This document shows, piece after piece, positions 1-64,000 of a stretch of DNA of 64,000 nt. Location: contig NZ_CP072870.1 in assembly GCF_017948245.1 (NCBI RefSeq), forward strand, positions 186,001-250,000. Reading direction: 5' to 3'. Below the pieces are notes generated by a model. The model saw only the letters and a program-made list of their open reading frames with translations. It was not told the DNA's origin and searched no databases. The first letter of the stretch is position 1, and each line of letters begins with the position of its first letter. The position numbers were made by a program, and so were the translations under genes. Origin of the DNA: Rhizobium sp. NLR16a. GTDB taxonomy: Bacteria; Pseudomonadota; Alphaproteobacteria; Rhizobiales; Rhizobiaceae.

Positions 1-290
1 AGCTTGAAGGAAACCTTGATCGAGACGGTGCCGTCGGTGATGGTCGTGGTGATGTGGTCGAGATAGCTGAGCGAAGCCAAACTGTCTTCGATGGTGCGGG
101 CGACCTCGGTTTCGAGCTGTGTCGGCGCTGCGCCGTCGAGCGTCGCTGTGACGCTGATCGTCGGAAGGTCCATATCGGGGAAGTTCTGGACCGCCAGGGT
201 CTTGAAGGCCAAAAGCCCACCGACCGTCAGCATCACGAACAGCAAGATTGCCGGGACGGGGTTGCGGATCGACCATGCCGAGAAGTTCAT
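1..290 (-). CDS. RND efflux pump inner-membrane subunit (N-terminal part only)
   Basis: The reverse strand encodes the first ~96 residues of an AcrB/MexB-type resistance-nodulation-division transporter; the rest lies beyond the window edge. Visible are the typical short cytoplasmic start (MNFSAWSIRNPVPA), a first membrane helix, and the start of the periplasmic porter domain with the family motifs FPDMDLPTISV and GAAPTQLETEV. The ATG overlaps the stop of the upstream adaptor gene by one base (TGATG), so the two are translationally coupled. By family knowledge it exports drugs, dyes or plant compounds using the proton gradient, together with the adaptor and probably the outer-membrane factor at 4688-6139. 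The substrate cannot be told from sequence. Confidence 0.9.
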   Translation of the reverse strand, partial: MNFSAWSIRNPVPAILLFVMLTVGGLLAFKTLAVQNFPDMDLPTISVTATLDGAAPTQLETEVARTIEDSLASLSYLDHITTTITDGTVSIKVSFK

Positions 291-1363
291 CAGTTTTTCT
301 CCGCGATCTTCACGAGGTCATTGTCCGAGAGGAATGCGCCGCCCGAGGTCACCACCTTCGACGTCCGATCTATGCCGGAGACGATTTCCACCTCGCCATT
401 GTTGCGGCGGCCGGTTTCCACCCGGACCCTTTGCACCCGTTGATCCTCGCTCGCAGTGAAGACGTAACTGATCCCGTCCCGGAACACGATTGCGGTCTCG
501 GGCACGGTCAGCGCCGGGGAGGTCTGCAGCTCGATTTTGCCCGTGACGTAAAGGCCCGTGCGTGGACGGGTGTCGGCCGGCAGCGTGACATAGACGATTG
601 CCCGGCTGGTATCAGTGCTGACCGACGGCCCGACAAGCCTCACCTTGCCCTCGATGGCGTGGCCTTCAGGCCCGTTGACCTGGACGCTCAGGCCTTGTGA
701 AATGCGTGGGAGGTAGCGAGCGGAAACCTCGGCCTGCCATTCGATCCGCTGCTGGCGAACCATGCGGAACAGTTCGGTGCCGGCGGAGACGACGGCGCCG
801 AGATCGGCGGAACGCGACGTGATGAGGCCGTCGTCGACGGCCGCTATGGTCGTCTGCGCAACCTTGATCTTTTCGCTGTCGAGCGCGGCCTCTTCGGATG
901 CAAGACTTGCCGTCGCCGTCTGCTCGTCGGCGAGATATTCGACGATCTTCTCGTCGGAGAGCGCCCCTGAAGGCTGGAGCTGCCGCGCCCGATCGGCATT
1001 GGCTTCGGCCATTGAAAGGCTTGCCTTGGCGGTCGCGACGGCGGCCTCCTGCTTGCGAAGATCGGCAAGCACGCTCTCCTGCGAAAGCCGCACGAGCGTC
1101 TGGCCCTTGGTGACGACCGAACCGATATCGACCAGAACATCGGTTATGCGCAGCCCGCTCGTCTCGGAGGCGATGACCGCCTCCTGCCACGGTTTCAGCC
1201 ATCCGCTCGCGGGAACGGTCTCAGGCCAGTCCCGCTGAGCCGGCGCCGTCAAAGAGACAGTGAGGGCGGTTGCCGCGGCCTGTTCCGCCATGGCGTTGCG
1301 GAGGGGAGCAAACAGCGCCATCGCAACGAAGGCGGAGGCGAATAGTCTGGAGGTTTTTCTCAA
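290..1363 (-). CDS. RND efflux periplasmic adaptor (HlyD/AcrA family)
   Basis: Membrane fusion protein of about 357 residues. It shows an N-terminal export signal (LFASAFVAMALFAPL, cleavage near AMA-EQ), a lipoyl-like half motif (VIASETSGLRITDVLVD), an alanine-rich coiled-coil hairpin and beta-barrel/MP domains (VNGPEGHAIEGKVRLVGP). I prefer a TTG start at 1363, preceded by AAGGA eight bases upstream, because it places the signal peptide at the N-terminus; an ATG at 1438 or 1474 would add a non-hydrophobic leader. It directly precedes the RND pump with a one-base overlap and diverges from the response regulator at 1596. A shared operator-like repeat lies between them. Role by family: bridges the inner-membrane pump to an outer-membrane channel. 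Confidence 0.88.
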   Translation of the reverse strand: MRKTSRLFASAFVAMALFAPLRNAMAEQAAATALTVSLTAPAQRDWPETVPASGWLKPWQEAVIASETSGLRITDVLVDIGSVVTKGQTLVRLSQESVLADLRKQEAAVATAKASLSMAEANADRARQLQPSGALSDEKIVEYLADEQTATASLASEEAALDSEKIKVAQTTIAAVDDGLITSRSADLGAVVSAGTELFRMVRQQRIEWQAEVSARYLPRISQGLSVQVNGPEGHAIEGKVRLVGPSVSTDTSRAIVYVTLPADTRPRTGLYVTGKIELQTSPALTVPETAIVFRDGISYVFTASEDQRVQRVRVETGRRNNGEVEIVSGIDRTSKVVTSGGAFLSDNDLVKIAEKN

Positions 1364-1497
1364 CGATGCATTCCTTGTCGTCAAGGCATCGGCGCCTTTT
1401 CCCGATCGGCGCCAATTCGACCAAGAATTACCGTTCATGCATGGCAACCGGGTCTCGGCGCGGGTCGATGTCATGACCGCTATGTAACGGGGCGAAC

Positions 1498-1524
1498 GTT
1501 AAGTGCGGTCAAGTTAGTGTTAAG
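1498..1524 (+). promoter_or_regulatory. Triple direct-repeat operator, OmpR-type spacing
   Basis: Three related hexamers on the plus strand: GTTAAG at 1498, GTCAAG at 1508, GTTAAG at 1519 (steps of 10 and 11 bp, one helical turn each). This is the geometry expected for tandem binding by an OmpR/PhoB-family regulator. It sits between the divergent adaptor gene and the response-regulator gene. The same three-unit layout recurs on the minus strand at 4611-4637. Binding by the adjacent regulator is inference. Confidence 0.6.
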
Positions 1525-1595
1525 TTGGGTAAAACTTGGTCGCCTGAGCGTGTTTGTGCTGTATGGCTTGCCCGGCTTGATAATGGATGACGCGA

Positions 1596-2282
1596 ATGAA
1601 CAAGGTTCTCCTGATCGACGATGATGCGGAGCTGACGACACTTCTGCAGGAATATCTGGTCGAAGAAGGATATGACGTCGTAACGGACACGGATGGCCGC
1701 GCCGCCATTGCCGCGGCGGCCGGCAATACGGTCGACATCATCGTGCTCGACATCATGATGCCCCGGATGAACGGCATCGAAGTGCTGCAGCGGATCAGGA
1801 AGCTGAGCCAGGTTCCGGTGCTGATGCTGACGGCCAGAGGCGACGACGTGGACAGGATATCCGGTCTCAATCTCGGCGCCGACGACTATGTGCCGAAGCC
1901 ATGTTCGCCGGGCGAACTGGCCGCGAGGCTGCGCGCCATCCTGCGCCGGGCAGGTCAGCCGGCGGCCGGCATGTCCACAGACACGGTCAGGGCAGGGCGG
2001 CTGGTGATCCATCCGGGCAGCCGGATCGCCGAATGGCGGGGGGAAAGCCTTGACCTCACCGGCACGGAGTTCAGCCTGCTCGAGGTTCTCGCCCGCAGCG
2101 CCGGCCAGCTCGTGTCGAAACAGGATATTTCCAAGCGGGCCTTCGGCAAGCCGCTCACCCCGTTCGATCGCCGCATCGACGTCCACATCAGCAGCGTTCG
2201 CCAGAAGCTCGGGCTGCGGGAGGACGGGCAATCCTGGATCCAGTCCGTTCGCGGCCAGGGCTATCAACTTCTCGTGGACTGA
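1596..2282 (+). CDS. OmpR/CpxR-family response regulator
   Basis: 228-residue two-domain regulator. The receiver domain has the acidic pair (LLIDDDAE), a phospho-acceptor Asp near residue 52 in VLDIMMPRMNG, the Thr/Ser position (LMLTARG) and the Lys (VPKPCSPGEL). The C-terminal winged helix carries LTGTEFSLLEVLARSAGQLVS and the family ending SVRGQGYQLLVD. An ATG at 1587 is also possible; 1596 has GGA at a better distance. The kinase gene starts two bases after the stop, so the pair is one operon. Position between adaptor and outer-membrane efflux genes, plus the shared repeat operators, suggests it controls this efflux system. CpxR is the closest named type by motif, but orthology is not established. 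Confidence 0.93.
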   Translation: MNKVLLIDDDAELTTLLQEYLVEEGYDVVTDTDGRAAIAAAAGNTVDIIVLDIMMPRMNGIEVLQRIRKLSQVPVLMLTARGDDVDRISGLNLGADDYVPKPCSPGELAARLRAILRRAGQPAAGMSTDTVRAGRLVIHPGSRIAEWRGESLDLTGTEFSLLEVLARSAGQLVSKQDISKRAFGKPLTPFDRRIDVHISSVRQKLGLREDGQSWIQSVRGQGYQLLVD

Positions 2283-2284
2283 CC

Positions 2285-3574
2285 ATGCCCCGGCTTTTCT
2301 GGAAGTTCTTCAGGATTATCTGGCTGACTCTGGCGGCAAGCCTTGCTGCCGTTATCCTTATCGTCAAACTCCTTCAGGCGGTTCCCTTCGCAAGCGAGCT
2401 GGAACATGAGCGGCGGACGCTTGTGCTCAACCTGACTGCAAATATTCTGGCTGAGGACGGCGAAGCCGCCGCCGCGCGTTTCGTGACCACAAGCGAGAAG
2501 ACGCTACCGCTTGGCCTGACCTTGTCCAAGCCCGACGACGCCGACGCCTGCGCCGAGAAGGACACGGGCACCGCCCGATCCATGCTGAAGGATGGAGTCT
2601 GCTATCGGCTTTCCGTGTCGGCCCCGGCCGGTTCCACTTTCGACAGCCTTGGACCATTCCTGCCGTGGCTCACCATCCTGGTCGCCAGCACGATCGCGGC
2701 CGGCGCGCTGGCGCGATACCTCATTCGTCCCGTCGTCCACCTTCGCGATGGCCTGAGCGCGCTTGCCCACGGCCGTTTCGACGTCCGTATCGGCGACAAG
2801 ATGGCGGGACGCAGGGACGAGGTCACAGCACTTGCGCATGATTTCGATTCCACTGCCGCCCGCCTTCAGGAGCTACAGGATGCGCAGCAGAGGCTGTTCC
2901 ATGACGTCTCCCATGAGCTGCGCTCGCCTCTGTCCCGGCTGCAGGCCGCCGTCGGTGTGTTGCGGCAAAGCCCCGCCAAACTCGGCGCCATGCTGGATCG
3001 AATGGACCGCGAGGTCGAACGGCTCGATATGCTGGTGGGCGAGGTTCTGACGCTCGCCAGGCTGACGGCAGGATCCAGCCTGCCGCTGAAGACGCAGACC
3101 ATCGATGTCATCGAACTCCTCAACGAGATCCTCAGCGATGCGGCATTCGAAGCCCAGGCGCGGGAGATCTCGATCACGACGAGCGTCGATGGCACCTTCC
3201 GGGCCGAAGTCGAAGGCGAGCTTATCTATCGGGCGCTCGAAAACGTCGTTCGAAATGCCGTCAAATATACGGCCGACCATTCGCACATCTCGGTCTCCTC
3301 AGAGGCGACAGCCGACCGGCTAAAAATCTGCGTCACGGATCAGGGGCCGGGCGTCCAACGGGACGAACTCGAACGCATTTTCCAGCCGTTCTCTCGCGGG
3401 AGAGAGGCGGTGCCGAGAGGCGGATACGGTCTCGGTCTTGCAATCACCCGGCAGGCCGTCGAACGGCATGGCGGGCGCGTGCATGCGTCATTGCCGGAGG
3501 GGGGGGGGCTGGCGATCACCCTGGAGCTTCCCAGGAAGCCGATACCCTATGGTTTGGCGGACGAACAGGCCTGA
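2285..3574 (+). CDS. Sensor histidine kinase (CpxA-like)
   Basis: 429 residues. Two membrane helices (about 8-30 and 118-142) flank a short periplasmic sensor domain with a Cys pair (DDADACAEKD and KDGVCYRL), followed by a HAMP domain (LIRPVVHLRDGLSALAHGRFDVRIGD), a dimerisation helix with phospho-acceptor His210 (HDVSHELRSPLSRL), and an ATPase domain with N box (ENVVRNAVKY), G1 (DQGPGV) and G2 (GGYGLGLAI). It is the partner of the preceding regulator. The two periplasmic cysteines could form a disulphide or bind metal; that is inference. The ligand is unknown. Confidence 0.93.
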   Translation: MPRLFWKFFRIIWLTLAASLAAVILIVKLLQAVPFASELEHERRTLVLNLTANILAEDGEAAAARFVTTSEKTLPLGLTLSKPDDADACAEKDTGTARSMLKDGVCYRLSVSAPAGSTFDSLGPFLPWLTILVASTIAAGALARYLIRPVVHLRDGLSALAHGRFDVRIGDKMAGRRDEVTALAHDFDSTAARLQELQDAQQRLFHDVSHELRSPLSRLQAAVGVLRQSPAKLGAMLDRMDREVERLDMLVGEVLTLARLTAGSSLPLKTQTIDVIELLNEILSDAAFEAQAREISITTSVDGTFRAEVEGELIYRALENVVRNAVKYTADHSHISVSSEATADRLKICVTDQGPGVQRDELERIFQPFSRGREAVPRGGYGLGLAITRQAVERHGGRVHASLPEGGGLAITLELPRKPIPYGLADEQA

Positions 3575-3610
3575 GCACCAATCGACGAAGCTTGGTATCG
3601 TGGTTGCTCA
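3572..3610 (+). terminator. Weak stem-loop at the end of the two-component operon
   Basis: TGAGCACCA (starting in the kinase stop codon, 3572) can pair with TGGTTGCTCA (3601-3610) with one bulged base around a 20-base loop. There is no clear T-tract, so it may be a weak terminator or chance. The remaining bases up to the CBS gene at 3742 hold no recognisable gene. Confidence 0.25.
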
Positions 3611-3741
3611 TCCCGAAGTAAAAGCGACGGGCGCGATGGTCGCGAAGGGCGGGAACCGCGCCATCGCACATTGCGGTAAGTCAAGGCGGCCGCCAAGCCG
3701 ATCCGGTATCGTGCATGCTCCTTTAGCTGGAGCCTTTACAC

Positions 3742-4224
3742 ATGACGATCCCTGCCAAGTCGGTGATGACAACGGATTTAATTACGGTATCGCCTGAGAC
3801 CACGGTGGCCGAGGCCGCCCGGTGCATGCTTATCCATCATATCACCGCCGTACCGGTGGTGGACGCCGATAACCGGCTGCTTGGATTGGTCAGCGAAGGC
3901 GATGTGATGCGCCACTTTGGCTCGCAGTTTCAAAGCAAGCGAGCGCAATGGCTGCGCATGCTGGCCGAAGGCGAGAAGCTCGCCCCGGAGTTTCTCGCCG
4001 AAATCCGCCTCAACCAGCAGCATGTCCGCGAGATTATGAACGAGACCATCATCGCCGCGGATGAGGAAGCCTCGCTTGCGGAGTTGGCCGATCTGATGCT
4101 GAAACATCGGATCAAGCGCGTCCCTATCCTGCGTGACGGCGTGTTGGTTGGCATCGTCAGCCGCGCTGACGTGGTTCGGGCCGTCGTCGAAAAACTGGAC
4201 GATTTGCTTGAGCCGACGGACTAG
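3742..4224 (+). CDS. CBS-domain pair protein
   Basis: 160-residue cytosolic protein made of two CBS motifs: the first about residues 8-57 (TTDLITVSPETTVAEAARCM, then AVPVVDADNRLLGLVSEGDVM) and the second about 95-155 (ADLMLKHRIKRVPILRDGVL, GIVSRADVVRAV). CBS pairs bind adenine nucleotides or related ligands; no catalytic domain is attached. A second, larger CBS protein with a BON domain lies at 59369-60046. Stand-alone CBS pairs are often stress-linked; the target here is unknown. It is preceded by a 167-base gap and not obviously in an operon. Confidence 0.88.
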   Translation: MTIPAKSVMTTDLITVSPETTVAEAARCMLIHHITAVPVVDADNRLLGLVSEGDVMRHFGSQFQSKRAQWLRMLAEGEKLAPEFLAEIRLNQQHVREIMNETIIAADEEASLAELADLMLKHRIKRVPILRDGVLVGIVSRADVVRAVVEKLDDLLEPTD

Positions 4225-4610
4225 CACCGGAAGCTGGTCGGTCGGGCTCCATCATCCGCCAGCGCAGCGGCCGGCCGGACCAACAGCAGCGGCAGGACAA
4301 AAAGCAGCGAGTGGCAGGGGCGGCACGCCTTGATCCCGTCATGTTGAGCAGCATTTGCATTGTCGATTTGAGGCAAGAGTTCGCTGGCGCGAAGGCGGGC
4401 ATAGCCCCCAAGCCTCTCGACGATCTGACCGACGAGAAGATCGCGAATAAGCTGGGTGCCCCTCGCTATCTTCCCACCCGCTCGCGGCATCAATGAGAGA
4501 ATTGCGGTGCCTTCCTTCCATCCGGACTCGATGCATCTCTCCCTCATCGAGGACGAGGCCGCGCAGCTCTGCTGAACCGAGATGTGCGGCGGGACGCTGC
4601 TTTTACCTAA
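4225..4610. other. Intergenic stretch without a confident gene
   Basis: Open frames exist on both strands (for example 4311-4496 plus and 4221-4547 minus), but neither has a good ribosome site, a recognised domain or a convincing composition. It may hold the decayed end of an older gene. The outer-membrane efflux promoter and its operator begin at about 4600. Confidence 0.4.
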
Positions 4611-4637
4611 CTTTACCGTTTCTTAACCGCCATTAAC
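4611..4637 (-). promoter_or_regulatory. Second copy of the triple-repeat operator
   Basis: Read on the minus strand: GTTAAT (4637-4632), GTTAAG (4627-4622), GTAAAG (4616-4611), with steps of 10 and 11 bp. This is the same order of spacings as at 1498-1524. It ends 51 bp before the start of the outer-membrane efflux gene. Both copies point away from the efflux gene they precede (adaptor on minus, outer-membrane factor on plus), so they keep the same relative orientation. Inferred to be a shared site of the two-component regulator at 1596-2282. Confidence 0.6.
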
Positions 4638-4687
4638 GCTAGCGCCGCTAAGCCTGAACCCACGATCCCGGTTCAGAAGGCTCCCCC

Positions 4688-6139
4688 GTGAGTACGTCGC
4701 TTAGCACTAGATTATCATCCCTCCGCTACACCGCAGCCGCATTCACACTGCTGCTGGCAGGCTGCGTCAGCGGCCCGGATCACGTTGCCCCCGAGATGCC
4801 GCTTCCCGCCAAGTTCGAAGACGGGGGTAATAAGAGCAACGGCGATGTCGTGACGGCAAGGTGGTGGACGGCCTATCGCGACAAGAAGCTCAACGGGCTG
4901 GTCACGCAGGGTCTCAGCGAGAACCTAGATGTGTTGCAGGCACTCGAGAGCATCAATTCGGCTTCCGCCAACGTCACGGTAGCCGGCGCCGGCGCCCTGC
5001 CGAGCCTGACGGTCGACGGATCGCATACTCTCTCCGGGGAGAAGGGGCGGCTGCGGACGACGGTCGGCACCACGAACACGACGGGAGGCGATGCCAGCCT
5101 TTCCTGGCTGCTCGACGTCTTCGGCCAGTACCGTCGCTCGAAAGAGAGCGCCCTCGCCTCGCTTGGAGCCGCTTACGCGACGGCCGACAATGCCAGGCTC
5201 ACCTTTCTGAAAGACCTGGTCGAGACTTATATCGACGCCCGCTATTACCAGGAGCGCATCGCCCTTTCTCAGGCGAATTTGAAATCCCGCCAGCAGACTT
5301 ACGAACTCACTGAGCTGCAGTTGAAAGCTGGTGCGGCCTCCCGCCTCGACGTCGTCCAGGCCGAGGGTCTTGTACAGTCGACGAAGTCCGACATTCCCGG
5401 CCTCGAACAGAGTTTTACCGAATCGGCCCATCACATTGCCACACTGCTCGGGATGCCGGCGGCTTCGCTGACGGAAGAGCTGCGCAGGAATACTGGCCAG
5501 CCGGTGTTCCGCGGCGACATTGGTGCCGGCATCCCGGCCGATCTCATCCGCAACCGTCCCGATATAAGAAAGGCCGAACGCGAGCTGGCGGCAGCTGTCG
5601 CCGATATCGGTGCTGCCGAAGCCCAGCTTTACCCGTCGATCTCGCTTTCCGGTTCGATTTCGCCGAGCTGGGTCAAATCATCGGGCGCCACCGGCGCAAG
5701 CCTGACGAGCTGGTCTTTCGGACCGACGCTCAACCTGCCGATCTTCGATGGCGGCAAATTGCGGGCCAATGTCGATATCGAGAAATCCGATGCCAAAACG
5801 CAATATCTGGCGTGGAAAGCGGCGGTGCTGAACGGCGTCGAAGAGGTCGAAAACGCGCTTGCGGCCGTTCGCCACGACACGCAGACGCTGGGACCGTTGC
5901 GCAGGCAGGTACAGACGGCGCAGGAATCGCTGGCGCTTTCGACCACGAGCTACAAGGATGGCGCCTCTTCGCTGCTCGACGTTCTGGACGCGCAGCGGTC
6001 CGTCTCGGATGCTCAGGAAAGCCTTGCTGCCACCATGCAGCAGGTCGCGAAGGATTATGTGGATCTCTATGTCGCCATCGGCGCCGGTTACCTCGAGCCG
6101 GAGCAGGCCGCCTCCAGGCAAACCGCAAAACCGGGCTGA
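4688..6139 (+). CDS. Outer-membrane efflux lipoprotein (OprM/NodT family)
   Basis: 483 residues. It starts with a lipoprotein signal (FTLLLAGC, lipobox LAGC with Cys near residue 26) and the family start GPDHVAPEMPLPAKF. Two outer-membrane efflux repeats follow, with the usual alpha-barrel motifs (SWLLDVFGQYRRSKESALAS; GPTLNLPIFDGGKLRANVD) and the closing repeat LSTTSYKDGASSLLDVLDAQ. Full family length. It should form the outer-membrane duct for the RND pump and adaptor at 1-1363, although it sits beyond the two-component genes; the matching operator at 4611-4637 supports the link. The start is ATG-free: the frame opens with GTG at 4688. Confidence 0.92.
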   Translation: MSTSLSTRLSSLRYTAAAFTLLLAGCVSGPDHVAPEMPLPAKFEDGGNKSNGDVVTARWWTAYRDKKLNGLVTQGLSENLDVLQALESINSASANVTVAGAGALPSLTVDGSHTLSGEKGRLRTTVGTTNTTGGDASLSWLLDVFGQYRRSKESALASLGAAYATADNARLTFLKDLVETYIDARYYQERIALSQANLKSRQQTYELTELQLKAGAASRLDVVQAEGLVQSTKSDIPGLEQSFTESAHHIATLLGMPAASLTEELRRNTGQPVFRGDIGAGIPADLIRNRPDIRKAERELAAAVADIGAAEAQLYPSISLSGSISPSWVKSSGATGASLTSWSFGPTLNLPIFDGGKLRANVDIEKSDAKTQYLAWKAAVLNGVEEVENALAAVRHDTQTLGPLRRQVQTAQESLALSTTSYKDGASSLLDVLDAQRSVSDAQESLAATMQQVAKDYVDLYVAIGAGYLEPEQAASRQTAKPG

Positions 6140-6157
6140 TCCGCTGGATGGGTGGGC

Positions 6158-6994
6158 TTATCGTCCGGCGCTTTCCAGAATGCGCAGCGCAAGCTTGAGG
6201 TGCGGCAGGTCAAGCATGCGTCCGTCAAGCTGGATGACGCCGGCGTCAGGCCTGGCGGCGAAGGCGGCGGCGACCTTCTCTGCCCAGGCGAGCTCGGCGG
6301 CGTCAGGTGTGAAGGCGTGGTTGATCGTTTCGACCTGGCTCGGATGGATGGCCATCATGCCGGAAAAGCCGTCGCGCCGGCCGCGGCTGGCATAGGCCCT
6401 GAGACCGTTGAGATCGCGCAAATCGGGATAGACGGTTTCGATTGCCGGAACGGCGGCGGCATGGGCTGCGAATAGGGTGAGCGAGCGGGCAAGCTCGTAG
6501 GGCGGCGTATAACGGCCATCCGTCCTCCGCGCTGTCGCAGCCCCTATCGCGGCCGGCAGATCCTCGGCGCCCCAGGTCAGGCCGCAAAGCTTCGCCGAGA
6601 CGTCGCGGTAGCTGCCAATCTCGAAGATCGCGGACGGCGTTTCCGTCGCGATCGGCAAAACGGGAACGGCCGGGGTCAACGAGGCTGCGAGTTTGCCCAC
6701 GGAAACGGCCCCCTCGGCCTTCGGCAACATGATGGCGAAGGGATGAAGACCGTTCAGAGCGGCAAGGTCGGCTTCGAATTCAGGGGAGGTGAGGGGATTG
6801 ACGCGGATCAAGAGAACGGTCTCGCCGGCATAGCGGTGGGCGAATTCGTGCACGGTCTCGCGTGCTTTTGGCTTGTTCGCGGGCGCAACCGAATCTTCCA
6901 GATCGAGAATGACGGCATCGGCGCCGGAAGCGAGCGCTTTCTCGAAACGCTCCGGCCGATCGCCGGGTACGAAGAGCAGCGAGCGCAGCCTCAT
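6158..6994 (-). CDS. HpcH/HpaI-CitE family acyl-CoA lyase
   Basis: 278-residue TIM-barrel protein of the citrate-lyase-beta/malyl-CoA-lyase family. Typical motifs: N-terminal RSLLFVPGDRPERF, metal-site ILDLEDSVAP, IRVNPLTS, MLPKAEG and the late GMMAIHPSQV. The start at 6994 overlaps the MaoC stop (ATGA), so it is the last gene of the isovalerate/leucine operon. Family members cleave 3-hydroxyacyl-CoA thioesters such as malyl-, citramalyl- or beta-methylmalyl-CoA. In this operon the expected step is cleavage of 3-hydroxy-3-methylglutaryl-CoA, normally done by an HMG-CoA lyase (LiuE), which is absent here. That substrate is an inference from context. Confidence 0.87.
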   Translation of the reverse strand: MRLRSLLFVPGDRPERFEKALASGADAVILDLEDSVAPANKPKARETVHEFAHRYAGETVLLIRVNPLTSPEFEADLAALNGLHPFAIMLPKAEGAVSVGKLAASLTPAVPVLPIATETPSAIFEIGSYRDVSAKLCGLTWGAEDLPAAIGAATARRTDGRYTPPYELARSLTLFAAHAAAVPAIETVYPDLRDLNGLRAYASRGRRDGFSGMMAIHPSQVETINHAFTPDAAELAWAEKVAAAFAARPDAGVIQLDGRMLDLPHLKLALRILESAGR

Positions 6995-7443
6995 GACGGT
7001 TTCACCTTCAGCATCGCCGTGCGCAGGCACTGGCAGACGATCTCGTCACGTTGGTTCAACGTGACATGCCGGAAAGTGACGATGCCGGCATCGGGGCGGG
7101 AGTTCGAGCGGCGCAGTTCCGTCACCTCGGTTTCCACCCGCAGCGTATCGCCGATGAAGACCGGCCTCGGCATCGTCACCGTGTCATAGCCGAGATTGGC
7201 GACGAGCGTGCCGAGTGTGGTGTCGCCGACCGAAAGGCCGATGGTGAGCGCAAAGGTGAAGGTGCCGTTGACAACGATGCGGCCGAACTCGGTGCCGGCG
7301 GCATAATCGGCATCGAGATGCAGCGGCTGCGGATTGTGGGACAGCGTCGTGAACAGCAGGTTATCGGTCTCGGTGACGGTGCGGCGGATCTCGTGGGCGA
7401 TGCGGTCGCCGACTGTCCACTCGTCGAAATAACGGCCGGCCAT
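6991..7443 (-). CDS. MaoC-family acyl-CoA hydratase
   Basis: 150-residue hot-dog-fold hydratase. It carries the family opening (YFDEWTVGDRIAHEIRRTVT), the active-site region with conserved Asn/His (SHNPQPLHLDADYA) and VNGTFTFALTIGLSV. A GTG at 7446 would add one residue; ATG 7443 overlaps the carboxylase stop as TGATG. It is coupled on both sides to the carboxylase alpha subunit and the CitE-type lyase. In the standard leucine pathway an enoyl-CoA hydratase of the crotonase family (LiuC) hydrates 3-methylglutaconyl-CoA. No crotonase is present here, so this MaoC protein is the candidate for that step; the assignment is inferred. Confidence 0.87.
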   Translation of the reverse strand: MAGRYFDEWTVGDRIAHEIRRTVTETDNLLFTTLSHNPQPLHLDADYAAGTEFGRIVVNGTFTFALTIGLSVGDTTLGTLVANLGYDTVTMPRPVFIGDTLRVETEVTELRRSNSRPDAGIVTFRHVTLNQRDEIVCQCLRTAMLKVKPS

Positions 7444-9308
7444 CACGCCTGCTCCTTGATGACGCTGACGACCAGCTGGTTTTCCGAGACCCTGGCGCCG
7501 GTGGAAACCTGCAATTTCCCAACGATGCCGTCGAAGGGCGCGCGTAACGTATGTTCCATCTTCATCGCTTCGACCGTCAGCAGACGATCCCCCTTGGCAA
7601 CAGTGTCGCCTTCGGCGACATCGACCGAGATGACGAGGCCCGGCATGGGCGAAAGGATCGCGCCGTCGCCCGCACCCTGATTTGCCTCGACTTCGCCCGC
7701 ATGGGGCAGGCCGATCGGCCAGGCATTGCCGGCGTCGAAAAGCACGGTCTTCGCGTCGATCTCGACGGCATTCGCCTCAAGGTCGGGGCGCACGCGCCCC
7801 CAGTGGAGGTGACCGTCGATGCGCACCCGAACGCGGCCGTCACTTGGCCCGGCGATGCGAAAACCGGTCAGCACCGACCAGGGATCCTCATTTGCGGCCT
7901 TCGAAAGTGCCGTTGCCGCTTTGTCGATTGTCGTCTCATCTGGCTCCGTCGCCACAAGGCCCTCGCCATGCCGGTCGAGGAAGCCGGTATCGATCCGGGC
8001 GGCGCGAAAATCCGGGTTGGTGGCGACGCGGGCGAGAAGGCCGGCATTGGATCTGACCGGCCAGATCTCGATACCGGCACAAGCGGCGGCCAGCTTCGAC
8101 AGCGCGGCTTCGCGGTTCGGCCCATGCGCAATGATCTTGGCGATCATTGGATCGTAGAAGGCGGTGATCTCATCGCCCTGTTCGACACCGCTCTCGACGC
8201 GGACGGTTCGGGGGAGTTTGAGATGTTCGAGCCGGCCGGTCGAGGGCAGGTAGCCGGCGGCGGGATTTTCGGCATAGAGCCGGGCCTCGAGGGCCCAGCC
8301 CTTCATGGCGATCTCATCCTGGCTTTTCGGCAGCGGCTCGCCGTTAGCCACCTTCAGTTGCCAGAGCACCAGATCCTCACCTGTTATGGCTTCAGTGACG
8401 GGATGTTCCACCTGCAGGCGTGTATTCATCTCCATGAACCAAATTCGATCCGGACGCAGGCCTTGCGAGGCATCGGCGATGAATTCGATCGTGCCGGCGC
8501 CGACATAGTTCACCGCTCTTGCGGCCTTCACCGCCGCATCGCAGATCGCAGCCCGCGTGGTTGCATCGAGCCCGGGAGCGGGGGCCTCCTCGATGACCTT
8601 CTGATGACGGCGCTGCAGCGAGCAGTCGCGTTCGAAGAGGTGGACGCAGTTGCCATGCTCGTCAGCGAAGATCTGCACCTCGATATGACGCGGATTGGCG
8701 ATATAGCGTTCGATGAGAACGCGATCATCGCCGAACGAAGCGGCGGCTTCGCGGCGGCAGGAGGCGAGAAGCTCGGTGAAATCCTGCGGGCGGTCGACGC
8801 GGCGCATGCCCTTGCCGCCGCCGCCGGCCACCGCCTTGATGAGTACGGGATAACCGATGGCCTCGGCCTCGGCCGCCAGTCTTGCTTCGCTCTGGTCTGG
8901 TCCGAGATAACCTGGAGTGACCGGCACGCCGGCTGCCTGCATTAATTCTTTGGCCGCGTCTTTCAGCCCCATCGCCCGGATAGCGGCCGCCGGCGCTCCG
9001 ACCCAGATGATACCGGCCTTCTCGACTGCTTCGGCAAATTCGGCATTTTCCGACAGGAAACCATAGCCCGGATGAATCGCGGCCGCCCCGGTCTTGCGGG
9101 CGGCTTCGAGGATGTGTACCTCAGACAGGTAGCTTTCGCGGGCCGGCGACGGCCCGATGGCGATCGCCTCGTCGGCTTCTCCGACGAAGGGCAGGCCGGC
9201 ATCGGCCTCGGAATAGACGGCGATGGTGCGGATGCCGGCAGTCTTTGCCGTGCGGATGATGCGGCGAGCGATTTCGCCTCTGTTGGCGATGAGAAGGTTT
9301 TCCATCAT
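7443..9308 (-). CDS. mccA: Methylcrotonyl-CoA carboxylase alpha (biotin) subunit
   Basis: 621 residues with biotin carboxylase (LIANRGEIARRIIRTAK; ATP-grasp glycine loop KAVAGGGGKGMR; EMNTRLQVEHPVTE), a linker BT domain and a C-terminal biotinyl domain with the attachment Lys in VEAMKMEHTLRAP. It carboxylates biotin with ATP and bicarbonate; the transcarboxylase partner is the gene immediately upstream. Within an operon containing isovaleryl-CoA dehydrogenase, methylcrotonyl-CoA is the expected substrate rather than propionyl- or geranyl-CoA. Somewhat shorter than the ~660-residue average. It overlaps the MaoC gene and begins seven bases after the beta-subunit stop. Confidence 0.93.
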   Translation of the reverse strand: MMENLLIANRGEIARRIIRTAKTAGIRTIAVYSEADAGLPFVGEADEAIAIGPSPARESYLSEVHILEAARKTGAAAIHPGYGFLSENAEFAEAVEKAGIIWVGAPAAAIRAMGLKDAAKELMQAAGVPVTPGYLGPDQSEARLAAEAEAIGYPVLIKAVAGGGGKGMRRVDRPQDFTELLASCRREAAASFGDDRVLIERYIANPRHIEVQIFADEHGNCVHLFERDCSLQRRHQKVIEEAPAPGLDATTRAAICDAAVKAARAVNYVGAGTIEFIADASQGLRPDRIWFMEMNTRLQVEHPVTEAITGEDLVLWQLKVANGEPLPKSQDEIAMKGWALEARLYAENPAAGYLPSTGRLEHLKLPRTVRVESGVEQGDEITAFYDPMIAKIIAHGPNREAALSKLAAACAGIEIWPVRSNAGLLARVATNPDFRAARIDTGFLDRHGEGLVATEPDETTIDKAATALSKAANEDPWSVLTGFRIAGPSDGRVRVRIDGHLHWGRVRPDLEANAVEIDAKTVLFDAGNAWPIGLPHAGEVEANQGAGDGAILSPMPGLVISVDVAEGDTVAKGDRLLTVEAMKMEHTLRAPFDGIVGKLQVSTGARVSENQLVVSVIKEQA

Positions 9309-9315
9309 AGCCGCC

Positions 9316-10926
9316 TCACATCCGAAACAGTCCGAAGCGCGGCCCTTTTGGGATCGGCGCGTTCAGGCAGGCGGAAAAGGCAAGGCCGAGCACGTCCCGC
9401 GTCTGGCCGGGATCGATGATGCCGTCGTCCCAGAGGCGGGCAGTGGCATAATAGGGATTGCCCTCCGCCTCGTAGCCGGCGCGGATCGGCGCCTTGAAAG
9501 CCTCCTCTTCTTCGACAGACCAATTCTCTCCGCGCGCCTCCAGTGCGTCGCGGCGGATGGTGGCGAGCACGGAAGCCGCCTGTTCGCCGCCCATGACGCT
9601 GATGCGGCTGTTCGGCCAGGTGAAGAGAAAACGGGGGCGATAGGCGCGGCCGCACATGCCGTAATTGCCGGCGCCGAAACTGCCGCCGATGATGACGGTG
9701 ACCTTAGGCACGGTCGCCGTCGCAACCGCCGTCACCAGCTTTGCCCCGTCCTTGGCGATGCCGCCGGCCTCATAGCGGCCGCCGACCATGAAACCGGAAA
9801 TATTCTGCAGGAACAGCAGCGGCACGCGGCGCTGGCAGGCGAGCTGGATGAAATGCGCACCCTTCAGCGCGCTTTCGGAAAAGAGCACGCCGTTATTGGC
9901 GATGACGGCGACCGGCATGCCCCAGATGCGGGCGAAGCCGCATACGAGCGTGGAGCCGTAGAGCGGCTTGAACTCGTGCAGTTCCGAGCCGTCGACGATC
10001 CGTCCGATCACCTCGCGCACATCATAGGGCGAGCGCACGTCATCGGGAATGAGGCCAAGAAGATCCTGGAAATCGAGTTTCGGCGGCCGCGGAGGCTGGA
10101 TGTCGATATCGACCGATTTGACGCTGTTGAGGCTGGCGACGATGTCTCGCACCAGAAGCAGCGCATGTTCGTCATTCTCGGCAACATGATCGACGACGCC
10201 GGAGCGGCGGCCATGGGTTTCGGCGCCGCCGAGTTCTTCGGCCGAGATGATTTCGCCGGTCGCGGCTTTGACCAGCGGGGGACCCGCGAGGAAGATCGTG
10301 CCCTGATTGCGCACGATGACGGTTTCATCAGACATGGCGGGGACATAGGCGCCGCCGGCCGTGCAGCTTCCCATCACGCAGGCGATCTGCGGAATGCCTT
10401 CGGCCGACATCTGCGCCTGATTGTAGAAGATGGCGCCGAAATGGTCGCGGTCGGGAAAGACCTCGGCCTGATGCGGAAGATTGGCGCCGCCGCTATCGAC
10501 CAGATAGAGGCAGGGCAGCCGGTTCTGCAGGGCGATCTCCTGCGCCCTGAGATGTTTCTTCACCGTCATCGGGAAATAGGCGCCACCCTTCACCGTCGCG
10601 TCATTGGCGACGATCATCGCCTCGCGGCCGCAAACGCGGCCGACGCCCGATATGATGCCGGCGCCCGGCGCCTCGTCGCCATACATGCCGTTGGCTGCCA
10701 GCGTGCCGATCTCCAGGAAAGGGCTGCCGGCATCGAGCAGGAGCTGGATGCGGTCGCGCGGCAGGAGCTTGCCCTTGCCGGTATGGCGCGCGCGCGCCGT
10801 CTGCGATCCGCCCTCGCGCGCTCTCGCCGAACGCGCGTAGAGTTCGTCGACGAGGGCTTTATTCTTGGCGGTATTGGCTTTGAAGCTTTCGCTGTCGCGA
10901 TCGATCGCAGTCGAAATCACCGTCAT
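9316..10926 (-). CDS. mccB: Methylcrotonyl-CoA carboxylase beta (carboxyltransferase) subunit
   Basis: 536 residues of the crotonase-fold carboxyltransferase family. Visible are [21 protein letters not shown], the acyl-CoA site region ([16 protein letters not shown]) and the biotin-side glycine motif ([20 protein letters not shown]), which is typical of methylcrotonyl-CoA carboxylase. The ATG at 10926 overlaps the isovaleryl-CoA dehydrogenase stop (ATGA). The frame stays open further upstream to 11418, but that part is the shadow of the dehydrogenase. It transfers carboxyl from biotin on the alpha subunit to 3-methylcrotonyl-CoA, giving 3-methylglutaconyl-CoA. Confidence 0.93.
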
Positions 10927-12068
10927 GATGCGATGAGCTCCCGCCCGATCAGATAGCGGCGGATCTCGTTGGTGCCGGCGCCAATATCGTAGAGCTTGGC
11001 GTCGCGCAGGAAACGCTCGACCGGCCATTCCTTGGTATAGCCGGCGCCGCCGAGCGCCTGGATCGCTTCCAGTGAGACTTTCACGGCATTTTCGCTGGCA
11101 AAAAGGATCGCGGCGGCCGCATCGGTGCGCGTTGCCCGGCCGGCATCGCAGGCGCGGGCCACGGAATAGACATAGGCGCGCGCCGAATTCAGCGCGACAT
11201 ACATGTCGGCGATCTTGCCCTGCATCAGCTGGAAATCGCCGATCGCCTTGCCGAACTGCTTGCGCTCGCGCACATAGGGCAGCACGACATCGAGGCAGGC
11301 CTGCATGATCCCGAGCGGGCCGGCGGCGAGCACGGCGCGTTCGTAATCGAGGCCGGACATCAGGATTTTCACGCCTTCTCCCTCCCGGCCCATCAGCGCA
11401 TCGGCTGGCACCTCGCAATCCTGAAAGACCAGTTCGGCCGTGTCGCTGCCGCGCATGCCCAGTTTCGAGAGCTTCTTGGAGACGCTGAAGCCGGTCAGGC
11501 CCTTTTCGATGATGAAGGCGGAAATGCCCTTCGGGCCGGCGGCCGGATCGGTCTTGGCATAGACGACGAGTACGTCGGCATGCGGGGCATTGGTGATCCA
11601 GAACTTCGTGCCGTTGAGAATATAGCGGTCGCCTCTTTTCTCGGCTCGCAACCCCATGGAGACGACATCGGAACCGGAGCCGGCCTCGGACATGGCAAGC
11701 GAGCCGACATGGTCGCCCGAGATCAGCTTCGGCAGATGGCGGCGTTTCTGCTCCGTTGAGGCCCAGCGGCGGATCTGGTTGACGCAGAGATTGGAATGAG
11801 CACCGTAGCTCAAGCCCACGGAAGCCGAGGCGCGCGAGACCTCCTCCATCGCGACGACGTGCTCGAGATAGCCGAAACCGGCGCCGCCGAACTCTTCCTC
11901 GACGGTGATCCCATGCAGGCCGAGTGCGCCCATCTGCGGCCAGAGCTGGCGTGGAAATGTGTTGCTTTCGTCAATCTCCGCGGCGAGCGGAGCAATATGA
12001 TCGGCGGCAAATCGCGCCGTCGTTTCGCGGATCGCGTCCGCGGTTTCGCCGAGCGAGAAATCAAACAT
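10923..12068 (-). CDS. ivd: Isovaleryl-CoA dehydrogenase
   Basis: 381-residue flavin acyl-CoA dehydrogenase. Motifs: FAD/substrate site [29 protein letters not shown], the C-terminal [21 protein letters not shown]. The usual C-terminal catalytic Glu position is Gly ([11 protein letters not shown]), while a Glu sits in the helix [16 protein letters not shown]. That arrangement is the hallmark of isovaleryl-CoA dehydrogenases, which supports the substrate call. ATG at 12068 has a strong ribosome site (GGGAGGA six bases upstream). It heads the leucine/isovalerate operon, oxidising isovaleryl-CoA to 3-methylcrotonyl-CoA and passing electrons to ETF. Confidence 0.93.
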
Positions 12069-12130
12069 GGCACTCCTCCCGCTGAAATATGTAGCGCGGG
12101 TTGCGGCAGGTTCAAAGAGGCACCCCGTGC

Positions 12131-12273
12131 CTCCCTCATGCCTGTGCTTGTCACCGGCATCCAACCATCGCGCGTCCGCGCGGAGAATGGCTCGTTGCTC
12201 GCTCGAAGAAAGTCTCTTGCGCCCAAGGACTTGGGCGCGCTGGATGCCTGTGACAAGCACAGGCATGAGGGAG
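12131..12273. repeat. RIME-like rhizobial intergenic palindrome
   Basis: A ~143-bp element whose ends are inverted copies: left arm from 12131 (CTCCCTCATGCCTGTGCTTG...) and right arm 12241-12273 (ending ACAAGCACAGGCATGAGGGA). Each arm contains its own short palindrome, and the centre has a third (GCGCCCAAGG/CTTGGGCGC near 12220-12238). This layout and wording match Rhizobium-specific intergenic mosaic elements (RIME). It lies between the isovalerate operon and the AraC gene. Possible roles are transcription termination or mRNA stabilisation; function is not shown. Confidence 0.75.
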
Positions 12274-12341
12274 GGTGTGGAACCGCCAGCGCCAAATAGC
12301 GACTGGGTCTAGATGCAGGTCTCGGCTTATTACCCACTGCG

Positions 12342-13394
12342 CTATTCCCCCGCTTCCTCCCGTCGAAAAGTCTCAGGGCTCTTGCCCATCCATTTGCGAA
12401 ATGCGCGAAAAAAGGCGCTGGGTTCGGAATAGCCGAGCTGTACGGCGATCTCGCCGATCGTTTTCGAGGTATTCAGCAGCAGTTCGACGGCGAGATCCCG
12501 GCGGATGTCGTCCTTGATGGCGGCATAGCTTTGTCCTTCGTCGTGCAGGCGGTGGCGCAGCGTCGAGGGCGGCATGCGCATGTCGGCGGCGAGTTCGGCG
12601 AAGCTGCGCCACGTCGCCGGCGTTGCCTGGCTCAATCGCCGACGGACGGCGGCGGCGATGCCCGCGTCGTAGCGGTAGCGCACCAGAATATTGGCGGGCG
12701 CGCCGCGCAGGAACTGTTTCAACGCCTGTTCGCTACGGGAAATCGGCAGGTCGAGCAGGGTGCTGTCGAAGCCGAGACGGCTGATCGGTTGCGAGAAGCG
12801 CACCGGAGCGCCGAAGAACAACCGGTAGTCGGCGCCCTGTTTCGGTTCGGCGCAGCGGAAGTCGACAAGCCGGATGGGGATGCGGCGGCCGACCAGCCAG
12901 CATATGATGCCGTGCAGGATGATCCAGTAGGTGCGATAGGCGAAGGCCGATCGCGGGCCGCCCACATCCCTGAGCTCAATCTCGGCCAAGCCGTCGCGGA
13001 TGACGAGCCGGCCTCTAGGGTCGTCGAGCACGACATCGAGAAAACGTAGCGCCCGACGCAGCGCCTGACCGAGCGTCGGCGCATGCAGCACACAATGGCA
13101 GAGCAGCGTGAAGCTGCCGCTGCGCATCGGTCGGCCGCCCATGCCGAAGAATTCGTCGTCGAGTTCGGCGGCGATCATCAGCCAGAGGGCGCCATAAGTT
13201 TCGGCAGACACCGGCTGATCGACGATCGGCGGCAGGCCGACCCGCGCAAGGATCGGCGCCGTCGGCTTGCCGAGCCGCCGCAGGCTGTCCAGCGCCTCTT
13301 CGACGAAGCCCGGTGCAATCATGCGTCGCTCGATCTCGGCCATCTCAACCCCGCTATGGCAAAACTGGCCGAAATAATGGAGCAGTTCTGTCAT
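12342..13394 (-). CDS. AraC-family transcriptional regulator
   Basis: About 350 residues: an N-terminal arabinose-binding-like ligand domain (about 20-210) and a C-terminal AraC double helix-turn-helix (about 245-345). The second helix-turn-helix shows the family signature [32 protein letters not shown]. The ATG at 13394 and a TTG nine bases earlier both lack a clear ribosome site; an internal ATG at about 13340 is another option. It is divergent from the branched-chain catabolic operon starting at 13478 (83-base gap) and shares direction with the leucine operon downstream. It is therefore the obvious candidate to control one or both arms, by inference. Confidence 0.88.
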
Positions 13395-13477
13395 CGCTTG
13401 CAATAGGTGGAACGAATAGAATCGTGACCGTCGGTGGCGCTCGGAGGAGGACGCAGCCGACAGGGAGGAACAGATTC

Positions 13478-14245
13478 ATGCTGATCCGTGGGGCAAGTTT
13501 CATCGTCACCGGCGGCGGCTCCGGGCTCGGAGCGGCGACGGCGCGCATGCTCGTCGAGGCCGGCGGGCGCGTGACGATCGCCGATCTCAACGTTGACCTG
13601 GGCGAGGCGATCACGCGGGAATTTGGCATCGATGCCCGCTACGTCAAGGCGGATGTGACCGATGGCGAGGCTGGAGCAGCTGTGGTTGCCGCGGCGGCCG
13701 AAGCCTTTGGCGGTTTGCGCGGGCTGGTGAACTGCGCGGGCGTGGCGCCGGCCGAAAAGGTGATCGGCCGCGACGGGCCACACCGGCTGGAGAGTTTCGC
13801 GCGCACCGTCGGCATCAATCTCATCGGCACGTTCAACATGATCCGGCTTGCCGCCGCTGCGATTCAGACCGGGGAGCCGGATGCCGAAGGCGAGCGCGGC
13901 GTGATCGTCAATACGGCCTCGGTTGCCGCCTTTGACGGTCAGATCGGCCAGGCGGCCTATGCCGCCTCCAAGGGCGGGGTGGCGGCGATGACCTTGCCGA
14001 TCGCCCGCGAGCTCGCCCGTCACGGCATCCGCGTCGTGTCGATCGCGCCCGGCATTTTCGAGACGCCGATGATGGCCGGTATGCCGGCCGAGGTTCAGGC
14101 GGCACTCGGCCAGAGCGTGCCCTTTCCGCCGCGGCTCGGCCGGCCGGCGGAATTTGCTGCGCTGGTGCGCCATATCTTTGAAAACACCATGCTGAACGGC
14201 GAGGTCATCCGCCTCGACGGCGCATTGCGGATGGGCGCGCGCTGA
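13478..14245 (+). CDS. SDR 3-hydroxyacyl-CoA dehydrogenase (HSD17B10-like)
   Basis: 255-residue short-chain dehydrogenase. It has the NAD-binding [10 protein letters not shown] loop, the ADLN acidic residue favouring NAD, NCAG, the catalytic Ser region ([12 protein letters not shown]) and YAASK. The ending ([11 protein letters not shown]) is like type-10 hydroxyacyl-CoA dehydrogenases, which oxidise 2-methyl-3-hydroxybutyryl-CoA in isoleucine breakdown. The ATG at 13478 follows GGGAGG. It is the first gene of the plus-strand operon with thiolase, acyl-CoA dehydrogenase and the 2-oxoacid dehydrogenase complex, which fits the isoleucine role. Exact substrate is inferred. Confidence 0.88.
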
Positions 14246-14267
14246 GCGTTTGCCCCAGGGAGGAAAC

Positions 14268-15455
14268 ATGGCACTGCAGGACCCTATCGTCATCGTCGGC
14301 GCGGCGCGCACGCCGATCGGCAGTTTCCAGGGAGAGCTGAAGGAGGCGACAGCGCCGGAACTCGGAGCCACGGCGATCCGCGCGGCAATGGAGCGTAGCC
14401 ATGTCTCGGCCGAGGCGGTTGAAGAAGTCGTTTTCGGCTGCGTGCTGCCTGCAGGCCAAGGCCAGGCGCCGGCGCGCCAGGCGGCGATCGGCGCCGGCCT
14501 GCCTTTCGCGACGGGGGCAAGCTCCGTCAACAAGATGTGCGGCTCGGGCATGAAGGCGGTCATGACGGCTCATGACCTCATCACCGCCGGCAGTGCTTCT
14601 GTGGCAGTCGCCGGCGGCATGGAAAGCATGACGAACGCGCCCTATCTCCTTGACAAGGCCCGCGGCGGCTACAGGCTCGGCCATGGGCGTGTCGTGGACC
14701 ACATGTTCCTCGACGGGCTGGAGGATGCGTATGACAAGGGGCGCTTGATGGGCAGCTTCGCGGAGGACTGCGCCCAAGCCTATCAGTTCACGCGCGAAGC
14801 GCAGGATAATTACGCCATCGCCTCCCTGACGCGGGCGCAGAAGGCGATCGCGGAAGGCTGGTTTGAAAGCGAGATCGTGCCGGTGACGGTCAAGTCGGGC
14901 AAATCAGAGCAGCGGGCGAGCCGCGACGAGCAGCCGGGTCGGGCGAAGCTCGACAAAATCCCGATGCTGAAGCCCGCCTTCCGAGAGGATGGCACGGTGA
15001 CGGCCGCCAATTCAAGTTCGATTTCCGACGGCGCGGCAGCGCTCGTGCTCATGCGCCGCTCCGAGGCAGAGCATCGCGGCCTGACGCCGCTCGCCACCAT
15101 CCTCGGTCATGCCACCCATTCGCAGGCGCCCAATCTTTTCGCCACCGCGCCGATCGGCGCGTTGCAGAAGCTCTCAGATCGGACCGGCCTGGCGCTTTCG
15201 GACGTCGACCTCTTCGAAATCAACGAGGCTTTTGCCGTCGTCGCCATGGCGGCGATGCGCGATCTCGACCTGCCGCATGAAAAGGTCAATGTGCATGGCG
15301 GCGCCTGCGCGCTCGGCCATCCGATCGGCGCATCAGGCGCACGCATCCTGGTGACGCTGCTTTCAGCATTGGAGCGCTACGATCTGAAGCGCGGCATGGC
15401 GGCGCTTTGCATCGGCGGCGGCGAGGCGACGGCCGTCGCCATCGAGCGGCATTAG
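14268..15455 (+). CDS. Acetyl-CoA acyltransferase (thiolase)
   Basis: 395 residues, normal length for the degradative/biosynthetic thiolase family. The nucleophilic Cys lies in [12 protein letters not shown] (about residue 91), the His in [17 protein letters not shown], and the second Cys in [11 protein letters not shown] near the end. Internal ATG 14268 has AGGGAGGAAAC upstream. Located between the SDR and an acyl-CoA dehydrogenase in the branched-chain operon, it probably cleaves 2-methylacetoacetyl-CoA to acetyl- and propionyl-CoA (isoleucine) or acetoacetyl-CoA from leucine. Both are possible and the sequence does not decide. Confidence 0.92.
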
Positions 15456-15472
15456 CGGGAAGGAGGAGCGAC

Positions 15473-17895
<2,423 letters not shown>

Positions 17896-17896
17896 C

Positions 17897-18910
17897 ATGG
17901 CCAGGATGACGATGATCGAGGCCGTGCGCAGCGCCATGGACGTGTCGATGGCGAAGGATGACAATGTCGTGGTCTTCGGCGAGGATGTCGGCTATTTCGG
18001 CGGCGTCTTCCGCTGCACCCAGGGCCTGCAGGCAAAATACGGCAGGACGCGCTGCTTCGATACGCCGATCAGCGAATCCGGCATCGTCGGCACGGCAATC
18101 GGCATGGCGGCCTACGGGCTCAAACCCTGCGTCGAGATCCAGTTCGCCGATTACATGTATCCCGCCTATGACCAGCTGACGCAGGAGGCGGCGCGTATCC
18201 GCTACCGTTCCAACGGCGATTTCACCTGCCCGATCGTCGTGCGCATGCCGACTGGCGGCGGCATCTTCGGCGGCCAGACGCACAGTCAGAGCCCGGAAGC
18301 GCTCTTCACCCATGTCTGCGGGTTGAAGGTGATCGTGCCGTCCAATCCCTATGACGCCAAAGGCCTGCTGATCGCGGCGATCGAGGATCCGGATCCGGTG
18401 ATGTTCCTCGAACCGAAGCGGCTCTATAACGGCCCCTTCGACGGCCACCACGAGCGGCCGGTCACACCCTGGTCGAAACACGCTCTCGGCGAGGTGCCCG
18501 ATGGCCATTATACGATCCCGATCGGCAAGGCCGAGGTGCGGCGCACGGGATCGGCGGTAACAGTCGTTGCCTATGGCACGATGGTGCATGTGGCGCTGGC
18601 CGCGGCCGAGGATGCCGGCATCGACGCCGAAGTGATCGATTTGAGAAGCCTGCTGCCGCTCGATCTCGATACGATCGTCAAATCAGTTTCGAAGACGGGC
18701 CGCTGCGTCGTGGTTCATGAGGCGACCTTGACGTCGGGCTTCGGCGCCGAGGTCGTGGCGCTGGTGCAGGAACATTGCTTCTATCATCTCGAAGCGCCTG
18801 TCGTGCGCGTCGCGGGCTGGGATACGCCCTATCCGCATGCGCAGGAATGGGACTATTTCCCCGGTCCCGGCCGGGTCGGGCGGGCGCTTGCCGAAGTCAT
18901 GGAGGCCTGA
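17897..18910 (+). CDS. bkdA2: Branched-chain 2-oxoacid dehydrogenase E1 beta
   Basis: 337 residues, transketolase-like beta subunit. Motifs: VFGEDVGYFGGVFRCTQGL near the start, FDTPISESGIVGTAIGMA, IQFADYMYPAYDQL, and the C-terminal transketolase domain (VIDLRSLLPLDLDTIVKSV). The real start is the ATG one base after the E1 alpha stop; the earlier in-frame region belongs to E1 alpha in another frame. E1 is an alpha2-beta2 tetramer that hands the acyl group to the lipoyl domain of E2, encoded next. Confidence 0.95.
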   Translation: MARMTMIEAVRSAMDVSMAKDDNVVVFGEDVGYFGGVFRCTQGLQAKYGRTRCFDTPISESGIVGTAIGMAAYGLKPCVEIQFADYMYPAYDQLTQEAARIRYRSNGDFTCPIVVRMPTGGGIFGGQTHSQSPEALFTHVCGLKVIVPSNPYDAKGLLIAAIEDPDPVMFLEPKRLYNGPFDGHHERPVTPWSKHALGEVPDGHYTIPIGKAEVRRTGSAVTVVAYGTMVHVALAAAEDAGIDAEVIDLRSLLPLDLDTIVKSVSKTGRCVVVHEATLTSGFGAEVVALVQEHCFYHLEAPVVRVAGWDTPYPHAQEWDYFPGPGRVGRALAEVMEA

Positions 18911-18913
18911 GCC

Positions 18914-20158
18914 ATGGGCGAATTCATCATCAAGATGCCCGATGTCGGGGAAGGGGTCGCCGAGGCCGAACTTGTGGAATGGCATGTGAAGCCGGGAGAT
19001 CCCGTCCGCGAGGACATGGTGATCGCCGCCGTGATGACCGACAAGGCCACAGTGGAAATTCCCTCTCCCGTCGATGGCACGGTCATCTGGCTCGCCGGCG
19101 ATATCGGAGACCGCATCGCGGTCAAGGCGCCGCTGGTGCGGATCGAAACGGCGGAAGGCGCCGGCGAGGCCCAGCCGATGCGGATTTCGCAGGCGCCGAC
19201 CGCCGAAGTCGTCGTAGCGGAAATCACGAGGCCTGCCCCGGCAGCGCCGGTCTCCGCAATCCCGTCTACTGCCGCCCCGCCCGTCGAAAAACCGCTTGCT
19301 GCCCCTTCCGTTCGGCTCTTTGCCAGGGAAAGCGGCGTCGATCTCAGGCAGGTGCAGGGGAGCGGGCCGGCCGGACGTATCCTGCGCGAAGATGTCGAGC
19401 AATTCCTGATGCAAGGCGCCGCTCCGGCCCTCCTAAAGGGTGGATCCGTCAAGAAGACAGCGACGGAGGAGATCAAGCTCACCGGACTGCGGCGGCGCAT
19501 CGCCGAAAAAATGGTGCTTTCCACCTCGCGCATTCCCCACATCACCTATGTGGAGGAAGTGGACATGACGGCGCTGGAGGAGCTGCGCGCCACCATGAAC
19601 GGCGACCGCAGGGAGGGCCATCCGAAGCTGACGGTCCTGCCCTTTCTGATGCGGGCGCTGGTCAAGGCCATTGCCGGGCAGCCGGAGGTCAACGCCACCT
19701 TCGACGACGATGCCGGCATCATCACGCGCCATAGCGCCGTCCATATCGGCATCGCCACGCAGACGCCGGCCGGCCTGACCGTGCCTGTCGTGCGGCATGC
19801 GGAAGCGCGCGGCCTCTGGGATTGCGCCGCCGAAATGAGCCGGCTGGCGGATGCGGCGCGTTCGGGCACGGCGACGCGCGACGAGCTTTCCGGCTCCACC
19901 ATCACCATCAGCTCGCTCGGTGCGCTCGGCGGCATCGTTTCGACGCCTGTCATCAACCATCCCGAGGTGGCGATCATCGGCGTCAACAAGATCGCCACAC
20001 GCCCGGTCTGGGACGGCACGCAATTCGTGCCGCGCAAGATCATGAACCTCTCTTCGAGTTTCGATCATCGCATCATCGACGGCTGGGATGCGGCGACCTT
20101 TGTCCAGCGTATCCGCACGCTCCTTGAAACGCCGGCGCTCATTTTCATCGAAGGCTGA
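18914..20158 (+). CDS. bkdB: Branched-chain 2-oxoacid dehydrogenase E2 (dihydrolipoyl acyltransferase)
   Basis: 414 residues in the classic order: lipoyl domain (1-75, lipoylated Lys in [12 protein letters not shown]), an Ala/Pro-rich linker, a peripheral-subunit-binding domain (about 135-170, [20 protein letters not shown]), then the catalytic acyltransferase domain (about 190-414) with the active-site HxxxDG in [14 protein letters not shown]. One lipoyl domain only, as in typical bacterial BCKDH E2. It lies three bases after E1 beta and four before E3, so the complex is made from one transcript. Confidence 0.95.
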
Positions 20159-20162
20159 GCAC

Positions 20163-21560
20163 ATGAAAGAAATGGTCTGCAAGCTCCTCGTCATCGGCGC
20201 CGGCCCGGGCGGCTATGTCTGCGCCATCCGCGCCGGACAGCTCGGCATCGATACCGTCATCGTCGAAGCCGGCAAGCCGGGCGGCACCTGTCTGACGGTC
20301 GGCTGCATTCCTTCCAAGGCGTTGATCCATGCGGCCGAGGAATTCGACGCCACGCAAAAAATGCTGGCAGGCAAGAACCCGATGGGCATCCGCGTCGAAG
20401 GCGCCTCGATCGATCTCGCAAGGACGATCGCCTGGAAAGACGGCATTGTCGGCCGGCTGACGGGAGGTGTTTCAGGTCTGTTGCAGAAGGCGCGGGTGAA
20501 AATCGTCCATGGCCGCGCGCACTTCCGTGACGGCAAGACGGTGGAGGTGGAGACCGAAACCGGTCAGCAGGTCATCCGCGCCGAGACCGTGGTGATCGCC
20601 ACCGGTTCCGATCCGGTGGAGCTTGCCAACCTGCCCTTCGGCGGCCGCGTCATTTCCTCGACCGAGGCGCTGTCGCTGACGGAACTGCCGAAAACGATCG
20701 TCGTGGTCGGCGGCGGTTATATCGGGCTGGAACTCGGGATGGCCTTTTCGAAGATGGGCTCGGAGGTGAGCGTCGTCGAGGCGACTCCCCAGGTGCTGCC
20801 GCTCTATGATGCGGAATTGGTGCGTCCCGTGATGCGCAAGCTGACCGAGAGCGGCATCCGGGTGCTGACGGGTGCGAAGGCGATGGGTCTTGCCGATAAT
20901 GGCGAGTCATTGATCGTTGAAACGTCGGATGGCCGGCATGAGACACTGCCGGCAGATCGCATCCTTGTCACTGTCGGCCGCCGCCCGCGAACGGCAGGGT
21001 CCGGTCTCGAGGAGTTGGATCTCGACCGCGCCGGTCCATATCTGAGGATCGACGATCAATGCCGCACCTCGATGCGCGGCATCTATGCGATCGGCGACGT
21101 GACCGGCGAACCGATGCTGGCGCATCGGGCGATGGCGCAAGGGGAGATGGTGGCAGAAATCGTTGCGGGCAAGAAGCGGGGCTGGGACAAAAGATGCATT
21201 CCCGCCATCTGCTTTACCGATCCTGAGATCGTCAGCGCCGGCCTGACGCCGGCGGAGGCGCGCGCGCAAGGATATGAGATCCGCACCGCCCAGTTTCCGT
21301 TCAGCGCCAACGGGCGGGCGATGACGATGGTCTCTGAGGAAGGTTTCGTGCGCGTCGTCGCCCGTGCCGACACCAATCTGGTTCTCGGCTTGCAGGCGGT
21401 GGGAGCCGGAGTCTCCGAGCTTTCGGCAGCTTTTGCGCTAGCGATCGAGATGGGAGCACGCCTGGAAGACATCGCCGGCACCATTCACGTCCATCCGACC
21501 CGCAGCGAAGCGCTCATGGAAGCGGCGCTGAAAGCGTTGGGAAACGCTTTGCACATCTGA
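20163..21560 (+). CDS. lpdV: Dihydrolipoamide dehydrogenase E3
   Basis: 465 residues. FAD-binding VIGAGPGGYVCAIRAGQLG, redox disulphide CLTVGC, NAD-binding VVGGGYIGLELGMAFSKMG, FAD contact YAIGDVTGEPMLAHRAM, and the C-terminal dimer-interface His-Glu (HVHPTRSEALMEAAL). ATG 20163 is four bases after the E2 stop. It re-oxidises the lipoyl groups of E2 and completes the branched-chain 2-oxoacid dehydrogenase. Being in the bkd operon, it is the dedicated E3 and not the housekeeping copy. Confidence 0.95.
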   Translation: MKEMVCKLLVIGAGPGGYVCAIRAGQLGIDTVIVEAGKPGGTCLTVGCIPSKALIHAAEEFDATQKMLAGKNPMGIRVEGASIDLARTIAWKDGIVGRLTGGVSGLLQKARVKIVHGRAHFRDGKTVEVETETGQQVIRAETVVIATGSDPVELANLPFGGRVISSTEALSLTELPKTIVVVGGGYIGLELGMAFSKMGSEVSVVEATPQVLPLYDAELVRPVMRKLTESGIRVLTGAKAMGLADNGESLIVETSDGRHETLPADRILVTVGRRPRTAGSGLEELDLDRAGPYLRIDDQCRTSMRGIYAIGDVTGEPMLAHRAMAQGEMVAEIVAGKKRGWDKRCIPAICFTDPEIVSAGLTPAEARAQGYEIRTAQFPFSANGRAMTMVSEEGFVRVVARADTNLVLGLQAVGAGVSELSAAFALAIEMGARLEDIAGTIHVHPTRSEALMEAALKALGNALHI

Positions 21561-21801
21561 GCCGACTGGACCCGGATCACGCATTGACGTCTGCCGGTTC
21601 GGATCCCATCAACTGAGACCGGAATAAGGCCGTGCCGATGCCGAAAAGCTTTGCCCACAAGGGCAAGAGCTCGACCTGTCGTACGAGGATCAGCGTCACA
21701 CGGACGTTGATCGACAGGCCGACTACCCCTGAAGCGCTGACTTCGTCATCGCGTAGGCGGCAATCCCCGGATATGACACAGATCGCCGTTCGTGGAGCCG
21801 A

Positions 21802-21831
21802 TTGACAAACTTTGCCAAGTCCAGCTAACCT
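21802..21831 (+). promoter_or_regulatory. Probable sigma-70 promoter of parDE
   Basis: TTGACA at 21802-21807 followed by CTAACC/TAACCT at 21825-21831 (17-18 bp spacing), 22 bases before the ParD start. The 21561-21800 stretch before it contains no gene I can support. Confidence 0.5.
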
Positions 21832-21852
21832 ACTCGCACCATGGAGGCTCGA

Positions 21853-22107
21853 ATGGCTACGATGAACGTATCTCTTCCGGACCCGATGAAAGATTGGGTT
21901 GAGGCACAAGCAAAGAGCGGGCGATATTCCAATGCGAGTGACTATGTGCGCGACCTGATCCGGAGGGACCAAATTCGCAGTGACAAGGTTGCCGTCATGC
22001 AGCGTTTCGTTGATGACGGTTTTAAAAGCGGTATTGGCAGCCGCTCGAAGGACGAACTCTTTGCCGCGGCAGTGGCACGTGCAGAAACAACGCGCGGCGG
22101 TAGATAA
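21853..22107 (+). CDS. parD: ParD-family antitoxin
   Basis: 84 residues. The N-terminal ribbon-helix-helix is clear (MNVSLPDPMKDWVEAQAKSG, then YSNASDYVRDLIRRDQ), followed by an unfolded-looking toxin-binding tail. I choose ATG 21853 because GGAGG lies nine bases upstream; ATG 21841 has no ribosome site. The stop overlaps the toxin start (TAATG). By family it binds its own promoter and neutralises ParE. The pair sits alone between the bkd operon and a gene relic, a common location for a stabilising toxin-antitoxin module. Confidence 0.9.
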   Translation: MATMNVSLPDPMKDWVEAQAKSGRYSNASDYVRDLIRRDQIRSDKVAVMQRFVDDGFKSGIGSRSKDELFAAAVARAETTRGGR

Positions 22108-22400
22108 TGCGCTTTGACCTTTCAGTCGAAGCGGAAGAGGACATCATTGCGATCGCCGAACAAGGAGTGCGCATGTTCGGAGCCGCACAGGCTAGGCAGT
22201 ATCATGACGAGTTGTTTACCGTGCTTGATCTGATTGCGGCCAATCCGCGAATGGCGCGTGAGCGAGAGGAGATTTCGCCGCCAGTTAGAGTTCATCCGTT
22301 CAAAGCCCATCTCATTGTCTACCGGATCGAGGAGCACGGAGCTATATTCGTGATCCGAATACGCCATGGACACGAAGACTGGGCCAGCGATCCTGCTTAG
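22107..22400 (+). CDS. parE: ParE-family toxin
   Basis: 97 residues, RelE/ParE fold: start FDLSVEAEEDIIAIAEQGVRMFG, middle AANPRMAREREEISPPVRVHPFKAHLIVY split over beta strands, and ending VIRIRHGHEDW typical of ParE. ParE proteins poison DNA gyrase. It is translationally coupled to ParD by a one-base overlap. Full length and no disrupted motif, so likely active. Confidence 0.9.
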   Translation: MRFDLSVEAEEDIIAIAEQGVRMFGAAQARQYHDELFTVLDLIAANPRMAREREEISPPVRVHPFKAHLIVYRIEEHGAIFVIRIRHGHEDWASDPA

Positions 22401-22450
22401 GCCTGGCTGAGCGAATGAACAAGCACAGTTGCATGGCGGCAATAGGCCCC

Positions 22451-22566
22451 GGGAATATCGTCAGCAAAGCCTGTTAAGAGAACGCCGACCGACCGCTGGA
22501 GGAACCGCGTCGTCTCCTCGGATAGCAGGGGACGAGGTGTTCGCCGCGATCAGCCCCTCCGAGAGG
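22451..22566 (+). pseudogene. Deletion relic of a GAF-PAS-GGDEF-EAL gene
   Basis: Bases 22451-22480 match 25771-25800 (27 of 30 identical; encoded RQQSLLRE), which lies inside the GAF/GGDEF/EAL gene at 25317-27539. Bases 22478-22566 match 27492-27580, the last codons and 3' flank of that same gene. The two halves meet at a shared GAGA. So this is what remains of a related gene after an internal deletion of roughly 1.7 kb. The rest of the 22401-22718 gap holds nothing recognisable. Confidence 0.7.
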
Positions 22567-22718
22567 CAAACACGTAATCGCCTCCCATGCGCTAGAGCAG
22601 ATCCTGTGATCGATGAATCGATTGTGAGGTGACGAGGCGAGTCGAAGCTGATTCAACATTCATATCATTTCTCTGGGGCGTGGCCTCATTTTGGCCCGAG
22701 GGCGACACAGAAGCCGGA

Positions 22719-23507
22719 TCAAACATCAACGCCAGTGCCGTTCGATCTCTTCGGCTTAATGGCAATTAGATTGCCCAATTCCATCGGGAAGGGGAATAAA
22801 ATCGTCGAAGTCTTCTCGCTGGCGATGACGTTCAAAGTGCTCAAGTAACGAAGTTGCATCGCCTCCGGCTGTTTGGCCAGAATTTCCGCCGCTTCCAGTA
22901 GCTTCGCTGCAGCTTGCTGTTCGCCCTCGGCATTGATGACCTTTGCGCGGCGTTCGCGTTCGGCTTCCGCTTGGCGAGCGATCGCCCGTATCATCGACTC
23001 GTTGATATCCACATGTTTGATCTCGACAGTGGCTACTTTAATTCCCCAAGCGTCCGTCTGAGAGTCGAGGATTTCCTGAATATCGGAGTTGAGCCTGTCG
23101 CGTTCTGCCAGCATTTCATCGAGGTCGTGCTTGCCGAGCACGGAGCGCAAAGTCGTCTGAGCAAGCTGGCTTGTTGCCATCATGAAATCCTCGACCTGTA
23201 TTGTCGATTTCTCGGGGTCAATGACCCTGAAGTAGATCACCGCGCTGACACGAACCGAGACATTGTCATGTGAGATGACGTCCTGGCTAGGGACATCGAG
23301 TACGCGCGTGCGCAAGTCGACCCGGATCATCTGCTGGACATAGGGAATGAGCAGAATCAAGCCGGGTCCCTTGACTCCGGTAAAGCGGCCAAGTGTGAAC
23401 ACGACGCCGCGTTCATATTCCCTCAGGATCTTAACCGCGGATGCGAGGATGGCGACGGCAATGACTATGGCCACCAAGTAGAAGGCAAGATCTGCAAACA
23501 TATCCAT
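22719..23507 (-). CDS. Slipin/stomatin-type SPFH membrane protein
   Basis: 262 residues: an N-terminal membrane helix ([17 protein letters not shown]), then a band-7/SPFH domain ([55 protein letters not shown]) and a C-terminal coiled coil rich in Ala/Glu/Arg ([19 protein letters not shown]). AGGAGG lies seven bases before the ATG at 23507. It is downstream of and co-directional with the NfeD protease gene (29-base gap). Slipin-NfeD pairs are a widespread conserved module; in archaea the protease cleaves the slipin C-terminus. The cellular role is not settled. Confidence 0.92.
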
Positions 23508-23536
23508 GACTTCTCCTCCTGCGTCCTTGAATGCCG

Positions 23537-24940
23537 CTAGGTGTTCTTAGGACGGCTGGCGACCTCGAGCGCCAGCCCGTTGCGGCCCGTCACCCTGACA
23601 GGGTCACCAGCAACAAGGGGTTCGGCGGAAACGGCCTTCCAGCGTTCGCCATGCGCGATGACGTACCCCGTGAGCCCCGTCCAACTCTCAACTTTGCCGG
23701 AAATGCCAATCATCTCCTCTGCACCGGTGGCTACCCGGCGCAATCGCGAGGTGAATGCCACGCGAGCAACGACAAGGCTAAAGGCAAGAGTCGCAAATGC
23801 AATTGCGCCCAGTAGGGGGCGCGATACTTGCAGCCCGGGTATATCGGCATCAAACAGGATGGTTGCTCCCAGGATCACGGCTACCCCGCCGCCGATGCCC
23901 AGAGCGCCGAAGCTTGGCGAATGCGCCTCAGCCACAGTCAATCCCACGCCGAGTAAAATAAGCCCAACGGCAGCAAAACTTACCGGCAGCAATGCCAGGG
24001 CATAGAGACCAAGGAGGAGACAGATGCCGCCGATCGTTCCAGGAAGCATTGTCCCAGGTGCGAGAAATTCGAAGATCAGGCCATAGATACCAACCATCAT
24101 CAGGATGATTGCGATGTTCGGATCGGTAATGACGGAAAGCAGGCGCGTGCGCCAGTCAGGCTCGAATTCCTGCACGGCCAAACCGGCGGTATCGAGCCGG
24201 ACCTCCGTTTGACCGACCCGCACCATGCGGCCCTGCGCCTTTGCAAGGAGATCGTTGACATCAGTTGCCGTGAAATCGATGGCATGTTCGCGCACTGCCG
24301 CTGTGGATGAAAGGCTTGCAGCTTCGCGGACAGCACGCTCTGCCCAGTCGGCGTTGCGATTGCGCAATTCCGCAAGCCCACGAATGTAAGCGACTGCGTC
24401 GTTAACGGCTTTTGCTTCGTGGGCATTGCCTGAAGCTTCCGGCTGCTTGCCACTAGGTTCGCTCGGCTTCTTTTCCGGTTCCTCATCACCGCCGAAAGGC
24501 TTTACGCTGAGCGCGATTGGTGTCGCCGCACCCAAATTGGTCCCAGGGGCCATTACCGCAATGTGGCTTGCGTAGAGAATATAGGTGCCGGCGCTGGCAG
24601 CCCGTGCCCCGCTTGGCGCGACGAAACTCGCGACAGGCACCGGCGAGGCAAGGATCGCGCGGATGATTTCCCGCATGGAGGTGTCAAGGCCGCCTGGTGT
24701 ATCCATTTGCAGGACGATCAAGACCGCTGCACGTTCGCCAGCACGCTGAATGCCTCGTACCACGTAGTCAGCTATAGCAGGCCCAATGGCGCCATTCACC
24801 TTGAGGACGACAGACGCCCGGTCAGACGCCGACGGTACGCCGAATCCCCAAGCTGAAAGCAGCAAAAACAACAAAGTGAAGATTGGCGGTTGCCATCGCC
24901 AACACCTCAATCCCCGCGTGCCAATCGGCGAAACGTACAT
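23537..24940 (-). CDS. NfeD-family membrane serine protease (ClpP class)
   Basis: 467 residues. Signal/TM at the N-terminus ([17 protein letters not shown]), a ClpP/SppA-like protease domain with the oxyanion and nucleophile motifs ([29 protein letters not shown], Ser being the nucleophile), a variable Glu/Pro-rich insert near residue 150 ([18 protein letters not shown]), four or five membrane helices, and a C-terminal OB-like NfeD domain ([20 protein letters not shown]). A long-form NfeD (1510-type) coupled to the slipin gene. The start at 24940 overlaps an inverted repeat TACAT-N8-ATGTA (24936-24953), which may be a control site. Confidence 0.92.
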
Positions 24941-25316
24941 AATATTTAATGTATGTCGGAAATTACAAAGAAAAAGACGGAGGCGTTAAAGGCTCAGCCG
25001 TCTTACGCGCTCGTAAAGGCGAAGTTGGCTAAGCGCGTTACACGGATGCGAACCGCGTGGCCTATGTTTTTTGAAGGTCGCTGGGCCATCGACCGATCGG
25101 AGATGGCATGTCACTCAGATATTCAGTATCTTGCGGCCAGGCGAGAATATCCCGTTCGGCAGGATGTCTTACGATCAAACTATATGTGGGCCGCTTCAAT
25201 ATTTGGCAACCAGATTGTGCCATTCTACAGATCGTCAGCGGTTAGTTCTTCCGCTTCCATGACCCATGAAGGGTTTCACTCCGCGTCATCAAGTGCTGCG
25301 AGGAGCCCAAGGTCGC
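24941..25316. other. Intergenic region between nfeD and the GGDEF/EAL pseudogene
   Basis: No gene is supported. A plus-strand open frame from 24953 (about 127 codons) starts with a Lys-rich stretch but has no ribosome site and no recognised domain. The region should hold the divergent promoters of nfeD (minus) and the GAF-GGDEF-EAL gene (plus). The inverted repeat TACAT-N8-ATGTA at 24936-24953 is the one visible candidate operator. Confidence 0.35.
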
Positions 25317-27539
25317 ATGTCCCTTTCAGAAGATGAGAGATTGAATCTCCTTCACCAGGCCAGTATTCTCGATACGCCGCCGACGGAAGAGTTCGATGCA
25401 ATCGTGCGGCTGGCTTGCAGCGTGTTCGACATGCCGATGGCGTTGGTTTCGTTCGTCGACGGGGATCGGCAGTGGTTCAAGGCCGAGCACGGTCTCTTTT
25501 TGAAAGAGACGCCTCGCGAGCATTCCTTCTGCAGCCACATCGTACAAACGAAGTCACCGCTCGTCGTTAAAAACGCCGACAAGGATTCTCGCTTTTCCGG
25601 AAACGTCTTCGTCAGAGAGCGTTCGGTCCGGTTCTATGCGGGAGTGCCGCTTTCGGAAGGGGAGACCTGCTACGGCAGTTTCTGCGTCCTCGACACCAAG
25701 AACCGCCGCTTCGGCGATCGGGATCTCGGACAGCTTCGCAGTTTGGCAAGCGTCGTCGTCGGCCTCATCAGGGAACATCGTCAGCAAAGCCTGCTGAGAG
25801 AGCAGCAACGTGAACTTGAATTGAAGCAGGCCCGCTTCGAGCAGACTGAACGCTCCGCCAAGGTCGGCGGCTTCGAGATGGATCTCGAGACCGGCACGAT
25901 CATTTGGTCCGACCAGATTTACCGCACCGTTGGATTGCCGGTCGGCAAACGAATGACCTCGGAGGAGGTGATCGGCTGCTATGCTCCCGAAGAGCGCGAG
26001 AGCGTCAGACGCAGGATACGCGATGTCCTCGATGGTTCTGCGGCCGGCATCGACAGGGAATATCGCATCATGACGCCAGAGGGGGAGGAGCGCTGGGTTC
26101 GCGTGGTCAGCGATATCGAGCGCTTGAGCGACAAGCCCAGTCGTCTGTTTGGCATCGTTCAGGATGTTTCCGAAAAAGTGCGGTACGAGCAACGTCTGCT
26201 CCAGGCGGCAAACGCCGATCCGCTGACCGGACTTGGCAACCGGGCAGCCTACAACGCTCATATGGAGCGGCTCACAGCGGCCGACGCTCCTTCCATCGGT
26301 TTGCTGCTGATCGACGTCGATCGCCTCAAGCAAGTGAACGATATCCTTGGCCATGCGACAGGTGACCTGCTGCTGAAAGGCGTGGCCTCACGTCTGGATG
26401 AACGCTTGGGAAAGCGAGGAAGGGTCTTTCGCCTGGGCGGCGATTAGTTCTCCGTTATTCTGGACGCGCCCGCAAGCGTACGCCGCATGGGTTCGCTCGC
26501 CCGCCACCTGATCGAATATATCGGTCGCCCTCTGGAGGTTGGGGGGTCGACGATAAATCCGACGATAACTGTGGGTGGAGCGATTTCGGAGGGCAGGATG
26601 GATGCCGCAACGCTTTCGCAAAACGCGGATTTCGCCCTCTATCATGCCAAAGAAACGCGGCGCGGCAGCTATGTCCACTACGAGCCCAGCCTGCGTTCGA
26701 GGATAGCGCGACGCATTCAGATCATCCGGGAGGTGGAGTCGGCTCTTACCGAATATCGGATGGTGCCGCACTATCAGCCGATCGTCGGTTGTGCCGACGG
26801 TCGGGTATGGGCGTTTGAAGCGCTGGTGCGAATGCAGCATTCGGATGGTTCAATCGTGTCGGCGGCGCAATTTCACGAGGCGTTCACAGATCCAAGCGTT
26901 GCCCACCACATTACGACCCGCATGCTCGAGCAGGTCGCGACCGACATTCGAAGCTGAATCGACCGCGGGCTGGAATTCGGGCGGGTGGGTCTCAATATAA
27001 GCGCCTCCGATTTCATGAGGGGCGACTTGGAAACCCGGATCGTTGCCGCCTTTGCGTCGAGAGGCATTCCGCTGGATAAGCTCGTGCTGGAGGTGACGGA
27101 AACGGTCTTCCTGCAGGGCTTGGAAGATACCGTTGCAACAACCCTGCAACGTTTGCGCAAGAAGGGCCTGACAGTGGCGCTTGATGACTTCGGGACAGGT
27201 TATGCATCGCTGACGCATCTGCGAAGTCTGCCGGTCGACATCATCAAGATCGACAAGAGCTTTATCGACACCATGCTCGTGGATGAATCGAGCCTCGCAA
27301 TCGTCGAACTGGTGCTCAATCTGGCGCGGAAGCTCGATATGAAGGTCACGGCGGAAGGCGTAGAGAGCCATCGGCAGGCGATGTGTTTGCTGGAAATGGG
27401 CTGCACCACGCTGCAGGGCTATTTGTTCGGCAAACCCATGGGTCGCGAACATGTTGGCGAATACCTGTGTGCACGCAAACCCGACGTGACGGAGAACGCC
27501 GACCGACCGCAGGAGGAACCGCGTCGTCTCCTCGGATAG
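25317..27539 (+). pseudogene. GAF-PAS-GGDEF-EAL cyclic-di-GMP enzyme with two in-frame stops
   Basis: One continuous frame of 741 codons carries a GAF domain (about 1-160), PAS/PAC (about 180-300), GGDEF (about 310-470) and EAL (about 480-735). Two stop codons interrupt it without any frameshift: TAG at 26445-26447, replacing the Glu of GGDEF (GGD-stop-FSVIL), and TGA at 26955-26957 in the EAL domain (ATDIRS-stop-IDRGLE, probably a former Trp). Other motifs are intact: DPLTGLGNR, FEALVR, EVTET, DDFGTGYASL, AEGVE. As read it can make only a GAF-PAS-partial-GGDEF protein. It is probably a young pseudogene; sequencing error at both sites is the alternative. ATG 25317 is chosen; an in-frame start at 25266 is possible. 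Confidence 0.85.
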
Positions 27540-27580
27540 CGGGGGGCGAGATGTTCGTCGCTATCAGCCGCTCCGACAAG
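27492..27580 (+). repeat. 3' end repeat shared with the relic at 22478
   Basis: The last ~45 coding bases of the GGDEF/EAL pseudogene and ~40 bases beyond its stop recur at 22478-22566 with about nine tenths identity. The rest of the gap to the MscS gene (27581-27750) holds no gene I can support. Confidence 0.7.
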
Positions 27581-27750
27581 GCTCCGGCGGCCGCCGTGGA
27601 AAGATCCGCATCGGCTGGTGGGGCGGTGAGCAGTCCGGGCGCTGCCGTCCTGTTCTTCAAGGCCGGCTCCTGTTCGGCACAGATCGATGTCGCCTTCCAG
27701 CAGCGTGTTCGAAAACGGCATCCGCTCGGCGGATCGACGGGCTTGGCAAA

Positions 27751-29043
27751 TCAGTCCTGTTGTTTGATCTCTATAGGGCTTTTCATGATGATTTCATGAT
27801 GCGGAAATGGGATAGAGATGCCAGCTTTCTTGAAGGCGTCCCACAGCGCCATCAGGACTTGCCCACGAACATTCGTCAGCCCGTTCGCTGGATCCGAGAT
27901 CCAGAAGCGAAGCCGAAAGTCGAGCGACGAAGCGCCAAAGGCGGTCAGCCAGCAGACGGGTGGCTTGTATTCGTTAGCGACCCGGGGCACGGTCGATGCT
28001 GTCGCAATGGCGATCTTAACGACTTGATGAGGATCACTATTATAGGACGTCCCGAAGTCAACGTCGATCCGCACATAATCACTGGAGAACGACCAGTTGA
28101 CGACCTGCTGCGATATGAAGTCCTCATTTGGAATGAGGTACTCCTTGCCATCGCGGGTGATGACGGAAACAAACCGCGATCGCAGGTCGCGGATCGACCC
28201 GAACGTGTCGCCAAGGGTGATCGTGTCACCCGGCTTTATCGACTTGTCGATCAAGATGATTATGCCGGATATGAAGTTCGATACGACTTTTTGAAGGCCG
28301 AAGCCTATTCCGACGCCGACTGCGCCTGAGAAAATGGTCAGGGCCGTCAGGTCGACCCCGGTCGCCGACAAAGCGATGGCTCCAGCGATTATGATCAGGC
28401 TGATCTTGATGCATTTGCTGATCAACACCTTGATGGAAGGCGACAAGTCGGCCGACCGCTGAACCCAGTGGGAAAGCATATTGCCAATGAGGACGGCCAG
28501 CCAGATCAGGGCGATCGCCAGCACGAGGGCTTTGAGCACAAGCAGAAGCGAGAGTCTCACCGCGCCTAAATTAATCGCGAGACCGTCAAGAGCAGATAGA
28601 ACTGGGCCGTCAAGACCGACTGCATAAAGAGCGATGTAGCTCCAACTGCCGATCGCGACGGCGCGTGACAGGGTTGGGTTGCGGATGATTTTGGTCAGAA
28701 CGGAGATGACGAACCATGCCGCTGCCAGCGTCAGAGCCGTTGACACAAGCCAGCGTTGTGAGGGCCACGCGCTCTTGCTCAGCACAACGTTGGCGAGCCA
28801 TAACCAACCTACAAGGAAAAGCCACATCATCCGGCGCATAGGAGCAATGATGACCCGAAGGAGGTCTGGATTACCCTTGATCAGGCGCGCCTTTGCCTCC
28901 ATCGCAGGCTCTGTGCGTGACGCAAGTAAGGACGCAAAACCCAAGCCCGCCACGATGATCGCAAGCTGAAAGAACGTCCATTCGTTCAGAATGAATGTCG
29001 TTAGCCACTGCTCGGCGATCTCGGTCATCTGCCTGATATTCAT
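27751..29043 (-). CDS. MscS-family mechanosensitive channel
   Basis: 430 residues. Several N-terminal membrane helices precede the MscS core. The pore-lining helix and following beta domain are well conserved (SGAVGVGIGFGLQKVVSNFI; SGIIILIDKSIKPGDTITLG; FVSVITRDGKEYLIPNEDFI). The C-terminal alpha/beta vestibule ends with a short tail (MKSPIEIKQQD). Longer than E. coli MscS (286), as in rhizobial multi-helix members. By family it opens on membrane tension and releases solutes on osmotic downshift. It stands alone, convergent with the pseudogene upstream. Confidence 0.92.
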   Translation of the reverse strand: MNIRQMTEIAEQWLTTFILNEWTFFQLAIIVAGLGFASLLASRTEPAMEAKARLIKGNPDLLRVIIAPMRRMMWLFLVGWLWLANVVLSKSAWPSQRWLVSTALTLAAAWFVISVLTKIIRNPTLSRAVAIGSWSYIALYAVGLDGPVLSALDGLAINLGAVRLSLLLVLKALVLAIALIWLAVLIGNMLSHWVQRSADLSPSIKVLISKCIKISLIIIAGAIALSATGVDLTALTIFSGAVGVGIGFGLQKVVSNFISGIIILIDKSIKPGDTITLGDTFGSIRDLRSRFVSVITRDGKEYLIPNEDFISQQVVNWSFSSDYVRIDVDFGTSYNSDPHQVVKIAIATASTVPRVANEYKPPVCWLTAFGASSLDFRLRFWISDPANGLTNVRGQVLMALWDAFKKAGISIPFPHHEIIMKSPIEIKQQD

Positions 29044-29303
29044 GATGATGATCCGATGAATGTCAGCTAGAGAAAGCTAGCGCACGAGTTTAGTTCATTT
29101 GGAAGAAACAAGCATCAGCATTCCATTTCGTCGTGCGAAAACAGGTCGATGAAACGATACTCGCGGGGTATCGAGCAGCTTGCGCGCCTGCGCAGCCATG
29201 TGCGGCCTGCTTTCGCTGAGCTTCACGTCGAAGATGGAACGGTGCTGCGGCAAAGTCTGGGTTCCCGCAAAAAATGATATTTCGGCGCCAACTGACACAA
29301 GAC
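29044..29303. other. Intergenic region before the ugp control sites
   Basis: The 474 bases between mscS and ugpB are divergent intergenic space. A minus-strand frame (29095-29364) exists but has no ribosome site or known domain and overlaps the first ugp palindrome, so I do not call it. The two palindromes at 29304 and 29417 are the recognisable features. Confidence 0.4.
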
Positions 29304-29315
29304 GTTCATTTGAAC
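29304..29315. promoter_or_regulatory. Upstream ugp operator-like palindrome
   Basis: GTTCATTTGAAC: perfect GTTCA/TGAAC arms with a TT spacer, centred about 208 bases before the ugpB ATG. It has the same core as the longer palindrome at 29417-29434, 116 bp downstream. This spacing would allow a DNA loop by a dimer-of-dimers repressor. Inferred target of the DeoR regulator at 34515-35297. Confidence 0.55.
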
Positions 29316-29416
29316 ACTGTATCGAGCATCCGAGTGGCTGACGGCGAAATCCGTGCCCAGCCAATCATGCTTTGGAAGCAGGAGGCCCGTGCGGCCTTCG
29401 GTTTACGAGCGCTTCA

Positions 29417-29434
29417 AATGTTCATGTGAACATT
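29417..29434. promoter_or_regulatory. Main ugp operator-like palindrome
   Basis: AATGTTCATGTGAACATT: perfect 8-bp arms around TG. It closely resembles the ATGTTCG...CGAACAT operators of the E. coli glycerol-3-phosphate repressor GlpR, a DeoR-family protein. It lies 84-101 bases before ugpB. Since a DeoR-family gene is in the same operon, local autoregulation is the simplest reading. Confidence 0.65.
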
Positions 29435-29517
29435 CCGTTGTTGCAAAGTGAAACTCGGCTGCTACCATCCGCGCGTCTGGAGCGGGAGGCTGCGGACCGA
29501 GAGAAGTGGGAGAGATT

Positions 29518-30840
29518 ATGAACAAGATCGCTTTTTTCCTGTCCGCAGGATTGACCAGCCTGTCCTTGTCCGTTCCGGCGATGGCCGCCACGAAAATCCA
29601 GTGGTGGCACGCGATGGGCGGCGAGAACGGCGCGAAGCTGGAGCAAATCGCCAAGGGCTTCAACGCATCTCAGTCCGATTATGAAATCGTGCCGGTTTAC
29701 AAGGGCACCTACGACGAGACGCTGACGGGCGCTATCGCTGCGTTCCGCGCCAAGCAACAGCCGGCCATCGTGCAGGTCTATGAAGTCGGCACCGGCACCA
29801 TGATGGCAGCACAGGGCGCGGTCTATCCGGTGTATCAGTTGATGAAGGACCAAGGCGAACCCTGGGACCAGAACAAGTTCATCGCGCCGGTTGTCGGCTA
29901 CTACTCCGACACCAGCGGCAACGTGTTGTCGCTGCCCTTCAATTCGTCGACGCCGATCATGTATTACAATAAGGATGTCTTCAAGAAAGCCGGGCTTGAT
30001 CCGGAGACGCCGCCAAAGACATGGGCCGAGGTGGAGGCCTTTTCGCGCACGATCATCAAGTCGGGCGCCGCCAAATGCGGCTTCACCAGCGCCTGGATCT
30101 CCTGGATTCAGACGGAAAATCTCAACGCCCTGCACGACAAGCCTTATTCCACCAAGGCCAACGGGTTCGGCGGCCTGGATGCGGAGTTCACCTTCAACAA
30201 TGATCTGACGATCCGCCATTGGGGGAACCTGAAGAAGTGGCAGGACGAAGGGCTCTTCAAGTTCGGCGGGCCGGTCGGCGGAGATAACGCGCCTCCGATG
30301 TTCTATTCGCAGGAATGCGCGATGTACATGAACTCGTCCGCCGGCCGGGCGGGCGTCATCAACAATGCCAAAGCCTTCAAGGTCGGTTTTGCGCCGCTTC
30401 CCTATTATGACGACGTCATCAAGCAGCCGCTCAACTCGATCATCGGCGGCGCCACACTCTGGACGCTGAGGGGGCGTCCGGAAGAAGAATATAAGGGTGT
30501 GGCAAAATTCTATACCTATCTGCAGAAGCCGGAAGTTCAGGCCGACTGGCATCAGTTCTCGGGGTATCTGCCGATCACCGAGGCTGCCTACAAGCTGAGC
30601 CAGGAGCAGGGATATTACGAAAAGAACCCCGGTGCAGATGTTGGCATCAAGCAGCTGACGCGGGTGACGCCGACCGAAAATTCCAAGGGCATCCGCTTCG
30701 GCAATTACGTCCAGGTCCGCGGCATCATCGATGACGAATTCGCGGCATTGCTCGGCGGCAAGAAGACCGCCAAGGAAGCGGTTGATTCCGTCGTCGCACG
30801 CGGCAACGAACAGCTTCGCGATTTCGAATCTGCCAATTAA
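29518..30840 (+). CDS. ugpB: sn-Glycerol-3-phosphate ABC importer, binding protein
   Basis: 440-residue periplasmic solute-binding protein (family 1). Signal peptide of ~23 residues ending PAMAA, then UgpB hallmarks: IQWWHAMGGENGAKLEQIAK, YKGTYDETLTGAIAAFRA, and GFTSAWISWIQTENLNALHD around the ligand site, including tryptophans typical of the G3P site. ATG 29518 follows GGGAGAG. It delivers G3P or glycerophosphodiesters to the permeases encoded next. A GC-rich hairpin (30851-30875) follows the gene, as is usual where the binding protein is made in excess. Confidence 0.93.
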   Translation: MNKIAFFLSAGLTSLSLSVPAMAATKIQWWHAMGGENGAKLEQIAKGFNASQSDYEIVPVYKGTYDETLTGAIAAFRAKQQPAIVQVYEVGTGTMMAAQGAVYPVYQLMKDQGEPWDQNKFIAPVVGYYSDTSGNVLSLPFNSSTPIMYYNKDVFKKAGLDPETPPKTWAEVEAFSRTIIKSGAAKCGFTSAWISWIQTENLNALHDKPYSTKANGFGGLDAEFTFNNDLTIRHWGNLKKWQDEGLFKFGGPVGGDNAPPMFYSQECAMYMNSSAGRAGVINNAKAFKVGFAPLPYYDDVIKQPLNSIIGGATLWTLRGRPEEEYKGVAKFYTYLQKPEVQADWHQFSGYLPITEAAYKLSQEQGYYEKNPGADVGIKQLTRVTPTENSKGIRFGNYVQVRGIIDDEFAALLGGKKTAKEAVDSVVARGNEQLRDFESAN

Positions 30841-30850
30841 GGGCTCGGGG

Positions 30851-30875
30851 CAGGGGCCGGCCAAACCGGCCCCTG
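30851..30875 (+). terminator. Stem-loop between ugpB and ugpA
   Basis: CAGGGGCCGG, loop CCAAA, CCGGCCCCTG: a perfect 10-bp GC stem 10 bases after the ugpB stop and without a T-tract. It most likely acts as a partial terminator or an mRNA 3'-end stabiliser that raises ugpB expression above the membrane genes. Confidence 0.65.
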
Positions 30876-30900
30876 TCTCTCCGTCATTCTGTGAGGGCCC

Positions 30901-31785
30901 ATGCAAACGAAACGAACCGTCTTTCCCAATAAGGTTTTGCCTTATCTGCTTATTGCTCCCCAGCTTCTGATAACCGTCGTCTTCTTTCTCTGGCCGGCCG
31001 CAACCGCCTTCTGGCAATCGTTCCTTCGCCAGGATGCGTTCGGTTTCAAAACGAACTTCGTCTGGTTCCAGAATTATCGCCGGCTGTTTGCCGACCCGCT
31101 CTATATGGACGCCTTTGGTCACACCCTGGTTTTCGCCGTCTCGGTGACGGTTCTGTCGACGACGATTGCGCTCACTCTGGCCGCCGCGGCCATGCGTGTG
31201 CTGCGGACGTCCCGCATCTATTCGACCTTGCTGATCTGGCCTTACGCCGTTGCGCCTGCGATCGCCGGCATACTCTGGTGGTTCATGTTCAATCCCTCGA
31301 TCGGCATCGTCGCCTATATGCTTCACAGCATGGGGATCAGCTGGAACCATCTGATCAATCCGGACAACGCGATGGTCCTGATCGTGATCGCCGCCACCTG
31401 GAAGCAAATTTCCTACAATTTTCTGTTTTTCCTGGCCGCGCTGCAAAGCGTGCCGCGCTCGCTCCAGGAAGCCGGCGCCATCGATGGCGCCGGGCCGGTG
31501 AAGCGCTTCTGGACGATCGTCTTTCCGCTGATCTCGCCGACAACCTTCTATCTGGTCGTCATCAACATCGTTTACGCCATGTTCGACACTTTCGGCATCG
31601 TTCATGCGACGACGCAGGGCGGACCGGCGCGCGCCACGGAAATCCTCGTCTACAAGGTTTATTTCGACGGTTTCATCGGCCTCAACCTGGGCTCCTCGGC
31701 AGCGCAGTCGGTCATACTGATGATCATCGTTGTTGCTCTGACCGCGGTCCAGTTCCGCTTCGTCGAACGCCGTGTGCAATATTGA
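30901..31785 (+). CDS. ugpA: sn-Glycerol-3-phosphate ABC importer, permease
   Basis: 294 residues with six predicted membrane helices (first at [19 protein letters not shown]). The ABC-permease EAA loop is present ([23 protein letters not shown] split over the loop), as is the family end [15 protein letters not shown]. It pairs with UgpE to form the channel and contacts the ATPase UgpC. ATG 30901 lies 60 bases after ugpB; the next gene begins 12 bases after its stop. Confidence 0.93.
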
Positions 31786-31797
31786 GGAGCGTCAAAG

Positions 31798-32646
31798 GTG
31801 GTTGAAAATCGTCCTTTCCTGAATTTTCTGGCTCACCTCGTCCTTATCCTCGGCGTCACGATCGTGATCTTCCCGGTCTATATCGCCTTCATCGCCTCGA
31901 GCCATGGCCCCAACGACTTTTTGTCCGGTGTCGTGCCGCTGAAGCCGGGACCGCACCTCATTGAGAATTATTCGACCATGCTGTCTTCGGGTATGACGAG
32001 TTCCGGCGCACCGCCGATCGGACCGATGCTGTTCAACTCGTTGATCATGGCCGTCGGTGTCGCGGTCGGTAAGATTGCCATTTCCATCCTTTCCGCCTTC
32101 GCCATCGTCTATTTCCGATTTCCCTTTCGCACGCTCGCCTTCTGGATGATCTTCATCACCCTGATGCTGCCGGTCGAGGTGCGCATCGTGCCGACCTACA
32201 AGGTGGTCGCCGACCTGGGAATGCTGAACAATTATGGCGGACTCATCATTCCGTTGATTGCATCGGCGACGGCCACCTTCCTGTTTCGTCAGTTTTTCCT
32301 CACCGTGCCCGACGAGCTGATGGAGGCTGCGCGTGTCGACGGGGCGGGGCCGATGAAATTCTTCCGCGATATCCTGCTGCCCTTGTCGGTGACCAACATC
32401 GCAGCCTTGTTCATAATCCTGTTCGTGCTCGGCTGGAATCAGTACCTGTGGCCGCTCATCGTCACGACCGACCAGAGCCTCTACACCGTCGTCATGGGCA
32501 TTCAGCGCATGGCCGCGGTCGCGGATGCCGAGCCGCGCTGGAATCTTGTCATGGCAGCGGTCATCCTGGCCGCCTTGCCGCCCGTCCTCGTCATTGTCGC
32601 CATGCAACGCCTTTTCGTCAAAGGCCTGGTCGAAACGGAGAAATGA
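31798..32646 (+). CDS. ugpE: sn-Glycerol-3-phosphate ABC importer, permease
   Basis: 282 residues, six membrane helices, and the EAA motif [20 protein letters not shown]. The N-terminus ([19 protein letters not shown]) begins with a GTG codon at 31798 preceded by GAGGAG. The C-terminus [13 protein letters not shown] is typical of UgpE. It forms the translocation pore with UgpA. The stop is one base before the ugpC ATG, showing tight operon structure. Confidence 0.93.
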
Positions 32647-32647
32647 A

Positions 32648-33694
32648 ATGGCCCCGATCAATATCGTCGACGTCAAGAAAAACTATGGTTCGATTCCTGC
32701 TGTCAAAGGCATCAACCTGACGGTCGAAGACGGTGAATTCATCGTGCTCGTCGGCCCTTCCGGCTGCGGCAAGTCAACCTTGCTGCGCATGATCGCCGGA
32801 TTGGAATCGATCACCGGCGGCCAAGTCGAAATCGGCGGCCGTAACGTCAACAAGGCGGAGCCGGCCGAGCGCGATATCGCCATGGTCTTCCAGAATTATG
32901 CGCTTTATCCACATATGACGGTGCGCGGAAATCTTGAATATGGCCTGAAGAACCGCGGCACGCCGCGGGCGGAAATCGATCGCCGCGTCAAGGAAGCGGC
33001 CGACATTCTCGAAATTGGGCCAATGCTGGATCGCAAGCCGCGCGAATTGTCGGGAGGACAGCGCCAGCGCGTCGCGATGGGACGGGCCATCGTGCGCGAA
33101 CCGGCGGCGTTTCTTTTCGACGAGCCTCTGTCCAATCTTGATGCCAAGCTGCGCGTGCAGATGCGCGTCGAAATACGCCGGCTGCAACGCCGCCTGAGGA
33201 CCACCAGCATCTACGTCACCCATGATCAGCTCGAAGCGATGACGCTTGCCGACCGGCTTGTCGTCATGAATGGCGGACTGGTCGAACAAGTGGGAACGCC
33301 CGTTGAAGTCTACGACCGTCCGGCAAGTTTGTTCGTTGCCGGCTTCATCGGCTCTCCGCCGATGAACCTCGTGCCGATCGAGGTGCTGGGTACGGCCGAT
33401 GCCAGGAACGTCCTAGCCTTGCCTGACGGGACGGACATCGTCGGTCTCAGGCCGGATGCTCTTCTCATCGCAAAGCCCAGCGAGCCTTCCGTTCGTCTGA
33501 ACGCCATCGTCGAATTGCTCGAGCCGATCGGCGGCGAAAGCCACTTGCATGTAAGACTGGGGGAAGGCCAGCAGACGGTCGTTCTGACGGTTCAGGGCCG
33601 GCCGGACTTCGCCGAGACTGCAAAGATCGAGATCTTCGCGCGGATTGATCAGATGCATCCATTCAACAGCAAAACTGGACGACGTACGGACTGA
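32648..33694 (+). CDS. ugpC: sn-Glycerol-3-phosphate ABC importer, ATPase
   Basis: 348-residue CUT1-type ATPase: Walker [11 protein letters not shown]-loop [14 protein letters not shown], signature [15 protein letters not shown], Walker [14 protein letters not shown] and switch His in [10 protein letters not shown], then a C-terminal TOBE/MalK regulatory domain ([15 protein letters not shown]). It energises import of glycerol-3-phosphate by ATP hydrolysis. Start at 32648 immediately after ugpE; the longer open frame upstream belongs to another frame of ugpE. Confidence 0.94.
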
Positions 33695-33755
33695 AACGGC
33701 CGGATAGAGCTGTCCGACATCTGCAGCGTCGAAAAGTGAGGAAAAAGAGAAAGAC

Positions 33756-34505
33756 ATGCCAAAGTCAGAGCCGCGATCCGGACCCGGCCGCAGTGAGGTT
33801 CAAGCACATCGAGGCGCATCCGCTGTCGCGCCCGAAAACACGATTGCCGCGTTTCGGGCGGCTGCGGACCGGGGCGCCGAATGGGTCGAACTGGACGTCG
33901 CGCTCCTTGGCGATGGGACCGCAGTCGTCATCCACGACGTGTCCGTCGACCGTTGCTCCTCATCGACCGGCAGGCTCGGCGATCTCACTGCATCCGACCT
34001 GCGGGAGATCGACGCCGGCGCGTGGTTCGCCCCCCGTTTCAAGAGCGAACCCTTGCCGACCCTTGCCGAGGTCCTGTCCGCATTGGGAGAGCTGGGATTG
34101 AACGCCAACGTCGAGATCAAGCAGCATCCGCATCACAAATCTCTCGACCAGCTGGTAAAGACCGTTGACGAGCATCTGAAGGCGCGCGCGCCGCAGACCA
34201 AGATCATGATATCGAGCTTCGACGCGGCGGCGCTCAGGCGCATGCACGAAATCGATCCCAGTTACGAGCTCGCTATGTTGTGGAGTAGACTGCCGGATGA
34301 CTGGAGTGATGTTCTCCAATCAATTCCCGCAAGAACGATCCATCTTGGTTACAAGTCTCTCAGCATCGGTTTCCTTGAGGAGGCGGCGCACCAGGGGATC
34401 AAGGTGCGGGCATGGACCTGCAATGACCCCAAGCTCCTCGCATCTTTTTGGCCTGTCGGCTTGACCGGTGTGATAACAGACGACCCGAGTGTCTATCTCT
34501 CATAG
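33756..34505 (+). CDS. ugpQ: Glycerophosphodiester phosphodiesterase
   Basis: 249-residue GDPD TIM barrel. Catalytic and metal motifs: QAHRGASAVAPENTIAAF (HR and E-N), EWVELDVALLGDGTAVVIHD (the E-x-D and the second catalytic His), NVEIKQHPHH, and VRAWTCNDP near the end. No signal peptide, so cytosolic, as UgpQ in E. coli. It hydrolyses imported glycerophosphodiesters to sn-glycerol-3-phosphate plus an alcohol. It follows ugpC by 61 bases in the same operon, which fits processing of the transported substrate. Confidence 0.93.
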   Translation: MPKSEPRSGPGRSEVQAHRGASAVAPENTIAAFRAAADRGAEWVELDVALLGDGTAVVIHDVSVDRCSSSTGRLGDLTASDLREIDAGAWFAPRFKSEPLPTLAEVLSALGELGLNANVEIKQHPHHKSLDQLVKTVDEHLKARAPQTKIMISSFDAAALRRMHEIDPSYELAMLWSRLPDDWSDVLQSIPARTIHLGYKSLSIGFLEEAAHQGIKVRAWTCNDPKLLASFWPVGLTGVITDDPSVYLS

Positions 34506-34514
34506 GAAAAAGCG

Positions 34515-35297
34515 ATGGGGCAGCGGGTCATATCGAGCCGACAACGCGAAATACTGGCGCTGATCGAAACGGAGGGCGTCCAATATATCGATGATCTGGC
34601 GCGCCGGTACGATCTGACGACCCAGACGATCCGCCGTGATATCAATGCGCTGTGTGATCTCGGGCATGCCCGCCGCTTTCACGGCGGTGTCGATGTGCCG
34701 GTCGAAGGCAGCAATATTTCGCTGAACGCCCGCGCCCAACTGAACCGTCGGGCCAAGCGGCTGATCGCCAAGCGGGTCGCCGCCGACATCGGCCCGGATG
34801 CGACGGTATTCCTGGGAATCGGCAGCACGGTCCAATTCGTCGCGGAGGCGTTGCGCGATCACCAGGGGCTGACTGTTATCACCAACAACATTCATGTCGC
34901 TCTGACCCTTTGCGAATCGCCGAGTGTCGAGGTCCATCTCACCGGCGGCCTGCTGCGCCATGACGACCGCGACGTCGTGGGCAGCGATGTGATCAAATTC
35001 GTGGAAAAATTCTATGCGACTTATGCCGTCGTCGGTGCCGGTGCACTCAGTCCGGTGAACGGCATGATGGACTTCAGCTATAGCGAGGCGCAGATCACCA
35101 ATGCGCTTCTGGAGAATTCGCAAACGCGTCTTTTGGCTGCAGACGTCAGCAAATGGACCCGCCATGCGGCGGTGCGCGTTGCACCTTTCAATAAGATAAC
35201 CCGCTTTTACACGGATCGGCTGCCGGCCGATCCGTCCGTCGCCAGTGTGCTGGCCGATAGCAGCATGGAGGTGGTGACCTGCGAGGACATGACGTGA
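34515..35297 (+). CDS. DeoR-family transcriptional regulator
   Basis: 260 residues: N-terminal DeoR helix-turn-helix (SSRQREILALIETEGVQYID, then DLTTQTIRRDINALCDLGHA, RRFHGGV) and a C-terminal sugar-phosphate-sensing DeoRC domain (FLGIGSTVQFVAEAL; DFSYSEAQITNALLE; FNKITRFYTD). It resembles GlpR, which binds glycerol-3-phosphate. It is inside the ugp operon and overlaps the HAD gene (GTGA). The palindromes at 29304-29315 and 29417-29434 are candidate operators. Repression relieved by G3P or a related phosphate is an inference. Confidence 0.92.
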   Translation: MGQRVISSRQREILALIETEGVQYIDDLARRYDLTTQTIRRDINALCDLGHARRFHGGVDVPVEGSNISLNARAQLNRRAKRLIAKRVAADIGPDATVFLGIGSTVQFVAEALRDHQGLTVITNNIHVALTLCESPSVEVHLTGGLLRHDDRDVVGSDVIKFVEKFYATYAVVGAGALSPVNGMMDFSYSEAQITNALLENSQTRLLAADVSKWTRHAAVRVAPFNKITRFYTDRLPADPSVASVLADSSMEVVTCEDMT

Positions 35298-36088
35298 CGT
35301 TCGTAGATCTGGCACCCTCCGCGCATGAATTGCAGCATGTGCGTTATCTCTTCACCGATATCGACGACACGCTGACGACAGAAGGTAAACTTCTGCCGCG
35401 CACCTATGATGCCCTTTGGGAACTCAGCCGGGCCGGCATCGCCGTCGTGCCGGTCACGGGTGGTTCAGCCGGCTGGTGCGAACACATCGTCCGTGCCTGG
35501 CCTGTTGCCGCGGTCATCGGCGAAAGCGGTGCTTATGCCGTCACCCGCCGCAACGGTGAGGTTGTTTTCGATTACTGGGAGAACGGCGCATTGCAGGGCG
35601 AGCGTCAACGCCAGCATCTTGGTGCCATCGAAAAACTGATCGCGGAAAAAGGCGGCACATTCAAGATCGCACACGACCAGGTGTTCCGCCTGGCTGACGT
35701 GGCAATCGACATTCAGCGTCATGATACCCAGGACGTCGAAGATTTTGCATGCGATATCAGGGCAATCGGCGGCACCGTCGCCATCAGTTCCATCCACATC
35801 AACACCTGGATTGGCGATTATGACAAACGCGCCATGAGCGAGCGCCTCCTGACCAGCAAATTCGGGGTGGATCCCATAGAATTGCCATCGGTCACGGCGT
35901 TCGTCGGCGATTCTCGAAACGATGCGCCGATGTTCGGCTTCATCCGCAACTCTTTCGGTGTCGGCAATATTCTTCCTGTTCTTCCGCACCTTCAGCATGT
36001 GCCGCGTTGGATCTCCTCCCAGCCGGCAGGACTTGGTTTTGCCGACATTGCCGGGACAATCCTGAATGCCAGGACCACCGGCGAATAA
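35294..36088 (+). CDS. HAD-superfamily (IIB) sugar/glycerol phosphatase-like hydrolase
   Basis: 264 residues. HAD motifs: catalytic Asp pair FTDIDDTL (about residue 18), motif II VVPVTGGSAGW, Lys in SERLLTSKFG, and the acidic motif TAFVGDSRNDAPMFG. The cap domain is of the Cof/MPGP (IIB) type. The GTG start overlaps the DeoR stop, so it is co-translated. Substrate unknown; with ugp genes it may dephosphorylate a glycerol-phosphate or related sugar phosphate, but that is inferred only from position. Confidence 0.85.
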   Translation: MTFVDLAPSAHELQHVRYLFTDIDDTLTTEGKLLPRTYDALWELSRAGIAVVPVTGGSAGWCEHIVRAWPVAAVIGESGAYAVTRRNGEVVFDYWENGALQGERQRQHLGAIEKLIAEKGGTFKIAHDQVFRLADVAIDIQRHDTQDVEDFACDIRAIGGTVAISSIHINTWIGDYDKRAMSERLLTSKFGVDPIELPSVTAFVGDSRNDAPMFGFIRNSFGVGNILPVLPHLQHVPRWISSQPAGLGFADIAGTILNARTTGE

Positions 36089-36146
36089 CCGGCGGGGAGC
36101 CCACAAGGCCATGCGCGGCCGCACGATGCGCTGAAGACGGAGCGTC

Positions 36147-36680
36147 ATGAAGCCTACAAAAAAACGCAGCAAGTCCCGACCAGACAAGTCTCAGCCATTG
36201 CTGCGGCAGCTCGCTGCGGTTCCTGCGAAGCTGTTTGCCGGCGCCTTCCGCCAACAGTACGGCGCCATCTGCTTCCGCTATTGCGATGGCGGGCCGAAGA
36301 TCGAAATTCTCGTGATCACATCGCGCGAGCGCGCGCGCTGGGTCATACCGAAGGGCTGGCCGATGAAAGGAAAGAAGCCTTTCGAAGCGGCGGCGATCGA
36401 AGCCTGGGAGGAAGCAGGCATGCGCGGGGCGGTGAAAAGGAAACCTGTCGGCCGCTATACCTATCTCAAGGAATTCGACGACGGCGATGTGGCGCCATGT
36501 ATCGTCGATCTGTTTCAGATCGAAGTCACCGAGATCGGAAACGACTTCAAGGAGCAAGGCCAGCGTATTCTCGAATGGGTCAGCCCTGACGAGGCGGCGC
36601 GACGAGTTCGAGAGGTCGAACTCAAGTCGCTGCTCGTCGAATTTGAACCTCGGGGTCAGAAGAAGTCTGACCACGGCTGA
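36147..36680 (+). CDS. NUDIX hydrolase
   Basis: 177 residues with a recognisable Nudix box (PKGWPMKGKKPFEAAAIEAW followed by EEAGM). Two box positions depart from the consensus (E to K and R to I), a pattern seen in the DIPP/alphaproteobacterial branch; the essential EE pair remains. N-terminus is Lys/Arg-rich. Members hydrolyse nucleoside- or inositol-diphosphate linkages with Mg2+. It follows the HAD gene by 58 bases on the same strand and may or may not share its transcript. Substrate is unknown. Confidence 0.88.
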   Translation: MKPTKKRSKSRPDKSQPLLRQLAAVPAKLFAGAFRQQYGAICFRYCDGGPKIEILVITSRERARWVIPKGWPMKGKKPFEAAAIEAWEEAGMRGAVKRKPVGRYTYLKEFDDGDVAPCIVDLFQIEVTEIGNDFKEQGQRILEWVSPDEAARRVREVELKSLLVEFEPRGQKKSDHG

Positions 36681-36771
36681 TACGATTGCGGGGCTCCTCG
36701 TTCTGATTACCGTTCGTGGCGGGCTCGGAAGGCAAGTTGACTCTCAATTGCCATCGCTTCGACGGGCGTTA

Positions 36772-37686
36772 TCATGATCGCTCGAACGGCTCGCCGAGCG
36801 AGGCGACGCCATTGAGTTTGAGCAGGCGGCGATCCGCCGAAATAATACCGAGCACGATGATCGTCACCAGATAGGGCAGGCAGGCGAGCAGCTGCGACGA
36901 GACGTTGAGACCGGTTGCCTGGGCGGCAAGCCCCATCAGCGATACTGCGCCGAACAGGCATGCCCCGAGAAAGATGCGGCCGGTCAGCCAGGTTCCGAAG
37001 ACGACGAGCGCAATCGCAATCCAGCCGCGACCGGCAATCATCCCATCGGCCCAGAGCGGCGTGTAGATCGTCGCTGCATAGGCGCCCGCAAAGCCGGCCA
37101 TCATGCCGCCGACTGCGACCGCGGCGAATCGGATGGCGATAACCGGATAGCCGATGGCATGCGCCGCTTTCGGGTTTTCACCGACGGCGCGGATGATCAG
37201 GCCGAGCTTGCCATAGGCAAACATCGCCCAGATGGCGACAGTCACGAGCAGTGAAAGCCAGACGACGATATCCTGGCTAAACAGGCCGCCGATGACGGGG
37301 ATATCGGAGAGGCCGGGAAGGGCGATTTTCGGCACAGCTTTAACCGTCAGGCTCTCATAGGTTTTGCCGAACAACGCTGACAGGCCCTGGCCGAGAATCC
37401 CGATCGCCAGCCCGGTCGCCACCTGGTTCGCGTTGAAGCCGAGGACAATCGCCGCAAAGATCAGGGACAGAAGCAGGCCGCCGAGGCCGGCGGCGAGAAA
37501 AGCCAGAAAATGCCCGCCGCCGTGATAGACAATGATGAAGGCGATGATGGCGCCGAATGCCATCAGCCCCTCGACGCCAAGATTGAGCACGCCGGCACGC
37601 TCGACGACAAGTTCTCCGAGAGCGGCCAGGAGAAAGGGTGTCGCAGCCGCCAGCATTCCGGCCAGAACGAACTCGACGGCGTTCAT
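36772..37686 (-). CDS. BMP-type purine/nucleoside ABC importer, permease 2
   Basis: 304 residues, about eight to nine hydrophobic helices, BPD_transp_2 family (YufQ/RbsC-like). Typical motifs: LVVERAGVLNLGVEGLMAFGA at the start and GIISADRRLLKLNGVASLGE at the end. The ATG overlaps the stop of the first permease (ATGA). It is the last gene of the minus-strand island that starts at 44945. With a BMP-family binding protein, the family transports nucleosides or purine bases. Confidence 0.92.
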   Translation of the reverse strand: MNAVEFVLAGMLAAATPFLLAALGELVVERAGVLNLGVEGLMAFGAIIAFIIVYHGGGHFLAFLAAGLGGLLLSLIFAAIVLGFNANQVATGLAIGILGQGLSALFGKTYESLTVKAVPKIALPGLSDIPVIGGLFSQDIVVWLSLLVTVAIWAMFAYGKLGLIIRAVGENPKAAHAIGYPVIAIRFAAVAVGGMMAGFAGAYAATIYTPLWADGMIAGRGWIAIALVVFGTWLTGRIFLGACLFGAVSLMGLAAQATGLNVSSQLLACLPYLVTIIVLGIISADRRLLKLNGVASLGEPFERS

Positions 37687-38783
37687 GTGGGGCTCCTGGT
37701 GGATGGGGACCGCCAGGCAAGACGGTAGCGCACGAAGGCGATGGCCACCAGGTAGGCAAGGAGCAGGCTGCCCTGGAAAACCCGGACCGCCGCAACCGGC
37801 AGATTGGCGGAGACCATCGCATTGTCGCCCCCGATATAGAGCGCGGCCATGACGATCGCTGAGACAACGATGCCGACCGGGTGCAGGCCGCCGAGATAGG
37901 CGACGATAATTGCCGCATAGCCGTATCCGGTCGAGATCGAGCGTTGCAGCTGGCCAAGCGGACCGGCGACTTCGGCTGCACCGGCAAGACCGGCTGCGGC
38001 TCCACCGATCAGCAGCGAAAGCCAGATTGCGCCGCTCTCCCGGAATCCGGCATAGCTCGCAGCGCGCGGCGCCAGTCCGCCGACCTGCAGTTTATAGCCG
38101 ATGAAGCTCTTCTGCATGAAGACCCAAGCGGCAATCGACAGGAGAACGGCGAGGATGAGCGCGACATTGACGCGCGTTCCCTCAATCAGGATCGGCACCA
38201 TCGCGTCATATTGGAACATGACGGACTGCGGGAAATTGAAGCCGTTCGGGTCCTTCCAGGGGCCGAGCAGCAGATAATTGAGGAGCTGCACGGCGACAAA
38301 ACTCAACATCAGGGAAACGAGAATTTCGTTGGCATTGAGCCGGACGCGCCAGAAGGCGGTGAGCGACGCCCAGAATGCGCCGCCCATCGCGCCGAACAGC
38401 AGCATTAGCGGCCAGATCCACTGGCCGGTTGCGCCGGGCCACCAGATCGGAATGGCGGAGGCGAAGATCGCGCCGAGGACGAATTGTCCTTCGGCACCGA
38501 TATTGAAGACCTTGGCACGAAAGCCGACCGCAAGCCCCTGCGCGATGAGGAGCAGCGGTCCGGTCTTCAGCAGCACTTCGGAAAACGACGCCCATGAAAA
38601 GAAGGGCTCGATCAGCATCGCGTAGACGACCGCAGCCGGATCGCGCCCCATGATGACGTAAAGTCCGAGATTGAGAATGACGGTGACGATGAGGGCTATG
38701 GGCGGCGCCAGGAGGGTGGCGGCAAGCGATGCCCGCTCCCGGCGGACGAGAATGGGCGGAGCGGCGAGGAAGGGTCTGCTCAT
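37683..38783 (-). CDS. BMP-type purine/nucleoside ABC importer, permease 1
   Basis: 366 residues, BPD_transp_2 family (YufP-like), with ~10 hydrophobic segments and the family motifs FRAKVFNIGAEGQFVLGAIF and LNANEILVSLMLSFVAVQLL. Both ends overlap neighbours (ATGA), so it is translationally coupled to the ATPase and the second permease. It forms half of the transmembrane channel of the importer. Confidence 0.92.
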   Translation of the reverse strand: MSRPFLAAPPILVRRERASLAATLLAPPIALIVTVILNLGLYVIMGRDPAAVVYAMLIEPFFSWASFSEVLLKTGPLLLIAQGLAVGFRAKVFNIGAEGQFVLGAIFASAIPIWWPGATGQWIWPLMLLFGAMGGAFWASLTAFWRVRLNANEILVSLMLSFVAVQLLNYLLLGPWKDPNGFNFPQSVMFQYDAMVPILIEGTRVNVALILAVLLSIAAWVFMQKSFIGYKLQVGGLAPRAASYAGFRESGAIWLSLLIGGAAAGLAGAAEVAGPLGQLQRSISTGYGYAAIIVAYLGGLHPVGIVVSAIVMAALYIGGDNAMVSANLPVAAVRVFQGSLLLAYLVAIAFVRYRLAWRSPSTRSPT

Positions 38784-40300
38784 GCGGTGGCTTTCTCGCG
38801 CTGCGGCTGAGCTCCGATCATGTATCGGCCGATCTCCTCCGGGTTGGTGTCACGCGTGAGCAACGGCGGGCTCAACGTGCCGTGATGCAGGACCTGTATA
38901 AAGTCGCTCAGTTCGAACAGTTCCTCGAGCTCTTCGGAAATGACCAGGACGGCCATGCCCTTGTTGCGAAGACTCATGAGGCGCTTGCGGATCGCCGCCG
39001 CCGCGCCGATATCGACGCCCCAGGTCGGCTGGGCGAGGAAAAGAAGCTTCGGCGCCAGCATGATTTCGCGTCCGACGATGAATTTCTGCAGATTGCCGCC
39101 GGAGAGCGAACCGGCCTCTGCCCCTGGACCGCGCGTGCGCACGTCGAAGTCCCGGATACAATCACTTGTGAAGGCCTTCGCCCTCACCTTGTCAAGCAGG
39201 CCATGTTTTACAAGGTTCAGCGGGTGGGCGGTCAGCAGGCTATTATAGGTGAGCGACATCTCAGGGACCGCGCCGCGGCCGAGCCGGTCCTCCGGGACGA
39301 AGGCGAGACCGAGCCGTCGGCGGGCGGCGGAGTCGAGCGTGCCGACATCCTGGCCCATCATGAAAATCTGGTCGCGTTGATCCCGCGGCAATTGGGTTTC
39401 ACCCGAAATCAGCGCTGCGAGTTCGCTTTGACCATTTCCCGAAATGCCTGCAATGCCGAGGATTTCGCCGGCGCGCACGACCAGGCTCACATTCGAAAGC
39501 GGCACGGCGAAAGGATCCGCCCGGTAATCGAGCCCGACAAGTTCCAGCCGCTTTTCACCTTCTCCCAAAGGCAGCGCAGGCATGGGTTCCGGCATGTCGC
39601 GGCCGATCATCAAGCGGGCAAGCTCGTGGGCATCGTGTTCGCGGGGATCGACGTGGCCGGTCACCCGACCGCCGCGCAAGATCGTGGCGCGATCGCAGAG
39701 CGACTGGATTTCTTCCAGCTTGTGAGAGATGAACAGGATGGACACGCCGCCGTCCCGCAGCCGGCGCAATGTTTCGAAGAGCTTTTCCACCGCCTGCGGC
39801 GGCAGCACCGAGGTGGGCTCATCAAGGATGAGCAGTTTCGGATCGGTCATCAGGCAACGGATGATTTCCACCCGCTGCCTCTCGCCGACGGAAAGCGAAT
39901 GGATATGAGCGTGTGGATCGACCTCGAGGCTGAACTCATGCCCGAGCTTGCGAACGCGCTCTGCAAGCTCGCTCTTCTTGCCGGACACGATCAGGCGGAT
40001 ATTCTCCACGACCGTCAGGCTCTCGAACAGCGAGAAATGCTGGAACACCATGCCGATACCGGCTCGCCTTGCCTCTGCGGGAGAGGCAAGGCTAAGGGCT
40101 TTCCCGTTCCATGCGACGGTGCCGCTGTCCGGCTGCTCGACGCCGTAGATCAGCTTCATCAGCGTCGACTTGCCAGCCCCGTTTTCTCCGAGGATGGCAT
40201 GGATGGATCGTGGAGCGACGTCGAGATCGATCTGCTGATTGGCATCGACCGGGCCGTAGCTCTTGGTAATGCCGCGCAGCGACAGGAGCGGGCTCGGCAT
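38780..40300 (-). CDS. BMP-type purine/nucleoside ABC importer, double ATPase
   Basis: 506 residues with two fused ABC domains, as in YufO/RbsA. First domain: Walker A GENGAGKST, signature LSVGERQRVEIIRC, Walker B LLILDEPTSVL. The second domain has the usual degenerate Walker A (ISGNGQSEL) and signature LSGGNLQKFIVGREI. It lies between the binding protein and permease genes. It drives uptake of the nucleoside/purine ligand captured by the BMP protein. Confidence 0.93.
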   Translation of the reverse strand: MPSPLLSLRGITKSYGPVDANQQIDLDVAPRSIHAILGENGAGKSTLMKLIYGVEQPDSGTVAWNGKALSLASPAEARRAGIGMVFQHFSLFESLTVVENIRLIVSGKKSELAERVRKLGHEFSLEVDPHAHIHSLSVGERQRVEIIRCLMTDPKLLILDEPTSVLPPQAVEKLFETLRRLRDGGVSILFISHKLEEIQSLCDRATILRGGRVTGHVDPREHDAHELARLMIGRDMPEPMPALPLGEGEKRLELVGLDYRADPFAVPLSNVSLVVRAGEILGIAGISGNGQSELAALISGETQLPRDQRDQIFMMGQDVGTLDSAARRRLGLAFVPEDRLGRGAVPEMSLTYNSLLTAHPLNLVKHGLLDKVRAKAFTSDCIRDFDVRTRGPGAEAGSLSGGNLQKFIVGREIMLAPKLLFLAQPTWGVDIGAAAAIRKRLMSLRNKGMAVLVISEELEELFELSDFIQVLHHGTLSPPLLTRDTNPEEIGRYMIGAQPQREKATA

Positions 40301-40303
40301 GGC

Positions 40304-41404
40304 TTACTTCGGCAGCGGCGTCGTGACACCCTTGACGTGCCAGTCCATCGCGACGATCTGGGCGTCCGTCGCCGTGGTCCCCGAAGCGACACCTTCGCTC
40401 CCATCAGCCTTGGTGATCGGACCGGTAAACGGCGAGAAGCTGCCATCGGCAATCTTGGCCTCGATTTCCTTGATCCTGGTCATAATATCGGCCGGGATTG
40501 CCGGGTTCCAATCGACGACCTGGACAACCTTGTCGGCAACGCCGAGGAAGGCGTTGGCGCCCTTGAAGGTGCCGGCAAGATGGGCGTCGACCGACGCCTT
40601 AAAGAAGGGCGACCAGTCGGTGGCGATGCAACCCAGATAGGTCTTCTCGGCATATTTCTTCATCGACGAGTTGAGGTTGAAGGCATAGACGCCGGCTTCC
40701 TCGCAGGCCGAGATCACCGAAGGGGTATCCTGCGCATTCGAGAAGATCACGTCGCAGCCCTGAGAGATCAGCGCCTTGGCGGCTTCCTGCTCCTTGGCCG
40801 GATCGAACCAGGAATTGACCCAGACGACAGACACTTCGATATCCGGCTTGACGGCCTGAGCGCCGAGCGTGAAGGCGTTGACGGAGGTGATCAGCTCAGG
40901 AATGGCAAAGGCTGACACCGAGCCGAGTTTGCCGCTCTTGGAAAGGGCCGCCGCCGCCATGCCGAACAGGTAGGTTCCCTGAAAATATTTGGCGGCGAAG
41001 GGCGAGAAGTTCGGTGCGACCTGGAAGCCTGAAGCATGTAGGACGGTCACCTTCGGATTGCGGCGGGCAATCTGCAGCGCGCCATTCTGATAGCCGAAGG
41101 AGCCGGCGATCAGGAAATGGTTTCCGTCGGCAACGGTCTTGTTCATGATGCGGTCGGCGTCCGGGCCCTCGGCGATGTTTTCGATGACCGTGACCTTCAC
41201 CTTGTCGCCATAGGCGGCCTTGATCGGATCGATGCCGGCGGCAAGCGCATGACCCCAGCCGACGTCGCCGATAGGCGAGGGAACGACGAGCGCGATGCCG
41301 AGCGGTTCGTCGGCGGCAAGCGCAGAGCGGCCGGCAAAGGCCGTCGCGAGACCGGCAGCCGCCGCGCTCTTCATCAGTTTTCTGCGGGTGAATTCGTTGG
41401 TCAT
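40304..41404 (-). CDS. BMP-family substrate-binding lipoprotein-like protein
   Basis: 366-residue periplasmic binding protein of the BMP/PnrA family. The N-terminus has a twin-arginine-type leader (TRRKLMKSAAAAGLATAFAG, cleavage near ALA-ADE) rather than a lipobox. Family motifs: GDVGWGHALAAGID, HFLIAGSFGYQNGALQIA, FSNAQDTPSVISACEEAG. GAGGGA lies nine bases before ATG 41404. PnrA proteins bind purine nucleosides; here the downstream deaminase and oxygenase suggest a purine base or modified purine. The extended open frame upstream belongs to the deaminase shadow. Confidence 0.92.
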   Translation of the reverse strand: MTNEFTRRKLMKSAAAAGLATAFAGRSALAADEPLGIALVVPSPIGDVGWGHALAAGIDPIKAAYGDKVKVTVIENIAEGPDADRIMNKTVADGNHFLIAGSFGYQNGALQIARRNPKVTVLHASGFQVAPNFSPFAAKYFQGTYLFGMAAAALSKSGKLGSVSAFAIPELITSVNAFTLGAQAVKPDIEVSVVWVNSWFDPAKEQEAAKALISQGCDVIFSNAQDTPSVISACEEAGVYAFNLNSSMKKYAEKTYLGCIATDWSPFFKASVDAHLAGTFKGANAFLGVADKVVQVVDWNPAIPADIMTRIKEIEAKIADGSFSPFTGPITKADGSEGVASGTTATDAQIVAMDWHVKGVTTPLPK

Positions 41405-41424
41405 GTCAGTTCCCTCTTTTGGTT

Positions 41425-42804
41425 TTAGAATTCGACTGTCTCGAGCGCCGCTTCCGCGGCGGCGAAAAGCTGAGCTTCGTCGAGGCCGGTAAATTCGCCG
41501 GCCTGCCAGACGATGCGCCCGTTGATCATGGTCAAATCGGTCGGCATGCCGATCCCCACCTTGGCAATCAGGCTCAACGGGTCGTGGCGGGTTCCGACAT
41601 AATCCATGCGCCTGGTATCGATGGCGAAGAGGTCGGCGGCCATGCCGGGAGCAAGGCGGCCGATATCGCTGCGGCCAAGTAGGCTTGCGCCACCCGTGGT
41701 CGCGTAGCTCAGGAAATCGACGGGCGCTGGAACCGGATGGGCGCGCGTCGAGGCCGTCAGGCATTGCAGCATATAGGCAGAGTGGATGCAGTGCATAAGG
41801 TTGGAATTGTCGTTCGAGGCCGCGCCATCGCAACCGAGGCCAATACGCAGGCCGAAAGCGGCCATAGCGGGAATGTCCGTCACTTCGGCGCCGACCAGAT
41901 AGACCGGTTCGGGGCAATGGGAGACACCCGTGCCGCTTGCCGACATCTTGCGCAGTTCCTCGTGTGTCAGCTCCCAGCAGTGGGCATAAAAGCTGTCAGG
42001 CCCGGCAAAGCCGAGTTCGGCGCAGTAGTCGACCGTCCGCATTCCATGCCGCGCCTGGATGACCGGGCTTTCGCCTTCACCGACATGCGTGTGCAGTCGG
42101 ACGCCGCGATCTCGGGCGAGCGCGACCGACTCGACGAAGGTTTCGCGGTGGCAATTGACGGGCTGACAGGGAGCGACGACCACCTGCCGCATGCTGAAGG
42201 CGCCGGCATCGTGGTAGCTGTCGATCAGCCGGGCGCAATCGGCGATGAACTCGTCCGTCGTTTCCAGCATGGCGTCCGGGATCGTCGAGCCCTCGGACTT
42301 CGGCAGCGTGTTGCCGCCGCGTCCCGCGTGGAAACGCATGCCGAGAAGATCGGCCGCCTCGAACTGACGATCGATCAGGCGTTTGCCTGCGTGCCGGGGG
42401 AAGCAATATTGATGGTCGAAGGCCGTGGTGCAGCCGTGCTTGATCATCTCGGCCATGGCCGTGACCGACGAATGATAGAAGCAATCCTCGTTCAGTCGCG
42501 AGAAGATCGGATAAATCCGGTCGAGCCATTCGATAACCGAAAGCTTCGTCCAGTCGAGATCGGCCCGATTGCGCACGAAGCATTGGAAGAAGTGGTGATG
42601 GGTGTTGACGAGACCCGGATAGACAAACCAGCCTGATGCATCCTGAATGACCGTGTCCGCAGGCAAGGGCTCTTGCGACAGGTTCGTCCCGATCGCCTGG
42701 ATCGCCGGACCATTGGTCAGCAGATCGACGTTCCGGCGCACGGCCGGCCCGTTGCCTTCGTCGACGATAATCGCTGCGCAGTTCTTCAGCAGGTAGCCCG
42801 CCAT
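41425..42804 (-). CDS. 8-oxoguanine/guanine-deaminase-type amidohydrolase
   Basis: 459-residue metal-dependent amidohydrolase (TrzN/8-oxoguanine-deaminase branch). Metal ligands: HxH in LVNTHHHFFQ, His in HTHVGEGESPV, His in FYAHCWELTHEELRK, Asp in GLGCDGAASNDNSN. Only one metal is expected because a barrel Lys is absent. It converts an amino-purine (8-oxoguanine, guanine or similar) to the oxo form plus ammonia. It is in tandem with the BMP importer, GST and Rieske genes (one base between it and the GST stop), so its substrate is probably the imported purine or its demethylated product. Substrate is inferred. Confidence 0.87.
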   Translation of the reverse strand: MAGYLLKNCAAIIVDEGNGPAVRRNVDLLTNGPAIQAIGTNLSQEPLPADTVIQDASGWFVYPGLVNTHHHFFQCFVRNRADLDWTKLSVIEWLDRIYPIFSRLNEDCFYHSSVTAMAEMIKHGCTTAFDHQYCFPRHAGKRLIDRQFEAADLLGMRFHAGRGGNTLPKSEGSTIPDAMLETTDEFIADCARLIDSYHDAGAFSMRQVVVAPCQPVNCHRETFVESVALARDRGVRLHTHVGEGESPVIQARHGMRTVDYCAELGFAGPDSFYAHCWELTHEELRKMSASGTGVSHCPEPVYLVGAEVTDIPAMAAFGLRIGLGCDGAASNDNSNLMHCIHSAYMLQCLTASTRAHPVPAPVDFLSYATTGGASLLGRSDIGRLAPGMAADLFAIDTRRMDYVGTRHDPLSLIAKVGIGMPTDLTMINGRIVWQAGEFTGLDEAQLFAAAEAALETVEF

Positions 42805-42805
42805 C

Positions 42806-43465
42806 TCACGTCTCCTCGTTGACGGGATGAGGGTCGGGTTTCAACTCGTGCAGCCGGTGGATGCCGGGCATTTCGATAAAACCTTCAAGGCTGCGGATGG
42901 CGCGCAGCCAAAGCCTAATGTTCGGATAGGGATCGAGCGAGATTCCGCCGTCGGGCGCCAGTGCCACATAAGGGAAACAGGCGATGTCGGCGATCGTCGC
43001 ACGGTCGCAAGCCAGGAACCGCATGTCGCGGAGCCGCTGCTCAAAGAGGCCGGCTTCGAGCTCGCGCAGCGCCGCGACTCCTTGTGCCTGCAGGACTTCG
43101 ATATTGCCGGGACGCAGAAGCATCTGATGCAGCCGTGCGCCGCCGAGATTTGTCGTCAGCCGATGCGAAAACGAGAGCCATTGGTGCACCCGCGCGGTCT
43201 CCTCAGGCGCGCTCATACCCAGCCAGTCAGGCCCGCTCCGGGCGGCGAGATAGGCGAGCATGGCCGAAGATTCTGTCAGCACCAGATCGCCATCCACGAG
43301 GATCGGGATTGAGCCTGCCGGATTGAGGGCCAGAAGCTCAGGACCACGATGTTCCTTGCCGGGATGGAAATCGACCGGCCGGATATCCAGCTCGACGCAG
43401 AGGATGGCAGCCATCAGGCGGATCTTGTAACAGCTCGGCGATAGGATGTAGTCGTAGAGCTTCAT
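42806..43465 (-). CDS. Glutathione S-transferase-like protein (NdmE-like candidate)
   Basis: 219 residues. Thioredoxin-fold N-terminal domain (KLYDYILSPSCYKIRLMAAI; the cis-Pro/Ser pair in GSIPILVDGDLVLTESSAML) and an all-helical C-terminal domain (DRATIADIACFPYVALAPDG). ATG 43465 overlaps the oxygenase stop (ATGA). It is coupled to a Rieske-less oxygenase subunit, the same partnership as GST-like NdmE with NdmC in Pseudomonas N-demethylation of 7-methylxanthine, where NdmE is structural. A normal detoxifying GST is the alternative. The NdmE-like role is inference from context. Confidence 0.85.
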   Translation of the reverse strand: MKLYDYILSPSCYKIRLMAAILCVELDIRPVDFHPGKEHRGPELLALNPAGSIPILVDGDLVLTESSAMLAYLAARSGPDWLGMSAPEETARVHQWLSFSHRLTTNLGGARLHQMLLRPGNIEVLQAQGVAALRELEAGLFEQRLRDMRFLACDRATIADIACFPYVALAPDGGISLDPYPNIRLWLRAIRSLEGFIEMPGIHRLHELKPDPHPVNEET

Positions 43466-44310
43466 TGTGCGACCAACTGCGCGCCATAGAGATAATTGTG
43501 GCGCTTCAGCCAGCGCCGGTAAGCGATAGAGGTCAGGTCGGCCCTGGTCGGGATTTCCATGCCCGGATCGAGCGGCAGAAGCGCCGGGATCTGGTTTTCG
43601 AGGATCGATCGATCCTGCAGGAAAATCATTTGCTGAAAATGGATGAGGTCCGTCATTGGCGTCACGTCGTCGAAGAGGGCCATCCACGGCCATACGTCAC
43701 AGAGATCTTCGGCAAGCGGCTGGACGAATAGGGTAATGACGTCCCATTCCTCCGGGCGAGGAGGGCAGGTCTTGTAAAGCACCGAGCAGGTCGGGGCAGG
43801 CACGCGGTACATATACTCGGTGGTTATTCCGCCGGTCGCCGACTTTGCAGCCTGCGGCTGGTAGAATTTCACCTGCGTCGCCCAGACTTCATCCTCCTTC
43901 TCGCGGATCTCGACTTTATAATTTTCGACCTCCGTATGCGGCTCGGCGCCGAGTATATCGGTGTGGACGAAGGGAAAATGCGCAATATCGAGGAAGTTCT
44001 CGACTGCTCTCAAGGGGGAACAGCGTACCCGCACGACACCGACATCGACGAAGCGGCGGCCGGGCTGATCCGCTTCGGGAATGGCGAAGAGCTCCTTGGC
44101 GGGGGTGCCAAGAGAAGACCAGACATGACCATAACGGACGCGGACGGGCAGGGCACGCCCATCGCCCGATGTGACCCGCGCCGCGCCATCAGCCGTGCGC
44201 ATCACCTCTATGGGCTCGCCCATCAGAGCAGTCCTGCTTCCTGCACCGGTGAGCTGGCTGAAGAGGCCAACCGGGTACCATTCGTCGATCATCGCACCGG
44301 CCCCTTTCAT
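43462..44310 (-). CDS. Rieske-less oxygenase catalytic subunit (NdmC-like candidate)
   Basis: 282 residues of the ring-hydroxylating-oxygenase alpha-subunit fold. The iron triad is visible: His111 and His116 in DIAHFPFVH, and Asp233 in FLQDRSILEN; bridging Asp108 lies just before the first His. The N-terminal ~70 residues resemble a Rieske domain edge (WYPVGLFSQL...RYGHVWSSLG) but the two cluster loops CxH and CxxH are missing. So it must get electrons from another Rieske protein, most simply the gene upstream, whose stop overlaps this ATG (ATGA). NdmC has exactly this composition. Substrate, probably an N-methyl or other modified purine, is inferred. Confidence 0.8.
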   Translation of the reverse strand: MKGAGAMIDEWYPVGLFSQLTGAGSRTALMGEPIEVMRTADGAARVTSGDGRALPVRVRYGHVWSSLGTPAKELFAIPEADQPGRRFVDVGVVRVRCSPLRAVENFLDIAHFPFVHTDILGAEPHTEVENYKVEIREKEDEVWATQVKFYQPQAAKSATGGITTEYMYRVPAPTCSVLYKTCPPRPEEWDVITLFVQPLAEDLCDVWPWMALFDDVTPMTDLIHFQQMIFLQDRSILENQIPALLPLDPGMEIPTRADLTSIAYRRWLKRHNYLYGAQLVAQ

Positions 44311-44945
44311 GCGACATCCTTCTGGCGTGTTTCCGCGCGGCGGCGCAGGGCTTCGGCGATGCGGGACGCCGCAATCCGATCTGCGACAGTGCGCTCCCGT
44401 TCGACCAGGACATGTATCAGAGTGCATCCGATCTGCGCCGCGGGCAACAGCCGAACCCATGGATGGTCCGTGACTGGGATCAACCCGCTCGCGGCCTTGC
44501 CGCCGGCTGCTGCTTCGATTGCCACGATGTCGGCAACAAGCGTCAGCGAGCGTATTGGCGCCAAACCATCCAGGCTTGGCGGCGGCATTGCCGGCTCGCC
44601 GACTGCGACCCAGACGATTCCATCTGATTCCTCGACCCGCTGAACTGCCACGCGGATCGTTTCCGGCGGCACAAGGTCTGGATGAGCCGGGATGCGAATG
44701 CATCCTCCCGCCGGAGAATAGCTCCAGCCATGATAGATACAGGAGAGCGCCTCGCCCCGCACGAAGCCGTGCGACAGTCGCATCCCGCGATGCGGACAGC
44801 GATCCGAAGAAGCTGATGCGCGCCCGGACCGGCTGCGCCAGAGAGCGATCGATCCTGCCGGCGTCCAGGCCGGAATGACGCTTGCCGGAGGCAGATCGGC
44901 AGAAAGGGCGACAGGCGTCCAGGAGCCGGTCGTATCGGAAGGCAT
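44307..44945 (-). CDS. Stand-alone Rieske [2Fe-2S] protein
   Basis: 212 residues. Complete Rieske motif: Cys50-x-His52 (CPHRGMRLSHG) and Cys69-x2-His72 (SCIYHGWSYSPAGG). The C-terminal ~130 residues carry no iron-site, flavin or ferredoxin domain, so it is not a full oxygenase or reductase. It probably shuttles electrons to the Rieske-less catalytic subunit downstream, like the extra N-terminal Rieske domain of NdmD but without the reductase part. ATG 44945 is preceded by GAGGAA. It is the first gene of the island (44945 to 36772). A reductase must be encoded elsewhere. Confidence 0.85.
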   Translation of the reverse strand: MPSDTTGSWTPVALSADLPPASVIPAWTPAGSIALWRSRSGRASASSDRCPHRGMRLSHGFVRGEALSCIYHGWSYSPAGGCIRIPAHPDLVPPETIRVAVQRVEESDGIVWVAVGEPAMPPPSLDGLAPIRSLTLVADIVAIEAAAGGKAASGLIPVTDHPWVRLLPAAQIGCTLIHVLVERERTVADRIAASRIAEALRRRAETRQKDVA

Positions 44946-45066
44946 GACGGTCAATTCCTCAATCTTACCAGTGGGCTGGCGCCTGCGAGCTTGGTGTCGG
45001 TGCAACCCCGGTTTCTGACGCTTGCATAAAAAATTCGCATTGGCAACAATGATCAAATTAAGGGCA

Positions 45067-45360
45067 TCAAGTCGGATGGCGTTCCGACTTCGGTGTAGAG
45101 ATGGGATCTACAATCCTGCGCTGAATCTCGTCGACCCAGACATCGATTGGCCCCAACGAACACGCCATTTCCAGCATGTCGATCAGCTCGACAGGCCCTG
45201 CGACCTCGAGTTCGATCCGCTCGGCGCCGGCCTGCAAAAAATCTTGGGAAAGGCCGAGCTTGTCGGCATGGCGGCGTATCCACGGGACGAATGAGGCGGA
45301 ACTGACGTCGCCAAGGATCGCGATCCGTTCGCGTAGCTCGTTCTGCCGTGATCGTATCAT
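45067..45360 (-). CDS. Degenerate acylphosphatase-like protein
   Basis: 97 residues whose middle and end follow the acylphosphatase fold: ASFVPWIRRHADKLGLSQ, ERIELEVAGPVELIDMLEMA, CSLGPIDVWVDEI. The catalytic Arg position of GxVxGVxFR reads Val (GDVSSASFV), and the catalytic Asn region (normally GWVRN) reads GLSQDF. So it is likely non-enzymatic or reassigned. ATG 45360 has GAGAG upstream. It lies just before the Rieske island on the same strand, with 121 bases between. Call rests on pattern only. Confidence 0.6.
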   Translation of the reverse strand: MIRSRQNELRERIAILGDVSSASFVPWIRRHADKLGLSQDFLQAGAERIELEVAGPVELIDMLEMACSLGPIDVWVDEIQRRIVDPISTPKSERHPT

Positions 45361-45439
45361 GGAATTCTCTCGTTCGACCTGCGATAAATAGCATAGCGCT
45401 TCGCCGTCTTTGCGAAAGGGGCATAAGGGGCGTTCCTGG

Positions 45440-45559
45440 ATCGTTCGAGCGATCACGGCTGAGGGTGCGTGCAATCTCTGCCTGCCAGATCTTCTTGGCA
45501 TGCATCTGCGCTATCACTCGGCGTTCGTCCGAACTCAACTGCACGAAAGAGCAGACCAT
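45440..45559 (-). pseudogene. IS30-family transposase N-terminal remnant
   Basis: About 40 codons (FVQLSSDERRVIAQMHAKK, then WQAEIARTLSRDRS) match the helix-turn-helix start of IS30 transposases, such as the intact one at 53812-54807 (SHLSFDERRSISRM; SEIARRLGRDRATI). The rest of the transposase is missing. It marks an old insertion between the purine island and the hybrid kinase. Confidence 0.75.
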
Positions 45560-45851
45560 TCCGGGATCGCCCGTGGCGCGATCCGTCTCCCATTGCAGCC
45601 GGCGTCGATTATGTTGAGGTAATCGCCGGACTTTCTTGCAGACTTATAGAGGTTGCGCCGCTCGCTGCCGATAGCTTCCAACGGGATCCGCCGGCATCGA
45701 ATGCTAGTCTAGCGACTGGGTGATCAGCACGAAGAAGGGCGACCTGATACATCCGGCATAATGGGTCTCGTTTAGGAAATCGGGCGAAAGGGCTAAACAA
45801 ATATACTTCGGCATAATAGCGGGGGCGCTCCAGGCAGAGTTAATGTTGCAA
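45560..45851. other. Intergenic region, no gene supported
   Basis: Only short open frames without ribosome sites or domains are present. It is AT-richer around 45760-45850 than the surrounding genes, in line with an upstream control or insertion-scar region. It leads into the interleaved inverted repeats at 45852-45911. Confidence 0.35.
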
Positions 45852-45911
45852 CGGCCCTAAAGCAAAACGCCCTCCCATCACGGGCCGACTTGCCGCGCCG
45901 GCGTTTTGCTT
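45852..45911. repeat. Interleaved inverted repeats (possible pseudoknot or alternative stems)
   Basis: Two stems cross each other. CGGCCC (45852-45857) pairs with GGGCCG (45882-45887), and AAGCAAAACGCC (45860-45871) pairs with GGCGTTTTGCTT (45900-45911). As RNA they would form either mutually exclusive hairpins or a pseudoknot. It lies ~260 bases before the hybrid kinase. From 45912 to 46168 I see no gene; this could be the kinase leader. Confidence 0.5.
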
Positions 45912-46168
45912 GACCGCAAGACCTTCACCCCTGCCGGCGCGGCGCCTCTTATAGCATGAAACCGCATTGCCGCAGCTTTGCTCTTCGCGGACCTGCCTTA
46001 ACAACATGCACTGGAACCTGAGTCGGGAAGATCAGCAGAGATGCGCCCCCCTCAATAATCCGAAGCATAGGCTCGTTGACATGAGAGGAAAGTCGGTGAA
46101 GCTTGATTGGGTCTCCGATGCCTGCACCTCAGATCGTATGCGGGCAGCATCGAAGCGAGCGGTGTGCA

Positions 46169-49100
46169 ATGGACGACACGGTCAAAGATGCGCAGAAGAC
46201 CAGGAAAAACATGTTCGGACGGAAGCGCGCTCTCGCTTCCGTCGGCCAGCAGACTTCGACTGACCTTCGGCACTACGAGCCACAATCATCCTGGAGTGAC
46301 GGCGATCGCATCTTTACACGAGAGCTGATCCGGAGCGGCAACGGCGCATCAAAAGCCGTTCTGAGGGTGCAGCTTGCAGCCGAACATCCCAGCCGAACCA
46401 GCCTCGACAGACTGGCCCACGAATATCGCCTGAAAGACGAACTCGACCGGGAGTGGGCAGCCAAACCGCTGGATTTCACAACGGAAAACGGTCGTGTCGT
46501 GCTCGTCCTCGAAGATTGCGGCGGCGTGCCCCTCCCGCAGTTGATGGGACGGCACAGCCATGGCATGGCCGCCGAACTCACCGTCTTTTTGCGTCTTGCC
46601 AAGGGCATTGCGGCGGCAGTCGGCAAGGCTCACGGATGCGGCCTCATTCACAGGGACATCAAGCCGGCGAATATATTGGCGGACGAGACGGAAGGGCGGG
46701 TCCGTCTCACGGGCTTCGGAGTGGCGTCGCATCTTTCTCGTGAGCGCCAGGCCGCCGAGCCCCCTGAGGTCATTGCTGGCAGCCTCGCATACATGGCGCC
46801 CGAACAGACCGGGCGCATGAACCGGTCGGTGGACTCGCGTAGTGACCTCTACGCCGTCGGCATCACGCTCTACGAAATGATCACCGGCCAGTTGCCGTTC
46901 ACCGCTTCGGAGCCGATGGAATGGGTGCACTGCCATGTTGCCAAGCGACCGGTGCCGCCGTCCGAGCGTGTCAGAGAGCTACCAGGCGTTATCTCGGCAA
47001 TCGTGATGAAGCTGCTCGCCAAGAACGCAGAGGAACGCTACCAGACGGCCGCAGGGCTAGAGGCGGATCTGCGACGTGCCCTCGTCCAGAGCGAGAAGCA
47101 TGGGCGGATTGCAGAATTTCCGCTCGGGACACGCGATGTGCCGGACAGACTGGTGATTCCCGAGCGGCCCTACGGTCGCGAACGCGAAATCGCCGCCCTA
47201 ACCTCCGCATTCGACCGGGTCGTCGCAGGCGCCGGGCCGACGCTGGTGCTGGTTTCGGGTCATGCCGGCGTGGGCAAATCCATGGTCGTGAATGAGCTCC
47301 ACCGCGCGCTCGTGCCGCTGCGTGGGCTGTTTGCCTCCGGCAAATTCGACCAGAACCAGCGCCACATTCCTTATGCGAGCGTAGCGCAGGCCCTGCAAGG
47401 CCTCGTCCGAGTGCTGCTGGGCAAGAGTGAAGCGGAACTCGCGCCCTGGCGCGCTGCTTTAACCAAAGTACTGGGCGCGAGCGGTCGGCTGCTGGCACCG
47501 CTTATTCCGGAACTTGAATCTCTCATCGGCCGGCTTCCGGCGGTTGCGGATCTGCCGCCTCAGGACGCCAAACGCCGCTTCCAATTGAACATTAGGCGCC
47601 TACTGCGCGTGTTTGCCACAGCAGAACATCCGCTCACGCTGTTTTTAGACGATCTCCAATGGTTGGACGCAGCAACGCTCGATCTGCTTGAAGATTTGTG
47701 CACCCAGCAGGACATGCGTCACCTGCTGCTCATCGGCGCCTATCGCGACAACGAAGTATCGTCCACCCATCCACTGATCCGCCGGCTGGCAGCGATCCGG
47801 GAGGCCGGTGCCCAGGTGCATGAAATCGTGCTGACACCCCTTAGGCTGGAAGATCTGACCCGGATGCTGGCCGACGCTCTTCATTGCGGAAGCAGCCGTG
47901 TCCAGCCGCTTGCTCGACTAGTGCACAAGAAGAGCGGAGGCAATCCCTTCTTCGCGCTCCAGTTCCTGAGCACCCTGCCGGACGAAGGCCTGCTGGAATT
48001 CAATCGCGAACAGACGCACTGGGATTGGGATCTCGATCGCATAAGAGCCAAAGGCTATACCGATAACGTCGCGGATCTGATGCTAAGCAAGCTGCGGCGC
48101 CTGCCCGATATCACGCAGGCTGCCCTGAACATGCTGGCGTGTCTCGGCAATCACGCGGCGGTTGATACCCTGGCTTTGATCAGGAGCGAAAATCACGACG
48201 CGGTTCATGCAGCCTTTTGGGCCGCGGCGCGGGCCGGACTCGTGCTGCTTGAAGAGGGGTCATCATACCGCTTCCTGCACGATCGTGTGCAGGAGGCCGC
48301 CTATGGGCTGATCCCTGAAGACGAGCGGGCGGCAGCGCATCTTTCCATTGGCCGCCTCCTGCTGATGCATACGCCGCCGCAGGCACTCGAGGAGAATATT
48401 TTCGAGATTGTCGGCCAACTCAACTGCGGCGGCGCGCTCATCGCGCCCGGCGAAGAGCGCGAGCGTCTCGCGGACCTGAACCTGCTTGCCACTCGCCGCG
48501 CCAAGGCGTCGGCTGCATACGAATCGGCGCTGGCCTATGCCGGGACGGGTGCGGCTTACCTGCCGGACGATGCCTGGGAGCGCCGATACGAACTCGCTTT
48601 CGCCCTCGAACTCCACAGGGCCGAATGCGAATTCTTGACTGGGGCACCGGCGGAGGCGCAGGCCCGCCTTGCAGAATTAGCAAGCCGAGCCGCCAGCCTC
48701 GCCGATCTGGCCCGCGTCACGCGCCTGCGCGTCGACCTTTTCATGAGCCTGGGTCGGAGCGATCAGGCCATCATATTCGGCCTCGACTACCTGCACCGGG
48801 TCGGCATTTCGTGGTCGTCCCACCCGACCAGGAGCCAGGTGCGCCAGGAATACGCGCGGCTTTGGCGACAACTGGGGGGCCGCCCTATCGAAGCGCTGCT
48901 TAACTCGCCCCCAATGGCGGACCCTGTCGCGCTCGCGACCATGGACGTTCTGACTTCACTTGTTACTCCGGCCCTGTTTACCAACGAGAATCTGCGCTGC
49001 CTCATTATCGGGCGAATGGGCAACCTCAGCCTCAAGCACGGCAACAGCGACACATCGCCTTATGCCTTCACTGCCGTGGGCACGGTGCTCGGGCCGTATT

Positions 49101-52100
49101 TTGGCAATTATGAAGCCGGTTTTCGGTTCGGCCTGCTGGGACTGGACCTGACGGAACAGCCTGGAATGGAACGCCTGAAGGCACGGGTCTACCTCGCCTT
49201 CGGCAACCTTGCGAAATCGTCATCGCGTCATGTCCGCACCGGCCGTGCGCTTGCGCAGCGCGTATTAGAAACGGCACAGCAGGTCGGCGATCTCACCTAT
49301 GCCGTCTTAAGCCGAAATAATCTTGTGACTTATCTTCTGGCCGCCGGCGAGCCCCTCTCGCAGGTTCAGCGCGATGCGGAAGCCGGCCTGGACTTCGCGC
49401 GTCAGGCCGGCTTTGGAGTCGCCGTCGGTTTCATCAGCGGGCAGCTGCAACTCATCCGAACGCTTCGCGGGCTGACGCCAATCTTCGGATGCTTCAACGA
49501 TGAAGGGTTCGACGAGCAGCAATTCGAACTTAAGACCGACGGCAAGCCGGGCAGTTGCTTGTACTGGATCCGCAAGCTGCAGGCTTGTGTATTTGCCGGG
49601 GATACCCTCACAGCACTTTCGGCAGCGGCGAAAGCAGAAAGCCTCCTCTGGATGACTCCTGCTATTTTCGAGCGGGCGGAATATCACTTCTACACAGGCC
49701 TTTCATTGGCCTCTGCTTTGCAAGGATCGACGACTGAAACAGCTCATTATCGCAAGGCCATGCGCGCTCACCGCCGCCAGCTCGACACTTGGGCCGCGCA
49801 CTGCCCGGAGAATTTCGCAAGCCGCGCAAAATTGCTTGGCGCAGAGATCGCCCGCCTGGGAGGCCGCGAGTTGCATGCCGAGCGCCTCTATGAACAGGCG
49901 ATCCAGTTGGCGCATGCGCACGCGCTCCCACACGATGAAGCGATTGCGTATGAGCGCGCTTCCGCCTTTTACCGGGCGCGCGGCTTCGATCAGATTGCTC
50001 GCCTCTATCTTCAAAACGCCCGTCGCTGTTATCTCAGTTGGGGAGCCGACGGCAAGGTGCGGCAGCTCGAAGAAGCCTATCCCCAGCTGCGGGATGGACA
50101 ATCGGCACCGGCTGCAACAAGCACGATCGAAGCGCCGATCGAGCATCTCGACCTCGCCACCGTCATCAAGGTGTCGCAAGCCGTCTCCAGCGAAATCGTC
50201 GTCGAGAAGCTGATCGATACGGTCCTGCGAATGGCCGTCGAGCAGGCCGGAGCCGAACGTGGCCTTCTGATCCTGTCGCGTGGCGGCGAACCGCGGATTG
50301 CCGCTGAGGCGACGATCCGCGGCGAAGCGGTCCTCATAGAGTTGCGTAATGAGGCCATCGCCGGCGTGATGCCGGAGTCAGTTCTCAATTACGTCCTGCG
50401 TATGCGGGAAATCGTCAGCCTCGACGATGCCTCGGCTGAAAAGGCCTTTGCGGGCGATCCCTATATTCGCTATCGCGCGGCCAGATCCATTCTCTGTTTG
50501 CCGCTGATCAATCACGCCAAGCTGATCGGTGCGCTTTATCTGGAAAACACTCTGGCGGGCCGTGTCTTCGCGCCAGGGCGCATTCCGGTGTTGAAGCTGA
50601 TCGCCTCGCAAGCCGCCAGCACGCTCGAAATAACCGGACTTTACCGAGACCTGGCAGAACGTGAAGCGCGAATAGGCCGGCTTGTCGAAGCGAACATCAT
50701 CGGAATTTTTATCCGGGATATCGAAGGTCGGATTATCGAGGCCAACGAGGCGTTCCTGCAAATGGTGGGCTACAGCCGTGACGAACTCTTGGCCGGTCAG
50801 ATCATCGATAAAGAGCTGACGCCGCCGGAATGGCGCGAGCGTGACGCCGAAGCCGAGGCCGAGCTGAGAGTGACCGGCAGCGCCCGCCCCTTTGAAAAGG
50901 AGTATCAGCGAAAGGATGGCGGTCACGTACCCGTGATGATCGGTGAGGCAAGTTTCGAGGGGGCCGGGAGCCAGGCCGTGGCCTTCGTGCTCGACCTGTC
51001 CGAGAGCAAGCGAGCAGAGGAGAGGCTTCGAGCAAGCGAAACTCGTTTTCGGACCTTCGTCGACCATGCCACCGATGCCTTTTTCCTCCATACGGATGAT
51101 CTGATCGTCATAGACGTCAACCGCCAAGCCTGTGAAAGCCTCGGTTACACCCGGGAGGAATTGATTGGCATGCACCCGCGCGACTTTGACGGAGCTATCG
51201 ACGAAAAGGCTCTTGCGACATTGGTGGATCGCGTCGACGCAGGACAGCCAATGACTTTCGAAACGCTCCACCGGCGCAAGAACGGAACAACGTTTCCGGT
51301 CGAGGTTCGCGTCGGCAAATTCCGACAGGAAGAGCAATGGTTTCGTCTTTCGCTGGCGCGTGACATCACCGACCGCAGGCAAGCCGAGGATGCTATTCAG
51401 CTTGCGCGAGCAGAACTTGCCCATGTAAGCAGGCTCACCACCATGGGAGAACTTGTAGCCTCCATCGCCCACGAGGTCAGACAGCCGCTCACCGGGCTGG
51501 TCAGCAGCGGCAATGCCTGCCTTCGCTATCTCGACGCTGATCCTCGTGACATCGTCTCCGCCCGTCGCGCCATCGAGCGCATGATCAGCGACGCTTTTCG
51601 CGCATCCGAGGTCATCGACCGGATTCGGGCAATGGCGAAGAAATCACCCGAACGCCGGGACCGGCTGAACATCAACGATATCGTGTCCGAGACGATTGCG
51701 CTGGTGTCCACGGACCTTGAACGCAGTGCGGTGTCGCTTCGTACAAACCTTACCGACGGCTTGCCCCCGATCGTAGGGGACCAAGTGCAGATCCAGCAGG
51801 TGATCCTGAACCTTATCATGAACGCCAGCGACGCGATGGCGGCGATGCCAAAAGGAGCGCGCGAACTCATCGTAAGCACTGAAAAGGCAGCACCCAAAAC
51901 CGTTTTAGTGGCAGTCCGCGATAGCGGCCCTATCCTCGACCTGGCGAAGATCGGCGATATATTCGAGGCGTTCTTTAGTACCAAACCCAAGGGTATGGGC
52001 ATGGGCCTGACGATCAGTCGTTCGATCATAGAGGCTCACAAAGGCCAACTCTGGGCCACGCCAAACGCGCCCCACGGTGCCATTTTTCAGTTTACATTAC

Positions 52101-52117
52101 CAACCGAGGAGAAATAA
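46169..52117 (+). CDS. Giant kinase-like/ATPase/GAF/PAS/histidine-kinase hybrid
   Basis: About 1982 residues. Domains in order: Ser/Thr-kinase-like (about 40-310), AAA ATPase (about 340-620; Walker A GHAGVGKS from residue 364, Walker B LFLDDLQWLD), a long helical TPR-like middle (about 680-1310), GAF (about 1340-1490), PAS (about 1503-1610), PAS (about 1620-1740), histidine kinase with His1768 in SIAHEVRQPLTGL and an ATPase domain (NLIMNASDAM; GMGMGLTISRSII). The kinase-like domain keeps HRDIKPANIL (His161) but lacks the beta-3 Lys (AVLRVQL) and has TGFG for DFG, so it is probably not an active protein kinase. No membrane segment is evident. A TTG at 46103 is an alternative start. The FixJ-type regulator follows 50 bases later and is the likely partner. 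Confidence 0.88.
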   Translation: MDDTVKDAQKTRKNMFGRKRALASVGQQTSTDLRHYEPQSSWSDGDRIFTRELIRSGNGASKAVLRVQLAAEHPSRTSLDRLAHEYRLKDELDREWAAKPLDFTTENGRVVLVLEDCGGVPLPQLMGRHSHGMAAELTVFLRLAKGIAAAVGKAHGCGLIHRDIKPANILADETEGRVRLTGFGVASHLSRERQAAEPPEVIAGSLAYMAPEQTGRMNRSVDSRSDLYAVGITLYEMITGQLPFTASEPMEWVHCHVAKRPVPPSERVRELPGVISAIVMKLLAKNAEERYQTAAGLEADLRRALVQSEKHGRIAEFPLGTRDVPDRLVIPERPYGREREIAALTSAFDRVVAGAGPTLVLVSGHAGVGKSMVVNELHRALVPLRGLFASGKFDQNQRHIPYASVAQALQGLVRVLLGKSEAELAPWRAALTKVLGASGRLLAPLIPELESLIGRLPAVADLPPQDAKRRFQLNIRRLLRVFATAEHPLTLFLDDLQWLDAATLDLLEDLCTQQDMRHLLLIGAYRDNEVSSTHPLIRRLAAIREAGAQVHEIVLTPLRLEDLTRMLADALHCGSSRVQPLARLVHKKSGGNPFFALQFLSTLPDEGLLEFNREQTHWDWDLDRIRAKGYTDNVADLMLSKLRRLPDITQAALNMLACLGNHAAVDTLALIRSENHDAVHAAFWAAARAGLVLLEEGSSYRFLHDRVQEAAYGLIPEDERAAAHLSIGRLLLMHTPPQALEENIFEIVGQLNCGGALIAPGEERERLADLNLLATRRAKASAAYESALAYAGTGAAYLPDDAWERRYELAFALELHRAECEFLTGAPAEAQARLAELASRAASLADLARVTRLRVDLFMSLGRSDQAIIFGLDYLHRVGISWSSHPTRSQVRQEYARLWRQLGGRPIEALLNSPPMADPVALATMDVLTSLVTPALFTNENLRCLIIGRMGNLSLKHGNSDTSPYAFTAVGTVLGPYFGNYEAGFRFGLLGLDLTEQPGMERLKARVYLAFGNLAKSSSRHVRTGRALAQRVLETAQQVGDLTYAVLSRNNLVTYLLAAGEPLSQVQRDAEAGLDFARQAGFGVAVGFISGQLQLIRTLRGLTPIFGCFNDEGFDEQQFELKTDGKPGSCLYWIRKLQACVFAGDTLTALSAAAKAESLLWMTPAIFERAEYHFYTGLSLASALQGSTTETAHYRKAMRAHRRQLDTWAAHCPENFASRAKLLGAEIARLGGRELHAERLYEQAIQLAHAHALPHDEAIAYERASAFYRARGFDQIARLYLQNARRCYLSWGADGKVRQLEEAYPQLRDGQSAPAATSTIEAPIEHLDLATVIKVSQAVSSEIVVEKLIDTVLRMAVEQAGAERGLLILSRGGEPRIAAEATIRGEAVLIELRNEAIAGVMPESVLNYVLRMREIVSLDDASAEKAFAGDPYIRYRAARSILCLPLINHAKLIGALYLENTLAGRVFAPGRIPVLKLIASQAASTLEITGLYRDLAEREARIGRLVEANIIGIFIRDIEGRIIEANEAFLQMVGYSRDELLAGQIIDKELTPPEWRERDAEAEAELRVTGSARPFEKEYQRKDGGHVPVMIGEASFEGAGSQAVAFVLDLSESKRAEERLRASETRFRTFVDHATDAFFLHTDDLIVIDVNRQACESLGYTREELIGMHPRDFDGAIDEKALATLVDRVDAGQPMTFETLHRRKNGTTFPVEVRVGKFRQEEQWFRLSLARDITDRRQAEDAIQLARAELAHVSRLTTMGELVASIAHEVRQPLTGLVSSGNACLRYLDADPRDIVSARRAIERMISDAFRASEVIDRIRAMAKKSPERRDRLNINDIVSETIALVSTDLERSAVSLRTNLTDGLPPIVGDQVQIQQVILNLIMNASDAMAAMPKGARELIVSTEKAAPKTVLVAVRDSGPILDLAKIGDIFEAFFSTKPKGMGMGLTISRSIIEAHKGQLWATPNAPHGAIFQFTLPTEEK

Positions 52118-52167
52118 TGATCCATGTCCGGGGCGGCGCCTGACCGGCGCGAAACTTGGGGACATGG

Positions 52168-52794
52168 ATGAAGGAGATTGTCTACATCATTGATGATGAC
52201 GCATCTGTCCGCGAAGGCCTCGGCGATCTCCTGCGCTCGGTTGGACTTGAGGTACTGACATTCGCTTCCAGCCAGGAGTTTTTGGACAGCAAGCGCCCTG
52301 ACGTTCCGGGCTGTATCATTCTCGATGTAAGGCTGCCGGGGCGGAGCGGCCTGGAATTTCAGAGCATGCTCACTTCCCTTGGAATTGAGCTTCCGGTCAT
52401 TTTTATCAGTGCCCACAGCGACATTCCGATCTCTGTGCGGGCGATGAAAGCCGGCGCTATCGAATTCCTGACGAAGCCGCTGCGCGAGCAGGAATTGCTC
52501 GATGCCGCCTATGCCGGGATCGAGCGCGACTGCGCTCGGAGGCAGGAAGTCGCGCTCATTGCCGAGCTGCGGTCCCGCTATGATTCCTTGACGCCGCGCG
52601 AGCGCGAGATCATGAACCTGGTGGTCGCGGGCAGCGTCAACAAGCAAATCGCTGCTCAAGTGGGCTTGAGCGAGGTAACCGTCAAGGTTCATCGCGGCCA
52701 CGTCATGCAGAAGATGCAGGCGAGATCTCTCGTTGACCTGGTCCGGATGGCGGACAGCCTCGGATTGACGACGAAGCCGGCGTGGGTCCGGTAG
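52168..52794 (+). CDS. FixJ/NarL-type response regulator
   Basis: 208 residues. Receiver domain with IIDDDASVREGL, phospho-acceptor Asp53 in IILDVRLPGRSG, FISAHSD and FLTKPLREQEL; C-terminal LuxR-type helix-turn-helix with SLTPREREIMNLVVAGSVNK and VGLSEVTVKVHRGHVM QKM. The start ATG 52168 has GGGGA seven bases upstream; a TTG at 52156 is weaker. It follows the hybrid kinase on the same strand, so it is probably its phospho-acceptor. Targets are unknown. Confidence 0.92.
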   Translation: MKEIVYIIDDDASVREGLGDLLRSVGLEVLTFASSQEFLDSKRPDVPGCIILDVRLPGRSGLEFQSMLTSLGIELPVIFISAHSDIPISVRAMKAGAIEFLTKPLREQELLDAAYAGIERDCARRQEVALIAELRSRYDSLTPREREIMNLVVAGSVNKQIAAQVGLSEVTVKVHRGHVMQKMQARSLVDLVRMADSLGLTTKPAWVR

Positions 52795-53066
52795 GCTCAC
52801 ATATCTAGACCAAAGTATCGGGCGCCTGCCACGGGTGGATAGTCGGGGCTTCATTTCGGCTGGTCGCTTATCTCATTCGGCAATACGTTCCGAAGGCCGT
52901 CGGCTCTATGTTCTTACCAGCTGAAAAAACATGCAGAGACAAGACGGACGTTATCACGTCTCGGTGCAAGAATCTGCGTCGGGTCGGCGCATCCCTACCA
53001 TTGGACGGACGCTCATCGATGTTGACGCAACGCGAGTAACCGAAAGATCGTGGAAAGGTATGATCC

Positions 53067-53282
53067 ATGCAAAACCAGAGATACGCCCTGCAGAAGAACC
53101 TGAACATCTACTGGACGGTAATCGATACGGTTTCAGACCGGAAAGCTCTCGTCGATGGCTTCGTTATGGACATGCTTACCGCCGATGAGGGCGAAGAATT
53201 GGTCAACATGCTGAACCGTGCAGAATCTCATGCTATCCTTGCGCCTGCCGAGATGGAGCACCGCGATCGAAGACGACAGTAA
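53067..53282 (+). CDS. Small hypothetical protein
   Basis: 71 residues, not recognised. The N-terminal part (MQNQRYALQKNLNIYWTVID) and the acidic helix LTADEGEELVNMLNRAESHA look like a folded small protein rather than random coding; the last ~12 residues are Arg-rich and may be an accident of frame. A ribosome site GGAAAGG lies eight bases before the ATG. It lies between the FixJ-type regulator and IS debris. The stretch 52795-53066 before it holds nothing I recognise. Confidence 0.5.
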   Translation: MQNQRYALQKNLNIYWTVIDTVSDRKALVDGFVMDMLTADEGEELVNMLNRAESHAILAPAEMEHRDRRRQ

Positions 53283-53382
53283 CTGTTCGATCGCCATCGT
53301 ATGGCGAACCGGCCGTCATCGTCGGTCGCTCGAGCGTGCAGTCCCGGCGAAAGGCGCTCCAAGAGCACGAACCGCAACACTG

Positions 53383-53665
53383 CATCAACTTGCCTGTCGC
53401 ATCATCGACAAACACCAACAGCGAGCACGGATCTCGACGATCTGAAACCAGCGGTGCTCGGCCCCGTCGATCTGCACCGGCTCGCCACAGGCTTCGCGCC
53501 GTAATCGTGGCTGATGAAACGTCCGCCGTGGCTTGCGCGACAGCCATAATCTCCGACATCCAGCCGCGCAACGTCTCGCGCGACACACGCAATCTATCGC
53601 GCTCGGCAAGCTTCTCGGCCGCCAGCGTCGGGCCGAAGCCCGCATGACGTTCACGAACCAGCGTC
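53383..53665 (-). pseudogene. ISNCY-family transposase remnant
   Basis: Fragments of an ISNCY-type transposase in two frames: FGPTLAAEKLAERDRL and VSRETLRGWM (53665-53555), then QIDGAEHRWF (53474-53445) in a different frame, then LLVFVDDATGKLM (53421-53383) back in the first frame. At least two frameshifts and loss of both ends make it dead. It abuts the IS30 element. The bases 53283-53382 and 53666-53811 hold no further gene I can name. Confidence 0.7.
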
Positions 53666-53811
53666 AGCGCATAGTCTCAAAGCTAAAGCCGATGGTGCCA
53701 CGAACCCGTCCCGATCTGATCTTGCAACCCGGACCAGCGCTCAGATCGGGGCTGGTCGGCGCAATCACCGCAGGATCATTCATGAAATCCGTCCTCCGCC
53801 CCGGCTTGCCG

Positions 53812-54807
53812 TCATTTGTTCACTTCACGCCTGAACACTTCAGCTGGGGTGCGGAACCCAAGGCATTTTCTCGGCGTACTGTTCAACCGATCGATCAGTG
53901 ATCGTATCGATTCATCAGGAACGGACAGGACAGCAGTATCCCTCGGCAGGTAACGCCGAATCCGCCGATTCATGTTCTCAACGGAGCCTTTTTGCCAGGG
54001 CGCAGACGGATCGCAGAACCATGCATCGGTTCCCATTCCTTGCTTCAGTCGCCGCCAGGAGACGAATTCAAATCCGCGATCAAACGTCAAACTTTGCCGG
54101 GCATGCCTGGGCAGGGGGCTGAGCACGTTGATGAGCCGCTCCATGATCGGCTTGGACTGCCGGTCGTTGTTCTTGAACAGCATGGTGAACCGGCTCATCC
54201 GCTCGACAACCGTTGCCACATTGGCATTGCCCTGAACCCTTTCGAAGATCATCAGATCGGCTTCCCAGTGACCGAATTCCTTGCGATCGTTGATGGCTTC
54301 CGGCCGATGTTTGATCGAACGCTCATCTGGAAAGACCGGGTTCTGCGGTTTGCGAGCATATCTCGGCCGGCGCTTTCTCCGCCGTTCCGGAAGAAGCCGC
54401 GCCAGTTGCTGCCGTTGTCCTTCCGGTGAATAGACATATCGGTAGATCGTCTCGTGACAGACGCTTGCCTTGGCCGCTGGTTCGATCTTCAGTCGTCCAG
54501 CAATCTGTTCCGGCGACCAGCCGGATTCCAACTTTCCGATCACTTCGTTCCGCAGATCCTCGCGACGAAAGAGCTTGCCGATCCGCCGGCGCCTGTCGCG
54601 CGCCATGTCGTTGGCGGTCATCGCCCAGTAGCCCTCGGCATCGGGGAATTCCTGATCGTGCCAGTAGTTGCGTTTGATCTCCCGGGAGATGGTCGCGCGG
54701 TCCCGGCCGAGGCGTCTGGCGATCTCAGACTGGCTAAACTTCTGATCCAACATCCTGGAAATCGATCGGCGTTCGTCAAAACTCAAATGCGAAAAGGTAC
54801 GGATCAA
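53812..54807 (-). mobile_element. IS30-family transposase
   Basis: 331-residue, apparently intact transposase. N-terminal HTH (HLSFDERRSISRMLDQK; SEIARRLGRDRATISREI), a second HTH (GWSPEQIAGRL), and the DDE core: first Asp in GHWEADLMIF, second in LTFDRGFEFVSW, Glu in KGSVENMNRRIRRYLP. Normal IS30 length (~320-380). I could not identify matching terminal inverted repeats at 53760-53811 and 54808-54860, so element ends are unset. It inserts between ISNCY debris and a LysE gene, and a truncated relative lies at 45440-45559. Confidence 0.9.
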
Positions 54808-54983
54808 ACCATGGCTCCCGAAAAGCAGGCAGCTTAGCGCCTTTGTTGCAGTTCGAGATAGAATGTGCCCCGCTACAGGCGATTTCTGGCGTAATCGACA
54901 TTATGGAACAACGGCCTTTGCCAGCCGCACCAAGGGCTTGCGCAGGCAGTCGCTCCGCCGCGCGCAGCGCAACAGCGCGGGTT

Positions 54984-55547
54984 TCATCCGCCAAGGGCGC
55001 TGAACGTCAGCACGGCGGAGAATGCGACGAGGGTTGCGGATCCGCACCGCCGGGCAAATGGCGGTATCCGTTTTTCACGTCCGAGGATGAGCCTGCCGAT
55101 CGACAGCCAGATCGAGGAGACTGCCAGGACCACCGATGCGAGAATGGCGATGGATCCTGTCAAAGGCACCTCCTGCGCGGGAGGCACCATCGTCAATCCG
55201 ATGATCAGCGCTTTGGGATTTAACAGCGTCGTCACGGCCAGCTGCCGCACGCGCACAGCCTCGACAGGGCTCGATCCGATGCCCCAGAGCCGCAGCGCCA
55301 GGTACAAAACCCAGGTCGCCGAGACAAGTTTGACGCCTTGCGAAACCAGAGGGTGGTCGCGGAGAAAAGAACCGGCCAGACCGGCCGCCGGAAGGACGAT
55401 CGCAAGATATGCGGACATGACGGTGGCGAGCAGGGCGATCGCGCGTCCGAAGGTCAGCCCCTGAGATGCCATCGCCAAAATGGCGTTGGTCGGTCCGGGC
55501 AGGATGAGAAGCGTGAAAACGCCCGCTGCGAAAGGCAGAAGATGCAC
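54984..55547 (-). CDS. LysE/RhtB-family amino-acid exporter
   Basis: 187 residues with five to six hydrophobic segments. The first helix carries the family signature (FTLLILPGPTNAILAMASQG), and a later GSIAILASVVLAVSSIWLSI helix is typical. These proteins export amino acids such as lysine or homoserine lactone-type compounds; the substrate is not predictable. It stands alone on the minus strand next to the IS30 element, divergent from the small membrane protein gene at 55678. Confidence 0.85.
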   Translation of the reverse strand: MHLLPFAAGVFTLLILPGPTNAILAMASQGLTFGRAIALLATVMSAYLAIVLPAAGLAGSFLRDHPLVSQGVKLVSATWVLYLALRLWGIGSSPVEAVRVRQLAVTTLLNPKALIIGLTMVPPAQEVPLTGSIAILASVVLAVSSIWLSIGRLILGREKRIPPFARRCGSATLVAFSAVLTFSALGG

Positions 55548-55677
55548 TGTTACGGTCTCCGGGTTTCTTCCGCATCTTGCACGGCCGCGCCTGCCGGTCG
55601 TTGACAGAGATCATTTGCGGGACGGAACATTCCGGGCACCCCCGACGTTTATTGCGGTTATGTCAGAGGTGGGCGCC

Positions 55678-55881
55678 ATGCCCGGCATGATCAGGTTCAT
55701 ACTCACTCGATTGGCCACGGGCTTTGCAATCGGAAGCGCCGTGGGGTTCTTCGTCTGGCAGAACGGTTTTGCCGCGGCAGGCGGACCGCAAAATTATCTC
55801 GCTCAGGGCCTGTTCATCTACCTCTTTGCGAGCACAATCGGCATGGGTTATCTCGCGACGGCTCTCCTCCTGGAAGAATAG
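55678..55881 (+). CDS. Small two-helix membrane protein
   Basis: 67 residues, unrecognised. Two hydrophobic segments (MIRFILTRLATGFAIGSAVG and FIYLFASTIGMGYLATALLL) separated by a short loop. GAGG lies close before ATG 55678; an in-frame ATG at 55660 would add six residues. It is convergent with the ABC exporter whose gene ends at 55927. Function unknown. Confidence 0.6.
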   Translation: MPGMIRFILTRLATGFAIGSAVGFFVWQNGFAAAGGPQNYLAQGLFIYLFASTIGMGYLATALLLEE

Positions 55882-55926
55882 CGCCGGAAGATCAAAGTCC
55901 CGTTGCGCGGACGCCGGATGATGTCA

Positions 55927-57789
55927 TCACGCTGCGTGCTGTTCCGGTTCAAGACCGGCCGGAATCTTGAACTGCAGCTCCGCCAGGCGCGTATAAAGGC
56001 CGCCTTGGCGCATGAGCGAGGCGTGAGTCCCCTCTTCTACGATCTTGCCCTTGTCCATCACCAGAATCCTGTCCGCCTTGAGCACGGTGGCGAGCCTGTG
56101 CGCGATCACGATGGTGGTCCGTGCCTCCATCAATTCCTCCAGGCCGCGCTGCACGAGCGCCTCGTTTTCCGCGTCCAGCGATGCGGTTGCCTCGTCCAGG
56201 AGCAGGATCGGAGCGTTCCTGAGCATGGCCCGTGCGATGGCCAGTCTCTGCCTCTGTCCGCCCGACAGCGTCAGCCCACGCTCGCCGAGAACCGAACCGT
56301 AGCCGTTCGGCAGCTTCGTGACGAAACCATGCGCCTGCGCCTTGATCGACGCGGCGATCACATCTTCGCGCAGCGCGTCCGGCCTTCCGAACGCAATGTT
56401 GTCGTAAACGGAGGCGGCAAACATCGTCACCTCCTGCGGGACAATGGCGATTTCCTTGCGCAGGGTCTGCGGGGAGATCAGGGCAAGCTCCCTGCCGTCG
56501 ATGGAAATGCTGCCCGCCTGGTTTTCGTAGAAGCCGAGGAGCAGGGAGAAAACGGTGCTCTTTCCGGATCCGGAAGGGCCGACCAGGGCGACGGTTTCGC
56601 CTGGCGAAACGCGGAAGGAAAGTCCGCTCAGAACCTCCTTTTCCGGTGCGCCCGGATAGGAAAAGCGCACGTCATGCAGTTCCATGCCCCCCTGGGTGGG
56701 GGTCCGGAGCGACGTGCAGGTGTGCGGTTCGCGCTCGTCAGTCTGTTCGTTCAGCAGTTCGAACAGCCGTCCGGCGGCGCCGGCTGCCTGCGAAAGTTCT
56801 CCCCAGACCTCCGACAGTGAGCCGAGAGAACCGGCTGCGATCACCGCGTAGATGAGAAATTGGCTCAGGCTGCCAGGCGAGAGCGTTCCCGCCAGCACCT
56901 TATGAGCCCCCAGCCACAGCACGCCGACGACGCTGACGAAGACCAGCGTGATGGCAATGGCGGTCAGCAAGGCTCTTGCCCGGGAGGCCGCAACCACCCG
57001 GTCGAAGGACAGGTCGACATCGCGCCCATATCTCTGCCCCGCAGCATGTTCGCCGTTGAATGCCTGCACGGTGCGGCTTGCCGCAATGATCTCGCTTGCA
57101 TAGGCCGAAGCCTCGGCAAGCGCATCCTGTGCGACACGGGATTTCTTCCGCACCGAGCGACCGAACAGGACGAGAGGAGCCACCACCAGGGGAATGGCCC
57201 CGAGAGCGATGGCCGACAGGCCGGGACTGGTCACGAACATCATGGCAAGGGCGCCGAGGCAGAGGATTGAATTTCTCAAAGCCACCGATGCCGTGAGACT
57301 GACGGCGGATTTGATCTGGGTCGCATCTGCCACGAGGCGCGAGGCAATTTCGCCTGAGCGGTTTCGATCGAAGAATGCCGCAGGAAGCCGGATGATATGG
57401 TGGAAGACCTCGAGGCGAAGGTCGGTGACCAGCCGCTCTCCCAATGTGGTGACGAAGTAGTAGCGCGCCGCACTTGCGATTGCCAGCGCGACGGCGAGCG
57501 CGATCAGCATGAGAAAATAGCGATTGATGAAGGCTCCGTCCGCCTGGTTGAAGCCGTGATCGACCATGCGCCGCACAGCCATCGGCAGGGCGAGCGAGAT
57601 GAGAGCTGCGGATGTGAGCGCCAGAAGTGCGCAAACCGAGAGCGACCTATGTGGGCGAAGACGCGGAAGCAGGCTGAAGAGCGGAGTGAATGTCCGATTC
57701 CGCGAAGGGGGTTCTTTCCCGCCGTCCTTGCCGATGGCGGAGGCTATTTCTGGTGAAATGGCGGCTTGCCAGTCATGCGGGGCTATCAT
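55927..57789 (-). CDS. MsbA-like ABC exporter (membrane and ATPase fused)
   Basis: About 620 residues. An N-terminal six-helix exporter domain (start LSVCALLALTSAALISLALP) and a C-terminal ATPase domain: Walker A GPSGSGKSTV, Q-loop VPQEVTMFAASVYDNI, signature [15 protein letters not shown], Walker B ILLLDEATASLDAE, switch His VIAHRLATVLKADRI. Homodimeric half-transporter of the lipid-A/drug type. A TTG three bases upstream (57792) is possible; GGAG lies before both. It is downstream of hemA on the same strand after a 97-base gap; whether they share a transcript is unclear. Substrate unknown. Confidence 0.92.
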   Translation of the reverse strand: MIAPHDWQAAISPEIASAIGKDGGKEPPSRNRTFTPLFSLLPRLRPHRSLSVCALLALTSAALISLALPMAVRRMVDHGFNQADGAFINRYFLMLIALAVALAIASAARYYFVTTLGERLVTDLRLEVFHHIIRLPAAFFDRNRSGEIASRLVADATQIKSAVSLTASVALRNSILCLGALAMMFVTSPGLSAIALGAIPLVVAPLVLFGRSVRKKSRVAQDALAEASAYASEIIAASRTVQAFNGEHAAGQRYGRDVDLSFDRVVAASRARALLTAIAITLVFVSVVGVLWLGAHKVLAGTLSPGSLSQFLIYAVIAAGSLGSLSEVWGELSQAAGAAGRLFELLNEQTDEREPHTCTSLRTPTQGGMELHDVRFSYPGAPEKEVLSGLSFRVSPGETVALVGPSGSGKSTVFSLLLGFYENQAGSISIDGRELALISPQTLRKEIAIVPQEVTMFAASVYDNIAFGRPDALREDVIAASIKAQAHGFVTKLPNGYGSVLGERGLTLSGGQRQRLAIARAMLRNAPILLLDEATASLDAENEALVQRGLEELMEARTTIVIAHRLATVLKADRILVMDKGKIVEEGTHASLMRQGGLYTRLAELQFKIPAGLEPEQHAA

Positions 57790-57888
57790 CAACGCCGTTG
57801 TCTCCTCGGTGCTTGCTTCACTTTTTGTCCCGCGAGCGGCGACTTATCTCTTTGATCGCGGCCAATCTCGTGCATCTTTCCCCTGTGC

Positions 57889-59103
57889 TCAGGCTACCAT
57901 CCGCGCCAGCGCGCAGCGCGACCAAAGCGAATGCAGGGCGTCGACCAGATGGGCGATATCGGCGTCGGAATGCAGCGGTGTCGGCGTGATGCGCAGCCGC
58001 TCGGTCTTCTTCGGCACGGTGGGATAGTTGATCGGCTGGACATAGACGCCGCAATTGTCGAGCAGCAGGTCGGAGATCCACTTGCACTTGGCGGCATCGC
58101 CGACCATCACCGGCACGATATGGCTGGGATTGTGCATATGCGGAATGCCGCGCTGGTCGAGCAGCGCGCGCAGCTTGCGCACCCGGTCCTGATGGCGTGC
58201 GCGCTCGAACTGGCTGACCTTCAGGTGCTGGATCGAGGCGACCGCACCGGCGGCGAGCGCCGGCGGCAGCGCCGTGGTGAAGATGAAGCCGGAGGCGAAC
58301 GAGCGGATGAAATCGCACAGCGCCGCCGAGGCGGCGATATAGCCGCCCATCACCCCGAAGGCCTTGCCGAGCGTGCCCTCGATCACCGTCAGCCGGTCCA
58401 TCAGCCCCTCGCGCTCGGCAATGCCGCCGCCGCGCGGGCCGTACATGCCGACCGCATGCACCTCGTCGAGATAGGTCATCGCGCCGTATTTGTCGGCGAG
58501 ATCGCAGATCTCCCTGATCGGGGCGATGTCACCATCCATCGAATAGACGCTCTCGAAGGCGATCAGCTTCGGCGCCTGCGGATCGGCGGCGGCGAGCTTG
58601 GCTTCGAGATCGGCGACGTCATTGTGTTTCCAGATCACCTTGTCGCACTTGGCATGGCGGATGCCTTCGATCATCGAGGCATGGTTGAGCGCATCGGAGA
58701 AGATGATCAGGCCGGGGATTTTCGCGCCGAGCGTGCCGAGCGCCGCCCAGTTGGAGACATAGCCGGAGGTGAAGATCAGTGCGGATTCCTTGCCGTGCAG
58801 ATCGGCAAGCTCACGCTCGAGCAGGACGTGGTAATGGTTGGTGCCAGAAATATTCCGGGTGCCTCCCGCACCCGCGCCACAGTGGTCGATGGCGGCCTTC
58901 ATCGCCTCGATCACCTTCGGATTCTGGCCCATGCCGAGATAGTCGTTGGAGCACCAGACCGTGACTTCCTTCTCGCCATCGGCCGTATGGCGCGTCGCCC
59001 GCGGGAAATTGCCGCGGTGACGCTCGAGATCGGCAAAAACGCGGTAGCGGCCCTCGGCATGAAGCCCGTCCAGCTCGTTTTTGAAAAATGCTTCGAAATC
59101 CAT
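57889..59103 (-). CDS. hemA: 5-Aminolevulinate synthase
   Basis: 404 residues, the Shemin (C4) pathway enzyme condensing glycine and succinyl-CoA to 5-aminolevulinate, the first haem precursor. Motifs: [20 protein letters not shown] at the start, [19 protein letters not shown]-type region ([17 protein letters not shown]), and the PLP Lys in [16 protein letters not shown] (about residue 245). ATG 59103 has GGGAG six bases upstream. Two FNR/FixK-type boxes lie upstream (59157-59170 and 59210-59223), so expression probably rises when oxygen is low, consistent with haem demand of respiratory cytochromes in microaerobic or symbiotic cells. Confidence 0.96.
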
Positions 59104-59156
59104 CATATGCTCCCTTTTGCACGGTCAAGCGATACATCGGGGCAGCCGGTCGGTAT

Positions 59157-59170
59157 TTGATCTCCGTCAA
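59157..59170. promoter_or_regulatory. FNR/FixK-type box 1, hemA
   Basis: TTGATCTCCGTCAA (TTGA-N6-TCAA), centred about 60 bases before the hemA start. It matches the anaerobox half sites TTGAT/ATCAA in all but one core position. Confidence 0.75.
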
Positions 59171-59209
59171 GTTCGGCGCAAGTCGCCTGCTTCGCCGAGC
59201 CCGGCGCGA

Positions 59210-59223
59210 TTGACTTTCATCAA
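59210..59223. promoter_or_regulatory. FNR/FixK-type box 2, hemA
   Basis: TTGACTTTCATCAA, centred 53 bp (about five helical turns) upstream of box 1 and on the same DNA face. Two in-phase boxes suggest cooperative or activator-plus-repressor control of hemA. Confidence 0.75.
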
Positions 59224-59298
59224 AGAGGAAGCCCGGCGGCCGGGCTAAAGTCACAGGGCGAGTCGGAGTTTCCGTGTCAAGCAGGGAGGTTGACAGAT

Positions 59299-59330
59299 GG
59301 CTTGCTCGATCTTGACAGATCGAGCAAGCC
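59299..59330. terminator. Strong hairpin between the CBS-BON gene and hemA promoter
   Basis: GGCTTGCTCGATCT, loop TGAC, AGATCGAGCAAGCC: a perfect 14-bp stem. It lies 39 bases after the end of the CBS-BON gene (minus strand) and just before the hemA boxes. The flank is T-poor, so it may act as a Rho-independent terminator of modest strength or as an mRNA end stabiliser. It should isolate hemA control from read-through. Confidence 0.75.
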
Positions 59331-59368
59331 TCCTCGTCATTTGGCGCGATGAGGGCGCGCCAAAGCTT

Positions 59369-60046
59369 TCAATCCTGGGTTTGAACAGGCGATACGAGCA
59401 GGCAATCCTTATAGCCGGCAATCCCGCCAAGGCCCTCGATGAGAACCTTGATCGCCCTGCGCTTGAGCTCGGATTCCACCTGACCGTCGACAGTCACCTG
59501 CCCGTTCCGGACGGACACCTGGACTTTTTGCGGCGTGAGACCGAGATCCGATCTCAGCCGGGTTCGCACCGCCAGCCTGATGGCCTCGTCTCCCCGCGGC
59601 AATACGGTCGTCGGCGCTTCGGCAATGACACGCAAGATATCCCGTCGGCTCACGATCCCGACCAGACGTTCGTCATCGACGATCGGCAGCCGTTTGATGC
59701 GATGCACCTGCAGGCTTTCGGCGATGTCCGAGAGTTCGCTGTCCGGTCGGGCGACGATGACATCTTGGGACATGATGTCCGCCACACACCATCCGTTGCT
59801 GCCGATGTAACGTTCGAGATCGATCTCGGAAATCAGCTCCGGCGCCCGCGCCGGTCGGGGAGAAAAGCGGACCTCCCGGCGTAAAAGCAGATCGCCTTCC
59901 GTGATCATGCCACAGACGCGGTCGTGGTCGTCAACGACGGGAAGGCCGCTGACGTGATTTTGCAGCATCATCGCGACCGCATGGCGCACGCTGACCACCG
60001 GGCTGATCGAAACCACATTCGTGGTCATTATATCCCTCGCTTGCAT
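59369..60046 (-). CDS. CBS-pair plus BON-domain protein
   Basis: 225 residues. Two CBS motifs (about 5-55: DIMTTNVVSISPVVSVRHAV, then GLPVVDDHDRVCGMITEGDL; and 95-145: DIMSQDVIVARPDSELSDIA, then RLPIVDDERLVGIVSRRDI), followed by a BON domain (about 155-215: RTRLRSDLGLTPQKVQVSVR). BON domains bind lipids or peptides. ATG 60046 has GAGG upstream; an in-frame ATG at 60067 does not. An FNR/FixK-type box lies 71 bases upstream (60111-60124), placing it with hemA and the cyc genes in a low-oxygen regulon. Precise function unknown. Confidence 0.88.
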   Translation of the reverse strand: MQARDIMTTNVVSISPVVSVRHAVAMMLQNHVSGLPVVDDHDRVCGMITEGDLLLRREVRFSPRPARAPELISEIDLERYIGSNGWCVADIMSQDVIVARPDSELSDIAESLQVHRIKRLPIVDDERLVGIVSRRDILRVIAEAPTTVLPRGDEAIRLAVRTRLRSDLGLTPQKVQVSVRNGQVTVDGQVESELKRRAIKVLIEGLGGIAGYKDCLLVSPVQTQD

Positions 60047-60074
60047 GGTCGTTGCCTCACTGATCATGATTATT

Positions 60075-60269
60075 CTAGAGATACGCTAGAGAGCGGGCGG
60101 TCATACCGCTTTGATCTTCGTCAAACTGTTCATGACCGCCGTCACATTCGCTCCGGGCGCGAGCCTCCAGCGCCGGATCGGCCAGCACCTCGTCGGGATT
60201 GACGGCGAAGGCGGAAACGGGTGCGAAGAACAGGAACACGGCGACGAGGAGACGGGAGAGACGCATCAT
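60075..60269 (-). pseudogene. cycL: Truncated cytochrome c maturation gene cycL/ccmH
   Basis: The first ~38 codons are clear CcmH/CycL: a signal peptide (SRLLVAVFLFFAPVSAFA) then VNPDEVLADPALEARAR. After that the sequence leaves the family (near 60157), and the frame ends 27 codons later. The haem-ligating CxxC motif and membrane anchor are therefore lost. The ATG overlaps the ccmF stop (ATGA). The new sequence downstream contains the FNR-type box of the CBS-BON gene, so the break looks like a recombination junction that placed that gene here. Confidence 0.8.
60111..60124. promoter_or_regulatory. FNR/FixK-type box, CBS-BON gene
   Basis: TTGATCTTCGTCAA, centred 71 bases before the CBS-BON ATG, inside the shortened cycL frame. 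Same wording as hemA box 1 except in the spacer. Confidence 0.72.
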
Positions 60270-62260
60270 TCCGCCGGCTCCATGACAGGCGCGGCCGGTT
60301 TGGCCTTGGCCTTTCTCCGCGGGGCGCCGACGCGCAGGCGCCGATCACTCAGCGAGACGAGGCCGCCTGCGGCCATGATCAAGGCCCCGCCCCAGATGCA
60401 CAGGATGAACGGCTTCCACCAGATGCGCACGACGATGCCGCCGTCCTTGGTGGCGTCGCCGAGCGAAACATAGAGCTGGCTGAGGCCGAAGGTCAGGATG
60501 CCCGCCTCCGTCGTCGGCATCTGCCGGGCGGTGTAGAGCCGCTTGGCCGACCAGGTGTCGGCAATGGTGACACCGGCGCGCCGGATGGTGAAGTGGCCGC
60601 GCTCCTCGGTGTAGTTCGGCCCCCTGCCCGACCGCATGCCGTCGAACTCAAGGCTGTAGCCGCCGGCATCGACCGTCTGACCCGGCTTCATCTCGACGAC
60701 ATGTTCGCTCTGGAAGGTGGTGACGGCGACGATGCCGAGCACGCTGACGCCGAGCCCGGCATGGGCAAGCGCGGTGCCGAAGGCCGAGCGCGGCAGACCG
60801 CTCAGGCGGCGCCAGGCGATGGCGCCCGCCACCTTGCCGATGCCGGCCCGATACCAGAGATCGGCAATGGCGCCGAGGATCAGGAACAGGCCGGCGGCCA
60901 GCCCAAGCACCGACAGCACCGGCCCGCCATGCTGGAGATAGAAGAAGACGACCGCGGCGGCGAAGGCGAGAGCCGCGACGACATAGAGCCGCTGCAGGGC
61001 GCCGAGCAGATCGCCGCGCTTCCAGGCCAGCAGCGGCCCGAACGGCACGATGACGAGCAGCGGCGCCATCAAGAGGCCGAAGGTCAGGTTGAAGAAGGGC
61101 GGCCCGACGGAGATCTTGTCGCCGGTCAGCGTCTCCAACAGCAGCGGGTAAAGCGTGCCGGTCAGCACCGTGCCGCAGGCAACCGTCAGGATCAGATTGT
61201 TGAGGACGAGCGCGCCCTCGCGCGAGATCGGCGCAAACAGCCCGCCGGCCGCAAGCTTCGGGGCGCGCAGGGCAAACAGCGACAGCGCCCCGCCGATGAA
61301 GATCAGCAGGATGGAGAGAATGAAGACGCCGCGGGTGGGATCGCTGGCAAAGGCATGCACCGAGGTCAGCACGCCGGAACGCACCAGGAAGGTGCCCATC
61401 AGCGACAGCGAGAAGGTCAGGATGGCGAGCAGCACCGTCCAGATCTTCAGCGCCTCGCGCTTTTCCATGACGAGGGCCGAATGCAGCAGCGCGGTGCCGG
61501 CGAGCCACGGCATGAAGGAGGCGTTCTCCACCGGGTCCCAGAACCACCAGCCGCCCCAGCCGAGCTCGTAATAGGCCCAGTAGGAGCCCATGGCGATGCC
61601 TAATGTCAGGCAGGTCCAGGCGGCCAGCGTCCAGGGCCTGACCCAGCGGGCCCAGGCGGCGTCGATGCGGCCTTCGATCAGGGCTGCGACGGCAAAGGAG
61701 AAGCAGACGGAAAAGCCGACATAGCCGAGATAGAGCAGCGGCGGGTGGATGGCGAGGCCGATATCCTGCAGCACCGGATTGAGGTCGCGGCCCTCGGCCG
61801 GGGCCGGATCGAGCCGCAGGAAGGGATTGGAGGTCAAGAGAATGAACAGCGTGAAGGCGAGCGAGATCCAGGCCTGCACGGCCAGCACATTGGCCTTCAG
61901 CGTCTCCGGCAGGTTGGCGCCGAAGATCGCGACCAGGGCGCTGAACAGCGCCAGGATCAGCAGCCAGAGCATCATCGATCCCTCGTGATTGCCCCAGACG
62001 CCGGAATATTTGTAGATCAGCGGCACCAGCGAATGCGAATTCTCCCAGACGTTCTCGACCGAGAAGTCGGAGACGACATGGGCATAGGTCAGCACGGCAA
62101 AGGCAAAGGCGACGAGCGCAAACATGACCAGCGAGCCGACGCTCGCCACATCCATCATCGCCGGGTCATGGCGGCGGGCGCCGATCACCGGCACGATCGA
62201 GACGATCAGCGCCGTCACCAGCGCCAGCACCAAAGCGTAATGGCCGATCTCGATGATCAT
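60266..62260 (-). CDS. cycK: Haem lyase subunit CcmF (CycK)
   Basis: 664 residues with about fifteen membrane helices. The haem-handling tryptophan-rich WWD loop is present ([20 protein letters not shown]), as is a conserved periplasmic His region. ATG 62260 overlaps the ccmE stop (ATGA). It takes haem from CcmE and attaches it to apocytochrome c together with CcmH and CcmI. Full length and intact, unlike its neighbour cycL. Plasmid or accessory cyc copies may supply this function under low oxygen. Confidence 0.95.
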
Positions 62261-62739
62261 GGCGTCGCCTTCGCCTCCTGTCCCTGACCGGCTCCCCCTT
62301 GGCCTTCCTGCCACAGCCCCTGCTGCTTCAGCTTGTCGGCCACCTCCTTCGGCATATAGGTCTCGTCATGCTTGGCCAGCACGGTGTCGGCAACGAAGAC
62401 ATTCGTGCCTGGTGTAAACATGCCTTCGGTGACGACGCCCTGGCCCTCACGAAACAGATCGGGCAGGATGCCGGTATATTGAACCTTCACCGCATTGGCG
62501 CTGCCGTCGGTGACGGAAAACTCCACCGTCGAACCGGCGCCGCGCACGACGCTGCCCGCTCCGACCAGGCCGCCCAGCCGGATGCGGGTCTCCGGCGCCA
62601 CCGGCGTCTTGGCCAGATCGGCCGGCATGTAGAAATAGGCCACCGACTGGCTGAAGGCGAACATCACCAAAAGCACCGCCGCAAGGATGAAACTCATCCC
62701 GCCCGCGATCACCGCAAGGCGCTTCTGCTTGCGCGTCAT
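62257..62739 (-). CDS. cycJ: Haem chaperone CcmE (CycJ)
   Basis: 160 residues: N-terminal membrane anchor ([20 protein letters not shown]) and a periplasmic OB fold. The covalent haem-binding His124 and following Tyr128 are in [20 protein letters not shown] 62739 overlaps the cycH stop (ATGA). It carries haem from CcmC to CcmF. Intact by length and motif. Confidence 0.96.
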
Positions 62740-63608
62740 CGCGAATCTCCTGCAGCTGTCATGTGAGGCTTCTGCCTCGAAGCGGCCAGCGGAACGCCGC
62801 CATTGGCGGAAATATGTTGGTTGACGAGCGGCAGCCACGCCGCGCCGGCAGGCGACAATTTCGCCAGCGCTTCGAAATCTGCCAGCGCCTCGGTGGTCCG
62901 TCCCGCCTGCTCCATGCCGACGGCGATGTAGAACAGCGCGCGCGGGTTTTTCGGTTCGAGCCGGAGTATCTGCCGCAGGATGTCAAGCGTGTCCGCGGTC
63001 ACCGAACCTTGCGCTTCGATCATCAGGGCCTCGGCGAGGCCGCCCAGGCGATCGACGTCGGGTCCGAGGATCCGCAGCGCATTCCGATAAGCCGACTGTG
63101 CCTCGGCGATCCGGCCGGTCCTGAGGTAGACCGGAGCGATGACGTTCCATCCCCGCCCGTCATCGGGCTGGCTTGCGAGATGGCGTTCCGTCTTGGAAAT
63201 GAGCATTGCGATATTGTGGCCGGGATCTTCCAGCCGCGCCTGCAGCGGCTGCGACGGCATGTCGGGCGAACCCAGCCGGGCATAAAGGCCGATGCTCGCG
63301 AGCGGCAGAAATAAGCTGATGGCCAGCTTCGGCCATCGATGGGCATGCGGCGGTCTCCGGCGCTCTTCACACTGTTGTTCGGTTGCCTTGAAAAGCCGCC
63401 GCGCGATTTCGGCACGGGCATATTCGTACTCGTTGCGAGGGAGTTGGCTCGTCTCCATGTCCCTGTCGAGGTCGACAAGCTGGTCCCGATAGACCCGGCA
63501 TGCATCAGCCGCACCACTGTCGATCCGGGCAAGGCCCGAAGCAAACGGATGAAGAAGGGAAGCAATGACGGCAGTCGCGATGACCGCGAAAACAATCCAG
63601 ATAAGCAT
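62736..63608 (-). CDS. cycH: Cytochrome c maturation protein CcmI (CycH), short form
   Basis: 290 residues. Typical start: membrane helix ([20 protein letters not shown]), coiled region ([30 protein letters not shown]), second helix ([19 protein letters not shown]) and a TPR domain ([39 protein letters not shown]). It is shorter than the ~360-380 residues usual for rhizobial CycH, mainly at the C-terminus. It binds apocytochrome c and presents it to CcmF/H. An FNR/FixK-type box (63660-63673) lies 58 bases upstream, so the cycHJK transcript is probably oxygen-controlled. Confidence 0.88.
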
Positions 63609-63659
63609 GACGTCGAGGTGCCTTTCGCCCCGACCTTAATGGAGCGGGCGATCGCCACA

Positions 63660-63673
63660 TTGACGCCGGTCAA
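63660..63673. promoter_or_regulatory. FNR/FixK-type box, cycH
   Basis: TTGACGCCGGTCAA, TTGA-N6-TCAA, centred 58 bases before cycH. The half sites are TTGAC/GTCAA, one base away from the TTGAT/ATCAA consensus on each side. Confidence 0.65.
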
Positions 63674-63703
63674 ATTGCGGCGCTCTTTTCCGGCTTCCCG
63701 ATG

Positions 63704-64000
63704 TCAGCACGCCTTCCGCAACTGGTCGACACTGTCGACCAGGACAATCTTGCCTCTGACTTCGACACCTGCAGGAACGAGCGCCGCGAATGCGCGCGAA
63801 AGGGCTTCGGGCGCAAGCCCCAGTTTGCCGGCCAGGATCCTCTTCCGGTAAGGCAGGCGAAATGTGGCCTGCGACGCCGAGGCCGGGCAACGGCTCACGA
63901 GGTAGTTCGCGACACGTTGCGCGGCCGTGTGCAGCCGGTCTCCTGCTATGCAATCCATCGCGCCGAGCAGATGTCGGGTCATGATTCGCATGACGTTGCG
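63704..64000 (-). CDS. Crp/Fnr-family regulator, C-terminal part
   Basis: The window ends inside this gene; only about 98 C-terminal residues are visible. They cover the dimerisation helix end (MTRHLLGAMDCIAGDRLHTA) and the Crp-type helix-turn-helix (LPYRKRILAGKLGLAPEALS, then RAFAALVPAGVEVRGKIVLV). The recognition helix carries E-x-x-S-R (EALSR), the residues by which FNR-type proteins read TTGA half sites. It is directly upstream of cycH on the same strand and could regulate the four boxes at 59157, 59210, 60111 and 63660. Whether it senses oxygen or NO depends on the missing N-terminus. Confidence 0.85.
   Translation of the reverse strand, partial: RNVMRIMTRHLLGAMDCIAGDRLHTAAQRVANYLVSRCPASASQATFRLPYRKRILAGKLGLAPEALSRAFAALVPAGVEVRGKIVLVDSVDQLRKAC

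Follow-up and report, generated by a model that had tools for sequence, protein, structure and literature searches.

What does a bacterium process with an operon that sets a Rieske oxygenase, divided over two proteins, next to an amidohydrolase and a BMP-family ABC importer? In this study, we explored this question for Rhizobium sp. NLR16a, in a window that comprises the whole analysed stretch of 64,000 nucleotides from contig NZ_CP072870.1 and carries a nine-gene operon at 36772–45360 on the minus strand. From homology, motifs, operon conservation and phylogeny, we consider it likely that these nine genes form a single operon for the uptake and dismantling of N-methylated guanines, with a split Rieske N-demethylase as one of its parts. 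Methylated guanines, for example from decaying RNA, would probably be imported and freed of their methyl-bearing groups, with the purine passing into metabolism.

Layout and conservation of the operon

The genes are given in the order of transcription:

45067–45360, minus strand: first gene in the operon, for a degenerate acylphosphatase-fold protein of 97 aa
44307–44945, minus strand: stand-alone Rieske protein, 212 aa, homologous to the NdmD N-terminus (PF00355)
43462–44310, minus strand: oxygenase (mononuclear iron) subunit without Rieske cluster, 282 aa, NdmC homologue (VanA_C, PF19112)
42806–43465, minus strand: GST-like protein, 219 aa, NdmE homologue
41425–42804, minus strand: amidohydrolase (459 aa), assigned by sequence to the N2,N2-dimethylguanine hydrolases (13/13 poNdmH active-site residues)
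40304–41404, minus strand: BMP-family substrate-binding protein of an ABC importer (PF02608, 141 bits)
38780–40300, minus strand: importer ATPase with two ABC domains (PF00005, two stretches)
37683–38783, minus strand: importer permease 1 (PF02653)
36772–37686, minus strand: importer permease 2 (PF02653)

An earlier note on this DNA had listed the Rieske protein, oxygenase, GST, amidohydrolase and BMP importer, all of which we found at the same positions and on the same strand, while the gene at 45067–45360 was missing from its list. The 4-base overlaps that it described are present as ATGA at the Rieske/oxygenase and oxygenase/GST junctions, leaving these three genes (the trio) translationally coupled, but GST and amidohydrolase genes are separated by a gap of 1 base. 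The best 80 of the 200 loci found (hereafter near-kin loci) hold both the trio and the hydrolase, and since the gene set is kept in all 80, as the earlier reading had predicted for the trio, a chance assembly can be excluded. ATGA closes the oxygenase gene in 79 of these loci and the Rieske gene in 71, the latter otherwise ending in GTGA (6 loci) or differently (3 loci). Rfam gave no riboswitch match within the window. The carrier of the nine-gene set is a nitrogen-fixing soil bacterium; in a bacteroid transcriptome paper, a word search gave a single mention of Rieske, which refers to the respiratory protein.

The split oxygenase and its relatives

The Rieske protein is 39% identical to the N-terminus of NdmD (E 2e-27) and aligns co-linearly with NdmD throughout the part that precedes the reductase, so that its 212 residues correspond to the N-terminal half of NdmD with a vestigial catalytic domain and stop before the reductase. 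The description as a stand-alone Rieske protein without reductase half was thus correct. C50, H52, C69 and H72, already named as cluster ligands, are invariant in an alignment of 56 mostly stand-alone proteins and intact in all near-kin loci. The structural model (pLDDT 95) aligns over its full length to whole Rieske oxygenase subunits.

The oxygenase subunit is 43–47% identical to NdmC-type proteins (216–242 bits, compared to 37–52 bits for full-length oxygenases), among them the P. putida NdmC type at 44% (E 4e-82). H111, H116 and D233, which we take to be the mononuclear iron ligands, and D108, presumably the bridging aspartate, are invariant in 23 homologues. The iron motif is found in 80/80 relatives and C-x-H within the first 90 residues in 0/80, in agreement with the proposal of an iron triad retained and Rieske loops lost. 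We considered an aromatic oxygenase of the VanA/PobA type and rejected it, since the best relatives are of the NdmC type despite the VanA_C domain. Among solved structures the subunit matches SxtT/GxtA and NdmA/B, with SxtT/GxtA being nearest for Rieske protein and oxygenase subunit alike, although these consist of one full-length polypeptide. The GST-like protein likewise groups with NdmE types (38–40% identity, 147–170 bits; 39%, E 6e-53 to NdmE), well above the best solved GST (74.5 bits).

NdmCDE is the N7-demethylase of the Pseudomonas caffeine pathway (PMC4408171). With this system, the Rhizobium locus shares a cluster-less oxygenase subunit, a Rieske domain placed on a second protein of the NdmD type, a GST-like third protein and a purine context; sequence homology extends to all three trio proteins, which are orthologous to the NdmC/D/E types that a Pseudomonas putida plasmid encodes in a cluster of the caffeine type. 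However, the Rieske protein corresponds to the N-terminal half of NdmD only and lacks the fusion to an FMN/NADH/[2Fe-2S] reductase, its gene precedes the oxygenase gene, an acylphosphatase-fold gene is added, and hydrolase and BMP importer lie within the operon. Homologues of ndmCDE in Sinorhizobium and Mesorhizobium have already been reported, with function unknown (PMC4408171), and would gain a specific substrate class from our proposal. The Sinorhizobium pSymA NdmC-C-D-E cluster combines NdmC/D/E homologues with a BMP importer in a rhizobium as well, but has two NdmC paralogues and a reductase-fused NdmD, and in the stretch read we found neither a hydrolase of the N2,N2-dimethylguanine type nor an acylphosphatase-fold gene.

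Identity and distribution of the amidohydrolase

All 13 active-site residues reported for poNdmH, the N2,N2-dimethylguanine hydrolase of Pleomorphomonas oryzae, recur in the amidohydrolase with the same numbering (catalytic Q74, E243, H275 and D326; flanking W85, W93, Y98, Y133 and P300; further C213, Q214, N217 and N165). They are all kept in 79 of the 80 near-kin loci; in L108 the hydrolase gene lies in two frames. Over 459 residues and without gaps, the amidohydrolase is 80.2% identical to P0128 of P. oryzae, which sits within the same nine-gene operon in its host and, judged by species, residue numbering and its being the only close homologue in P. oryzae, is most probably poNdmH. On the basis of these residues and this identity, the amidohydrolase is of the N2,N2-dimethylguanine hydrolase type, which replaces the former assignment as an 8-oxoguanine/guanine-type deaminase. 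Such hydrolases, according to PMC13054789, prefer N2,N2-dimethylguanine 150–3600-fold over guanine, with a high kcat/KM reported for poNdmH, and on their own convert it to xanthine. Salvage of 8-oxoguanine or guanine with the oxygenase as an accessory is very improbable in the light of this preference. The closest curated model is indeed 8-oxoguanine deaminase (NCBIfam NF006055), and deaminases of the 8-oxoguanine type occur in seven NdmC-type loci at greater distance, but the score of 370 bits stays below the cut-off of 532, and the solved 8-oxoguanine deaminases 7ww2 and 3hpa lack W85 and display C-S-P-F-S in place of C-Q-x-x-N.

Within 397 sampled genomes of the order, 12 of 12 hydrolases with at least 79% identity lie 552–673 bases from the oxygenase gene, inside this operon, and the remaining matches, among the matches listed, reach at most 43%. 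Together with the retention of the hydrolase in all near-kin loci (79 in one frame) and with the finding of no other Rieske-domain gene on the window's contig, and so of no NdmA/NdmB partner nearby, this argues against a methylxanthine degrader like NdmCDE to which the hydrolase was added later, either feeding it or unrelated. Such a degrader would be in line with the homology of the trio and with loci lacking the hydrolase: more distant reductase-less loci (e.g. L161, L173, L176 and L178) have oxygenase and BMP importer without it, and in 18.5 kb of sequence read, L164 (oxygenase 88% identical; trio and small gene) lacks both the hydrolase and the importer. In reductase-less loci with an oxygenase at most 73% identical, no hydrolase of the N2,N2-dimethylguanine type was found. 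Loci of this kind, in which oxygenase and hydrolase come apart, also weigh against our main proposal. On balance, we regard the methylxanthine degrader as quite unlikely.

Two homologues occur in other surroundings. In a gut Clostridium, a 49% identical hydrolase has a BMP importer next to it, together with a purine-nucleoside phosphorylase, in favour of our proposal. On the atrazine plasmid pADP-1, the protein annotated as 'amidohydrolase', which we take to be AtzB, belongs to the same subfamily (57% to Salipiger P0198, a homologue of the Rhizobium enzyme) and adjoins a purine-type permease; in contrast, AtzB acts on hydroxyatrazine, and its gene is flanked by insertion elements, with no oxygenase in the stretch read. 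Close kin of atzB are hereby placed in an operon of the methylpurine type.

Electron donor, acylphosphatase-fold protein and proposed pathway

No match to the reductase half of NdmD was found in the stretches fetched for the 80 near-kin loci, and a linked reductase was consequently rejected as donor. The lack of both a reductase half and a linked reductase might suggest that the Rieske protein is a decayed remnant of a non-functional system, which is extremely improbable given the cluster ligands intact in all near-kin loci and across 56 sequences and the gene coupling retained in most of these loci. With no reductase encoded, the split oxygenase would have to draw its electrons from a NAD(P)H reductase whose gene is not linked to the operon. 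The host genome has one strong NdmD-type reductase match (36% identical) and two weaker ones (E 3e-10 and 1e-6). The strong one sits in a cluster of the dimethylamine monooxygenase type, with DmmA-family and trimethylamine monooxygenase genes, and may belong to dimethylamine oxidation. Moreover, G238, a sampled genome with a stand-alone system, has four NAD-binding reductase-domain matches but, at E 1e-8, no NdmD-type reductase, which gives no support to an NdmD-type donor shared by these systems.

The acylphosphatase-fold gene is present in 79 of the 80 near-kin loci. Three of its proteins match PF00708 at E 3e-4 to 9e-3, with 16.7–21.4 bits below the gathering score of 22.5, and the AlphaFold2 model (pLDDT 88) finds acylphosphatases as best PDB fold matches (E 2e-6). 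An alignment of 40 sequences, in which no enzyme was included and positions were mapped by eye, shows a conserved C-S-L-G-P but no conserved Arg or Asn at the places expected for the catalytic ones of acylphosphatase. Outside the 80, 28 loci have a stand-alone Rieske gene and no reductase, and in 26 of them the acylphosphatase-fold gene lies within 1 kb of the Rieske gene; near Rieske genes with a fused or separate reductase it occurs in 0 of 24 loci (0 of 20 for reductase-fused NdmD). These 28 loci remain after leaving out L043, L044, L045, L155 and L156, whose last 180 Rieske residues are identical to those of the 80; L057 and L058, with full-length oxygenases, were left out of the table of Rieske forms. 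L042 was counted as having a separate reductase, although its interrupted frames point to a fused gene that is damaged, L050 as fused, although all that it has of the reductase is the ferredoxin part, and L167, L185, L187 and L191, with a second oxygenase copy and no Rieske gene in the stretch, as lacking an NdmD-type gene. The reductase-less arrangement, which appeared new to the earlier note, is widespread rather than peculiar to this locus. The acylphosphatase-fold protein probably serves the stand-alone Rieske subunit as a partner without catalytic activity.

In a tree of 59 rows, the fused form requires 1 change and the small acylphosphatase-fold gene 5. The association of this gene mirrors one deep division in the tree and hence does not represent many independent events. 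Reductase-fused forms are one clade, which implies a single gain or a single loss of the fusion. With 12 outgroup rows added to the 59, a branch (91/77) sets the stand-alone rows apart as well, and the outgroup rows do not group together, one of them lying on the wrong side. The nesting that favoured a reductase-less ancestor in a tree with 40 of the 59 rows is not upheld here. Such an ancestor is, with outgroup support, mildly favoured.

We propose a pathway in which the BMP-type importer would bring in a methylated guanine base, the amidohydrolase would exchange the exocyclic (methyl)amine at C2 for oxygen, yielding a xanthine and an amine, and the split oxygenase would take off a ring N-methyl as formaldehyde. 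A point against this pathway is that N2,N2-dimethylguanine requires no oxygenase, as the hydrolase alone converts it to xanthine; the substrate of the oxygenase must therefore bear another methyl, most likely at N7 by analogy with NdmCDE, a three-protein complex that takes this methyl off 7-methylxanthine, so that xanthine would remain. Rieske cluster and mononuclear iron would each have a protein of their own, either of which retains a remnant of the domain that carries its partner's metal site, and the GST-like subunit would join the two. With two metal sites arranged in this manner and no dedicated reductase, the system bears on inter-subunit electron passage in Rieske oxygenases.

At 43–47% identity to NdmC types, position specificity may differ, and a guanine alkaloid or secondary metabolite might be hydroxylated or demethylated by the oxygenase elsewhere than at N7 (e.g. 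at N1, N3 or C8), either ahead of the hydrolase step or following it. SxtT/GxtA were crystallised with guanidinium tricycles, and secondary metabolites are assumed as hydrolase substrates in PMC13054789. However, NdmC-type proteins, including that of S. meliloti, are found with BMP importers and NdmE types, and the shape of the operon speaks for purine nitrogen salvage; a non-N7 activity is thus unlikely.

Returning to N7, 2,2,7-trimethylguanine of RNA caps bears both marks and would fit the enzyme pair exactly, with the hydrolase giving 7-methylxanthine and dimethylamine and the oxygenase giving xanthine. Tentatively, a four-component reductase-less oxygenase (Rieske protein, cluster-less oxygenase, GST and pseudo-acylphosphatase) could recycle RNA methylguanines together with the hydrolase, NdmD being a later reductase fusion and AtzB an escapee from such an operon. 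The physiological context of the hydrolases is under investigation by their discoverers, and a word search of the main text gave no Rieske, transporter, oxygenase or genome neighborhood (PMC13054789); the gene context found here makes this role directly testable. In open-licence PMC literature, the titles and abstract beginnings listed yielded no Rieske oxygenase joined with an N2,N2-dimethylguanine hydrolase, and no paper was found on 7-methylguanine with a deaminase and Rieske, or pairing Rieske oxygenases or stand-alone/split Rieske proteins with acylphosphatase. In favour of the proposed pathway, trimethylamine monooxygenase and the DmmA-family gene of the host genome provide a possible sink for released dimethylamine.

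Operon layout and the split oxygenase

The window is located on a 290-kb contig (C6) of a 6.58-Mb genome, and Rhizobium etli CFN 42 has the same operon, in matching gene surroundings, on its plasmid p42c. Gene calling and domain searches placed the genes of the Rieske protein, the oxygenase subunit and the GST (the trio), of the amidohydrolase and of the importer where an earlier note had located them, all on the minus strand. The ATGA overlaps at the Rieske/oxygenase and oxygenase/GST junctions, the Rieske ligands and the iron triad likewise agreed with its description, and the GST–amidohydrolase junction is a 1-base gap.

Genes of the operon (coordinates within the window; gene call and domain search unless stated otherwise)
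45067–45360, minus strand, small gene for a 97-aa protein (conserved E-M-x-C-S-L-G-P stretch; predicted acylphosphatase fold)
44307–44945, minus strand, Rieske protein
43462–44310, minus strand, oxygenase subunit
42806–43465, minus strand, GST
41425–42804, minus strand, amidohydrolase
36772–41404, minus strand, BMP-type ABC importer

Divergent from the operon, the plus strand encodes a 2004-aa Ser/Thr kinase-AAA-GAF-PAS-histidine kinase (46103–52117) followed by a LuxR-type response regulator (52156–52794), a candidate sensor pair for the operon that shows the same layout in R. etli p42c. Genes for a glycerol-3-phosphate-type ABC importer, a phosphodiesterase, a DeoR regulator and a HAD hydrolase (29506–36088, plus strand) also adjoin the operon, in an order identical to that in p42c.

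For comparison we used a caffeine-type cluster on a Pseudomonas putida plasmid, whose genes we labelled as NdmC, NdmD and NdmE types from gene order and PMC4408171. Identity to the NdmC type is 44% for the oxygenase subunit (E 4e-82); between the Rieske protein and the N-terminal part of the NdmD type it is 39% (E 2e-27), as it is between the GST and the NdmE type (E 6e-53). In line with the NdmC-like character proposed earlier, the oxygenase subunit groups with NdmC types, at 216–242 bits vs 37–52 bits for full-length oxygenases. The alignment of the Rieske protein with NdmD runs past the cluster to the start of the reductase, and its model (pLDDT 95), whose last part is a reduced strand-helix-strands-helix unit, finds matches along its length in entire Rieske oxygenase subunits, for example the solved SxtT (TM-score 0.70–0.74 by query length; rmsd 4.5–6.0 on SxtT chains). 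Each of the two proteins therefore seems to retain a remnant of the other's domain, the Rieske protein of the catalytic domain and the oxygenase subunit of the Rieske domain. Among 80 relatives, no oxygenase subunit carries C-x-H within its first 90 residues and no Rieske protein the D..H....H iron motif; the two proteins resemble complementary halves derived from an oxygenase that was duplicated. In known enzymes the distance from Rieske cluster to iron is about 12 angstrom. The system very likely works in the manner of NdmCDE. However, NdmD carries a fused reductase, while the Rieske protein of the window has no such fusion, so that the name "NdmCDE system" is unsuitable here.

Reductase-less loci and the small upstream gene

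A scan of species genomes yielded 200 stretches encoding a relative, of which the best 80 were kept. Since every oxygenase subunit among these is at least 86% identical to that of the window, the sample consists of near kin. Rieske, oxygenase, GST and hydrolase genes occur together in all 80 loci and the importer binding protein in the stretch read of 79, and the reductase half of NdmD was found in none (stretch usually 9 kb each way). More widely, oxygenase matches, some of them full-length oxygenases, came from 66 of the 397 genomes sampled in the order (profile, E 1e-30), 8 of 385 in the class (profile, E 1e-60) and 24 of 398 in the phylum (single-protein search, E 1e-15).

We read 61 further loci, with two full-length oxygenases excluded. 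A stand-alone Rieske gene without reductase is present in 33 (28 independent, as five duplicate members of the 80), a stand-alone Rieske gene with a separate reductase gene in four and a fused NdmD in 20; in the remaining four the Rieske gene is absent from the stretch read. The fused forms constitute one clade in three Rieske-domain trees (support 98/90, 99/92 and 99/91), so that the fusion was gained or lost a single time. In the fullest tree, which is short (131 columns) and includes 12 full-length outgroup rows that are split, a branch (91/77) also sets the stand-alone rows apart. Since no full-length outgroup has a fused reductase, a single gain is the more economical account, and a reductase-less ancestor is mildly favoured, with weak root placement.

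The window's genome encodes one strong NdmD-reductase homologue. Its gene is clustered with a trimethylamine monooxygenase gene, scoring 857.6 bits against a cut-off of 675, and with a gene of the DmmA family, scoring 116.9 bits against a cut-off of 60. Several of the other loci show arrangements of their own. A 397-aa NdmD variant (L050, 8107–9297) joins the Rieske and vestigial domains to the ferredoxin part of the reductase alone; no flavin or NAD part was seen in its sequence. On a Cupriavidus plasmid (L042, 8681–11307) the NdmC- and NdmD-type genes are split into overlapping frames, and three loci (L047, L182, L190) each combine two NdmC-type subunits with single Rieske and GST genes and several amidohydrolases.

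The E-M-x-C-S-L-G-P stretch of the small-gene protein is conserved in the alignment. Its Pfam acylphosphatase match falls under the cut-off, and the best fold matches of its model (pLDDT 88) are acylphosphatases; we take it as a putative non-catalytic partner. Of the 80 near-kin loci, 79 contain a relative (profile match anywhere in the locus). Among the 28 other reductase-less loci the gene lies at most 1 kb from the Rieske gene in 26, the exceptions being L055 and L158, and none of the 20 fused and four separate-reductase loci has it within 1.5 kb, two having one 6–8 kb off. Fisher's test of the small gene against the reductase-less state gives 1.5e-12, although the loci are related. As the fused form requires one change on the tree and the small gene five, the association with the stand-alone Rieske protein is mainly one of lineage.

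Identity and distribution of the hydrolase

The amidohydrolase had been described as an 8-oxoguanine/guanine-type deaminase, which the present data do not bear out. 8-Oxoguanine deaminase is the closest curated model, yet its score of 370 bits lies under the cut-off of 532, and the solved enzymes have no W85 and carry C-S-P-F-S vs C-Q-P-V-N in the window, which speaks against this identity; the active-site motif is that of N2,N2-dimethylguanine hydrolases. These enzymes, including poNdmH of Pleomorphomonas oryzae, were described in 2026, with kcat/KM values of about 1e5–1e6 per M per s, 150–3600 times those on guanine (PMC13054789). All 13 active-site residues named there for poNdmH occur at identical numbers in the window's hydrolase. 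The P. oryzae homologue P0128 shares these 13 residues and aligns gap-free with the window's protein over 459 residues, at 80.2% identity; as the sole match at E 1e-60 within the P. oryzae genome, it is very probably poNdmH, judged by species and residues. P0128 sits in a nine-gene operon of the same order as the window's.

The full 13-residue signature is found in 79 of the 80 near-kin hydrolases, the gene at L108 being in two frames. Across the 397 genomes sampled in the order, identity to P0128 reaches at least 79% in 12 hydrolases, each encoded 552–673 bases from an oxygenase gene, and the others among the matches listed are at most 43% identical; in the class sample (E 1e-110), only the window's own genome of 385 carries the hydrolase. 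Locus L164 (genome G472) carries the trio and the small gene (60–88% identical; oxygenase 88%), but the 18.5 kb read there contain neither hydrolase nor importer. Reductase-less loci with an oxygenase at most 73% identical have no hydrolase of this type, and enzymes of the 8-oxoguanine type are encoded at seven NdmC-type loci of greater distance. In the sampled order the hydrolase thus occurs only with the oxygenase, and the oxygenase also occurs without the hydrolase. L164 constitutes a natural test of the oxygenase acting alone.

Proposed pathway and its context

In the most likely pathway the BMP system would import the substrate, hydrolysis at C2 would release ammonia, methylamine or dimethylamine, and a ring methyl would be lost oxidatively, that at N7 by analogy with NdmCDE. 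Xanthine would then enter central purine catabolism, and dimethylamine might pass to the dimethylamine-oxidising cluster apparently encoded by the same genome. The oxygenase would be superfluous for N2,N2-dimethylguanine on its own; either the substrate therefore also bears a methyl on the ring, or several methylpurines are handled by the operon. RNA is an obvious common source of methylguanine-type bases.

NdmCDE homologues in rhizobia are on record as genes of unknown function (PMC4408171), and the hydrolase activity on N2,N2-dimethylguanine is already published (PMC13054789). Among the titles and abstract openings listed in searches of open-licence papers, none described the reductase-less form, the acylphosphatase-fold partner or the hydrolase–oxygenase link.

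Some support for the methylpurine reading comes from a gut Clostridium plasmid (Pusillibacter faecalis, a gut anaerobe; L206, 2277–9380). It encodes a hydrolase homologue of 49% identity that keeps 12 of the 13 dimethylguanine-hydrolase positions, with Y in place of W85, and the neighbouring genes are those of a BMP importer, of a purine-nucleoside phosphorylase and one annotated as mtnA. Within the 17 kb read around it, nothing is annotated as a Rieske oxygenase. On the atrazine plasmid pADP-1 (L207, 6980–10716), an NCS2 (purine-type) permease lies beyond the next gene from an amidohydrolase, annotated only as such, which we take to be of the atzB type; insertion elements flank this block.
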